DNA from: Acidiphilium sp. 37-60-79
GTDB lineage: Bacteria; Pseudomonadota; Alphaproteobacteria; Acetobacterales; Acetobacteraceae
Length of the DNA: 42,016 bases
Direction: 5' to 3'
Assembly: GCA_002279355.1 (NCBI GenBank)
Contig: NCBV01000016.1
Location: forward strand, 1 to 42,016
This document shows, piece after piece, positions 1 to 42,016 of the stretch (within the stretch, counting starts at the first letter, position 1; every line of letters begins with the position of its first letter). A program made the position numbers and the translations under genes. The notes beneath the pieces were generated by a model. That model did not search any database, was not told the origin of the DNA, and saw nothing but the letters and a program-made list of their open reading frames with translations.

Positions 1-1
1 G

Positions 2-409
2 GAGCGAAACTCAAATCCCCAGCCGGTAACGCCAAGGCGCATAATCCGCGAGCGCAAAGGCTGGCTTTTTCTCCTCCTCCCCGGCTACCAAGTCGCCGGT
101 GCGCGCTCCCAACTGATGCACCTGCTCGACGACCCCGACCTCATCGCGCTCCTGAGCGAAAATCCCAGCCTCGGCCGCGTCCTGCGCCCCATGTGCCACA
201 TGCTCCGCATTTCTCTCCCCACCCACCTAAAATTGGAGCGAAAACCCCGCAAACCCCGCCCCGCGCGTCCGCGTCGGCCAAAACCGGCGCCAAAACCACC
301 ACTAACGCTCCTAGAGCACCTCCTCCAAAAATACCCTCCCGCCCCGCCCCGCCCCACACTCCCCGGCCACCGCTACGCTTTCTCTCCACCCTTCAAAAAT
401 CGCCCCTAA
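2..409 (+). CDS. Hypothetical protein, C-terminal part (5' end outside window)
   Basis: The reading frame is open from the first bases of the window and stops at 407-409, so this is the tail of a protein that begins upstream. The visible part has a hydrophobic stretch, then a segment reading like 'LLDDPDLIALL...NPSLGRVLRPMCHML', then a very Pro/Arg/Lys-rich tail (repeated PRP/KPRP), and a C-terminus ending in aromatic and Pro residues. The mix of a short helical segment with a proline-rich basic linker resembles small uncharacterised alphaproteobacterial proteins I have seen, but I cannot name a family or function. An internal ATG at 116 would give a 97-residue product, but it has no convincing ribosome-binding site. 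A longer protein entering from the left is more likely. Confidence 0.45.
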   Translation, partial: ERNSNPQPVTPRRIIRERKGWLFLLLPGYQVAGARSQLMHLLDDPDLIALLSENPSLGRVLRPMCHMLRISLPTHLKLERKPRKPRPARPRRPKPAPKPPLTLLEHLLQKYPPAPPRPTLPGHRYAFSPPFKNRP

Positions 410-431
410 ACCCCATCGCAAACCCACCACT

Positions 432-457
432 TTTTCGTTACGATATAATAACGAAAA
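432..457. promoter_or_regulatory. Inverted repeat upstream of yghU, candidate operator
   Basis: TTTTCGTTA at 432-440 and TAACGAAAA at 449-457 are perfect reverse complements separated by 8 AT-rich bases. The site lies about 90 bp before the yghU start in otherwise C-rich sequence. Symmetry and position fit a binding site for a dimeric repressor or activator of the glutathione transferase. No regulator gene is adjacent, so the protein that would bind is unknown. Confidence 0.4.
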
Positions 458-546
458 TCAGCACAACAACCCTGCGCTTGCTATTCTGCGCCAAACCTCC
501 AATCTGTAGCGCTCAACCAAAGCGTATCGATGCAGGAGTTTGCGCA

Positions 547-1425
547 ATGACCACCCAACCCGACTACACCCCTCCCGAAATCTGGACCTGGGCGCGGGAA
601 AATGGCGGCCGGTTCGCCAACATCAACCGCCCCATTGCCGGCCCCACCCATGACAAGGATCTCCCGGTCGGTCGCCATCCGCTGCAACTCTACTCCCTCG
701 CCACCCCCAACGGCGTAAAAATCACCATCATGCTCGAAGAGCTCCTCGCCCGTGGTCATGTCGGCGCGGAATATGACGCCTGGCTGATTCGCATCAATGA
801 GGGCGATCAATTCTCCAGCGGCTTCGTCGCCGCCAATCCCAACTCAAAAATCCCCGCTTTGGTCGATAACAGCGGCGAAAAACCCCGCCGCGTGTTCGAA
901 TCCGGCGCCATCTTGATGTATCTCGCGGAAAAATTCGGCGAATTCCTGCCCACCGACCCCGATTCCCGCGCCGAATGCCTCTCCTGGCTATTCTGGCAAA
1001 TGGGCAGCGCCCCCTATCTCGGCGGTGGCTTCGGCCATTTCTACGCCTACGCCCCGTTCAAAATCGAATATGCGATCGATCGCTTCGCCATGGAAGTCAA
1101 ACGCCAGCTCGACGTGCTGGATCGCCAACTCGCCAACCATGAATTCATCGCGGGTAAGGACTATACCATCGCCGATATCGCCATCTGGCCCTGGTATGGC
1201 GGCCTCGCCAAAGGCTGGCTCTACGATTCAGCCACCTTCCTCCAAGTCCATGCGTACAAAAACGTCGTCCGCTGGGCCGATCAAATCGGCAGCCGCCCCG
1301 CCGTCCAGCGCGGCCGCATGGTCAACCGCGTCACCGGCGACCCCGCCGGCCAATTACGCGAACGTCACGATGCGGGCGATTTCGAAACCAAAACCCAAGA
1401 CAAACTCGAAATCCCCGCGTCGTAG
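547..1425 (+). CDS. yghU: YghU-like glutathione S-transferase / disulfide-bond reductase
   Basis: This 292-residue protein matches E. coli YghU nearly end to end in pattern. It has an N-terminal extension ending in FANINRP-GPTHDKDLPVG, then the thioredoxin-fold domain (HPLQLYSLATPNGVKITIMLEELL), the GSH-binding 'NPNSKIPAL' and 'FESGAILMYLAEK' motifs, and an all-helical C-terminal domain with 'GGGFGHFYAYAP' and 'YTIADIAIWPW'. The family binds two glutathiones and reduces disulfides or organic hydroperoxides in the cytoplasm. The ATG at 547 is preceded by AGGAG (534-538), 8 bases away. The frame stays open upstream to 193, but that extension is low-complexity proline-rich sequence without a start signal. 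An inverted repeat at 432-457 may regulate it. It is transcribed alone and converges on the lipoprotein gene. Confidence 0.92.
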   Translation: MTTQPDYTPPEIWTWARENGGRFANINRPIAGPTHDKDLPVGRHPLQLYSLATPNGVKITIMLEELLARGHVGAEYDAWLIRINEGDQFSSGFVAANPNSKIPALVDNSGEKPRRVFESGAILMYLAEKFGEFLPTDPDSRAECLSWLFWQMGSAPYLGGGFGHFYAYAPFKIEYAIDRFAMEVKRQLDVLDRQLANHEFIAGKDYTIADIAIWPWYGGLAKGWLYDSATFLQVHAYKNVVRWADQIGSRPAVQRGRMVNRVTGDPAGQLRERHDAGDFETKTQDKLEIPAS

Positions 1426-1444
1426 CCAACGCGTCGTAGCCAAC
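1417..1444 (+). repeat. Tandem 14-bp duplication across the yghU stop codon
   Basis: The 14-mer GCGTCGTAGCCAAC occurs twice back to back (1417-1430 and 1431-1444). The first copy contains the yghU stop codon TAG. This looks like a small replication-slippage duplication in the 3' region and leaves the protein end unchanged. A 10-bp palindrome, CCCTATAGGG, follows at 1446-1455 between the convergent genes. Confidence 0.7.
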
Positions 1445-1466
1445 CCCCTATAGGGCCGGGACCGGT

Positions 1467-1718
1467 TTAACGATACGCGCCGACGTGAATGCCTTGATTG
1501 ACCTGCACCAAAGCAGCATTCACCGCATTCAGCGCGGCAATCCGGTGCCCGCCCTTATTATGGGCCGCAATCGAAAGCTGATAGCGCGCTGACAGCAGCG
1601 CATGACGCGCCGCAAACATGTGCGGCTGCGGATAAGCCGCAACCGCGCACCCCCCAATCGCCGCGCCCAGCATCAGCGCCGCCACCGTCAACCCGGCCGA
1701 TTTCGTCTTGATTTTCAT
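1467..1718 (-). CDS. Small secreted lipoprotein-like protein, unknown function
   Basis: This 83-residue protein starts at the ATG at 1716-1718 (MKIKTK), preceded by GGAGCG about 7 bases upstream on the minus strand. The N-terminus is a signal peptide: basic residues, a hydrophobic core LTVAALMLGAAIGGC, and a Cys at about residue 24 that fits a loose lipobox. After that comes a short helical, Ala/His-rich region with repeated 'AARHALLSARYQL...AAHNKGGHRIAALNAVNAAL' character. Such small helical periplasmic proteins are common, and I cannot assign a family. A longer start at 1766 is possible but would put a charged extension ahead of the signal peptide. The gene is divergent from the alpha/beta hydrolase gene and convergent with yghU. 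Confidence 0.6.
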   Translation of the reverse strand: MKIKTKSAGLTVAALMLGAAIGGCAVAAYPQPHMFAARHALLSARYQLSIAAHNKGGHRIAALNAVNAALVQVNQGIHVGAYR

Positions 1719-1826
1719 TTTTTCGCTCCATGTGATGTGATCAACGTTCCAACGTCTCGCGCCCAATTATGGCGCAGATCAGGCAAACCGTGTAACCAAT
1801 CATCTCACCCACCCTACAGGACCAGC

Positions 1827-2705
1827 ATGACCGGCACCACCCAAAACCTCACCCTCAGCAATGGCCGCATCATCGATCTCTATCTAGGTGGCGACCCGAA
1901 CGGCCACCCGCTGGTCATGCATCACGGCACCCCGTCGGATTCCACCACCTTCGCCGATTGGCACGAGGATTGCGCCGCCCGTCATATCCGCCTGATCTGC
2001 ATGAGCCGCCCCGGCTACGCTGGCTCGCCGCGCATGGCCGGGCGCAGCGTCGCCGACATCGCCGCCCTCACCGCCGAGCTGCTTGACCATCTCGGCCACA
2101 CCGAATTCCACACCGCCGGCTGGTCCGGCGGCGGTCCACATGCGCTCGCCTGCGCCGCCCTCCAAGCGGATCGTTGTCGCGGCGCCGCAATCCTCGCTGG
2201 CGTTGGCCCCTATGGTGAACCGGATCTCGATTTCCTCGCTGGCATGGGCCCGGAAAATATCGAGGAGTTCAACGCCAGCCTGCAAGGCGAAGCCACCTTG
2301 CGCGCCTGGAAGGAAGCCAACGTGCAAAGCTTCCGCACCGTCACCGGCCCCGAACTCGCCGCCGCCTTCGGTGGGCTCGTCCCCCCGATCGACCAAGCCG
2401 AACTCACCGGCCCCTACGCCGAAGCCATGGCCACCGAAATGCGCCGCGCCCTCTCAGGTGGCTTCGATGGCTGGATCGATGATGATCTCGCCTTCATCCG
2501 CCCCTGGGGGTTTGACCTCGCCACCATCACCATCCCCACCAGCATCTGGCAAGGCGACCTCGACTTGATGGTCCCCCACCAGCACGCAACTTGGCTCGCC
2601 GCCCATATCACCGCCGCCCAACTCCACATGGTGCCCGGCCACGGCCATATCTCGCTCGTCACGCGCTACCGCAGCAATATCCTCAACACCCTGTTCGGCG
2701 CCTAA
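1827..2705 (+). CDS. Alpha/beta hydrolase
   Basis: This 292-residue protein has the alpha/beta-hydrolase fold. '[11 protein letters not shown]' is the oxyanion-hole strand (HG), [11 protein letters not shown] carries the nucleophile elbow G-x-S-x-G, '[11 protein letters not shown]' is the strand bearing the acidic residue (QGxxDxMVP), and 'PGHGHISL' carries the catalytic His. The family is soluble and cytoplasmic and hydrolyses small esters or related substrates. The sequence does not say which. The ATG at 1827 fits the start of the domain; the longer frame from 1602 overlaps the divergent lipoprotein gene and is not protein-like. It is followed after one base by a DUF1348 protein, so the two are probably co-transcribed. 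Confidence 0.85.
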
Positions 2706-2706
2706 C

Positions 2707-3165
2707 ATGACCCTAACCCCCCCTTTCACCCCCGAGACTGCCGCGCAAAAAATCCGCCTCGCCGAAGATGGCTGGAACAGCCGCACCCCCGACAAAGTGG
2801 CGCTCGCCTACACACCCGATTGCCAATGGCGCAATCGCCACGAGTTCATCACCGGGCGCACCGAAATTATCGCTTTTCTCACACGCAAATGGGCCAAGGA
2901 ACTTGATTACCGCCTCATCAAGGAATTATGGGCCTGCGCCGATAACCGCATCGCGGTACGCTTTGCCTATGAATGGCATGATGCAAACGGCCACTGGTTC
3001 CGCTCCTACGGCAACGAAAACTGGGAGTTTGCGCCCTCCGGCGTCATGCAGCGCCGTATCGCGAGCATCAACGACCTACCGATCAGCGAGACAGAGCGCA
3101 AATTCCACTGGCCCCTCGGCCGTCGTCCGGATAATCATCCGGGCCTGTCGGATCTCGGACTCTAA
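2707..3165 (+). CDS. DUF1348 family protein, NTF2/SnoaL-like fold
   Basis: This 152-residue protein shows the DUF1348 pattern throughout: '[33 protein letters not shown]' at the N-terminus, '[20 protein letters not shown]' in the middle, and '[24 protein letters not shown]' followed by '[11 protein letters not shown]' near the end. DUF1348 proteins adopt the cone-shaped NTF2-like fold and are thought to bind small molecules, but no enzymatic role is established that I can cite. The start codon lies one base after the stop of the alpha/beta hydrolase, which indicates translational coupling and a two-gene operon. Confidence 0.85.
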
Positions 3166-3288
3166 CTTGATCGCACATCTATGTTAGAAAATACGCCGCA
3201 AGAACCAGTTTTTACTTGAACCCGGGTCCGCGAGACCCAAACTCCGGCTGATATCCACCAACGCGGCATCACCGTCCGAGGAGATATC

Positions 3289-4434
3289 ATGACCTTGTCA
3301 ACCAACCCGGTTACCGACCCCGTTACCAAGCCCATTCTTCACGCGCTGCATGGCTGGCCGCCCGCCCTGACCACCCTTGCCCTGATCGCCAGCGCCCTGA
3401 TCAGTGCTGCGGTTTTCTATCTTATCCTGACCCACATCATTCCCAAACGCATGCTGGCACATCGCCCCTCGATTGCGGGGTTCATCGCCCGGAGCAAAAC
3501 CCTGCTCGGACTGATCCTGCTTGATTTATGCCTCGCGGGCATTATCCCCGCAACCACCCTATCACCCGGCACCCAAACAATCGCGTTGCGCCTGCTCAGT
3601 GCCGCTTTCATTGCCCTCCTCGGCACGGGCAGCATCATCGCGCTCGATGTGATCACCAGTGAAAAACTCGCGCATCGGCCGGATGATATTCAAGCCAACG
3701 TGATCGCCCGCCGCCACGCGACCCAATGGCAAGTTCTCCGCCGGGTAAGCCTCATGCTCGGCATTATCATCACCATCGCCGCGACCTTGATGGTGTTTCC
3801 CGCCGTGCGCCAATACGGCGTCTCGCTCCTTGCCTCCGCTGGCGCCGCCGCACTGGTCGTTGGCCTCGCCGCTCGACCGGTGCTCTCCAACCTGATCGCC
3901 GGCATCCAAATCGCAATCACCCAACCCTTCCGGGTCGAAGACGCAGTCGTGATCGACGGACAATGGGGCTGGATCGAGGATATCACGGCAACCTACGTGG
4001 TCGTGCGCATCTGGAACTGGCAGCGCATGGTGGTACCACTCGCGTGGCTGTTACAAAATCCGTTCCAGAATTGGACCCGCGAAAGTGCCGAGTTGATCGG
4101 CACCGTGCATTGGAGCGTGGACTACACGGTGCCTGTGGAAAAGCTGCGCGCAAAACTCAGCGACATCGTGCAATCGACCAAACTCTGGAGTGGCAAGGTC
4201 GTTGTGCTGCAGGTCACCCACGCGCTAGCAACGAGTATTACCCTGCGCGCCCTCGTCTCCGCCCGCAACTCCGGTGAAGCGTGGGATTTGCGCTGTTATG
4301 TGCGGGAAAAAATGATCGATTATCTGCAGTCCGAATATCCCGGCGCTCTGCCCAAACACCGAATCGATGTAGAATCGCAGGAACTCGCCTCTACCATCAC
4401 GAGCCCCCATGACAATGTGGATATTCCAGTCTGA
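3289..4434 (+). CDS. Small-conductance mechanosensitive channel (MscS family)
   Basis: This 381-residue inner-membrane protein has about four to five hydrophobic segments in residues 20-205. The pore-lining segment is clear (GVSLLASAGAAALVVGLAAR followed by PVLSNLIAGIQIAITQPFRVED). It is followed by the MscS beta domain (VVIDGQWGWIEDITATYVVVRIW, then VPLAWLLQNPFQNWTR) and a cytoplasmic alpha/beta domain. The family opens under membrane tension and releases solutes on hypo-osmotic shock. GAGGAG sits just before the ATG at 3289. The gene is separate from its neighbours, with about 120 bp before it and 270 bp after. The extra N-terminal helices make it slightly larger than E. coli MscS (286 residues), as is common for YbdG/MscM-like members. 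Confidence 0.88.
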   Translation: MTLSTNPVTDPVTKPILHALHGWPPALTTLALIASALISAAVFYLILTHIIPKRMLAHRPSIAGFIARSKTLLGLILLDLCLAGIIPATTLSPGTQTIALRLLSAAFIALLGTGSIIALDVITSEKLAHRPDDIQANVIARRHATQWQVLRRVSLMLGIIITIAATLMVFPAVRQYGVSLLASAGAAALVVGLAARPVLSNLIAGIQIAITQPFRVEDAVVIDGQWGWIEDITATYVVVRIWNWQRMVVPLAWLLQNPFQNWTRESAELIGTVHWSVDYTVPVEKLRAKLSDIVQSTKLWSGKVVVLQVTHALATSITLRALVSARNSGEAWDLRCYVREKMIDYLQSEYPGALPKHRIDVESQELASTITSPHDNVDIPV

Positions 4435-4706
4435 CCCCGTCCAGAATGCTACTCAGGTCGAAGACGATCAAAATGCACATCGTTGGTCCAAACAATGAAA
4501 GGATCAACTGATTATTTGCGCTGTTGCGGCATAAAATACCATAACGCATGTTTGTGCGCCCCAACGCAATCGGCGCTTGACCGAAAAGCTGCACAGCATC
4601 GCTCAATCTCTTGCGAGAATTAGGACCGTCGTCTTGCTCATGAGCATCGTGCTGTATTACATTTAGGGTTTGGAGCGTCTTTTCAGCCATAAAAGGTGAT
4701 AGCCCG
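4435..4706 (+). other. Non-coding interval before the DUF3857 pair
   Basis: These 272 bp separate the MscS gene from the DUF3857 operon. Composition is less GC-rich than the genes on either side. I see no convincing ORF, RNA gene or terminator hairpin. The segment must contain the promoter of the DUF3857 operon, because the next gene starts at 4707 with AGGTG as its ribosome-binding site, but no clear -35/-10 pair stands out. Confidence 0.5.
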
Positions 4707-6668
4707 ATGCCGCGCATGACCACCGCCCGCCTGTTATCCAGCTTTGCCGTGACCACCTGCCTCAGCATTCCGCTCGCGTATGCGGCTACCGCGCCCGCAC
4801 CAACCGATGCAACAAACCGGGTGCCAGCCGGCGTTGATGCCAGCGTCAGTGGCGCCCGCACGCGGCAAATCAGCTTCCATCAATCGGTCGTGGTTCAGCC
4901 GAATGGCGAATATACCAGCAAAGTCAGCCAGGTCATCAAAGTGCTCAGCCGCTCCGGGCTGAAGGAATCTAATCCATTTCAGGAGACCTTTTCCTCCTCG
5001 CTATCGACGTTGAAAGTGGTCAAAGCCTGGGTGACCACCCCGGCCGGCACGGTGACTGATATTCCGAAATCCGATATTTACGTTCGCCCGGTTCCCGCGG
5101 CCCATGGCGCACCGATGTACAGCCGGTCGAAAGTGCTCAGCATCGTCATTCCCAATTTCGCCGTCGGCGATGAGCTGCATTTGATTACCGAAAAACATCA
5201 ATTCGCCCCCTATTTCAAGAACGAATATTCGAATTACTGGATGATCCCGCAATCACAATCCGCGCGCGATGAGTCCATCAGCGTGACCGCCCCAGCCTCG
5301 ATGCATTTGCACGACGCGCAAACCGGCGGTTGGACTGTTAGCCAGAAAAAATCAGGCAACATGGTTGTTCTCTCCGCTCATTTTACCACGCATCACGCTT
5401 ATTATGCCGGCCCTTCGACGGTTTCGGCACGCGATTATAGCCCGTTATTTGAGGTCACCAGCTTCCCGACATGGGCCTCCGTCGGCGCAGCCTATTGGTC
5501 GCGCGCGCAACAGCAAGCGGCCGTCACACCGGTGGTGCAAGCGGTCGCTGATCGCGTGGCCGGCAATCTGAAAGGCTGGGCAGCGGTCAAAGCGCTGTAT
5601 GCGTGGGATTCCGCGCAAGTGCGCTATGTCGGACTTGAACTCGGCGTGGGCGGTTTCGTGCCCATCTCGGCGACCAAAACGCTCGAAACCGGCTATGGCG
5701 ATTGCAAAGCCCACTCGACCCTGCTGGAAGCGCTGCTGGCAGCCAAAGGCATCACCGCCTATCCGGTAATCATTAACTGGAGCAACACGTTCAGCAAACC
5801 GCCATTGCCAACGCCGTTCTGGTTCAACCATGCGATTGATTATTTGCCAAAATATCATGTGTTCCTGGATAGCACAGGTGAATATGAAACGCCGGGCCAA
5901 CTCGCCATCGGTGAACGTGGCAAACCAACCGTTATCGCAGGCCCCCATCCGCGCCTGCTCTACACGCCAGGCGCCGAGCCTGCGCATAATCGCTTGGTCT
6001 ATAACGCGACGCTGCATCTAACAGCGGATGGTGGGATTACCGGCACCGCGCAAATGACCACCCATGGTTGGTGGGCTTGGATGTATCGCGAAATTTTTGC
6101 CTCGGTGCCGCCGAGCGCCTATGGTCATGTGATGAATTTACTGCTCACCCCCAGCGGCGGCGGCAGCGGTTCATTCACGCCGGGCGTGCCCACAATGCTC
6201 GATAAGCCGTTCGTGGTGGGTGCGCATTGGTCCAACCCGCATTTCACCGCGCCGGGTAAAAATATCAGCTTCCCGATGCCGCCCGGTCCATACTTGGTGC
6301 CCTCGCTGTCTGGCACACCCAACCCGATCAACGCGCTGGCTTCAGCGGCGGGCGCAAGCCAGCGCGCCCATCCGGTGGTGACCTATCTCGGTCAGGTCGA
6401 TTGGAAAACCACGCTGGATTTCCCGGCAGGCTATACGCCGAGCTACCTGCCACACGACGTTACCGTTTCTAACCCGGCGGGTAGCTTCAGCTATCACGTG
6501 GCCACTTCTAACAACAGTATCGTGACCGATTACACGCTCAAGCTCAATAAAATTGTCTATGGGCAAAAATCCTATGCGGCCTTGCATCAATTATTGCTGG
6601 CAGATCTCAAATCGCAACGCACCCCGTTCGTGTTGACGCAGACCCCAGCAGCCAAGCCGCGGAGCTAA
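4707..6668 (+). CDS. Secreted DUF3857 / transglutaminase-like protein with intact Cys-His-Asp triad
   Basis: This 653-residue protein begins with a cleavable signal peptide (TARLLSSFAVTTCLSIPLAYA), so it is periplasmic or exported. Residues about 45-215 are a DUF3857 beta-sandwich. Residues about 290-400 are a transglutaminase-like core with the triad in canonical spacing: Cys333 in GDCKAHSTLLEALL, His375 in 'WFNHAIDYLP' and Asp388 in 'VFLDSTGEYE'. The remainder is a C-terminal beta-rich domain. The family's substrates are poorly known; papain-like peptidase or amidase activity on cell-envelope material is plausible. Two bases separate its stop from the start of a paralogue, so they form an operon. 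An alternative start at 4716 would still leave the signal peptide. Confidence 0.82.
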   Translation: MPRMTTARLLSSFAVTTCLSIPLAYAATAPAPTDATNRVPAGVDASVSGARTRQISFHQSVVVQPNGEYTSKVSQVIKVLSRSGLKESNPFQETFSSSLSTLKVVKAWVTTPAGTVTDIPKSDIYVRPVPAAHGAPMYSRSKVLSIVIPNFAVGDELHLITEKHQFAPYFKNEYSNYWMIPQSQSARDESISVTAPASMHLHDAQTGGWTVSQKKSGNMVVLSAHFTTHHAYYAGPSTVSARDYSPLFEVTSFPTWASVGAAYWSRAQQQAAVTPVVQAVADRVAGNLKGWAAVKALYAWDSAQVRYVGLELGVGGFVPISATKTLETGYGDCKAHSTLLEALLAAKGITAYPVIINWSNTFSKPPLPTPFWFNHAIDYLPKYHVFLDSTGEYETPGQLAIGERGKPTVIAGPHPRLLYTPGAEPAHNRLVYNATLHLTADGGITGTAQMTTHGWWAWMYREIFASVPPSAYGHVMNLLLTPSGGGSGSFTPGVPTMLDKPFVVGAHWSNPHFTAPGKNISFPMPPGPYLVPSLSGTPNPINALASAAGASQRAHPVVTYLGQVDWKTTLDFPAGYTPSYLPHDVTVSNPAGSFSYHVATSNNSIVTDYTLKLNKIVYGQKSYAALHQLLLADLKSQRTPFVLTQTPAAKPRS

Positions 6669-6670
6669 CC

Positions 6671-8536
6671 ATGACCAAACCGATCCATATCCTCGGCGCC
6701 CTTACCGGCGCGGCGCTGATCGCCGCGTCAGGGATCGCCCATGCCGCCAGCAAACCGGCTCCGGTGGTAAATTACCGCATCCTGCGCGACACCACACTTA
6801 TCCAGGTGCACAAAAACGGCAGCTACACCAAAACCGTGACGCGAATCGTGCAGCCGCTGACCACCGAGGGCGTCCAATCAAGCGCGCAAATCGCCGTGGC
6901 CTATCCAGCCAACTTCGCCACCGCCAAAGTGCTTTACGCCTACACTGAGACCAAATCCGGCAAAAAACTCAATGTGGTTCCCTCGGCGATTTTCGATCAA
7001 TCAGCCCATAGCGCCCTCACCGCGCCTTTTCTCAGCGATGGCAAAATCCAAAGCCTGATTTTTCCCGCTGTGCATCCGGGTGATGTGCTGCATATCAAAT
7101 ATCAACTCACCTTCGCGCATCCCTATCTGCCCGGCCTTTACGCCGCAGCATTGGTGCTCAGCCCCTCAATCCCGATCAAGCAAGCCACATTGACGCTCAC
7201 CGTGCCTGCGGGCATGCATGCTTTTGCCAAAACCCGTGGTCCGTGGATTGTCAAACAATCCCGCCAATCGGTGACCATCACTGGCTCCTATGATGGCGCA
7301 ATTTTCCCGCCGATGGGCAGTGCGGCGATCACCCAATACGCGCCGATGGCCGTGGTGACCACCAGCGATGATTGGAACGATCTTGCCCACGCTTACAGCA
7401 AAGCCGCGCATTCGGCGCTGACGCTGACCCAAGCCATCAAAACGGTTGCGCACACCGCAGCACAGGGTGCGACCGGGGCTGTTGCCGTGCAAAATATCTA
7501 TCGCTGGATGCAACAAAATATCCAGACCATCTCGGTTAATTATCAAAGTGCTGGCTTCATCCCACCCGCAGCGAGCGAAACGCTGGCAAAGAAACTGGGC
7601 GACAGCAACGCGAGTGCGACCTTGCTTTGCGCCCTGCTCCAAGCAGAGAATATCAAAGCCGTGCCAGCCTTGATTTCGCAAAGCCCGCGCTTCGTCCCCT
7701 ATCCGGGTGTTGATCCGTTTGCGTTCAGCCATTTCATTGTCTATGTGCCGGCCTACAAGCTTTATCTTGACCCGCGCTACCGTCACGCCGCCGCCGATAC
7801 CATCCCGATCATGGATTCGGGTCGCCCAGTGCTCCTTACGGGCAGCATTGCAAAACTAACAAAAACGCCGGGCCCCGATCTCAAGACCGTGCAATATGAT
7901 ATCACCGACACGATGAAGCTTGCCCGATCGGGCGAATTATCCGGCAATTCCCATCAGATCGCCCAAGGCTGGCGCGCTGCTGAAAAGCGGGCGGTGCTTG
8001 GCGACAAGGTCGGGCGCCGGTTGATCAACGCGGCTGAAACCAGCTTTTATCAGCAAGGCAATTTCGGCACGATCAGCAATTTCCAAATCAATCATCGTGA
8101 CGATCTCAACAAGCCCATCGCGGTCACCTATGATTTCAAAAAATTCGGTGTGCTTGATGGTGGCAGCAAAGGGGCGATGTTGATCCCCTCGGATCATTTG
8201 ATTGCAGGCGCCCTTGCCCCGTTCATCGACCAATCAAAGCGTGCGGTGCCGACCGTCACCAAACCCCAGCGCATCCAATATACCTTGCATTTGCAACTGC
8301 CCATCAGCATGAGTCCGGAATTCATGCCAGAAAGCGTGAACGTGAACACCCCGATTGGTGATTACGCGGTAAATTACACCATCAAAAACCACGTTCTTAC
8401 CGTGAAAAAATCGCTGGCGCTGAAATCCTTCGTGGTCAATCCCGCCGATTATCATTATCTGCACACGCTCGCGATCAAGGCACTGCAGAACAGCCACAAA
8501 GTTTTATTGCTAAAGAAATCCAAGCTGTCATCGTAA
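6671..8536 (+). CDS. DUF3857 / transglutaminase-like paralogue, catalytic Cys replaced by Ser
   Basis: This 621-residue secreted protein has the signal peptide HILGALTGAALIAASGIAHA and the same architecture as its upstream neighbour: DUF3857, a transglutaminase-like core and a C-terminal beta domain. In the core, the position of the nucleophile is Ser312 (KLGDSNASATLL where the neighbour has GDCKAHSTLL). His354 ('FSHFIVYVP') and Asp367 ('YLDPRYRH') are kept. Spacing is identical in the two proteins (42 residues from Cys/Ser to His, 13 from His to Asp), which makes the alignment secure. It is therefore probably a non-peptidase partner or regulator of the first protein rather than an independent enzyme, although Ser nucleophiles cannot be excluded. 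It is translated two bases after the upstream gene. Confidence 0.82.
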   Translation: MTKPIHILGALTGAALIAASGIAHAASKPAPVVNYRILRDTTLIQVHKNGSYTKTVTRIVQPLTTEGVQSSAQIAVAYPANFATAKVLYAYTETKSGKKLNVVPSAIFDQSAHSALTAPFLSDGKIQSLIFPAVHPGDVLHIKYQLTFAHPYLPGLYAAALVLSPSIPIKQATLTLTVPAGMHAFAKTRGPWIVKQSRQSVTITGSYDGAIFPPMGSAAITQYAPMAVVTTSDDWNDLAHAYSKAAHSALTLTQAIKTVAHTAAQGATGAVAVQNIYRWMQQNIQTISVNYQSAGFIPPAASETLAKKLGDSNASATLLCALLQAENIKAVPALISQSPRFVPYPGVDPFAFSHFIVYVPAYKLYLDPRYRHAAADTIPIMDSGRPVLLTGSIAKLTKTPGPDLKTVQYDITDTMKLARSGELSGNSHQIAQGWRAAEKRAVLGDKVGRRLINAAETSFYQQGNFGTISNFQINHRDDLNKPIAVTYDFKKFGVLDGGSKGAMLIPSDHLIAGALAPFIDQSKRAVPTVTKPQRIQYTLHLQLPISMSPEFMPESVNVNTPIGDYAVNYTIKNHVLTVKKSLALKSFVVNPADYHYLHTLAIKALQNSHKVLLLKKSKLSS

Positions 8537-8547
8537 TTAGTGGTCGT

Positions 8548-8565
8548 TAGATCAATATTGATCTA
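8548..8565. promoter_or_regulatory. 18-bp perfect palindrome between convergent genes
   Basis: TAGATCAAT and its exact reverse complement ATTGATCTA abut at 8548-8565, between the end of the second DUF3857 gene and the SDR. The right end coincides with the SDR stop codon (8563-8565 on the minus strand). It is AT-rich with no following T run, so a weak bidirectional terminator or a protein-binding site are both possible. Confidence 0.35.
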
Positions 8566-9306
8566 GCTGGTGAGAAAGCCGCCATCCACCGGGATGATGG
8601 TGCCGGTGATGAAAGCGGCGCGATCGGACGCCAGAAACACCGCGAGTGCCGCCGTGTCATCCGGCTCGGCGAGACGCCCGATCGGGATGCGCCGCAAAAT
8701 TGCTGCCTGCATAGCAGGATCGAGCTGTGCAACGGTCATGGCCGTGGCGGTGACGGCAGGGGCAATGGCATTGACCGTTATGCCAGCGGGGCCAAGCTCG
8801 CGGGCAAGCCCCATGGTGAGTGCCGCGACGCCCGCTTTGGTCACGCCATAGAGCACATTGCCGAGCGCACCGCCGCCGCGAAAGGCCGATACGGAAGCGA
8901 TATTAATAATCCGCCCGCTTTTTCGCGCTGACATCGGCCCGATCACCGCGCGCGCGCAATGCAACACGCCACGTAGATTGACCTGCTCGACGGCGTCCCA
9001 ATCCTCCGGGGTCGACGCGGATATCGGTCCAGTTTTCAAAATGCCAGCGCTGGTGACTAAAATATCCAAAGCACCTTTCGCCAAAATCGTTTGCATACCG
9101 GCATCAACCGAAGCCGGGTCGGTGACATCCATGGTGAGGGCCTGCATGGTGCGGTTTCCCGCGACCGCCGCTGCGCCAGCCTCTGGCGAGCGATCGGCGC
9201 AATGGACAATCACCCCTTCAGCGGCGAGTGCATGCGCGACGGCGCGGCCAATGCCTGAACCAGCGCCGGTGACCAAAGCCACGCGCCCTTCGAGCCCGAA
9301 TTGCAT
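8563..9306 (-). CDS. SDR-family NAD(P)-dependent dehydrogenase
   Basis: This 247-residue classical short-chain dehydrogenase/reductase has the Rossmann glycine motif TGAGSGIG (residues about 12-19), the catalytic Ser in 'INIASVSAF', the YxxxK pair in 'YGVTKAG', and the C-terminal 'ITGTIIPVDGGF' typical of the family. It oxidises an alcohol or reduces a ketone in the cytoplasm. The start at 9306 (MQFGLEGRVALVTG) sits one base after the stop of the BKACE gene, so it is the last gene of the biotin carboxylase-carboxyltransferase-BKACE-SDR operon. Context suggests it either makes the ketone that enters the carboxylation route or reduces a product. The longer frame up to 9522 would overlap BKACE and is rejected. 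Confidence 0.88.
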   Translation of the reverse strand: MQFGLEGRVALVTGAGSGIGRAVAHALAAEGVIVHCADRSPEAGAAAVAGNRTMQALTMDVTDPASVDAGMQTILAKGALDILVTSAGILKTGPISASTPEDWDAVEQVNLRGVLHCARAVIGPMSARKSGRIINIASVSAFRGGGALGNVLYGVTKAGVAALTMGLARELGPAGITVNAIAPAVTATAMTVAQLDPAMQAAILRRIPIGRLAEPDDTAALAVFLASDRAAFITGTIIPVDGGFLTS

Positions 9307-9307
9307 A

Positions 9308-10138
9308 TCAAGCGGCCGCGAGGCCGAGGATGCGGCGCGCCTCCTCGGCGGTTGCGGGACGCCGACCATAGCAAGCCGCGATCTCGACCATTTGCGTGAC
9401 CAACTCGGCATTGCTCGCAGCGAGCCGGGTGCCATCGAAGCGCAAATTATCTTCAAGTCCAGTGCGCACATGACCGCCTTCGGCGATGCACCAGCGCGCC
9501 ACCTCGGCTTGCCACCGGCCAATCCCCGCAGCCTTCCAGGTTGCCGTGGGCATCAGAGCGCGCAATTCGGCGAGGAGAAAATTAAATATTTCCCGGCGCA
9601 CCGGCAAGGCATTGCGCACGCCGAGCACAAATTGCACATGCGGGTGCGGCGCCAGCAGCCCTTGATCGGCGAGTGCTTTGGCGTTGTAGAGCATGGCGAG
9701 ATCAAACACCTCGATTTCGGGTTTCACATCATTATCGAGCATCGATTGCGCGAGGCCGGTGACGAAATCGGGGGGGTTGTCATATACTTGGGTTGGAAAA
9801 TTGGTGGAGCCGGTGGCCAACGATGCCATATCCGGGCGAAGCGGAATACAGGCTGCCCGCTCCGCTAACGACCGGCCCCGACCGCCGGTGGAGAATTGCA
9901 CGATCATTGACGGACAATGGCGACGCACCCCTTCATGCACGGCGGCAAACAAGGCCGGGTCCGAGCCGGGCGATTCATCGGGATTGCGTGCATGGATATG
10001 CGCCAGCGTGGCGCCGGCCTCGAAGGCTTGATGGATAGATTCGATTTGTTCCGCAGGGGAAATTGGCACCGCCGGGTTATCGGCCTTGCGAGCGACGGCG
10101 CCATTGATCGCCACAGTGATGATGACGGGTTCGGTCAT
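9308..10138 (-). CDS. Beta-keto acid cleavage enzyme (BKACE / DUF849, Kce-like)
   Basis: This 276-residue TIM-barrel metalloenzyme has the family zinc ligands: His47 and His49 in 'AHIHARN' and Glu229 in 'GGHVRTGLEDNLRF' (Kce uses H46, H48 and E230). It also has the 'QFSTGGRG' loop. BKACEs react a beta-keto acid with acetyl-CoA, giving acetoacetate and the shortened acyl-CoA. Known substrates include 3-keto-5-aminohexanoate and dehydrocarnitine, and side-chain preference varies widely. GGGAG lies about 8 bases before the ATG at 10138. It sits between a biotin-dependent carboxyltransferase and an SDR in one operon. That suggests its beta-keto acid is made by carboxylating a ketone, and proximity to sauS suggests the acyl-CoA could be sulfoacetyl-CoA. 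The substrate itself is inference. Confidence 0.9.
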   Translation of the reverse strand: MTEPVIITVAINGAVARKADNPAVPISPAEQIESIHQAFEAGATLAHIHARNPDESPGSDPALFAAVHEGVRRHCPSMIVQFSTGGRGRSLAERAACIPLRPDMASLATGSTNFPTQVYDNPPDFVTGLAQSMLDNDVKPEIEVFDLAMLYNAKALADQGLLAPHPHVQFVLGVRNALPVRREIFNFLLAELRALMPTATWKAAGIGRWQAEVARWCIAEGGHVRTGLEDNLRFDGTRLAASNAELVTQMVEIAACYGRRPATAEEARRILGLAAA

Positions 10139-10157
10139 GCGCGCTCTCCCAGCAAGG

Positions 10158-11606
10158 TCAGTGTTTCTCGATAAAGTGAAATGAGGTGATATCCGGTCGG
10201 CGGGCGATTTCGCGCACCAGCGTGAGTAACGGCGTCCCGGCGAGCGGGTAATCCGTGGAGATCGGCCCTGCATCACGCAAAGCGCTGATTTCCGGCGCTG
10301 CGTAAAAGGCGGCGAGTAGCAGATCATCATCCGAGCGAAATGGCCCATGCGCGGCGCGCACCGAAGGGATGCCAGGCTCCAGCAGCGCACCGGGGCGTTC
10401 GGTCACCGGCACGGCGCCGCGCGCGACCCGGTCGAGCACGTTCGGGTCGATCGGCCCGGCAACCTCGCCATAATAGCCCAGCACATATTTGCGCACCTCG
10501 TCTGGCACTGTGGCGTAGCGCTCACGGCCCATGACGTTGAGCACCGATTGGGTGACCACGAATTGCGCGAACGGGCTGACGATGATCGGGTAGCCCAGCT
10601 CGCAGCGCACGCGACCGGCTTCTTCGAGGATTTCGCTCAGACGATGCTCAATGCCGATGGTTTTGAGTTGGGAGCGCAGGTTGGAAATCATCCCGCCGGG
10701 CATTTGATGTGCGTAATGAAATTCATCATACTCGGCAATTACGCCGAGTGGTTTGCCTTCGCGGGCGGCAATATAGGCAATTCGCTCCGCCGCTGCTTCG
10801 ACCAGCGCCAGATCGACGCCTGGATCATGCCCGAGGCGGGTTAGATTGCGCGCGACCGACTCGGTGGCGGGATGCGAGGCGCCATTGGCCAACGGCGAGG
10901 TGGCGGTGTGAACAACATCGACGCCAAGGGCGACGGCGCGGATGGCGGTGGCGGGGGCAAGGCCGGTGAGGCAATGGCTGTGCAAATGCAGGGGCAACGT
11001 GCCGCACGCCGCACGGATCTCCGGGACCAGCGTGGCGACCCGTTCGGGCGTGAGCAATCCGCTGGGGTCTTTCAGATAGATGGCGTCAACGCCGAGCGCG
11101 ACCAGTTCACGCACCTTGCCAACATAATAGGCGTCGGTATGGACCGGGCTGAGTGTGTAGACGATTCCAGCGGCGATATAGAGCCCGACTTGGCGGGCGG
11201 CGCGCACCGGCACTTCGAGGTTGCGGATATCGTTCAGCGCGTCATAGGGGGTGTGATAGCGCATGCCTTGCGCGCGAATGCGTTCGGCGGTTAGTGCGAC
11301 GATGTCATCGGGAAAAAATTCGAAGGTGAACAGGCTCTGCCCGCGCGTCATCACCGCAAGCGGCGTTTCGGTGACCCATTCGCTGAGAATCCGCATCCGC
11401 TCCCACGGATTTTCCCGCAGATAACGCACGCACACGTCAAATACTGCGCCGCCCACCAGATCGATCGCCTCGAACCCGGCGCGGTCGAGCAGCGGAGCAA
11501 TTTCACGCATCATGCCGGTGGTCATGCGCGTGGCCCACAAGCATTGGTGGCCATCGCGGAGCGTGACATCGAGCAGACGGACATTGCGGCGAGGGGAGAT
11601 TGTCAT
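10158..11606 (-). CDS. Biotin-dependent carboxyltransferase subunit (pyruvate carboxylase / OadA type)
   Basis: This 482-residue protein begins with the HMGL-like TIM barrel typical of pyruvate carboxylase and oxaloacetate decarboxylase alpha: 'LLDVTLRDGHQCLWATRM' with metal ligand Asp18, Lys179 in 'YLKDPSGLLTP' (the carboxylated Lys), and His209/His211 in 'HLHSHCLTG'. A PYC_OADA region follows from about residue 300. There is no fused biotinyl domain, so it must use a separate BCCP, as in 5S- or OadA-like split enzymes. The region that in pyruvate carboxylase carries the catalytic Thr (VTP-S/T-S-K/Q) reads VSPFAQFV here, with Ser344 at the Thr position, so the acceptor may not be pyruvate. 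The start at 11606 overlaps the biotin carboxylase stop (ATGA). Confidence 0.85.
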   Translation of the reverse strand: MTISPRRNVRLLDVTLRDGHQCLWATRMTTGMMREIAPLLDRAGFEAIDLVGGAVFDVCVRYLRENPWERMRILSEWVTETPLAVMTRGQSLFTFEFFPDDIVALTAERIRAQGMRYHTPYDALNDIRNLEVPVRAARQVGLYIAAGIVYTLSPVHTDAYYVGKVRELVALGVDAIYLKDPSGLLTPERVATLVPEIRAACGTLPLHLHSHCLTGLAPATAIRAVALGVDVVHTATSPLANGASHPATESVARNLTRLGHDPGVDLALVEAAAERIAYIAAREGKPLGVIAEYDEFHYAHQMPGGMISNLRSQLKTIGIEHRLSEILEEAGRVRCELGYPIIVSPFAQFVVTQSVLNVMGRERYATVPDEVRKYVLGYYGEVAGPIDPNVLDRVARGAVPVTERPGALLEPGIPSVRAAHGPFRSDDDLLLAAFYAAPEISALRDAGPISTDYPLAGTPLLTLVREIARRPDITSFHFIEKH

Positions 11607-12943
11607 CGGGCCATATCCTGTTCGATCCAACGCGTATGGATCGCGGCGGTGCGAAACGCCTCGGTTGTTAGCAAATCGGCGTGAAACGGTAAGGTGGTTG
11701 GCACGCCGCGCACCTCAAAGCGCGCGATGGCCTCCTGCGCTGCAGCAATCGCTTCGGTGCGGCTCGGTTTGCGGATGATCAACTTGCCGAGTAGGGAATC
11801 GTAATACGGTGAGACCCGCCAGCCGGGATAGACGTGACTATCCACCCTGATCCCCTCGCCTCGTGGCGGCTTCCAGGCCGAGATTAGGCCCGGCGCCGGG
11901 CGAAACCCGTCATAGGCATCCTCGGCATTGATCCGAAACTCGATGGCGACGCCATGCGGTTCGCCGGGTTGGCTGATCGAGAGCGGTGCGCCGGCGGCGA
12001 CGCGGAATTGTTCGGCAACCAGATCGGTGCCAGTGAGCATTTCGGTGACCGGGTGTTCGACTTGGATGCGGGTATTCATTTCGATGAAATAGGCGCGGTC
12101 GGATTCGGGATCGTAGATGAACTCGACCGTGCCCGCGCCCTCATAGCCCAGACCGCGCGCGAGCGCCTCGGCGGCTTGGGTGATCTCAAGGCGACGGGCC
12201 GCGGGCAGGATGGGCGATGGGGCTTCTTCGATCAGCTTTTGGTGGCGGCGCTGCACGCTGCAATCACGCTCCCACAAATGCACGACATTGCCGTGCTGAT
12301 CCGCAAAAATTTGCACCTCGACATGGCGGACATTGCGAAAAAACCGCTCCAAATAAATCTCGGCGTTGCCGAAAGCTGCTTTAGCTTCGGCCGAGGCTTG
12401 CATGAAACAGGTGGCGAAGCTGCCGATATCCTCGGCGATCCGCATGCCACGACCGCCGCCACCAGCACTGGCTTTGAGCAGAATTGGAAACCCGATTTGC
12501 TCGGCGGCCACCTGTGCTGGCTCGACCGCAGCAAAGCCATGCTCGGAGCCTGGCACGATGGGCATACCAAGCGCGGCGGCAGTGCGGCGAGCTTGGGCTT
12601 TATCACCCATCAAGGTAATGATTTCCGGCGATGGGCCGATGAAGGTGAGCCCGGCGGTGCGGCATTGCTCAGCGAATTCAGCATTCTCGGAGAGAAAGCC
12701 GTAACCCGGATAGACCGCGTCACAGCCGCTGGCGAGTGCCGCGGTGATCAGGCCGGGGCCATTCAAATAGCTTTGTGCGGCGGCGGGCGGGCCGATACAG
12801 ACCGAATGATCAGCGGCCCAGACATGCGGCAACGCTGCATCCGGCGGTGTATAGCCCGCGACTGTTTCCAATCCGAGTGTTCGGCAAACCCGCACCGCGC
12901 GAAGCGCGATCTCGCCACGGTTGGCGATGAAGACCCTGATCAA
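11603..12943 (-). CDS. Biotin carboxylase subunit (AccC-like)
   Basis: This 446-residue ATP-grasp enzyme has the usual biotin carboxylase landmarks: '[12 protein letters not shown]' at the N-terminus, the glycine-rich ATP loop [10 protein letters not shown], '[28 protein letters not shown]', and the signature '[20 protein letters not shown]'. It carboxylates biotin on BCCP with ATP and bicarbonate. The length equals that of AccC of acetyl-CoA carboxylase. The gene starts with TTG at 12943, supported by GGGGAG about 8 bases upstream on the minus strand; no ATG is better placed. It is the first gene of the carboxyltransferase-BKACE-SDR operon and diverges from the BCCP gene across a 109-bp interval. 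No AccA/AccD is near, so it likely serves the adjacent carboxyltransferase and not fatty-acid synthesis. Confidence 0.92.
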   Translation of the reverse strand: [446 protein letters not shown]

Positions 12944-12986
12944 GGCGTTTGCTCCCCTAGTCCAGCCGGTAGGCTATTCTGAAAAA

Positions 12987-13006
12987 AATCATCTTGCAAG
13001 ATGATT
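12987..13006. promoter_or_regulatory. 20-bp perfect palindrome in the biotin carboxylase/BCCP divergent promoter
   Basis: AATCATCTTG (12987-12996) and CAAGATGATT (12997-13006) are exact reverse complements with no spacer. They lie centrally between the divergent biotin carboxylase and BCCP genes. TTGCAA at its centre could act as a -35 element for both directions, though the matching -10 elements are weak. The site is well placed to co-regulate all subunits of the carboxylase. GntR or related dimeric regulators bind such sites, but which regulator acts here is unknown. Confidence 0.55.
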
Positions 13007-13052
13007 CATATTGCTGTCTGATAACTGAAAGCCAAACGGAGGAACTTCGCCC

Positions 13053-13529
13053 ATGTTGCGATACGAAGACGTCGCTGAACTGGTTCGTATTATCGATAGC
13101 TCATCGTGCGCTGAATTTGTGCTTGATACGGCAGAGTTGAAGCTGACCCTCCGGCGTCATGGCGCCGTTGGTTCTGTAGCCAATGGGCCGCCACCAAGCC
13201 CGCAGCCGGGCATAGTTAGTACGCCTGCTGCGCCGAGCCCGGCGGCCGCCGCGACACCGGCGCACGCCGCTGCACCGATGCAGGCTGGTCATCAGCTGGT
13301 CGAAGCACCGATGATCGGCACGTTCTATGGAGCGCCCGCACCCGGACAGCCCACATTCGTGCAGCCGGGCGGCCGGGTGGCGGCGGGCGATAAACTCTGT
13401 TTGATCGAGGTGATGAAGCTTTATACAACGATTTTTGCGCCGGTCGCCGGAACCGTTCGCGAGATTTGCGCACGCGATGGTGAACTCGTGGAGTATGGTC
13501 AGGTACTATTCGTAATCGAGCCAGGATAG
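13053..13529 (+). CDS. Biotin carboxyl carrier protein (AccB-like)
   Basis: This 158-residue protein begins with an AccB-type N-terminal region (residues about 1-40, 'YEDVAELVRIIDSSSCAEFVLDTAELKLTLRR'). A Pro/Ala-rich linker follows at about 45-85, and the C-terminal biotinyl domain carries the lysine motif IEVMKLYTTI in place of the common EAMKMMN. Biotin is attached to the Lys. It carries carboxybiotin between the biotin carboxylase and the carboxyltransferase encoded on the opposite strand. GGAGG precedes the ATG at 13053. Being transcribed away from its partners is unusual, because accB and accC are normally adjacent on the same strand. The shared palindrome at 12987-13006 probably keeps expression matched. 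Confidence 0.92.
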   Translation: MLRYEDVAELVRIIDSSSCAEFVLDTAELKLTLRRHGAVGSVANGPPPSPQPGIVSTPAAPSPAAAATPAHAAAPMQAGHQLVEAPMIGTFYGAPAPGQPTFVQPGGRVAAGDKLCLIEVMKLYTTIFAPVAGTVREICARDGELVEYGQVLFVIEPG

Positions 13530-13541
13530 CGCGACGATGGG

Positions 13542-14279
13542 CTAACCGAGTAAAACCGACAGCAATCCGAGCACCCCCGATGCGGCCATGAGCATTAGAA
13601 AGAACGCGTTGAACGCTTCGGCTGATATGTATTTGACGGCGCGAATTCCGATGACCATGCCGATACCGACGCAGGGAGCGAGCCATAGGCTGGTGGTTAG
13701 CCATGCGGTGCGCGCGAGACCTGACAGGATGGCGACCAAAATCGCTACCAGAAAGCTAGCGAGATTGAATGACAGGAGGATGGTTCGGCTGTGATGGACA
13801 TTGCGGCGCTGCAGCGCGACCGTCATCGCCGGAACCGGGCCGCCCATGCCGGTGCAGCCATTGAGCACACCGCCGATCAGCCCCGCGACCGCCAATGGCG
13901 TCAAGCCATCGGGCAGGCGGAGGGGCAAGCGGGCGGCGCGGAGCATTGCGACCCCGATGGCCAGCGCCGCAATCATCAATTTGATGGTGCGCGCATCCAG
14001 AACGCCGAGTAACAGCAGGCCAACCGGCGTGCCGATGAGGGCGGCCACGCCGATGGTGAGGGCGGCGCGCTGCGGCACGGCGCGGCGTGCATCGGCGAGC
14101 ACGACCACGCTGACCAGCGCGCCCAGAACCATGGTTTGAAACACAACTTGGCGTGGGCTGCCCGACAGGATTGCGAAGACCGGAGCAAACACCAACCCAA
14201 AGCCAAAACCGGCAAAGCCCGTGACTACGCCCCCGAGTAGTGCCGCGAGGCCCGCGCTGAGGATGAGCCAATCAGACAT
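13542..14279 (-). CDS. TauE/SafE-family sulfite exporter
   Basis: This 245-residue integral membrane protein has seven to eight hydrophobic segments and the two-fold repeated architecture of TauE/SafE proteins: 'GFAGFGFGLVFAPVFAIL' in the first half and 'GVLNGCTGMGGPVPAMTVAL' in the second. In sulfonate-degrading bacteria this family exports the sulfite released by sulfoacetaldehyde acetyltransferase. Because xsc is in the same window, sulfite or sulfite-like anion export is the best call, although family members also move other organosulfur or organic anions. It is the last gene of the minus-strand block that begins with the IclR regulator, 122 bp after the MFS gene, and converges on the BCCP gene with only 12 bp between. 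Confidence 0.82.
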   Translation of the reverse strand: MSDWLILSAGLAALLGGVVTGFAGFGFGLVFAPVFAILSGSPRQVVFQTMVLGALVSVVVLADARRAVPQRAALTIGVAALIGTPVGLLLLGVLDARTIKLMIAALAIGVAMLRAARLPLRLPDGLTPLAVAGLIGGVLNGCTGMGGPVPAMTVALQRRNVHHSRTILLSFNLASFLVAILVAILSGLARTAWLTTSLWLAPCVGIGMVIGIRAVKYISAEAFNAFFLMLMAASGVLGLLSVLLG

Positions 14280-14338
14280 CGATCGAGCGATCGGGTTGAC
14301 GCTGTGAATGGCCGGTCAATCCTCGCCACCGACTAGCA

Positions 14339-14369
14339 CGAACGCGCCCCATTGATCGGGACGCGTTCG
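14339..14369. other. Inverted repeat between MFS carrier and TauE/SafE gene
   Basis: CGAACGCG at 14339-14346 and CGCGTTCG at 14362-14369 are perfect complements separated by 15 bases, inside the 122-bp interval after the MFS stop. It can form a GC-rich stem, but no T run follows on the minus strand. An attenuating hairpin or operator is as likely as a terminator. Confidence 0.3.
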
Positions 14370-14401
14370 GCAAGACAGATTCGCAAACTGGCGATGGGGA
14401 G

Positions 14402-15853
14402 TTACCGATCAAGCTTTATTCCGGCACTATCGAGACCGCCTACCGGCGCGCCGCGGTAAAGCGACAGGTCGGTGCCGGTTTCCTCGACGCTACGGCCAGA
14501 TGTTTGAAAACCAAGCAACATGATTGGAATGATACTCACGAAGGTGAGTGACGCCAATAGGGTATAAAGTGAAGAGGACGTCATTTCGCTTGCGAGGATA
14601 GGGAACATAAAGACGAGCACCACGCCACCAAGAAAGCGAGTGATGCTTTCACCGATCATCGAGCCTGAAGCCCGCAAGCGGGTCGGGAATTGTTCCGCCA
14701 TATAGAGTTTCGCAAGCGGGAAGCCGGCATAGACGAACGCCCAGGTGACCATCGCGGCGATGATGACGCCCCAACGCGGCAGGGGCTGACCAAGCGCAAT
14801 GGTGCCGAGCGCCGCAACCGTCATCACCCCAACGAGACCCCAACGACGGCTTATCCGATCGCCCATGAGGCCGGCGACCGCATTCGAAATCACCGTTAGG
14901 AACAATAATCCTGATGTGTAGTAGAGCGCGTCGGTTTTTCCGGCTCCCATGCGGCTGAGAATGCTCGGTCCGTAAAGTGTGATCACATAGAACACGATGA
15001 AGGGGGAGAGCAGTGCTGCATACGACACGAAACACCGAATTAGGTAGGGCGGTTTTGCGAAATCGAGCAAAGACACACGCCGTGCGGCCGTGACTTCCAG
15101 TACGCGCAGCGAAGAGCGGTCGATCAAGTTTTCATCATGCGGCAAGTTGCTGACATTTTCCAGCCGCTCGACGAAGTTTCTGACCCTGTCAACCTGACCG
15201 ACTTTGAGCAGGAAGCGCGGCGATTCGGGCAGAAAAATGATGACGATTGGCATGATCAGAATGGTGGCACCGCCCAACATCAGCAGCACCCGCCACGCTT
15301 CGGAGTCGGGGATATGGCCGACAATCAGTGCGCCAGCCAGCGTGTTCAGACCATAGGCAAAGCCGAGCAAGGAATTCGACAGACCAACCGCCGTGCCACG
15401 GGCACGTTTATTCACAAATTCCGAGAGCAACAGGTAGGGAACCGGAAACACCGCCCCTTGGCCAAGGCCGGCGAGGAAGCGGCAGGCGACGAGTTCGGTG
15501 ATCGACTGGGAAAAGCTGGCGAGGAAAGTGAATATGCTGAAAACCACGATCCCGCCGAGTAGGGTTGTTTTGCGGCCAAATCGATCAGCAATGCGCCCTG
15601 CTGGGAGCAAACCGACCACGATGCCGAACGTGCCCGCACTCGCAATCAGGCCGACCTGCTTGGGTGCAAGATGCCATGTTTTTTTGAGCAAAAACAGAAC
15701 GGGCGCAATGATTCCGATATCGAACGCTTCGAGAATCCAAACCAGACCGAGCAGGGCGATGAGTCCGATCACGGTTTTGTTGATTGGGATCCGGTCAAGT
15801 CGGGCCAGGAGGTTTTCCTGGACGATGAGATCTTGTTCGCTGATAGTAGCCAT
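14402..15853 (-). CDS. MFS transporter (sugar/organic-anion porter-like)
   Basis: This 483-residue protein has 12 predicted transmembrane segments and clear MFS signatures: 'GRIADRFGRKTTLLGG' after TM2, 'CRFLAGLGQGAVFPVPYLLLSEF' across TM4-TM5, and 'LPESPRFLLKVGQ' at the central loop as in sugar-porter and AAHS-type carriers. A second R-x-x-R motif occurs in 'GDRISRRWGL'. It probably imports an organic acid. Its position directly downstream of the CoA-ligase pair and sauS suggests sulfoacetate or a related sulfonate, comparable in role (not necessarily in sequence) to SauU of Cupriavidus. Substrate is inference. An 80-bp gap separates it from the upstream ligase alpha gene, consistent with the same operon or a short secondary promoter. 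Confidence 0.82.
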   Translation of the reverse strand: MATISEQDLIVQENLLARLDRIPINKTVIGLIALLGLVWILEAFDIGIIAPVLFLLKKTWHLAPKQVGLIASAGTFGIVVGLLPAGRIADRFGRKTTLLGGIVVFSIFTFLASFSQSITELVACRFLAGLGQGAVFPVPYLLLSEFVNKRARGTAVGLSNSLLGFAYGLNTLAGALIVGHIPDSEAWRVLLMLGGATILIMPIVIIFLPESPRFLLKVGQVDRVRNFVERLENVSNLPHDENLIDRSSLRVLEVTAARRVSLLDFAKPPYLIRCFVSYAALLSPFIVFYVITLYGPSILSRMGAGKTDALYYTSGLLFLTVISNAVAGLMGDRISRRWGLVGVMTVAALGTIALGQPLPRWGVIIAAMVTWAFVYAGFPLAKLYMAEQFPTRLRASGSMIGESITRFLGGVVLVFMFPILASEMTSSSLYTLLASLTFVSIIPIMLLGFQTSGRSVEETGTDLSLYRGAPVGGLDSAGIKLDR

Positions 15854-15933
15854 TTTATTTCTCCCTTTATTGTCTTGGACGCGTTATGATCGCATGAGTT
15901 AGCTCATTTATTCGCTTATTTTTTTATTTTTTG

Positions 15934-16836
15934 TCAGGCTGGCATTTTTGCCAGCGCTGGTAGACGCGCCGCCAACGCGCCGACAATGCCGTGCGGGGTG
16001 TCAGCGACGGCAACGTCTGCCGCCTCCAACGCCGCGCGTTTGCTCGGATAACTACCGCCGGAGCCGGCAACGATGGCGCCAGCATGGCCCATTTTACGGC
16101 CCGGCGGGGCGGCGCGTCCGGCGATGAACGCAACGACTGGTTTGCCCATGGTCCTTGCATAATCCGCCGCTTCCTCTTCCATGGTTCCGCCGATTTCGCC
16201 GACCAGAACAACGGCATCGGTGCGTTCATCGCGATCAAGCGCGATCAGCGCATCGAGGCTTGTGGTGCCGATCATCGGATCGCCGCCGATGCCAATGAAG
16301 CTCGATTGACCAAAGCCACCCCGGGTAAGATTTAAGCAGACCAGTGTGCCGAGACTGCCGCTGCGCGAAATCACCCCGACCCGTCCCGGACTGAAAACCT
16401 TGTTGTTGTGACCGGGCATGATGCCGACGAACGCCTCGCCGGGGGTGACGAGGCCTGCGGTGTTGGGACCGACGATGCGGCAGCCGCGCGCGTCCGAGGC
16501 TGAAAACACATCGAGCATGTCATGAGCAGGCACATGTTCAGTCAGCATGACTAACCCCCCTACCCCGGCGTCGATCACATCCAGTGCGGCATCGCGCACG
16601 CCGGCGGGCGGGACGAACATGACCGCGACATCGGCCTGCATGGACCGCACGACGGCGTTGACCGAGGCGAAGACGGGCAAGCCGAGATGGGTCTCACCGG
16701 CGCGCTTTGGGTTCACCCCGGCGACGATTTGGGTGCCGACCTCGCGCATCCGCTCAGTCCAGAACGTGCCTTGACCGCCGGTCATGCCAATGACGACGAT
16801 GCGGTCCGAACGGCGGATAATGGGAAATGTGCTCAT
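15934..16836 (-). CDS. Succinyl-CoA-synthetase-like ligase, alpha subunit (candidate sulfoacetate-CoA ligase)
   Basis: This 300-residue protein has the SucD layout: an N-terminal CoA-binding Rossmann domain ('[18 protein letters not shown]', '[13 protein letters not shown]') and a ligase domain with the phospho-histidine His251 in '[18 protein letters not shown]'. With its beta partner it forms an NDP-forming acyl-CoA synthetase. A housekeeping TCA enzyme is possible. However, the pair lies between sauS and transporters, and SucCD-like ADP-forming sulfoacetate-CoA ligases (SauCD) working with SauS have been described in Bilophila, so sulfoacetate is the favoured substrate. Malate-CoA ligase is a third option. 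The ATG at 16836 overlaps the beta-subunit stop (ATGA), giving translational coupling for stoichiometric assembly. Confidence 0.85.
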
Positions 16837-17960
16837 TGTGCTGCCTCAATCGCCGCGCGCACGGCGTCTTCCATCAGATCAAACGGTTCAATGCCAAAAG
16901 CGTCGCGCACCAACGCCACCGCTTCGTCAGAGCCGGTGCCGTGCACCGAGAAAAATACCGGCAAATCCGGCTCCAGCCGTTGCCACGCCTCGACCACGCC
17001 CCGTGCCATGACATCGGTGCGTGCGAAGGCGCCGCAGAAATTGACCACGAGCGCGCGAATTTCGGGCTTGGCGAGTAGCAACTCCAAAGCAGGTTCGGCT
17101 TTGGTGTAGGCATCGCCACCAATTTCAAGAAAATTGGCAGGTTTGCCACCCAGCACGCTGACTACATCCATGGTGGTCATGGTGAGACCTGCGCCGTTAG
17201 CGAGGATGCCCACCGGGCCGTCCAACTCGATGAATTTGAGCCCCACTTCGCTGGCCCGCCGTTCAAGCGAGGTCGACGGATCGGGCGCGGCGGCGGCAGC
17301 CAAAGCCGATTGACGGTAGGCCGCGCCATCATCGAGGACAAACTTACAGTCCAGGGCTGCGATATTTCCATCCGCAAGCTGCACCAGCGGATTAATCTCG
17401 ATCAGTTCAGCGTCGGTTTCGCGATAGCGCCGATACATCGCGACCAAGATGCGCGCTATTTCGGCGTGTGCTGTCCCTAACGCTAGACCATCGAGCATCT
17501 CCATGGCATCCGCCTCGTCAAACTGATCGATGGTGCGCACCCAATGTTTGCGCAGCATCTCTGGGCGCGATTCAGCAATTTCTTCGATATCCATGCCGCC
17601 TTCGGTGGAGAACAACACCAGCGAGCAGCGTTCCCGCGGTGCGTGCAGCACGGCCGCGTAATATTCATGGATAATCGCTGCTTGCGCCTCGATCATCACG
17701 CTTGCAACCGGATGCCCGGCAATATTCATGCCGAGAATGCGCTCGGCCGCGTCTCTCGCCTCGGCGGGCGTGGCTGCAAGACGGATGCCGCCCGCTTTGC
17801 CGCGTTTGCCGGTTGGCACTTGGGCTTTGACCACGCAAGGGCCGATCCGCTCGGCAGCAGCAGCGGCTTCGGCGACCGTGTGGCACAGTGCGCCATCGAG
17901 AAGCCGGATATTGGCCGGTGCGAGCACGAGGCGCTTCGCATCATATTCCAGGAGATTCAT
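16833..17960 (-). CDS. Succinyl-CoA-synthetase-like ligase, beta subunit (ATP-grasp)
   Basis: This 375-residue protein has the SucC layout: an N-terminal ATP-grasp domain ('MNLLEYDAKRL', 'CVVKAQVPTGKRGKAGGIRLA', 'ELIEINPLVQLADGNIAALDCKFVLDD') and a C-terminal flavodoxin-like ligase domain ('GPVGILANGAGLTMTTMD', 'NFLEIGGDAYT'). It binds the nucleotide and the carboxylate. The start at 17960 has GAGGAT about 7 bases upstream. The longer frame to 18035 would overlap sauS heavily and lacks family similarity. The start is 11 bases beyond the sauS stop, and the gene overlaps the alpha gene by 4 bases, so sauS, beta and alpha are one transcription unit. Confidence 0.87.
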   Translation of the reverse strand: MNLLEYDAKRLVLAPANIRLLDGALCHTVAEAAAAAERIGPCVVKAQVPTGKRGKAGGIRLAATPAEARDAAERILGMNIAGHPVASVMIEAQAAIIHEYYAAVLHAPRERCSLVLFSTEGGMDIEEIAESRPEMLRKHWVRTIDQFDEADAMEMLDGLALGTAHAEIARILVAMYRRYRETDAELIEINPLVQLADGNIAALDCKFVLDDGAAYRQSALAAAAAPDPSTSLERRASEVGLKFIELDGPVGILANGAGLTMTTMDVVSVLGGKPANFLEIGGDAYTKAEPALELLLAKPEIRALVVNFCGAFARTDVMARGVVEAWQRLEPDLPVFFSVHGTGSDEAVALVRDAFGIEPFDLMEDAVRAAIEAAQ

Positions 17961-17970
17961 GCTGCTATCC

Positions 17971-19395
17971 TCACTTACCGAATTTTGACCAATAGGGACC
18001 GAACAACGCGTCTTCGCTGGGGCGATCTTCGGCAATCGGCACCACCAGATGAGTGATGTTGATGAAATGCCGATAGTTTAGATTTTCGCTGATCGAGTTT
18101 TTTTGCCAACTGCCACACCCCATGCTGAGGGTGAATTCTAATCCACTGTCGAAACCACCACCATTGCCGAATGTATGGGCAAAATTGACCAATACCCGCA
18201 CGACATCGAGCGTTTCCGCGAGGTGCCGGGCGCGTTCGGGGCGGGTTGTGTGCAGGCCACAGGAATGGCCGCGTCCTTGGTGGGCGAGAATGTCACGCAC
18301 GACACCCGTTGCGGCCTCGAGGTCCGGGGCGCGATAGATAGCGAGGACCAGCGATAATTTCTCGCCCGAGAACGGATGCGCGGGGCCGATGCCGGTTTCT
18401 TCGACCATGAAAAACCGCGCCTGACGCGCAGCTTCGGGCAAAGCGAATGCCTCGGCGAGGATTGCAGGATCGCGCGCGATGAGGGTGCGGTTCAGCTTGC
18501 CACCTTGCCAAAGCAGCGATTCCACCCGCTTGGCCTCGTCGGCGGTGCAGAGATAGCCGCCGGCGCGTTCCAAGGCAGCGATGGCGGCTGGATAGACCTC
18601 ATCGACGATGACTAACGCGTTTTCCGACGAGCAGGAGGTGGAATTATCGAAGGTTTTCGATGCGGTGATTTTGCGAGCCGCATCATCGAGGTCTGCGGTT
18701 TCATCGATAATCACCGGCACATTGCCAGCACCAACGCCGATGGCGGGGGTGCCGCTGCGATAGGCGCGGCGGACATTGTCCTGCGATCCGGTAACCACCA
18801 CCAGATCGACGGCTGCCATCAAGGCGTCGGTCGCGTGTTTTGAAGCCGGCGGCGGCAATATCTGCACCAAATCCTCGGGGGCGCCGATGCGCGCGAGTTC
18901 GCGGCGCATCTCGGCGACGGTTTCAGTGGTTGTCTGCATGCCCGAAGGGGATGGCGCGATGATGATGGCGTTGCGGCCCTTGATGGCCATCATCGCCTTG
19001 TTAACGGCGGTGGCGGATGGGTTGGTCGAGGGGGTTACCGCGCCGACCACACCGATCGGTTTGGCAAATTTAACCAGGCCGCGTGCGGGGATTTCCTCGA
19101 TCACGCCGACGGTTTTGGCGCGCAGCAGATCGCGCAGGGTGCCGAACGTTTTGCGCTGATTTTTGATGATTTTATCAGCGACATTGCCGAGGCCAGTATC
19201 CTGCACCGCCAGCGAGGCTAGTCGTTCGGCGCGATCGGGGCGGTAGAGCGACCAGGCAAGGGCGCGCACGAGGTCATCGGTGCGGTCCTGATCAGCATCC
19301 GCGATGAGGGCCATGGCGCTGCGCGCACGAGCGACCATGGTCATTACCATATCAGCCGTCGCGTCACGCTCAGTTAGTCGTGCTGTTTGATCCAT
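17971..19395 (-). CDS. sauS: CoA-acylating sulfoacetaldehyde dehydrogenase (SauS-like)
   Basis: This 474-residue aldehyde dehydrogenase is of the CoA-acylating (AdhE-N/EutE-like) class, with 'GVVGAVTPSTNPSATAVNKAM' for cofactor binding, the catalytic Cys255 in 'FDNSTSCSSENALVI', and the C-terminal 'LNYRHFINITHLVVPI'. Sequence character matches the SauS group of Cupriavidus necator, which interconverts sulfoacetyl-CoA and sulfoacetaldehyde with NAD(P)H. Acetaldehyde or other short aldehydes are alternatives. Its neighbours are a SucCD-like ligase, a phosphotransacetylase and, elsewhere in the window, xsc, which together complete a sulfoacetate-to-acetyl-CoA route. AAGGAG lies about 12 bases before the ATG at 19395, a slightly long spacing. 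Confidence 0.8.
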   Translation of the reverse strand: MDQTARLTERDATADMVMTMVARARSAMALIADADQDRTDDLVRALAWSLYRPDRAERLASLAVQDTGLGNVADKIIKNQRKTFGTLRDLLRAKTVGVIEEIPARGLVKFAKPIGVVGAVTPSTNPSATAVNKAMMAIKGRNAIIIAPSPSGMQTTTETVAEMRRELARIGAPEDLVQILPPPASKHATDALMAAVDLVVVTGSQDNVRRAYRSGTPAIGVGAGNVPVIIDETADLDDAARKITASKTFDNSTSCSSENALVIVDEVYPAAIAALERAGGYLCTADEAKRVESLLWQGGKLNRTLIARDPAILAEAFALPEAARQARFFMVEETGIGPAHPFSGEKLSLVLAIYRAPDLEAATGVVRDILAHQGRGHSCGLHTTRPERARHLAETLDVVRVLVNFAHTFGNGGGFDSGLEFTLSMGCGSWQKNSISENLNYRHFINITHLVVPIAEDRPSEDALFGPYWSKFGK

Positions 19396-19434
19396 TGTAG
19401 ATTTTTGCTCCTTGGACGTTAGTAACGATCGTGG

Positions 19435-20433
19435 TTAAAAGGCGTTTGCCGAACCCTCCGACGTGGTGGGCGCAGACAGCAGACAGGCAAGTGCAATCGA
19501 GGCGAGTTTGGCTTCGACCGGATCGGCGCGCGAGGTAAGGACGATCGGCACCGCTGCACCGAGCACGACGCCAATCGCTGTCGCGTGCAGCAGGTGCACC
19601 AGCACCTTGAACAAAGCGTTGCCGGTTTCGATGTTCGGGACGACCAGAATATCGGCACGTCCCGCGACGGGATCGTTGGTCAATCCTTTCAGCGCCGCCG
19701 ATGCGGGTGAAAGAGCGACATCGAGTGCTAACGGGCCGGAGATGCTACAACCTTTACTTGTCGCCTCCTCCCTGAAGGATGCGGCAAACGCGTCCGCCGC
19801 GATCGATGAAGGCATCGAGCGATTGACGGTTTCCGTGGCCGATAGCATGGCGATGCGCGGATGATCGAGGCCGAGCACGCTCGCCACCTCGATCGCGTGG
19901 CGCACGATGAATGTCATGGTGCGTGCGTCGGGCGCGACATTCAGCGCGGCATCAGTGATCAGTATATCGCGGGCGGTTCCGGGCATATGCATGGCGAAAA
20001 TATGCGATAGCCGCGCCGCCCGGCGCAGGCCGCGCGAGCCATCGAGCACGGCGCGCATCAGCGTGTCGGTGTGCAAATGGCCTTTCATCAAGATCTGCGC
20101 TTCACCCGCTGCAATTAGATCGGCGGCGATTTCGGCGGCTTGGTCCTCACCCGCCGTCGCGACGACGCGATAGGGGGCGCCATGCTGACCCAGGCCGGCG
20201 AGGGATGCCGCGATGGCCGATGGCGTGCCCACCAGGATTGGCGTGATCATCCCGAACGCAGCGGCCCAATGCACCGCCTGCAACACATCGGCAGAATCCG
20301 CTGCGGCGACCACCATCGGTTGTGGGCCGCGCGCCGCAGCACGCAGTAATAGGCCGGGTGGGCAGGCATAACGCCCACTTGCGTTCGCCTGGTTTGGCTC
20401 AAGAGTTGTCAACGAAGGCGTAGGGTTTTGCAT
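19435..20433 (-). CDS. pta: Phosphate acetyltransferase (phosphate acetyl/butyryltransferase family)
   Basis: This 332-residue single-domain protein belongs to the PTA/PTB family. It has an N-terminal 'DSADVLQAVHWAAAFGMITPILVG' region, the conserved 'AQILMKGHLHTDTLMRAVL' strand-helix and 'IAMLSATETVN' in the middle, and 'RADILVVPNIETGNALFKVLVHL' near the C-terminus. It converts acetyl phosphate and CoA to acetyl-CoA and phosphate. Short Pta proteins of this kind accompany xsc in taurine-degradation clusters, because Xsc makes acetyl phosphate. Here it sits beside sauS although xsc is 18 kb away. It lies 18 bp after the IclR gene and 39 bp before sauS in the same direction, so it is probably part of that operon. 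Butyryl or other acyl specificity cannot be excluded. Confidence 0.82.
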   Translation of the reverse strand: MQNPTPSLTTLEPNQANASGRYACPPGLLLRAAARGPQPMVVAAADSADVLQAVHWAAAFGMITPILVGTPSAIAASLAGLGQHGAPYRVVATAGEDQAAEIAADLIAAGEAQILMKGHLHTDTLMRAVLDGSRGLRRAARLSHIFAMHMPGTARDILITDAALNVAPDARTMTFIVRHAIEVASVLGLDHPRIAMLSATETVNRSMPSSIAADAFAASFREEATSKGCSISGPLALDVALSPASAALKGLTNDPVAGRADILVVPNIETGNALFKVLVHLLHATAIGVVLGAAVPIVLTSRADPVEAKLASIALACLLSAPTTSEGSANAF

Positions 20434-20451
20434 CGGTCGAAGCCCGCCCGC

Positions 20452-21390
20452 TCAATCGGACTGGCGGGATGTGACGAAACTATCGGTCAGCGCCCGTGCT
20501 GCAGCGATCAGCGCCACGCGGTGCCGATACGCATCCGCCACTGGCATTCGCGCGGCGGGGGCCTGGATCGCGACGCCGGCGGTGATTTCGCCACGGGCGT
20601 TGAACACCGGTGCGGCGATGCAGACGACGCCGGCGAGATATTCCTCACGATCGACCGACAGGCGTTCGTGGCGAATTCGCACCAGCTCATCCTCAAGGGC
20701 GGCGGGGGTGGTCAGCGTGTGTGCGGTGTGGGGCACGAAATCGAGACGTTTGAGTAAGGCCGCGCGTTTGGCATCAGGCAAGAAAGCCAGGAACAGCTTG
20801 CCAATGGCGGTGCAGTGTAAGGGCACCCGCGAGCCGATATGAAAATTCAGCCGCAACGGCCAGCGGGTGGCTTCGACACGGTCGAAATAGACGATCTGGC
20901 TGCCTTCGAGTGTGCCGATATTGCAGGTTTCGCCGACCTCATCGACCAGCCCTTGCAAGATTTGCCGCCGTGGGGCGTATTGCACCGAGTAGCGCAAAAT
21001 ATCGAACGCGAGATCGTTCAGGCGCGGGCCGACGGAGATTCGCCTCGAGGAAAAAGGCCGATAGAGAAAGCCTAGAGCTTCGAATTGCTCGATCATGCGA
21101 TAGACGGTGGGTTTGGGGAGATCGAGGTGGTCGGCGATTTCCGCTGGCAGCACGGGACGGCCAATGCGCACAACATATTCCAAAACGCCGAAGGAGCGCG
21201 CAAACACGCTGGTACCGCCTTTGCCCAAGGCATCAGCGTTGTTTGCCGCGATTTGGATATCAACGGCCTCAAGCTCGCCGTCCTGGTCCAGTGGCCGGGA
21301 ATTATCAAGCTTTTCCGCGCGACGCTTGGCGCTGCGGGTTGGGCTGCGCGGGGTAGGTTTTTCGCTGGACGTCATACGCACCTCAGTCAT
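20452..21390 (-). CDS. IclR-family transcriptional regulator
   Basis: This 312-residue regulator starts with a charged extension of about 60 residues. A winged helix-turn-helix follows ('SFGVLEYVVRIGRPVLPAEIADHLDLPKPTVYRMIEQFEALGFL', in part), then the IclR effector domain with 'CNIGTLEGSQIVYFDRVEA', 'PLHCTAIGKLFLAFL' and 'CIAAPVFNARGEITAGVAIQ'. It diverges from the MHS permease gene and heads the pta-sauS block, so it likely controls both sides. IseR of isethionate clusters is recalled as having the same kind of context. Two in-frame ATGs are possible: 21390, and 21375, which has GAGGTG immediately upstream and may be the true start. Its ligand is unknown; a sulfonate or its CoA ester is plausible. 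Confidence 0.88.
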   Translation of the reverse strand: MTEVRMTSSEKPTPRSPTRSAKRRAEKLDNSRPLDQDGELEAVDIQIAANNADALGKGGTSVFARSFGVLEYVVRIGRPVLPAEIADHLDLPKPTVYRMIEQFEALGFLYRPFSSRRISVGPRLNDLAFDILRYSVQYAPRRQILQGLVDEVGETCNIGTLEGSQIVYFDRVEATRWPLRLNFHIGSRVPLHCTAIGKLFLAFLPDAKRAALLKRLDFVPHTAHTLTTPAALEDELVRIRHERLSVDREEYLAGVVCIAAPVFNARGEITAGVAIQAPAARMPVADAYRHRVALIAAARALTDSFVTSRQSD

Positions 21391-21510
21391 GACAATCGAC
21401 CTGCTGGATGATCCGCATAATCGATAAAATGATTTTTAGACCCGCCGATTTCTGCTCAGCGACAAATTTCGTATTGTATGGTGATACCCATCGTGATAAT
21501 TGTCAAGAAA

Positions 21511-21528
21511 TTACCGAAGCGACGGTAA
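21511..21528. promoter_or_regulatory. Inverted repeat in the IclR/MHS-permease divergent region
   Basis: TTACCG at 21511-21516 and CGGTAA at 21523-21528 form a perfect inverted repeat with a 6-base spacer. It is 67 bp before the permease start and 120 bp before the IclR start. The position is right for an IclR-type operator controlling both directions. The surrounding 204-bp interval is AT-rich and probably holds both promoters. Confidence 0.4.
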
Positions 21529-21594
21529 AAAACTCTGGTTACGGGGTCATGACTATCCATTCAACGTAATGCAGAAATAACAGGAGGGGAGCCA

Positions 21595-22917
21595 ATGTCG
21601 ACATCGACACAAGAAACGCGCAGCCTTGCTCTGATCGTGTTTGCGAGCACGCTAGGCACCACCATCGAATGGTATGATTTTTTCCTCTACGGTGTGCTCA
21701 CGCCGATCGTGTTGAATCACGTATTTTTCCCAAATCTCTCGCCTGCGCTGGGCACGATTGCCGCTTACACCACCTTTGCCGTCGGGTTCGTTTCGCGGCC
21801 GATCGGCGGCATCATTTTCGGCCATTTCGGCGATCGAATCGGCCGTAAAACAATCCTGGTATTGACGTTGCTGATCATGGGCGGCGCGACGTTTTTGATT
21901 GGCTTACTGCCGGGAGCCGCGACGATTGGTGTTGCCGCGCCGTTATTATTGCTGTTTTTGCGGATTTTACAGGGCATCGGCATCGGCGGTGAATGGGGCG
22001 GCGCCGTGCTGATGGCGATTGAGCATGCGCCACCTGAACAGCGGAGCTTTTTTGGCAGTTGGCCGCAGTTGGGTGTGCCGCTTGGGCTCATGTCGAGTGC
22101 GGGCGTTGTGGCGTTGCTGAATTATTTGCCCAATAGCGCGTTTTTGCTTTGGGGCTGGCGCGTGGCTTTTATGATCAGTGCGCTACTTGTGGTTGTTGGC
22201 ATTTTCGTCCGTCTGCGGATTACGGAGACGCCGGACTTCTTGCGGGTGCAGTCAGAGGATAAGATTGTTGCAGTGCCGGTGTTGGAAATGATCCGGACGG
22301 CGCCACGATCGGTATTGCTGACCCTCGGCGCGCGCTATGTTGAAGGGGCATGCTTTAATGTGTTTGGCGTGTTCATTATCGCATACGTGGTCAACAGCTT
22401 GCATCTCACCCGCGGCTTTGCCTTGCTCGCCGTTGTGTTGTCCTCGGCGTTTATGCTGCCGTTTATTCTGATCGCGGGGCGTCTCGCTGATCGGTATGGG
22501 ATGCGGCGGGTGTTTGCAACCGGGGCGTTGCTGATTGCGGTCAGTTCGATCGCGTCATTCGCCCTCATGCAGGCCTATGGTCGGACCGACCATTGGGTGG
22601 TGCTGGTTGCGATCATCGTGCCGTTCTCGTTATTCTATCCGTTGGTCTATGGCACTGAATCCTCGCTGTTTGCTAGCCAGTTTGATGCCAAGGTGCGCTA
22701 TACCGGCGTGTCGTTTGCCTATCAGGTGTCTGGTATTTATGCGAGCGGGCTGACCCCGTTAATCGCTTCGGCTCTGCTCACCTATGATCATGGCGCGCCT
22801 TGGTATGTCGTGGTTTATATGATTGTGGTCGGGTTAATCAGTTTTGGATCGGTTATGGCCATGCGGTTCAAAAATCCGGCGCAATTGGAGCCGGTGACGG
22901 CGGTTCATTATCAATGA
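21595..22917 (+). CDS. MFS permease, metabolite:H+ symporter (MHS) type
   Basis: This 440-residue, 12-TM carrier has the MHS-family hallmarks: 'LGTTIEWYDFFLYG' in TM1, 'RPIGGIIFGHFGDRIGRKTILV' after TM2, 'LQGIGIGGEWGGAVLM' in TM4 and 'ITETPDFLRVQ' after TM6. MHS carriers import organic acids and zwitterions (shikimate, alpha-ketoglutarate, proline/betaine) with protons. GGAGGGG lies a few bases before the ATG at 21595. Its stop overlaps the start of the GMC dehydrogenase (ATGA), so substrate import and first oxidation are coupled. The IclR-permease-GMC arrangement resembles isethionate clusters (iseR, iseU, iseJ), making a hydroxyalkanesulfonate the favoured substrate, though this is contextual. 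Confidence 0.85.
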   Translation: MSTSTQETRSLALIVFASTLGTTIEWYDFFLYGVLTPIVLNHVFFPNLSPALGTIAAYTTFAVGFVSRPIGGIIFGHFGDRIGRKTILVLTLLIMGGATFLIGLLPGAATIGVAAPLLLLFLRILQGIGIGGEWGGAVLMAIEHAPPEQRSFFGSWPQLGVPLGLMSSAGVVALLNYLPNSAFLLWGWRVAFMISALLVVVGIFVRLRITETPDFLRVQSEDKIVAVPVLEMIRTAPRSVLLTLGARYVEGACFNVFGVFIIAYVVNSLHLTRGFALLAVVLSSAFMLPFILIAGRLADRYGMRRVFATGALLIAVSSIASFALMQAYGRTDHWVVLVAIIVPFSLFYPLVYGTESSLFASQFDAKVRYTGVSFAYQVSGIYASGLTPLIASALLTYDHGAPWYVVVYMIVVGLISFGSVMAMRFKNPAQLEPVTAVHYQ

Positions 22918-24563
22918 CGGATCAGATGCCTGCGATCGGCGATGATGGCGTTTTTGACTATATCATCGTCGGTGCAGGCTCTGCTGGCTGCGTGTTAGCC
23001 AATCGTCTTTCGGCCGATCCGGCGATCCGTGTTTTGCTACTCGAAGCGGGGCCGCCGGATCGCTATCCATGGATCCATATCCCGGTTGGCTATTTCAAAA
23101 CGATGCATAACCCGCGCACCGATTGGTGCCTGAAAACCGAACCTGATCCGGGCCTTGGCGGGCGTCGGCTCGCTTGGCCGCGCGGGCGGGTGCTGGGTGG
23201 GTCGAGTTCGATCAATGGCTTGCTCTATATTCGCGGTCAGTCGGCTGATTATGATCAATGGCGCCAGCTCGGTTGCGAAGGCTGGAGCTATGCGGATGTG
23301 CTGCCCTATTTTCGGCGTGCAGAGCATAATGAGCGCGGCGAAGATGCGTTCCATGGGGGTGACGGGCCGCTCTATGTTTCGGATATGCGGGTGCGCCGCG
23401 ACGTATCGGACGCGTTTATCGACGCGGCGGCGGCGATCGGTATTCCGCGCAATTCGGATTTTAACGGCGCACAGCAGGAAGGTGCTGGATATTTTCAACT
23501 CACGGCGCGCAATGGTCGCCGATGCAGTGCTGCTGTGGCCTATCTCAATCCCGTGCGCCACCGGCGTAATTTGGTGATTGTGACCGGGGCGCAGGCCGAG
23601 CGGTTAGTGATGACCGATCGGCGCGCGACCGGCTTGATTTATCGCGGTGCCAACGGGCGGCGCTATGCGCAGGCGCGATCTGAAATTTTGCTGGCGGCGG
23701 GGGCTGTTCATTCGCCGCATTTGTTGATGCTGTCAGGCATTGGCCCTGGTGCTCGGCTCACGAAGGCCGGGATTGGGGTTTGCCATGATTTGCCCGGTGT
23801 GGGTGAAAATTTGCAGGATCATTTGCAAGCGAGGTTGGTTTATGCCTCGACCCGACCGACCTTGAATGATGAAGTGAATAACCCCCTGTTAAAAATCAAG
23901 ATCGGCCTCGAATATTTGTTGTTCAGGCGTGGCCCGATGACTATGGGGGCGAGTCAGGTTTGTATTTTTGCTCGCTCCGCACCGGGGCTTGATTTGCCGG
24001 ATATTCAGTTTCACATCCAGCCGCTCTCATCGGATTCGCCGGGCGAAGGCTTGCATCATTATTCGGCTTTTACCGCCTCGGTCTGTCAGCTTCGCCCAGA
24101 AAGCCGCGGGCATCTGGAAACCACCAGCCCGGACCCGTTCACCAATCCGGCGATCCATCCGAACTATCTTGCGACCGAGACCGATTGTGCAACGATGATT
24201 GCCGGAATGCGGCTTGGCCGCCGGCTTGCGGCAACGCCGCCGCTCGCAGGGTTTGTTAAAGGGGAATTGAGTCCGGGTCCCGAAATTGTCAGCGATGACG
24301 AATTGCTGGATGCTGCACGGCGCACGGCGACCACGATTTATCATCCCGTTGGCACGTGCAAAATGGGCCATGATGATCTGGCCGTGACTGATCCTCGCCT
24401 GCGCGTTCATGGGGTTGCCGGGCTACGCGTGGTGGATGCCTCGGTGATGCCGACATTGGTTTCCGGCAATACCAATGCGCCGACCATTATGATCGCGGAA
24501 AAAGCCGCCGATATGATCCTTGCTGATCGCAGGCCCGCTGCGGGCCTCGACCCACGCCAATAA
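22914..24563 (+). CDS. GMC-family FAD alcohol dehydrogenase (choline/isethionate dehydrogenase-like)
   Basis: This 549-residue flavoprotein has the FAD dinucleotide motif at residues 20-25 (VGAGSAG), GMC signature 1 around 'RGRVLGGSSSINGLLYIRG', signature 2 around 'GAVHSPHLLMLSGIGP', and the catalytic pair His477 ('YHPVGTCKMG') and Asn521 ('GNTNAPTIMIAEKAA'). The spacing of 44 equals that of His466/Asn510 in choline oxidase. It oxidises a primary alcohol to the aldehyde, with electrons passed to the respiratory chain in dehydrogenase members. The start at 22914 overlaps the permease stop. Choline dehydrogenase is the textbook name, but with xsc, sauS and an IclR-MHS pair nearby, isethionate to sulfoacetaldehyde (as for IseJ) is more likely. 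No cytochrome c gene is adjacent. Confidence 0.85.
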   Translation: MTDQMPAIGDDGVFDYIIVGAGSAGCVLANRLSADPAIRVLLLEAGPPDRYPWIHIPVGYFKTMHNPRTDWCLKTEPDPGLGGRRLAWPRGRVLGGSSSINGLLYIRGQSADYDQWRQLGCEGWSYADVLPYFRRAEHNERGEDAFHGGDGPLYVSDMRVRRDVSDAFIDAAAAIGIPRNSDFNGAQQEGAGYFQLTARNGRRCSAAVAYLNPVRHRRNLVIVTGAQAERLVMTDRRATGLIYRGANGRRYAQARSEILLAAGAVHSPHLLMLSGIGPGARLTKAGIGVCHDLPGVGENLQDHLQARLVYASTRPTLNDEVNNPLLKIKIGLEYLLFRRGPMTMGASQVCIFARSAPGLDLPDIQFHIQPLSSDSPGEGLHHYSAFTASVCQLRPESRGHLETTSPDPFTNPAIHPNYLATETDCATMIAGMRLGRRLAATPPLAGFVKGELSPGPEIVSDDELLDAARRTATTIYHPVGTCKMGHDDLAVTDPRLRVHGVAGLRVVDASVMPTLVSGNTNAPTIMIAEKAADMILADRRPAAGLDPRQ

Positions 24564-24608
24564 CGCGTGCTCGCCAACCTTTTTTCCATTCAAGACAGGA
24601 GAGACCCC

Positions 24609-25790
24609 ATGGACCCGCAGGACGCAAATAACGGCATGATGGCCACCCTTAATCTCGCGGGTGAACCGGATGGGCCTTTGGCGGGACTTGATGCGGTGAT
24701 CAAAGACGTATTCGATGTAAGCGGCACCGTCACCAGTTTTGGGAATGCGACATGGGCGCGGCTGCATCCACCGGCACTTGCTGACGCGCCCATTGTCAGC
24801 CGACTGCGTGAGGCGGGTGCGCGCATTATTGGCAAAACCATCACGGTTGAGTTCACCTTCGGGCTCGAAGGCCAAAATCAATGGTATGGCACACCGCTTA
24901 ATCCGGCTGCGCCGGATCGGCTGCCAGGCGGATCATCCTCCGGTTCGGCCAGCGCGGTGGCATCGGGCCTTGCTGCTATCGGGATCGGCTCCGATACGGG
25001 CGGATCCGTGCGCATTCCGGCGAGTTATTGCGGCTTGTTCGGATTGCGCCCAAGCTATGGGCTGCTCAGCCTTGCCGGGGCGGCGCGCTATGTGCCGAGT
25101 CTTGATGTCGCTGGGTGGTTTGCCCGTGATGCGGCAACGATGCAGCGCGTTGGCGACGTGCTGCTGCCGACAAGCCTTGCGCTGAGTGGCGAGATTATTG
25201 TGGTGCGCGAGGCGTTTGATAACGCAAACCCTGATATAGCAGCCGTGATTGGGGCTGTATGTGACCGAATTGCCGCCGCAGGTCATCCAAGGCGCGATAT
25301 GAAAATTTGGTCGCAGGGGCTTGATGATTTATTGACCACGCAATCATTGATTCATGGCCGCGAGGCTTGGCAATCGCTAGGCCCCTGGCTCGAGGCGCAT
25401 GCGCCCGCGATGGCGGAGATCACCGCGACACGGCTGCGGGGCGCTTCGACTGTTACCCTTGCCGAGGTGCGCGGCGCCCGGCGTAACCGGGAGATGTTTC
25501 GCGCTCACATCCTCGCCCTGCTTGCCGATGGCGCGGTGCTGGCCTTGCCGAGTAGCCCGTGCATCGCACCGCGCCGTGACGCGGATCGCGCAACACTCAA
25601 CGCCGTCAGGCAACAAACGCTCAAAGTGACCGCTATTGCCGGGCTTGCTGGGCTGGCGGAAGTGAGCATTCCGGCGGGAACCAGCGAGGGTTGCCCGGTT
25701 GGCTTATCGCTGATTGCCGCACCGGGCCGGGATCAGGCGTTACTCGCCTTGGCACGCAGCCTTGTTGATCGCGGTGTGGTTACGCGCTGA
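24609..25790 (+). CDS. Amidase (amidase signature family)
   Basis: This 393-residue amidase has the Ser-cisSer-Lys triad in place: Lys32 ('AVIKDVFDV'), Ser109 in the Gly/Ser-rich loop GGSSSGSASAVASG, and Ser133 in 'GSDTGGSVRIPASYCG' (24 residues later, as in malonamidase E2). It hydrolyses a C-N amide bond. It is shorter than GatA-type amidases and lacks their N-terminal extension. The ATG at 24609 is preceded by AGGAG, and the gene follows the GMC dehydrogenase by 45 bp, so they are likely co-transcribed. In this context an N-acyl sulfonate such as N-acetyltaurine (released by an amidase in Delftia) is a reasonable but unproven substrate. Its 3' end overlaps the convergent ABC ATPase gene by 11 bp. 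Confidence 0.85.
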   Translation: MDPQDANNGMMATLNLAGEPDGPLAGLDAVIKDVFDVSGTVTSFGNATWARLHPPALADAPIVSRLREAGARIIGKTITVEFTFGLEGQNQWYGTPLNPAAPDRLPGGSSSGSASAVASGLAAIGIGSDTGGSVRIPASYCGLFGLRPSYGLLSLAGAARYVPSLDVAGWFARDAATMQRVGDVLLPTSLALSGEIIVVREAFDNANPDIAAVIGAVCDRIAAAGHPRRDMKIWSQGLDDLLTTQSLIHGREAWQSLGPWLEAHAPAMAEITATRLRGASTVTLAEVRGARRNREMFRAHILALLADGAVLALPSSPCIAPRRDADRATLNAVRQQTLKVTAIAGLAGLAEVSIPAGTSEGCPVGLSLIAAPGRDQALLALARSLVDRGVVTR

Positions 25791-26517
25791 GGATATCCAT
25801 TGCTTGACGTTTGAGATCGAGAAAGCCGGGCTCAAGCGACATATCCCAATGACGCGGCCGCATGAGGGGAACGGTTGTTTCGAGGGCGATCTGTCCTGGA
25901 CGGGCGCTCATCACCACCAGACGATCTGCTAACAAAATAGCTTCATCGATATCGTGGGTGATGAAAACGACCGTTGCTTTGATCCGGTCCCACAAATCGA
26001 GCAGGAATTGCTGCATGGTATGGCGCGTTTGGGCATCAAGCGCGCCGAAAGGTTCGTCCATTAACAAGACCCGTGGCGCCATCACCAGCGCGCGCGCAAT
26101 CGCCACGCGCTGCTGCATACCGCCTGATAATTCATAGGGGCGATGTTGCTCGAAGCCGCGCAGGCCGATGATCTCGATCAGTTCATCGACCCGGCGCCAA
26201 TCGATCCCCCGTGCGGCGGATTGCATGCGCAAGCCAAACGCGATGTTATCGCGCAAAGACAGCCAAGGATACAGCCCTGGTTGCTGAAACACCACGACTC
26301 GATCCGGACCTGGCTTGGTCACCTTGATGCCATCGAGCATAAGCCGACCCCGCGTTGGTGACGAGAGGCCGGCGATCATGTTGAGCAAGGTCGATTTGCC
26401 ACAGCCTGATGATCCCAGGATCGTCACGAAGGTACCATCTTCGATGGTCAATGAAACATCATCAAGCGCGTGGAATGCGCCGAAATCCTTGCTGACATGA
26501 TCAATCACGATTGGCAT
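25780..26517 (-). CDS. ABC transporter ATP-binding protein, NitT/TauT family (system 1)
   Basis: This 245-residue ATPase has Walker A (GSSGCGKST), the Q-loop ('VFQQPGLYPWLS'), signature LSGGMQQRVAIARAL, Walker B (VLLMDEPFGALD) and the switch His ('FITHDIDEA'). It energises import of an oxyanion-like substrate (sulfonate, nitrate or similar) together with the permease and binding protein encoded immediately upstream (27599-28462 and 26529-27551). Its C-terminus is encoded in the 11-bp overlap with the convergent amidase. Substrate cannot be read from the ATPase itself; the sulfonate island context argues for an organosulfonate. Confidence 0.9.
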   Translation of the reverse strand: MPIVIDHVSKDFGAFHALDDVSLTIEDGTFVTILGSSGCGKSTLLNMIAGLSSPTRGRLMLDGIKVTKPGPDRVVVFQQPGLYPWLSLRDNIAFGLRMQSAARGIDWRRVDELIEIIGLRGFEQHRPYELSGGMQQRVAIARALVMAPRVLLMDEPFGALDAQTRHTMQQFLLDLWDRIKATVVFITHDIDEAILLADRLVVMSARPGQIALETTVPLMRPRHWDMSLEPGFLDLKRQAMDILSA

Positions 26518-26528
26518 TCAGGCAGATC

Positions 26529-27551
26529 CTATTTCGCCGCTGCTGCGACAAATTTTGGATCGACCGCAGCGGCCGGATCATGCGGCATGGTATCGATTTG
26601 TCCTGATTTTAGCAGAACCTTTGCGGTATTAACCACTGTCTGTTCGGTGGCTGATGGGGTTGGTGATGGTTGGCTGCCCAGCACATTTGAGGTCAATTGG
26701 GCTTTACCGCCGAAAATTGTGTAGCCAGACAGCTCCGTTTTTGCAACCGGCATGGTCACGCCGGATGCTTTCGCCATCAAGGTGAGTGCCTTATTCGGAT
26801 GGGCCGTGGTATAAGCGACGCCGGCGTTGAGGGCTTTGACGAAGTCGGTCGCGAGTTGCGGGTGGGCATTGACCCAATTTGAGTCGGCCACGCAGATATT
26901 ATAGGATGTTGCTGTTGCTGGCAGATCTGCATCGGTTTTGAGCACGCGCGCGCCCAGCGCTTGCAGGGAATTTAAAACCGGATCCCAGACGATTGCCGCA
27001 TCGATATCCTTGGTGCGCCACGCGATCAGCATGTCTTGGGGCGACATATTCACCTGCTTGACGCTGCCATAGGGCACGTGGGCGGCGGCGAGGAAAGTGG
27101 CTAGTTCGAAGGAGGATTGCGATCCGACGACGATCGCAATTTTTTTCCCCTTGAGGTTGGCGATGGTTTTGATGCCCGAGCCAGGGCGCACCACGATGCC
27201 CGCGCCTGTCGAGTAGCGCTCTTGATTGTAAATGATGGTGAGCGGCAAACCGTGCGAAATGGCTTCAACGAAAGGAGGCACGCCAAGGCCGCACATGAAT
27301 TGGAGGCTATTGGACGCGAGCGCACTCATTGCAGCCGGGCCGGAGGCAAAAAACTTTAGGTGAACATGGCCAGGAATCATTTTTTGGAACTCGCCCCGTG
27401 ACTGGGTGACCATATAAGGGTCCGCACCGTTATTCTCATAACCAATGGTCACGCTCGGCTGCGCTGCCGAGGCCGTGCTGGCCAGAGCGATCATGGTAGC
27501 GCCGATCAAGCTTCCGAATTTTGTTCCCGTTCTCTGCATCATTGTCGACAT
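26529..27551 (-). CDS. ABC transporter substrate-binding protein, NitT/TauT (SsuA/TauA-like), system 1
   Basis: This 340-residue periplasmic binding protein has a Sec signal peptide (residues about 5-30, ending in TASAAQ) and the NMT1/TauA fold: 'TIGYENNGADPYMVTQSRGEFQKM', 'FMCGLGVPPFVEAI', 'GIKTIANLKGKKIAIVVGSQSS', 'DAAIVWDPVLNSL'. The start at 27551 has AAGGAA just upstream; a longer frame to 27578 would add residues before the signal peptide. It lies between the permease and ATPase genes of the same system. Ligand is unknown. Its sequence is clearly different from the second binding protein at 32693-33733, so the two importers probably take up different sulfonates. Confidence 0.88.
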   Translation of the reverse strand: MSTMMQRTGTKFGSLIGATMIALASTASAAQPSVTIGYENNGADPYMVTQSRGEFQKMIPGHVHLKFFASGPAAMSALASNSLQFMCGLGVPPFVEAISHGLPLTIIYNQERYSTGAGIVVRPGSGIKTIANLKGKKIAIVVGSQSSFELATFLAAAHVPYGSVKQVNMSPQDMLIAWRTKDIDAAIVWDPVLNSLQALGARVLKTDADLPATATSYNICVADSNWVNAHPQLATDFVKALNAGVAYTTAHPNKALTLMAKASGVTMPVAKTELSGYTIFGGKAQLTSNVLGSQPSPTPSATEQTVVNTAKVLLKSGQIDTMPHDPAAAVDPKFVAAAAK

Positions 27552-27598
27552 TGGATTTCCTTTCCGGTTACCAGACAAAATATCATTACGATATCAAT

Positions 27599-28462
27599 TC
27601 ACCCTCGACCATGCCATGGCACGGCCCAGCGTTCGACGAGGCGGATCAGCAGTTCCATGGCATAGCCGAGGATACCGATGATGATGATTCCAACGATAAC
27701 GATCGCGACTTGCAGGGCCTGTCCGGCATATTGCACCAACCAGCCGAGCCCTTCGCTTGCCGCGATTAATTCCGCCGCGACCAGACAAGTCCAAGCCACG
27801 CCGATGCCCACGCGCATTGCTGTGAAAATTTCGGGCAAGGCAGAGGGCAGGATCACGTGCCGAAAAATCTGTCTTTCGGTGGCTCCCAGTGTTTTGGCCA
27901 CGGAAATTCGCAACGGCGGCGTGGCTTTCACGCCCGACATGGTGCCAATGATGATGACCGGGATGGTGCCGATCAGAATCAGGAGGATTTTTGGCAATTC
28001 GCCGATGCCAAACCAGACCACCAGCAGCGGAATATAGGCCAGCGGCGGCACCGGGCGAACAAATTGCAAGAAAGGATCGATGATCCGGAAAATCAGATTG
28101 ATCCGCGCCATCACTAGGCCGACGGGCACACCGATCACCACCGCGCCAGCGAACCCGATGCCGATACGCACCGAGCTGATCCAAATATCGCCCACCAGGG
28201 AGTGTCCACCATAGCCCGCGAGCAGTAATCGGGTAAACGCGGCCCAAACCATGATCGGCGACGGCAGGGCGATGGGCGGAAAAACATGCAAATCACTCAC
28301 GATTTGCCAAACAATCAAGGTTCCGACCATCACCAGGATTGTGGTCAGACGCGATACATGACGCCACCCGCTCCGGGGTGCTGCTGGGTCCGCGATTGAG
28401 GTGTCATCAGCCTGGATCGCTGGGCTCTCGGTATTTGCCTCGTTCGTGGCCGATCCAGTCAT
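27599..28462 (-). CDS. ABC transporter permease, NitT/TauT (SsuC/TauC-like), system 1
   Basis: This 287-residue membrane protein has about six transmembrane helices after a polar N-terminus of about 35 residues. The binding-protein-dependent EAA-type loop reads 'AKTLGATERQIFRHVILPSALPEIFTAMRVG'. The TauC-like segments 'FVRPVPPLAYIPLLVVWFGIGELPKI' and 'GEGLGW'-type 'SEGLGWLVQYAGQ' are present. It is the first gene of its operon (permease, binding protein, ATPase), an unusual order. The start at 28462 has GGAGCG upstream. A MITE-like double hairpin (28479-28593) begins only 16 bases before the start codon, so the leader RNA or promoter of this importer must include or adjoin the repeat. Confidence 0.88.
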   Translation of the reverse strand: MTGSATNEANTESPAIQADDTSIADPAAPRSGWRHVSRLTTILVMVGTLIVWQIVSDLHVFPPIALPSPIMVWAAFTRLLLAGYGGHSLVGDIWISSVRIGIGFAGAVVIGVPVGLVMARINLIFRIIDPFLQFVRPVPPLAYIPLLVVWFGIGELPKILLILIGTIPVIIIGTMSGVKATPPLRISVAKTLGATERQIFRHVILPSALPEIFTAMRVGIGVAWTCLVAAELIAASEGLGWLVQYAGQALQVAIVIVGIIIIGILGYAMELLIRLVERWAVPWHGRG

Positions 28463-28477
28463 TGTCGCTCCGTTGAT

Positions 28478-28593
28478 CTAGTGTCCTGCCCCTGAAATTC
28501 ATTAGATGAATTTCAGGGGCAGGACACTAAATGATTGAATTTTCTAGTGTCCACTCTGATTCCGAAATCCAACGGATTTCAGAATCGGGACAC
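28478..28593. repeat. MITE-like double-hairpin repeat, copy 1
   Basis: This 116-bp element is nearly identical to 40160-40282. The first half is a perfect 51-bp palindrome (24-bp arms starting TAGTGTCCTG, 3-base loop, 28479-28529). The second is an imperfect hairpin (28547-28593) with arms GTGTCC...GAAATCC and GGATTTC...GGACAC. Each hairpin is bounded by GTGTCC/GGACAC. The left edge is CTAG (28478-28481). The right edge has lost the matching CTAG seen in copy 2. The outer inverted repeats with CTAG flanks suggest a non-autonomous miniature transposable element. It abuts the start of the ABC permease gene. Confidence 0.75.
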
Positions 28594-28828
28594 GAAGTCG
28601 ATTTCCGATCGATCAGATTTGCTCTTTTGTGGCAAGAGCCAGCGATTTTATCTGAACGGATCGGACGGGCAGATGCGCGATGAGCCATCACTGCTTGGAT
28701 GCAAGCAGCTTCATCGCTGATGGATGACACGATACGCTGGACCATGCCCCGAACAATCCTCCAATTCAAGCCTCGTAGCGTATCAATATCCGAGCATCCA
28801 CTCAATGCTGATTGATAGGTCCAGTTGG
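28594..28828. other. Interval without a supported gene
   Basis: This 235-bp stretch lies between the repeat element and the MocR-type regulator gene. A minus-strand frame of about 100 codons covers it, but that frame starts without a ribosome-binding site and runs into the hairpin repeat, so I do not call it. Composition is lower in GC than the surrounding genes. It may be remnant DNA that came with the repeat, or may hold the promoter of the upstream ABC permease operon. Confidence 0.4.
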
Positions 28829-30343
28829 TCATGGATCAAGCAGGGTCGCTAGACGTTGGACGCCCGCGGAAATTTTGTCGGTAGAGATTGACGAATAGCC
28901 AAGGCGAAAGAATGGGCATGGCGCATTGGGCTGCTGGAAAAACACATCGCCCGGCTCGATTAAGACGCCCCGTTGCTCCGCCGCTTTCGCCAGCGAAGCA
29001 GCGTCGAGCCCGGCGGGGCCTTTGATCCAGATCGATGATCCGCCGTGCGGCTTCTTGAATGTCAACATCGGCGCGTGGTGGACCAAGGCGTCAACCAAGG
29101 CGCCCGCACGATCGGCCAGATGGGTCTTGATCCGGCGCAGCTGGGCGCTGTTATGCCCCAGCGCGATGAACAAAGCGGCGGCGCGTTGGTTATTCGCGGG
29201 AGGGTGACGGAGCATCAATCGGCGCAGCACCCGGGCCTCGGCGATCAAGGCCGGAGCGCCGACCATATAGCCAAGGCGCAAGCCTGGTGCCAATGTTTTG
29301 GAAAAGCTGCTGACATAGACCACCCGCCCGGCGGTATCGAGACTTTTGAGGGCGGGACGCAATGCACCGGCGAAGGTGAGTTCACTTTCGTAATCATCTT
29401 CAATCAGAATCAGATCATGTCGGTCGGCATAGGCCATCACCTCGCGGCGGCGTGCCCAACTCATCGTTGATGCGGTTGGGCATTGGTGGCTGGGCGTAAC
29501 GAAAGCGAGGTCACAGCCCGCGAGATCGGCGCTGTCGATCCCTTCCGGGCCCACGGGCAACGGGCGCAGCGCGGCACCGCGCACGGCGAAGATGTTGCGC
29601 GCGTCTGGATAGCCTGGCTCCTCGACGCCGACCACGCTGCGCGCCGAGACCAGTAATTCCGCCAATAGATAGAGAGCGTGCTGGGTGCCGACGGTAATCA
29701 TGATTTGATCGGGCGTGACATAGATACCGCGTTGGGGCAGCACGTGAAGTTGAATCTGTTCGATCAGCGCTGCATCGTCGCCATCGATCATGTCTGATGA
29801 CCAATCGCGGATGGCGAGGACCGCGAGGGCCGCGCGGCTGCATTCGCGCCAATCGGCGGTTGGGAACAACGCTGGATCGGGCTGGCCATAGATGAATTGA
29901 TAGGGGTAGCGATACCAATCCGATGGCTTGCTGATATTACGCAAGGAACTAAAGCGCGAGCCGATGCGCGCGGGCCAGCGCGGACCATCGGCGAGGCCGG
30001 GTGCGGGACGATGCGGCGTGGCGGCGGATGCGCGATCCACGATTGCAGCGCGGACCACATAGCCGCTCCGGGGGCGGGCGCGGATAAAGCCCTCATCCGC
30101 GAGTTGGCGATAAGCGGCATTGACCGTGTTGCGTGCAATATCGAGCTGCCGGGCAAGGAGTCGGCTGGATGGAAGCTTGGCTCCGGCGGGCAATCGCCGG
30201 TCCAAGATGGCCGCGACGAAACCTTGCCGCACTTGCATTTGCAACGTGGTGCCGTTCTCGATGTTCAGGGCAAAAAGTTGCGCCCATTGGCGCTCAATCC
30301 GCTGAGGTGGCGCGGCTCGTTTGCGTTGATTATTGACATCCAT
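28829..30343 (-). CDS. MocR-type regulator (GntR HTH + aminotransferase domain), TauR-like
   Basis: This 504-residue protein has an N-terminal GntR winged helix (about residues 30-100, 'LPAGAKLPSSRLLARQLDIARNTVNAAYRQL'). It is fused to a fold-type I aminotransferase-like domain carrying the PLP lysine in 'YVSSFSKTLAPGLRLGY'. MocR proteins (GabR, PdxR, TauR) sense an amine through PLP and activate the divergent catabolic genes. TauR controls taurine use in Rhodobacter. Here it diverges from a SnoaL-like/FAD-oxidase pair and a TauABC-like importer, and xsc is nearby, so a taurine-type aminosulfonate is the likely effector. GGGAG precedes the ATG at 30343. The 210-bp divergent interval contains two AACTGG direct repeats (30452 and 30475) that could be part of its site. 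Confidence 0.88.
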   Translation of the reverse strand: MDVNNQRKRAAPPQRIERQWAQLFALNIENGTTLQMQVRQGFVAAILDRRLPAGAKLPSSRLLARQLDIARNTVNAAYRQLADEGFIRARPRSGYVVRAAIVDRASAATPHRPAPGLADGPRWPARIGSRFSSLRNISKPSDWYRYPYQFIYGQPDPALFPTADWRECSRAALAVLAIRDWSSDMIDGDDAALIEQIQLHVLPQRGIYVTPDQIMITVGTQHALYLLAELLVSARSVVGVEEPGYPDARNIFAVRGAALRPLPVGPEGIDSADLAGCDLAFVTPSHQCPTASTMSWARRREVMAYADRHDLILIEDDYESELTFAGALRPALKSLDTAGRVVYVSSFSKTLAPGLRLGYMVGAPALIAEARVLRRLMLRHPPANNQRAAALFIALGHNSAQLRRIKTHLADRAGALVDALVHHAPMLTFKKPHGGSSIWIKGPAGLDAASLAKAAEQRGVLIEPGDVFFQQPNAPCPFFRLGYSSISTDKISAGVQRLATLLDP

Positions 30344-30451
30344 GCCGCAAGTCTCCCGGCTGAAGCAGGATCACCGTTGGTATAAGACTTGGCAGGAAAG
30401 CGGCCAGGCGTCCAGCATATCTTTGAGCCGCCCGCTGTCGCGTTGCAGACG

Positions 30452-30480
30452 AACTGGACGGGTGGTTTGGCGCCAACTGG
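30452..30480 (+). promoter_or_regulatory. Possible MocR/TauR direct-repeat box
   Basis: AACTGG occurs at 30452-30457 and again at 30475-30480, 23 bp apart on the same strand, in the interval between the MocR-type gene and the SnoaL-like gene. MocR proteins bind direct repeats, and TauR boxes contain CTGGAC; the first copy reads AACTGGACGG. The match is short, so this is tentative. Confidence 0.25.
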
Positions 30481-30553
30481 TTCTTTGCCGCCGCCGATCA
30501 CCATTGTAGCCGTGCTGAATAACGCAGACGGCAACGCCTATTTTGGAAAAAAT

Positions 30554-30955
30554 ATGATGAACACAACGAACGACCAAGTGCGACTGAGTTTGTTGGATAG
30601 TTTATTCAAGGCGTTTAATCGGCATGATGCCGATGCGGTCATGGCGTGTTTTGACCCATCAATCATATTCGATGCGGCGGTTGGGCCTGATGCCGTTGGT
30701 CGGCGCATCGCGGGGGCGGAAGCGGTGCGCGCGGCGTTTGTTGCGACCTGGACCGCGATGCCCGATGTGCAATGGCTTGTGCGGCGGCATACGGTGTTTG
30801 GGGATCGCGGCATTACGGAATGGTTGTTCACCGCGACGGCGCCGCAAGGCGGGCGGATTGACGTTGAGGGCGTTGATTTGTTCGATTTTACAGGTGCTTT
30901 GATTATATCCAAGAGCGCGTTTCGTAAGGAACGGCCAATCCAGCCCGTTCAGTGA
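30554..30955 (+). CDS. SnoaL/NTF2-like small protein paired with FAD oxidase (possible TauX role)
   Basis: This 133-residue protein has the SnoaL/NTF2-like pattern: 'LLDSLFKAFNRHDADAVMACFDPSIIFDAAVG' then 'AGAEAVRAAFVATWTAMPDV' then 'VDLFDFTGALIISKSAFRK'. Start choice: ATG 30554 (with a second ATG at 30557), preceded by a weak GGA. The frame is open further upstream but without a start signal. Its stop overlaps the GTG start of the FAD oxidoreductase (GTGA), so the two are translationally coupled and probably work together. Taurine dehydrogenase is described as a small (TauX) plus a FAD large (TauY) subunit, and this pair next to a TauR-like gene fits that arrangement, but I cannot confirm TauX homology from sequence alone. 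Confidence 0.75.
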   Translation: MMNTTNDQVRLSLLDSLFKAFNRHDADAVMACFDPSIIFDAAVGPDAVGRRIAGAEAVRAAFVATWTAMPDVQWLVRRHTVFGDRGITEWLFTATAPQGGRIDVEGVDLFDFTGALIISKSAFRKERPIQPVQ

Positions 30956-32370
30956 GCGAGAGTGTGGACATCCGAGGACCGATCGCGACGCAAGCCAGCG
31001 ATGACTATGATCCATGTTATGATCCTCTGCGCGACGCGCATCCCGGTATTGGCCGAGATTATGCGCCGACCTATTGGATTGCGACGGCGGGTTCGCCGCC
31101 GGACGATGATGGGCCGATTAGCGGCGATATCGACGCGGATGTGGTAATTGTCGGATCCGGCTTCACCGGACTTACCTGCGCGCTGTTTCTTGCCCGCGAG
31201 CATGGCATTCGCGCGACCGTGCTCGAAGCCAACCGGGTCGCGTGGGGATGCAGCACGCGCAATGGAGGCCAGGGGCAAAACGCGTCTGGGAGGTTGACCC
31301 GATCGCAATGGATCGCGCGCTGGGGCGAGGCGACGGCGCGGCTGGTGCATGCGGAAATCCAGGAGGGGTTTGAACGCTTCGCCGCATTGACCGACGAGTT
31401 TGACTGTGATGCCGAGCCAGGGGGCCATCTATATGTTGCGCATCGACATCGGGCCTTGGATCGGTTGCGAGCAGAATCTGAGATTTGCAACCATGTATTC
31501 GGGTATCCGACGCGCATTCTTGACCGGGCTACGGTAGAGCGGGACTGGGTGCGCGAGGCCGAGGCCGTCGGTGCGTTGCACGAACCTTTGGGCATTGGTG
31601 TGCATCCTGCCAAACTCGCCTTTGGTTACGTTCGTGCTGCCCGGGCGGCGGGTGCTCAAGTTCATCCGGCCAGTCCGGTTCTCGATATAGCCAGATCTGG
31701 TGGCCGATTTCGGCTGCGCACACCCCAGGGGACTGTGACGGCACGGGCCGTGGTGATTGCCACGGGCGGCTATACTAGCCAGCAACTGCATCCCCAATTG
31801 CGCAGCCGGATTATGCCGATTCTCTCTAATTCATTGGTCACGCGCCCCCTGACAGGAGCGGAACTTGAGGCAACGGGCTTTCGCACGCATCAGGTGATTA
31901 CCGATACACGAGTACTGCGCTATTATTATCGATTACTGCCTGACAACCGGCTGCAAATTGGCAGCCGCAGTGCGATCAAGGGGACGGATGCGGCCAATCC
32001 GAAACATTTGCACGGTCTTACTTCGGGTCTTGCCCGTAAATTTCCGGCCTTGCGGGGGATTGAGATCGACTATTCCTGGTGGGGCTGGGTTGATGTGAGC
32101 CATGATATGATGCCGCGCATGGTGCAGCCCGACCCCGCGCAGAAGCTCTATTATGGGCTTGGTTTCGGCGGCAACGGGGTTAGCTATTCTGCTCAGGCTG
32201 GCTGGCGGCTCGCGGAACTGGTTGCAGGGCGTGCGGCGAAATATCCTTTGCCATTATTTACCGGGGCATTACCTGGCCATGTATTCGCGCCGTTTCGCCG
32301 GCTTGGGCAGCGAGCGCTCTATCAGTTCTATCATTATCGTGATGAGCGGCCAGACCGTAGCGGACGGTGA
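30952..32370 (+). CDS. FAD-dependent amine/amino acid oxidoreductase (DAO family; possible TauY role)
   Basis: This 472-residue protein has a polar N-terminus of about 55 residues and then the FAD Rossmann motif 'DVVIVGSGFTGLTCALFLA'. 'STRNGGQGQNASG' follows, typical of PuuB/DadA-like amine oxidases, and the C-terminal flavin-contacting stretch is 'YYGLGFGGNGVSYSAQAG'. The family oxidises C-N bonds to imine or aldehyde plus amine. The GTG start at 30952 is decided by the 4-base overlap with the SnoaL-like stop. In a TauR-ABC-xsc neighbourhood, oxidative deamination of taurine or N-methyltaurine to sulfoacetaldehyde is the favoured role; gamma-glutamylputrescine oxidation is the sequence-based alternative. 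Confidence 0.83.
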   Translation: MSESVDIRGPIATQASDDYDPCYDPLRDAHPGIGRDYAPTYWIATAGSPPDDDGPISGDIDADVVIVGSGFTGLTCALFLAREHGIRATVLEANRVAWGCSTRNGGQGQNASGRLTRSQWIARWGEATARLVHAEIQEGFERFAALTDEFDCDAEPGGHLYVAHRHRALDRLRAESEICNHVFGYPTRILDRATVERDWVREAEAVGALHEPLGIGVHPAKLAFGYVRAARAAGAQVHPASPVLDIARSGGRFRLRTPQGTVTARAVVIATGGYTSQQLHPQLRSRIMPILSNSLVTRPLTGAELEATGFRTHQVITDTRVLRYYYRLLPDNRLQIGSRSAIKGTDAANPKHLHGLTSGLARKFPALRGIEIDYSWWGWVDVSHDMMPRMVQPDPAQKLYYGLGFGGNGVSYSAQAGWRLAELVAGRAAKYPLPLFTGALPGHVFAPFRRLGQRALYQFYHYRDERPDRSGR

Positions 32371-32505
32371 TGGCGTATCCACCCGTCGCTAACGATCGTG
32401 GCTCCATGGTCAACCTTGATCTGGCTCTAGCTAAAATTGGGAAATTGCGCTCAATATAGGCATTGTGCGCGATTTCGAAGCTGGTACCTAGCCTTGGAGG
32501 TTGTG

Positions 32506-32658
32506 ATGTCCCACGCTAATCCCCACGCTCGGTTTTTGGACAGGACGTCACTTGAAGAGTGGGCGATGAAACAGTCGGCGTCGCTCCACAATATCGCGAT
32601 ATTCATGATCAAGACGCGGTTAACCGCTCCGGCATGCACCGCACCACGAGGCCAATGA
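32506..32658 (+). CDS. Candidate small ORF, 50 residues, unknown
   Basis: In the 322-bp interval between the FAD oxidase and the second binding-protein gene, an ATG at 32506 is preceded by GGAGG at a good distance. It opens a 50-residue frame (MSHANPHARFLDRTSLEEW...) ending at 32658. The protein has no signal peptide, no transmembrane segment and no family I recognise. The strong ribosome-binding site is the only support; it could be a leader peptide or chance. The rest of the interval shows no other gene, and the downstream binding-protein gene has its own AGGAG. Confidence 0.3.
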   Translation: MSHANPHARFLDRTSLEEWAMKQSASLHNIAIFMIKTRLTAPACTAPRGQ

Positions 32659-32692
32659 GAAACCCGACCACATTATTAACAGGAGTCAGGAC

Positions 32693-33733
32693 ATGAGTTC
32701 TCCGACACGACGCGACTTTTTGTCATCGGCGGCTGCCATTGCCGCTGGCGTCTCGACGCTCGGTATTGCCAGGGGCGCATTCGCCGCGACTGGCGTGAAG
32801 GTTCGCTTCGGTTGGCAGCCGACGCTAAACGGGGCACGCTATTTTGCCGCCCATGACGGGGGAATTTTCGCCGCTAACGGCATCGATGTTGAACAAATCG
32901 AGTTTCTCGCGGGTCCACCGTTTTTTGCCGCATTCCAATCCGGCAGCATTGACGTCGGATTCATGGGCACGCCGCCTGCAAGTATTGGCATCGCCCAAGG
33001 GGTGCCGATGAAAATCTTCGCCGTAGAAAATAACGCTTTCGCATCGGAAGGGCTGGTTGTCACCGCGAAAAGCGGGATCAAGTCGTTAAAGGATCTGAAA
33101 GGCAAGCGGATCGCGGCAGAGCGTGGCACGTCGGGCCAATATGCCTTGGTCAGGGGCTTAGAATCGGTCGGCATGACGCTGAAGGACATCGACTTCATTG
33201 ATTTGAACGTGAGCGTTCTCATGCCGGCTTTTTCAAAAAATGAAATCGATGGCGGTTGGTACTGGGAGCCTTGGCAGGGCGAAATGCGAGAAGCTGGCGG
33301 CGTGCAGATCGCCACCGATCAGGATGTCGGTGCTGCGGGCGCAATCGTTTGGGTCGCGCGCACCGAATGGCTGGAGAAAAATCCCGAGACGGTGCAAAAG
33401 CTGCTATCGTCACTCGACGCGGCGCAAGCGGTTATCACGAAAAACCCAGCCAAAGTTGCAGCTTATCTAAGCCATGACACTGGCGTCAGTCAGTCATTGG
33501 CGCAAACCGTGATCACCAAAGAGGCCAGTTGGCCAACAATGAAAGAGGAATGGGCACCGGACTATGTGCTGTCAATCAACCCACAGGCGATTGCGAAAAA
33601 GCAGGGACTCGTCAAAGTTCTCGATTCGCTCGCTGACTTTCAACATCAGGTTCGCGTGATCGACACTGTTCCTGACTTCGCAAAGGCGATCGATGTTACC
33701 CCGTTAGAGGCCTATATCAAGAAGATGGGATAA
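32693..33733 (+). CDS. ABC transporter substrate-binding protein, TauA/SsuA-like, system 2
   Basis: This 346-residue protein begins with a twin-arginine-like leader (TRRDFLSSAAAIAAGVS...ARGAFA), suggesting Tat export, and continues with the NMT1/TauA fold: 'VRFGWQPTLNGARYFAAHDGGIFAANGIDVE', 'GSIDVGFMGTPPASIGIAQGVPMKIFAV', 'SGIKSLKDLKGKRIAAERGTSGQYAL', 'DGGWYWEPWQGEM'. The aromatic WYWEPW stretch may help shape the ligand pocket. AGGAG lies before the ATG at 32693. It is followed by a permease and an ATPase on the same strand, forming a complete importer downstream of the FAD oxidase. A taurine-like sulfonate is the likely ligand from context. Confidence 0.88.
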   Translation: MSSPTRRDFLSSAAAIAAGVSTLGIARGAFAATGVKVRFGWQPTLNGARYFAAHDGGIFAANGIDVEQIEFLAGPPFFAAFQSGSIDVGFMGTPPASIGIAQGVPMKIFAVENNAFASEGLVVTAKSGIKSLKDLKGKRIAAERGTSGQYALVRGLESVGMTLKDIDFIDLNVSVLMPAFSKNEIDGGWYWEPWQGEMREAGGVQIATDQDVGAAGAIVWVARTEWLEKNPETVQKLLSSLDAAQAVITKNPAKVAAYLSHDTGVSQSLAQTVITKEASWPTMKEEWAPDYVLSINPQAIAKKQGLVKVLDSLADFQHQVRVIDTVPDFAKAIDVTPLEAYIKKMG

Positions 33734-33829
33734 TCCGAGAGCCGCGGGCTACGCGCCCTATTTTGGTGGCGCGTGGTTCGTGCTTTGGTGCGTCATTATA
33801 GATCAAAGTCGGCTAATCGGAGGGTTCGA

Positions 33830-34672
33830 ATGCCAAGCGCCAATGGGTCTGACAAAGAAATTCAGCCGATGACCCGCTCGATCATTGGCGGCGCTGCGGC
33901 GTTCTCCAACTCCACCTATTTTTACAGCGCGCTCAGCGTGTCGATGCTATTTCTGATTTGGATTGGCACGACGCAGTGGCTGGCGGTTGTCTCGACAAAA
34001 CTTCTACCCTCTCCCGTTTCTCTATTCAACGAGTTCTTGGTGATCAGCCGGTCGGGATATGCCGGGACGACATTGTTGGGTAATATTCTCGCAAGCTTTT
34101 TCCGAATGGTTCTTGGATTTACCTTATCTGCTGCCGTTGCGATTCCCGTTGGGATCGCGATGGGGATGAGCGGTAAAGTCCGTGGCTTTCTTGCTCCAAT
34201 TTTCAATGGGTTGCGGCCGGTGCCGAGTATCGGGCTGATCCCGCTGATGGTGTTGTGGTTCGGGATCGGCCAAACATCCAAGGTGGCGGTAATTTTTTTA
34301 GCATCGTTTCTGTTCGTGGTTCTGAATACGGCTGAAGGTGTTCGCAGCGTCCCCGTAGGATTAATGCGTGCTGCGGCAAATTTGGGGGCCGGACGCGTGC
34401 AGATGTTCTGGCGCGTGGTGCTGCCCGCCTCATTACCGGCGATTTTCACCGGGCTAAAAACGGGTCTCGCCGTTAGTTGGGCGGTTGTTGTTGCCGCTGA
34501 ATTGCTCGGCGCCCAGCGTGGATTAGGATTCATGATCGAGGATGCGGCGACATTCTACCGGATCAAAGTGGTGTATATCGGGCTGATTTTGATCGGGCTT
34601 ATCGGAATCGCGATGACTGCGGCGATCAACGCTCTCGAACGCCGAATTGTTCATTGGGTCGGTAAATCCTGA
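33830..34672 (+). CDS. ABC transporter permease, TauC/SsuC-like, system 2
   Basis: This 280-residue protein has about six transmembrane helices, with the conserved 'GLRPVPSIGLIPLMVLWFGIGQTSKVAVIF' and the coupling-helix loop 'AAANLGAGRVQMFWRVVLPASLPAIFTGLKTG', then 'LGAQRGLGFMIEDA'. The start at 33830 is decided by GGAGGG six bases upstream; the frame extends to 33773 but has no ribosome-binding site there. The stop overlaps the ATPase start by one base (TGATG), so membrane and ATPase subunits are translationally coupled. Confidence 0.88.
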   Translation: MPSANGSDKEIQPMTRSIIGGAAAFSNSTYFYSALSVSMLFLIWIGTTQWLAVVSTKLLPSPVSLFNEFLVISRSGYAGTTLLGNILASFFRMVLGFTLSAAVAIPVGIAMGMSGKVRGFLAPIFNGLRPVPSIGLIPLMVLWFGIGQTSKVAVIFLASFLFVVLNTAEGVRSVPVGLMRAAANLGAGRVQMFWRVVLPASLPAIFTGLKTGLAVSWAVVVAAELLGAQRGLGFMIEDAATFYRIKVVYIGLILIGLIGIAMTAAINALERRIVHWVGKS

Positions 34673-35490
34673 TGGCGTATCTAGAGATCAGTGGCGTCGA
34701 TAAGGTTTTTGGCACAGATGGAAAACCCGGTCAAAAAGTCTTGGCGCTCGAAGGGATCAATTTTGCGGTCGAACAGGGCGAAATTTATGCTCTTCTCGGG
34801 CCCAGCGGCTGCGGCAAGAGCACCATCCTTGAGATCGTTGCCGGGTTTGAGCGGCCAACTAGAGGCACGGTTTTGTTTGACGGTGCGCGGATCACAGGCC
34901 CGGAACCGGAGCGTGCCATGGTATTCCAACAACCTAATCTGTTTCCATGGCTGACCGTAATCGATAACGTGATGTTTGGTCCTCGTGTCCAAGGCCAGAG
35001 CGATATGAGAGCCGCAGCGAAACGAGCCGGGCATTTATTGGAAATCTGCGGGCTGGGCGGCTTTGAGAAGCGATATCCCTATCAGCTATCGGGGGGCATG
35101 CGCCAGCGCGTCGCGATCGTGCGGGTGCTGATGAATAACCCGCGCGTGCTGCTGATGGACGAGCCATTCGGCGCGTTGGACGCACTGACCCGCCTCACGA
35201 TGCAGGAATTGCTTTTAGCAATCTGGGGCGAGCTTAAGCCGACGATCATCTTCGTCACCCATGACGTCGATGAGGCGCTGTTTTTGGCTGATCGCGTTGG
35301 CGTGATGTCACGACGGCCGGGGCGAATGAAGCGCGAGGTGGGCGTAGAAATCGGTCGTCCGCGTGATGTTGATGTGATGATTACGCCGAAATTCACCGCG
35401 TTGAAGTCAATGCTGATCCATGAGTTACGCAACGAGGCGCAAGCCACCGACGGCGCACCTCAGGATCACACCAAGATCCTAACCGGTTAG
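34672..35490 (+). CDS. ABC transporter ATP-binding protein, TauB/SsuB-like, system 2
   Basis: This 272-residue ATPase has Walker A GPSGCGKST, Q-loop 'VFQQPNLFPWLT', signature LSGGMRQRVAIVRVL, Walker B VLLMDEPFGALD and switch 'FVTHDVDEA'. The C-terminal extension of about 20 residues (EAQATDGAPQDHTKILTG) is polar. It powers the second importer together with the proteins encoded at 32693-34672. The start overlaps the permease stop by one base. A gap of 133 bp follows before the amidohydrolase gene, which has its own strong ribosome-binding site. Confidence 0.92.
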   Translation: MAYLEISGVDKVFGTDGKPGQKVLALEGINFAVEQGEIYALLGPSGCGKSTILEIVAGFERPTRGTVLFDGARITGPEPERAMVFQQPNLFPWLTVIDNVMFGPRVQGQSDMRAAAKRAGHLLEICGLGGFEKRYPYQLSGGMRQRVAIVRVLMNNPRVLLMDEPFGALDALTRLTMQELLLAIWGELKPTIIFVTHDVDEALFLADRVGVMSRRPGRMKREVGVEIGRPRDVDVMITPKFTALKSMLIHELRNEAQATDGAPQDHTKILTG

Positions 35491-35623
35491 TGTGTCGGTC
35501 TCGCCATTGATCAAGCAAGGGGCCTCATCGGCAAGGAAAATCTTGCGTAAGGCAAGTATAGTCGGTGCAAGAGCCGTATGAAATGTTAGCGTTAAGCCAT
35601 TTTGTGGCAACAGGAGGGTGAGC

Positions 35624-37261
35624 GTGAGATCGGGGATTGTGGTGTTCAAGGCCCAGCGGGTGCTGACGATGAATCCGTCGCAGCCATTTGCGACACATGT
35701 AGCGGTAATGGCCGGACGCATTCTCGCAGTCGGCGGTGAGGCTGAGATGGCCGATTTAGGCGCCTTTGAGACCGACGACCGGTTTGCCGGTCAGACGATA
35801 TTGCCCGGCTTCGTCGAGGGACATTCTCATTTATTTGAAGGCTCAGTCTGGCGCGATCCGTATATTGGATATTTTGATCGACGCGATCCGGATGGGAATA
35901 TCGCGCCTGGCCTGCGTAGCATTTCGGCGGTAGTTGATCGGTTGCGGCAGGCGGCCCAAGCCGAAAGCACCAACGGCCCGTTAGTTGCGTGGGGTTTTGA
36001 TCCGATTCATATCGAGGGGCGCGGGCTTGACGTCGCTGATTTGGATGGGGTTTCGAGCGTACGCCCGGTGGTGATTACCCACGCATCAGGTCATATCATG
36101 AACGTCAATAGTGTGGCTCTGCGGCTCGCTGGGCTTGAGCGCGACACCGATATGGACGGAATGGTCCGCGATCAAGCCGGCGCGCTAACCGGGGAATTAC
36201 GCGGCTTTGACCTGTTAGGCCGCATTCGCCATACGGTTTCGGCGGATGGGCTTTCCCGCAAGCTGGATCAGGACTCGATGGACCGCTTCGGCAGGCTTGC
36301 CCGGCGTGTGGGCGTGACCACAGCGACCGATTTGGTGAGCGATATGTCCGACGAGACAATTGCAGTCTATCAGCAGGCAAGCAACGCGCCGGATTTTCCG
36401 ATTAGGATTGTGCCGGCGATGGCCGCGCGGTTTTATCGGATTGAGCCTGGTTTGGCGCGGTTGGATTTTTTGCGCCGACAGAGCACAGATATGTTATTTT
36501 TTGGGCTGGTGAAGCTACATGTTGATGGCTCGATCCAAGGCTTTACCGCACGAATGCGCTGGCCTGGCTATCATAACGGCGCACCCAACGGGCTGTGGTA
36601 TCTTGCGCCCACTGAACTTGGCGAGGTGATCGAGGCTTATCATCGTGCCGGCGCGGTGCTGCATATGCATACCAACGGTGACGAGGCGACCGAAGCCGCC
36701 GTTGATATGGTGGAACGGGCGCTGATCGCGCATCCGCGCCCGGATCATCGTCATACGCTGCAACATTGCCAAATGCCGGATCAAGCCTTGTACCGGCGCA
36801 TTAAGACGCTCGGTCTTTGCTGCAATATTTTTGCCAACCACGTTTATTATTGGGGCGAAGCCCATGTGCGCGAGACCATGGGGTTAGCCCGCGCCATGCG
36901 GATGGATGCGTGCGGCACAGCCCTTCGGCTTGGGATTCCGTTTGCGATCCATTCCGACGCACCCATTACGCCGATTGATCCGCTTTTCACCGCATGGTGC
37001 GCGGTGATGCGCGAGACAGCGGCCGGGCGTGTGCTTGGGGAGGGCGAGCGAATTTCGGTTGAGGCGGCGCTGCATGCGATAACAATCGGTGCCGCTTATA
37101 CATTGAAACTCGATCATGTGATTGGCAGCATTGAGGTGGGCAAGTTCGCTGATTTTGCTGTATTGCGCGATAATCCGCTGGAAGTTGATCCATCTTTGCT
37201 GAAAAATATTGAAGTGGTGGCCACGGTGCGTGGCGGCAAGGTGTTTGCAGCGGCGGCATGA
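35624..37261 (+). CDS. YtcJ-like amidohydrolase (Amidohydro_3)
   Basis: This 545-residue metal-dependent hydrolase has the metal-binding 'GFVEGHSHLFEG' (HxH) near residue 65, 'HMHTNGDEATEAAVDMVERAL', 'HTLQHCQMPDQ', and the late Asp in 'FAIHSDAPITPIDPL'. The urease-like composite beta domain is split between both ends. YtcJ-like enzymes hydrolyse amides or N-formyl groups on small molecules; physiological substrates are mostly unknown. The start is decided by the ribosome-binding site: AGGAGG at 35612-35617 is six bases before GTG 35624, whereas the GTG at 35618 directly abuts it. The stop overlaps the CobW gene (ATGA), tying it to a metallochaperone. In context it may deacylate or deformylate an amino-sulfonate derivative. 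Confidence 0.85.
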   Translation: MRSGIVVFKAQRVLTMNPSQPFATHVAVMAGRILAVGGEAEMADLGAFETDDRFAGQTILPGFVEGHSHLFEGSVWRDPYIGYFDRRDPDGNIAPGLRSISAVVDRLRQAAQAESTNGPLVAWGFDPIHIEGRGLDVADLDGVSSVRPVVITHASGHIMNVNSVALRLAGLERDTDMDGMVRDQAGALTGELRGFDLLGRIRHTVSADGLSRKLDQDSMDRFGRLARRVGVTTATDLVSDMSDETIAVYQQASNAPDFPIRIVPAMAARFYRIEPGLARLDFLRRQSTDMLFFGLVKLHVDGSIQGFTARMRWPGYHNGAPNGLWYLAPTELGEVIEAYHRAGAVLHMHTNGDEATEAAVDMVERALIAHPRPDHRHTLQHCQMPDQALYRRIKTLGLCCNIFANHVYYWGEAHVRETMGLARAMRMDACGTALRLGIPFAIHSDAPITPIDPLFTAWCAVMRETAAGRVLGEGERISVEAALHAITIGAAYTLKLDHVIGSIEVGKFADFAVLRDNPLEVDPSLLKNIEVVATVRGGKVFAAAA

Positions 37262-38160
37262 CGGTTCCGGTTATGATCATCGGTGGCTTTCTGGGCGCTG
37301 GTAAGACCACGGCGATCAACCAGATATTGCGCGGATCGCACCAACGGATTGCCGTGCTGGTGAATGATTTCGGCGCGCTCAATATCGACGCCCACCTGAT
37401 CGAGGCGCAGGACGGCGAGATATTTGCGCTGTCGAATGGTTGCGTTTGTTGCTCGATTGGCCCTGATTTCAGCGCGACGCTGGGGCGCATGCTCGCACTA
37501 ACGCCGCCGCCTGCGCGGATCATCGTTGAAAGTAGCGGCGTGTCGGACCCGTGGCGCATTGCCCAACTAGTCAAGCTTGAGATCGGAGCGTCGCTCGAAG
37601 CGGTGATCGTGCTGGCCGATGCACTCGACTTGCCCCGCCTTGCTGCAGACCGTTGGTTGAGCGATACGATTTCCCGGCAAATCGCGCGTGCGGACCTGAT
37701 TGCGCTGAGCAAATGCGATATTGCCAGCACCGGTATGCGGGCCGAGGCACGTGCCATCATTACCGCCATCCGTGGTGATGTGCCTATTATTGAAATAGAA
37801 AGGGGCGTGTTACCCACAGTAATGGTTAATCCCAGCACTGAACCGCAACCCAGCCGATTTTTGGCGGATAGCACCGATCATGATTTTCGCACATGGTCCT
37901 GGCGCCCTGATGGCCCGCTGGATGACGCGCTGCTGCGCGAGGTTTTGCGCTCGTTGCCACCGTGCATACTACGCGGCAAGGGGGTGCTGCAAATTGGGTC
38001 GGTGGCGAGTCCGATGGTGCTACAGTTGGTTGGTCGGCGTTGGAGTTTGACACCGGGGCGGGAAGCAATTGACGCGCATGAATTAGTGCTGATCGGCACT
38101 AACGCCTTGCCGACGCCAGGGAATCTCGAGGCAATGTTTTCTGCTACACGGATAAAGTAA
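37258..38160 (+). CDS. CobW/G3E-family GTPase, putative metal chaperone
   Basis: This 300-residue G3E GTPase has Walker A 'GGFLGAGKTT' (residues about 8-17), the metal-binding CxCC in 'SNGCVCCSIG', 'ESSGVSDP' as the switch region, the guanine-specificity motif 'SKCD', and a C-terminal CobW_C domain with 'RGKGVLQIG'. Family members deliver Zn or other metals to client enzymes, or act in cobalamin or nitrile hydratase maturation. The 4-base overlap with the amidohydrolase suggests the amidohydrolase is its client. It lies convergent to xsc with 76 bp between, containing a hairpin. Confidence 0.88.
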   Translation: MTVPVMIIGGFLGAGKTTAINQILRGSHQRIAVLVNDFGALNIDAHLIEAQDGEIFALSNGCVCCSIGPDFSATLGRMLALTPPPARIIVESSGVSDPWRIAQLVKLEIGASLEAVIVLADALDLPRLAADRWLSDTISRQIARADLIALSKCDIASTGMRAEARAIITAIRGDVPIIEIERGVLPTVMVNPSTEPQPSRFLADSTDHDFRTWSWRPDGPLDDALLREVLRSLPPCILRGKGVLQIGSVASPMVLQLVGRRWSLTPGREAIDAHELVLIGTNALPTPGNLEAMFSATRIK

Positions 38161-38192
38161 CGCTAACGTTAGAGATTGGCTGGTCGAGATAA

Positions 38193-38233
38193 CCAAACGA
38201 ACCGGGCATATGACCCGATCCGTTTGGAAATTT
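38193..38233. terminator. Bidirectional terminator between CobW gene and xsc
   Basis: CCAAACG (38193-38199) pairs with CGTTTGG (38221-38227), and the internal CCGGG/CCCG continues the stem. AAATTTT follows on the plus strand, and an A/T-rich flank lies on the other side. It sits in the 76-bp gap between convergent genes, so it probably stops transcription from both. Confidence 0.5.
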
Positions 38234-38236
38234 TAG

Positions 38237-40012
38237 TTACCCGACGATTTGGGGCCGCATATCCTCACGGCTGATACCGGCAATTTTGACCGGCTTTTTC
38301 ATCGCATCGCGGCGGAACGGTTCGCCCAACTCTTGGTTCAGGATCACTTCGATGAAGGTCGTCACCCCTTGCGCCTGGGCTTCGCACGCGGTACGCAGAG
38401 CCTCGGTCAATTCGTTTTGAGTATGGACGGTGACGCCTTTCAGGCCGCACCCTTCGGCCACTTTGGCGTAGCTGAGTTCGGGGTCGAGTTCGGTGCCAAT
38501 AAAATTGTTATCATACCATAACGTGGTATTCCGTTTCTCAGCACCCCATTGGTAATTGCGGAAAATGACCATGGTAATGGCTGGCCACTCGCTGCGGCCA
38601 ATTGAGCTCATTTCATTCATCGAAATACCAAATGCCCCATCGCCGGCGAAGCCGACGCATGGCGTGTTGGGATTACCGATTTTGGCGCCGATGATCGACG
38701 GGAAACCATAGCCACACGGGCCAAACAGCCCCGGGGCGAGATATTTCCGACCTTGCTCGAATGTCGGATAGGCATTACCGATCGCGCAGTTATTGCCGAT
38801 ATCGCTGGAGATGATCGCATCGCGCGGCAAACCGGCCTGGATTGCGCGCCACGCTTGACGCGGCGACATCCGGTTCGGATCGCGCTCACGCGCGTCATTA
38901 TTCCACGAGGTGCCGTCGTCATCATCCTCGTGGTCAAGGCTGGAGAGCGTTTGCAACCAGGCTGATTTAGTTTGGTGGATCAACGCCTTGCGGCCGTCGC
39001 GCTCGTGATCACCGGCGCTGGGGGACAGCTGCGCCAAAATCGCCTCGGCCACCAGCTTGGCGTCACCACAAATGCCGACGGCGACCGGCTTGGTGAGGCC
39101 GATCCGATCGGCGTTGATGTCAACCTGGATGACTTTCGCAGCTTTCGGCCAATAATCGATGCCATAGCCGGGCAAGGTGGAGAACGGGTTGAGCCGGGTG
39201 CCGAGGGCCAGCACCACATCGGCCTTCGCGATGAGTTCCATGGCGGCTTTCGAGCCATTATAGCCGAGCGGCCCGACCGCGAGGCGATGGCTGCCGTGGA
39301 AACTATCATTATGTTGATAGTTGTTGCACACCGGCGCATCAAGCCGTTCCGCTAACGCGGCGCAGGCTGGGATCGCGTTGGCCAGCACCACACCTGCGCC
39401 GGATAGAATAACGGGAAATTTTGCTTGCGACAGTAACGACGCCGCATCAGCGATCGCTTTGGCGCCGCCACCGGGGCGCTCGAACTCGATAATTGCCGGC
39501 AATGGCACATCGATCACCTGGGTCCAGTAATCGCGGGGCATGTTGATCTGTGCAGGAGCCGACAGGCGCCGGGCTTTCATAATCACGCGGTTCAACACTT
39601 CAGGGACGCGCGAGGGGTCACGCACTTCTTCCTGATAACAAACCATGTCCCGAAACAGCGCCATTTGCTCGACTTCTTGGAAACCACCCTGCCCTATCGT
39701 GCGGTTTGCCGCCTGCGGCGTGACCAGTAGCATCGGCGTGTGGTTCCAATAGGCCGTTTTGATCGCCGTCACGAACCCGGTCACGCCGGGACCGTTTTGG
39801 GCAATCGCCATGCCCATTTTGCCGGTCGAGCGGGTATAACCATCGCAAATCATGCCACCATTGGTTTCGTGCGCGACATCCCAGAAAGTAATTCCGGCCT
39901 GCGGAAACAAATCGGAGATCGGCATGAAGGCCGAGCCGATAATGCCGAAAGCGTGCTCGATGCCATGCATCTGCAACACCTTCACGAAGGCTTCTTCAGT
40001 GGTCATTTTCAT
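38237..40012 (-). CDS. xsc: Sulfoacetaldehyde acetyltransferase (Xsc)
   Basis: This 591-residue thiamine-diphosphate enzyme shows the Xsc pattern throughout: 'TTEEAFVKVLQMHGIEHAFGIIGSAFMPISDLFPQAGI' at the N-terminus, 'AQNGPGVTGFVTAIKTAYWNHTPMLLVTPQA', 'CNNYQHNDSFHGSH', and the ThDP/Mg motif from GDG (residues 457-459) through 'FRNYQWGAEKRNTTLWYDNNFIGTELD'. It converts sulfoacetaldehyde and phosphate into acetyl phosphate and sulfite, the desulfonation step shared by taurine, isethionate and sulfoacetate catabolism. The start at 40012 (MKMTTEEAF) has GAGGAAGGA upstream and gives the normal family length; the frame extends to 40045. It is transcribed alone, with an inverted repeat (40044-40059) and a MITE-like repeat upstream. 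The pta it needs is 18 kb away beside sauS. Confidence 0.95.
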   Translation of the reverse strand: MKMTTEEAFVKVLQMHGIEHAFGIIGSAFMPISDLFPQAGITFWDVAHETNGGMICDGYTRSTGKMGMAIAQNGPGVTGFVTAIKTAYWNHTPMLLVTPQAANRTIGQGGFQEVEQMALFRDMVCYQEEVRDPSRVPEVLNRVIMKARRLSAPAQINMPRDYWTQVIDVPLPAIIEFERPGGGAKAIADAASLLSQAKFPVILSGAGVVLANAIPACAALAERLDAPVCNNYQHNDSFHGSHRLAVGPLGYNGSKAAMELIAKADVVLALGTRLNPFSTLPGYGIDYWPKAAKVIQVDINADRIGLTKPVAVGICGDAKLVAEAILAQLSPSAGDHERDGRKALIHQTKSAWLQTLSSLDHEDDDDGTSWNNDARERDPNRMSPRQAWRAIQAGLPRDAIISSDIGNNCAIGNAYPTFEQGRKYLAPGLFGPCGYGFPSIIGAKIGNPNTPCVGFAGDGAFGISMNEMSSIGRSEWPAITMVIFRNYQWGAEKRNTTLWYDNNFIGTELDPELSYAKVAEGCGLKGVTVHTQNELTEALRTACEAQAQGVTTFIEVILNQELGEPFRRDAMKKPVKIAGISREDMRPQIVG

Positions 40013-40043
40013 CGCGTTTGGTCCTTCCTCACTGCTGGCACTC

Positions 40044-40059
40044 ACGCATCAATATGCGT
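40044..40059. promoter_or_regulatory. Inverted repeat upstream of xsc
   Basis: ACGCAT (40044-40049) and ATGCGT (40054-40059) are perfect complements separated by 4 bases, 32 bp ahead of the xsc start codon. The position fits an operator overlapping the promoter or leader. The regulator could be the TauR-like or IclR protein in this window, but the site does not resemble the other inverted repeats listed here. Confidence 0.35.
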
Positions 40060-40159
40060 TTGCCTGACTATTCCGCTCAGTGTTGCACACCGGCTCGTTG
40101 AAATCAATATGTCTCACTCAAACATCGAAAATATCTCATTCGTTGGAACTTTTGGGGCG

Positions 40160-40282
40160 CTAGTGTCCTGCCCCTGAAATTCATTAGATGAATTTCAGGG
40201 ATAAGCGGGCCACTAAATCATTGAATTTTCGAGTGTCCACTCTGATTCCGAAATCCAACGGATTTCAGAATCGGGACACTAG
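40160..40282. repeat. MITE-like double-hairpin repeat, copy 2
   Basis: This is the second copy of the element at 28478-28593, in the same orientation. The first palindrome is partly degraded on its right arm (around 40199-40212). The second hairpin and the linker (CACTAAATCATTGAATTTTC) are almost unchanged. It is bounded by CTAG on both sides (40160-40163 and 40279-40282), with TGTCC/GGACA immediately inside, which looks like a target duplication plus terminal inverted repeats of a miniature transposable element. It lies 148 bp upstream of xsc. Confidence 0.75.
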
Positions 40283-40497
40283 AGGAATAAGTGGCGCCAA
40301 TTGGATGCCGCCGATCGGCGCGGCGCGTCCTTTGGAGCGCCACTGCCACTGCCGTTGTGCCGCACGCCGATGCTGGCTATCCTACAGCGCTTGATTGCGC
40401 ACACGAACACGGCCTAAACCTCCGCGCTATCCTCAATAAGGCGTCGTCAGGCTCCCTATAATAAGTGGCAGCGCGACGTTGATCCGGAGATCGTTAG

Positions 40498-40705
40498 GTG
40501 AATATCGCAATCATCGCGGCGCTGCGCGCCTTCTACCGGACCAAATGGCTGGCTAAGCCATTAGCGACCCGTGATGACATCGCCGCGTGGCGGCAAAAGC
40601 GGCTCGGTATCTTTTTGCGCCATGATATTGGGCGGGTGCCATTCTACCGCACGTATCGCACAGGGAAATTTTCTGATTTGCCGGTGATGGACAAGGCTAC
40701 CCTGA
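40498..40705 (+). pseudogene. N-terminal fragment of a PaaK/CapK-like adenylate-forming enzyme, cut by an IS
   Basis: A GTG at 40498 with GGAG upstream opens a frame of about 69 codons ending at an insertion-sequence boundary. The residues ('DDIAAWRQKRLGIFLRHDIGRVPFYRTY...FSDLPVMDKATL') match the N-terminal pattern of coenzyme F390 synthetase/CapK-type AMP ligases, where 'W-Q-x-x-R-L ... PFY ... DLPV-x-DKA-x-L' precedes the catalytic core. All catalytic motifs would lie beyond the break and are not visible on the other side of the IS within the window. The gene is therefore truncated. The family call from 69 residues is moderate. Confidence 0.5.
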
Positions 40706-41845
40706 GGCGTTGTTGCATGCGTCGGGTCAGGGTCGGTGATCGCCATGCTAGCGGCGTTTATTTGACCCTCACGGACACCGGCATACCGCGGCGGGTCATC
40801 CGGTTCAGGACGTCGCAGGCAATTTTGGCTTCGGTCTGTTGATTGGATAGAGTCCGAGCGTGAAGTCGCCGACCGATGATAGTCTTGTACCGGAACATCG
40901 CAGTTTCAACGAGACTTCGTCGCCCATAGCCGGATCGTTGCTGCCAGCCGCGCCGACCGTGTTTTTCGATAGCCTCGAGATGGCTGTCGCGCTGCGTTGG
41001 GGTCCCATTTTGTCCCGCAATCGCCGTTGACCGGGGTGGAATAACGATAGCGGCCCCTGAATGAGTTGCCGCCACGGCGTCGTGGACCGGCTGTCCGTCG
41101 TAAGCGCCGCCTGCAATCACAGCAGCAACCTGATCTTTCACCTGATCAAGCAAGTCCGGCACGGCGGTGACGTCGCCGACATCATCGGGTGTCAATTCAC
41201 AGGCGCGGACCTCGTGGGTATCGGCATCGACCGCGATGTGCAGTTTCCGCCAGCGCCGACGCGCCCGAACCCCGTGCTTCTGATCCAGCCATTCACCCTC
41301 GCCGTAGATTTTGAGGCCCGTGCTGTCGATCAGCAGATGGATTGGTTCATCCCGCTTCACCGTCTGCGGCAGAATGGTCAAATGCGCACTCCTGCGGCTC
41401 GGTTGTGTGGTCAGGAACCTTGATGACCGCCCCAAGCAGGCCGGCAATGGAGCGTAATGCGCCTTCGGTCTGGCGTAACGCCAAACGCAAAACCAGGCGC
41501 AGAGCCAGGCCGGTTTCGATTGCCAGATCAGAATAGACACGCTGCCCCCCGCGACCCGCTCGCTTTGGCGCGCGCCAAGCGGTCACGGCTTCCTCGGTCA
41601 ACCACACCGTCAAATCGCCCCGACGAACTAACGCCGCATCGTATTGCGGCCAGTTTGTCACGCGGTATCTCATTTTCTTGAACTTGTGGCGGCGATCGTC
41701 GTTGATCTTGTTCGGCATGCGGCTTCGTGATGGCACTCGGGATGACACTTCCTCCTACTTCATTTCTGAAATACCGTCATCAAGCCATCACACCGCGAGT
41801 CAATCACAACAAAATCAACCAAAGGTGTATTCATGCACCAAAACC
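40706..41845 (-). mobile_element. IS5-family (IS903 group) insertion sequence, decayed
   Basis: The transposase frames at 40758-41748 belong to the IS903 group. GGCGTTGTTGCATG at 40706-40719 resembles the IS903-type terminal repeat (GGCTTTGTTG...). The opposite end reads, on the minus strand, GGTTTTGGTGCATG at 41845-41832, matching 11 of 14 positions. That gives an element of about 1.14 kb, near the family size. No 9-bp target duplication is visible at these edges, so the right boundary is uncertain or the flank has rearranged. The left edge interrupts the CapK-like fragment. Confidence 0.55.
40758..41748 (-). pseudogene. IS903-type DDE transposase, disrupted by a frameshift
   Basis: Two frames together make one transposase. 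The first (41748 to about 41400) has 'YRVTNWPQYDAALVRRGDLTVW' and runs to VPDHTT. The second continues with SRRSAHLTILP, the DDE residues in 'LLIDSTGLKIYGEGEW' (D), 'GGAYDG' (D) and 'RRSLVETAMFRYK' (E), ending at 40758. At 41400-41401, intact relatives read VPDHTT-L-SRR; here two bases appear to be missing, switching frames. The expected product would be about 330 residues. A deliberate ribosomal frameshift is unlikely because no slippery run is present. Start: GTG 41748 with AGGAGG only two bases upstream, or ATG 41718. Confidence 0.75.
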
Positions 41846-42016
41846 AATCGGATGGGGGGGGGTGTGAGCAGATACTATTTATTGAGTATAGATAATGGTG
41901 TTTTTTTGAATGCAGAGGTTTTGATCCGGTAGGCTGCCGGTATTAGATAGTGAACCGTTTGTTCTATTGCCTTATTGTTGCGATCATAAGATGTTCGCTC
42001 CAGGGCGAGTATCGGT
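41846..42016. other. AT-richer right end of window, no gene called
   Basis: This segment has visibly lower GC than the rest of the window. It contains a run of nine G (41854-41862) followed by a T-rich stretch near 41900. Short frames exist but none has a ribosome-binding site or recognisable protein. The expected continuation of the CapK-like gene is not seen, so the segment probably belongs to another mobile or rearranged sequence continuing beyond the window. Confidence 0.4.

Follow-up and report, generated by a model that had tools for sequence, protein, structure and literature searches.

SauRSTU is a known system for sulfoacetate degradation. To our knowledge, in the described routes sulfoacetyl-CoA is formed either by a CoA ligase acting on sulfoacetate or by SauS working in reverse on sulfoacetaldehyde. 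SauCD and SauS have been described in the literature (PMC12890257, excerpt). With ATP, the acetone and acetophenone carboxylases (AcxABC, Apc) convert a ketone into a beta-keto acid by adding a carboxyl group to its methyl group, and for acetone carboxylase it was reported that neither biotin nor another organic cofactor is involved (PMC5543143, excerpt). The BKACE family encompasses Kce as well as the 3-dehydrocarnitine and 3-oxoadipate enzymes. BsfD, a BKACE homologue from flavophos biosynthesis, was reported to act on 3-oxo-4-phosphonobutyrate (PMC12871164, excerpt). In the open-licence PMC literature we found no mention of sulfoacetone, and by title and start of abstract no work there on the catabolism of five named sulfonates; among the matches listed, the nearest concerns the 3-hydroxypropanesulfonate isomer (PMC11489063).

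Here, we analysed a stretch of 42,016 nucleotides from Acidiphilium sp. 37-60-79 (contig NCBV01000016.1 of assembly GCA_002279355.1), referred to as the window. From sequence we report family membership, the operon, conserved catalytic residues, the carboxyltransferase clade, the recurrence of the module and its association with SauS.

Gene arrangement and predicted route

The original prediction had placed an SDR, a BKACE, a pyruvate carboxylase-type carboxyltransferase (CT), a biotin carboxylase (BC) and a biotin carboxyl carrier protein (BCCP) side by side, four of them in one operon, and all five genes were found where it had put them. The features are as follows:

8563..9306, minus strand: SDR-family dehydrogenase (adh_short_C2, 190 bits), candidate 2-hydroxypropane-1-sulfonate dehydrogenase
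9308..10138, minus strand: BKACE (PF05853, 307 bits; NCBIfam NF053568, 441 bits, cut-off 350), predicted 4-sulfoacetoacetate:acetyl-CoA cleavage enzyme
10158..11606, minus strand: PC/OadA-type carboxyltransferase of a distinct clade (PYC_OADA and HMGL-like domains), predicted CT subunit of a sulfoacetone carboxylase
11603..12943, minus strand: biotin carboxylase subunit, AccC type (NF006367, 601 bits, cut-off 597)
12987..13006, no strand: perfect palindrome of 20 bp, AATCATCTTGCAAGATGATT, in the gap that separates the divergent genes for BC and BCCP; candidate operator
13053..13529, plus strand: BCCP (TIGR00531, 119 bits, cut-off 115) with the biotin motif EVMKL
13542..14279, minus strand: TauE/SafE-family exporter (PF01925, 83.5 bits, cut-off 32.6), possible sulfite exporter
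14402..15853, minus strand: MFS transporter adjoining the ligase genes, below every equivalog cut-off
15934..16836, minus strand: SauD-like CoA ligase alpha subunit, just below the succinate-CoA ligase equivalog cut-off, Sau name from context
16833..18035, minus strand: SauC-like CoA ligase beta subunit, below equivalog cut-offs, Sau name from context
17971..19395, minus strand: SauS, acylating sulfoacetaldehyde dehydrogenase (NF047625, 777 bits, cut-off 600), predicted consumer of sulfoacetyl-CoA
19435..20433, minus strand: phosphate acetyl/butyryltransferase (Pta), profile match
20452..21390, minus strand: IclR-family regulator, below every equivalog cut-off
38237..40045, minus strand: Xsc, sulfoacetaldehyde acetyltransferase (TIGR03457, 951 bits, cut-off 676)

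The BC, CT, BKACE and SDR genes are tightly packed on the minus strand (8563-12943) and look like one operon, because the CT start ATG overlaps the BC stop (ATGA) and the following gaps are 19 nt (CT-BKACE) and 1 nt (BKACE-SDR). The BCCP gene is divergent and separated from the operon by 109 bp; the palindrome recurs at the same place in the sister locus L008. SauS, Xsc, Pta, a SauCD-like ligase, an IclR regulator and an MFS transporter, as known from sulfoacetate degradation by SauCD or SauT, SauS, Xsc and Pta, are all present in the window, with SauS and Xsc assigned by equivalog models and the accompanying CoA ligase named by context. In contrast to that pathway, the carboxylase and the BKACE would here form sulfoacetyl-CoA from a C3 ketone.

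We regard it as fairly probable that the module is a catabolic route for C3 sulfonates entering the known sulfoacetate pathway at sulfoacetyl-CoA. The substrates were traced back from sulfoacetyl-CoA: the chemistry of the BKACE leads to 4-sulfoacetoacetate and the carboxylase then to sulfoacetone. The SDR would oxidise 2-hydroxypropane-1-sulfonate to sulfoacetone (2-oxopropane-1-sulfonate), a step that is a chemical deduction. BC would carboxylate the biotin of BCCP using ATP and bicarbonate, and CT would pass this carboxyl group on to sulfoacetone, at its methyl carbon, resulting in 4-sulfoacetoacetate, which the BKACE would convert with acetyl-CoA into sulfoacetyl-CoA and acetoacetate. SauS would reduce sulfoacetyl-CoA to sulfoacetaldehyde, Xsc would cleave this to sulfite and acetyl phosphate, and Pta would form acetyl-CoA from the latter. 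Acetoacetate would be the substrate of a 3-oxoacid CoA-transferase; the genome has two CoA-transferase gene pairs, and both include a gene for a 3-oxoacid CoA-transferase subunit A. All reactions of the module are our inference, and this applies most to the identity of the ketone (sulfoacetone) and of the alcohol (2-hydroxypropanesulfonate).

The predicted enzyme resembles the acetone and acetophenone carboxylases in its reaction. Unlike the biotin-free acetone carboxylase, it would be of the biotin type, with an AccC-type BC, an AccB-type BCCP and a PC-type CT encoded, which sets it outside the biotin-free carboxylases. If true, this would constitute a new way for bacteria to break down organic sulfur compounds and an added entry point to organosulfonate catabolism. 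It would also add a methyl-ketone carboxylation that depends on biotin, and a BKACE that acts on a sulfonate; sulfoacetone or 2-hydroxypropanesulfonate is predicted as growth substrate.

Recurrence of the carboxylase and BKACE genes

A search of genome contigs (genome_contigs) with the CT yielded 62 loci, of which 56 contain a CT of at least 50% identity. Counts for these 56 CT loci use set identity and coverage thresholds, with at least 50% identity for a partner BKACE. A BKACE was found in 44 of the 56 loci and an SDR (at least 45% identity) in 22, while 19 carry TauE/SafE-like genes and 20 encode an SsuA/TauA-type binding protein, Pfam confirmation for both covering two loci. Carriers among named strains are Roseovarius lutimaris DSM 28463 and Amycolatopsis acididurans K13G38; in A. 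acididurans (L037) the genes lie together in the order SauS-SauC-SauD-MFS-BCCP-CT-BC-BKACE with Xsc nearby. Plasmid records contain four CTs, all below 60% identity.

A universal partnership of CT and BKACE does not hold, as 12 of the 56 CT loci are without a BKACE at the identity threshold used. At an E-value of 1e-60, NF053568 had no match in 11 of the 12 genomes concerned; across the 15 genomes searched (these 12 and those of L058, L059 and L065) only G331 matched. In two BKACE-less loci (L023, L039) a CoA ligase follows CT, and in a third (L056) a thiolase and an AMP ligase lie near it, which may provide another way to R-CO-CoA. In our estimate the chances are about even that a biotin-dependent methyl-ketone carboxylase and a BKACE form a widespread and so far undescribed pathway, in which sulfoacetone would be converted via 4-sulfoacetoacetate to sulfoacetyl-CoA and acetoacetate, and a C3 sulfonate with CO2 to two acetyl-CoA and sulfite, a CoA ligase and a thiolase replacing the BKACE in some lineages.

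Residues and relatives of CT and BKACE

The CT shares the fold family and the core residues of pyruvate carboxylase subunit B, oxaloacetate decarboxylase alpha and transcarboxylase 5S. It passes the domain model NF006761, named pyruvate carboxylase subunit B (443 bits, cut-off 402), and stays far below every listed PC, OadA and 5S equivalog cut-off. In the alignment the window CT retains the R, the D-HQ, the Lys of KD and the HxH metal ligands of the references; some clade members deviate, e.g., with DAPQ in L039. At 20 columns the CT departs from a residue common to all three solved relatives compared, and these columns are more than 85% conserved across 61 clade rows; the segments RGQNLLGYRHY and FRxFDAMND are altered to RGQSLFTFEFF and TxYDALND. 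Judged by its sequence, the CT belongs to a distinct clade with fixed changes beside retained pyruvate carboxylase-type residues. In contrast to its described relatives it has fixed substitutions around the retained Arg, carries no fused BCCP and has a BKACE as frequent partner.

The match to the pyruvate carboxylase subunit B domain model, and the retained Arg, which we take to be the residue holding the carboxylate of pyruvate, would also suit an ordinary anaplerotic pyruvate carboxylase with an unrelated BKACE beside it. We consider this very unlikely: the fixed changes of the clade speak against a pyruvate carboxylase, CT and BKACE occur together in 44 of the 56 loci, and contig C33 of the genome carries an open frame of 1172 amino acids with an HMGL-like domain. 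By its size and domain this frame may be the complete pyruvate carboxylase, so that CT is unlikely to be the anaplerotic enzyme of the cell.

For the BKACE, complete zinc ligands had been noted, and His, His and Glu indeed align to positions 46, 48 and 230 of Kce. The alignment shows that besides these equivalents of H46, H48 and E230 those of Kce E143, R226 and D231 are kept, a likeness shared with the BKACE family; we take the catalytic roles of these three and the zinc-ligand positions to be those of Kce. Two positions differ from Kce, both in common with the NF053568 set compared. Ala86 of Kce is replaced by an Arg that is invariant in all NF053568-type rows compared and would fit an anionic side chain. 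Tyr145 of Kce is replaced by Phe in the window BKACE, in all 37+10 CT-linked first copies, in 11 relatives without CT and in the structures 3no5, 3fa5 and 3chv. This Tyr is stated to occur in all BKACEs (PMC12871164, excerpt), but the breadth of the Phe suggests that the Tyr may not define the family. From known BKACEs the present one is further set apart by its partner carboxylase and its predicted sulfonated substrate. According to the same excerpt (PMC12871164), BsfD acts on the phosphonate analogue of the predicted 4-sulfoacetoacetate and carries a basic residue in the loop that follows strand 3; its Phe at the position of Tyr145 goes along with acetyl transfer instead of cleavage, and it is thus non-cleaving, whereas the present BKACE is predicted to cleave.

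The original prediction had named membership of the BKACE in a clade with an established non-sulfonate substrate as a finding that would count against it, and in part this is what we see, as the passed equivalog NF053568 is named 3-oxoadipate:acetyl-CoA acetyltransferase. The name would suit a levulinate-type route, in which CT carboxylates levulinate to 3-oxoadipate, the BKACE forms succinyl-CoA and acetoacetate and the sulfonate genes are chance neighbours, and the invariant Arg is compatible with a carboxylate as well. The genome context argues for a physiological substrate other than 3-oxoadipate here. In a survey of 240 genomes of the class, 11 besides the window's own passed the NF053568 cut-off, and no CT was found within the 7.8-19 kb fetched around each match; the family extends beyond the CT-linked enzymes. 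A single BKACE clade for the module is unsupported, as the CT-linked enzymes do not form one clade in a tree that omits 22 loci repeating included ones and BKACE matches below 60% coverage (L009 and L028 among them), and in which five second, distant BKACEs also carry a CT label. The BKACEs of five Roseovarius loci (L022, L025, L027, L034, L063) come from a second subclade near 3no5, 3fa5 and 3chv, those of other Roseovarius loci from outside it.

Association with SauS

Recurrent linkage to SauS and Xsc had been set as a test of the prediction and was largely passed, more clearly at genome level than within loci. SauS (NF047625) is encoded above the curated cut-off in 49 of 63 CT genomes and in 38 of the 43 with CT and BKACE in one locus, compared to one of 11 control genomes with the same BKACE family and no CT in the fetched stretch (p 1.2e-6, kinship ignored). 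The SauS search first covered 50 of the 62 loci; the omitted twelve (L019, L034, L035, L038, L039, L049, L056, L058, L061, L062, L068, L069) were searched later except L061, which is from the same organism as L058. In the taxonomic order of the window SauS is present in 5/5 CT genomes and 3/294 others (Fisher 2.9e-9, kinship ignored, three of the five being of one genus), and in the family of Roseovarius sp. 217 in 3/3 and 41/292 (p 0.003, kinship ignored). Seven of the 12 genomes without a BKACE at CT also have SauS, which therefore follows CT partly without an NF053568-type BKACE. Within the loci the linkage is weaker (SauS in 11, Xsc in 4 of 56). A levulinate-type route would produce succinyl-CoA, which has no need of SauS, yet SauS follows the CT-BKACE pair and not the BKACE family without CT, and adjoins BKACE or CT in several lineages; we judge such a route to be clearly unlikely.

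Taken by itself, co-occurrence might simply point to generalist sulfonate degraders, because the window and its kin carry a full sulfoacetate operon anyway. More specific are seven loci (L026, L034, L047, L055, L063, L066, L067) in which SauS lies within the CT-BKACE cluster with no SauC or SauT in the locus. In L047, L055, L066 and L067, BKACE and SauS are neighbours on the same strand, 60-172 bases apart (tblastn ends), and in the Roseovarius loci L034 and L063 the CT stop is overlapped by the SauS ATG (ATGA). In six of the seven genomes (G315, G317, G339, G343, G346, G347) a second SauS lies beside a SauT-like AMP ligase. This pattern holds in 6 of the 8 genomes with two SauS above the cut-off; in the other two, G314 and G316, which also have CT, both SauS are outside the CT cluster. 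The SauS without SauC/SauT in the CT cluster, together with the second SauS beside a SauT-like ligase, suggests that the module itself probably makes sulfoacetyl-CoA. That carboxylase and BKACE feed an acyl-CoA to SauS, the core of what had been predicted, is thus strongly supported by recurrent linkage, controlled co-occurrence and the SauC/SauT-free SauS inside the module.

The acyl-CoA might be another one, e.g., from acetone, hydroxyacetone or 2-oxopropylphosphonate, with the module merely carried by sulfonate degraders. This would agree with the absence of SauS from the fetched stretch in 45 of 56 CT loci, with the many SauS loci from CT genomes that are complete sulfoacetate operons (SauC/D or SauT) apart from CT, and with the CT loci missing a BKACE. 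We hold it to be rather unlikely given the BKACE-SauS neighbours in four loci, the CT/SauS overlaps in two, and the TauE/SafE-like and SsuA/TauA-type genes found in 19 and 20 of the 56 loci.

It would also be conceivable that the BKACE, in analogy to BsfD, acetylates and decarboxylates a sulfonated beta-keto acid with no cleavage, so that SauS is fed by a CoA ligase only. The Phe at the Tyr145 position is as in BsfD, and three of the seven loci carry a CoA ligase of another type no more than 6 kb from SauS. We find this most improbable, as seven loci have SauS beside BKACE or CT without SauC/SauT, and in four of these none of the ligase types sought is present; NF053568, with Phe in every row compared, takes its name from an acyl exchange that depends on acetyl-CoA, and the BsfD structure 9zsc is distant from the window BKACE (123 bits).

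The ligase of another type, which is ADP-forming, is found 3.3-5.1 kb from SauS in L047, L055 and L067 (the latter two seen in L152 and L119). A ligase of this kind also lies next to a SauS in G314 and G316, so that it may be a sulfoacetate ligase. In L016, SauC/D follow the SauS (seen in L140), which places this locus outside the ligase-free set. In the SauS tree, which has one SauS per locus and therefore lacks that of G307 (L016/L140), and from which SauS fragments and nine repeated loci were excluded, four changes are needed for the label of a SauC/SauT-free SauS in the CT cluster.

Operon structure and surroundings

The window is the entire contig C68 (42,016 bases) of a genome of 3.07 Mb. 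The adjacency of the SDR, BKACE, CT, BC and BCCP genes, four of them in one operon, was part of the original prediction and agrees with the coordinates and gaps.

Features of the window
8563-9306, minus strand: SDR, 1-base gap after BKACE
9308-10138, minus strand: BKACE, 19-base gap after CT
10158-11606, minus strand: carboxyltransferase (CT), 4-base overlap with BC
11603-12943, minus strand: biotin carboxylase (BC), first gene of the four-gene row BC-CT-BKACE-SDR
12987-13006: perfect 20-bp palindrome AATCATCTTGCAAGATGATT, between the BC and BCCP start sites
13053-13529, divergent from the BC operon: biotin carboxyl carrier protein (BCCP)
38237-40045: Xsc, 951 bits against a curated equivalog cut-off of 676

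The palindrome occurs once in the window (searched at up to three mismatches) and is kept at the corresponding place in the sister locus L008; it is a likely operator of the divergent BC/BCCP promoters. Upstream of the operon, mostly on the minus strand, genes for a TauE/SafE exporter, an MFS transporter, SauD-like and SauC-like ligase subunits, SauS (777 bits, curated equivalog cut-off 600), a phosphate acyltransferase and an IclR regulator are found. Between the sau genes and xsc (22800-37261) lie a GMC dehydrogenase, an amidase, a DAO-type FAD oxidase, an amidohydrolase, two SsuA/TauA-type ABC transporters (both under curated cut-offs) and a MocR regulator, which scores above the PdxR cut-off; this stretch looks like an island for uptake and degradation of amide- or amine-sulfonates.

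Carboxyltransferase and BKACE families

The CT belongs to the PC/OadA/5S type and scores under every PC, OadA and 5S equivalog cut-off compared. Aligned with three solved references it retains two His, the D-HQ motif, the KD Lys and the Arg that precedes GQ; in PC, this Arg and the residues around it bind the pyruvate carboxylate. Twenty columns invariant in the references, including those of RGQSLFTFEFF and TPYDALND, are changed in the window and more than 85% conserved in 61 clade rows, some of which are one locus read twice (e.g., L004 and L009). Acetone carboxylases are described in an excerpt of PMC5543143 as working without biotin. Among the open-licence papers listed for biotin-dependent ketone carboxylases, titles and abstract openings showed no biotin enzyme acting on a methyl ketone, so that the biotin part of the module would be new within open-licence papers.

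The complete zinc ligands of BKACE in the original prediction were borne out: in the alignment the Zn ligands and catalytic residues of the reference Kce are kept. The protein passes NF053568 (441 bits, cut-off 350), and the family name, 3-oxoadipate:acetyl-CoA acetyltransferase, points to 3-oxoadipate, which limits the sulfonate reading. It carries Arg at Kce Ala86 and Phe at Kce Tyr145, both invariant in 61/61 NF053568-type rows (10 + 37 CT-linked, 11 without CT and 3 from PDB). The Phe, a further limit, is shared with BsfD, the homologue from flavophos biosynthesis; according to an excerpt of PMC12871164, its substrate is the phosphonate analogue of the predicted substrate and is not cleaved by BsfD. 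L022, L025, L026, L027 and L042 have a second BKACE near CT, a distant one that shares 29-32% identity with that of the window and carries Tyr at 145. In L133 (3145-4008; the record of L004 and L009) BKACE was matched as two pieces with starts not a multiple of three apart, reflecting an assembly error or a frameshift.

Recurrence of the locus and association with SauS

Scanning one genome per species (84,980 species) for CT yielded 62 loci, 56 of them with a CT at least 50% identical. Carriers include MAGs near the window's genome, Bradyrhizobium, Azospirillum, Roseovarius, Burkholderiaceae, Amycolatopsis and Rokubacteria MAGs, the latter with CT but without BKACE. Within the fetched stretches of the 56 loci, which often end at contig ends, BKACE was found in 44, BC in 41, BCCP in 46, IclR in 36, an SDR sharing 45% identity or more with that of the window in 22, an SsuA/TauA-type binding protein in 20 and a TauE/SafE-like exporter in 19 (18 by one query, L008 by the other), with Pfam names verified on L010 and L047 only. 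Of the predicted linkage of CT-BKACE to SauS and Xsc, the SauS part holds at genome level, with SauS over cut-off in 38/43 genomes having BKACE in the CT locus (7/12 of those without); it is less clear within the fetched stretches, where SauS is present in 11/56 and Xsc in 4/56.

Overall, SauS is over cut-off in 49/63 CT genomes, i.e., 45/54 in one set and 4/9 in a second (11 handles, two being genomes already in the first). The 14 others comprise G299, G322, G325 and G334 with SauS pieces only, several at contig ends; G341, G345, G885 and G888 with distant CTs only (40-48%); and G321, G331, G348, G881, G884 and G887. By Fisher tests that all ignore kinship, CT and SauS are associated in the window's order (299 genomes; CT in 5 at E 1e-80, SauS in 8 including 5/5 CT genomes; 2.9e-9) and in the family of Roseovarius sp. 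217 (295 genomes; CT in 3 at E 1e-140, SauS in 44 including 3/3; 0.003), and the 38/43 differ from the 1/11 among genomes of the class that carry the same BKACE family but had no CT in the surrounding fetched stretch (1.2e-6). As many CT genomes belong to sulfoacetate degraders anyway, this association could partly mark life style.

Further genes adjoin some loci. A histidinol-dehydrogenase-type gene beside the CT-BKACE cluster of L054 (12335-13741; TIGR00069, 418 bits), which we take to be HpsN-like, may hint at other C3 sulfonates. A Rieske oxygenase lies near CT in L030 (6994-9259; the only one Pfam-checked) and L039 (14599-16041), and the same L030 stretch holds a PEP-mutase/isocitrate-lyase-type gene.

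SauS within the cluster and the proposed route

SauC and SauT are absent from 8/11 SauS-bearing CT loci. L016 was removed, its SauS being cut by the locus end and followed by SauC/D (L140), leaving L026, L034, L047, L055, L063, L066 and L067. BKACE and SauS are same-strand neighbours in L047, L055, L066 and L067 (60-172 bases between tblastn ends) and convergent neighbours in L026, while in the Roseovarius loci L034 and L063 the CT stop is overlapped by the SauS start as ATGA. L026, L034, L063 and L066 gave no match to SauC, SauD, the SauT-like ligase or the ADP-forming ligase of L047; L047, L055 and L067 have an ADP-forming ligase at a distance of 3.3-5.1 kb from SauS. A second SauS is present in six of the seven genomes, in 6/6 next to a ligase that shares 43-68% identity with the L054 AMP ligase and is termed SauT-like here because of its position; G332, the genome of L047, has one SauS. 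G314 and G316 have two each, neither in the CT cluster. When 52 SauS sequences are placed on a tree, four changes are required for the label of being CT-linked and lacking SauC/SauT. It is these SauS genes within the CT-BKACE cluster, rather than the genome-level association, that argue for a direct link.

Where SauS has no ligase of its own, sulfoacetyl-CoA has to come from elsewhere, and the adjoining BKACE is predicted to make an acyl-CoA. From BKACE chemistry the precursor would be 4-sulfoacetoacetate, which CT, by PC-type chemistry, would form from sulfoacetone. Both the window and Amycolatopsis acididurans encode a SauCD-like ligase and the carboxylase module, which would provide two entries to sulfoacetyl-CoA. 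The genomes of L025 and L027 have a SauS (in L127 and L129) next to an ADP-forming CoA ligase of the type seen in L047, which may represent a third class of sulfoacetate-CoA ligase.

BKACE is absent from the stretch in 12/56 CT loci, and a search for its family in 15 genomes (the 12 concerned plus three whose CT is more distant) was positive only for G331. Three loci with CT and no BKACE (L023, 6445-8523; L039, 11506-13626; L056, 11512-14681) carry either an ADP-forming CoA ligase or an AMP ligase together with a thiolase, a possible substitute path for the job of BKACE. SauS was sought in the genomes of the Rokubacteria loci L024, L038 and L062 and none was found; these loci perhaps serve another substrate. 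There, a LarA-type (lactate-racemase-like, Lar_N) gene follows CT (L024, 11465-12853; L038, 9094-10488; L062, 7674-9080), and SDR and ABC uptake genes are also present, in L062 by sequence only.
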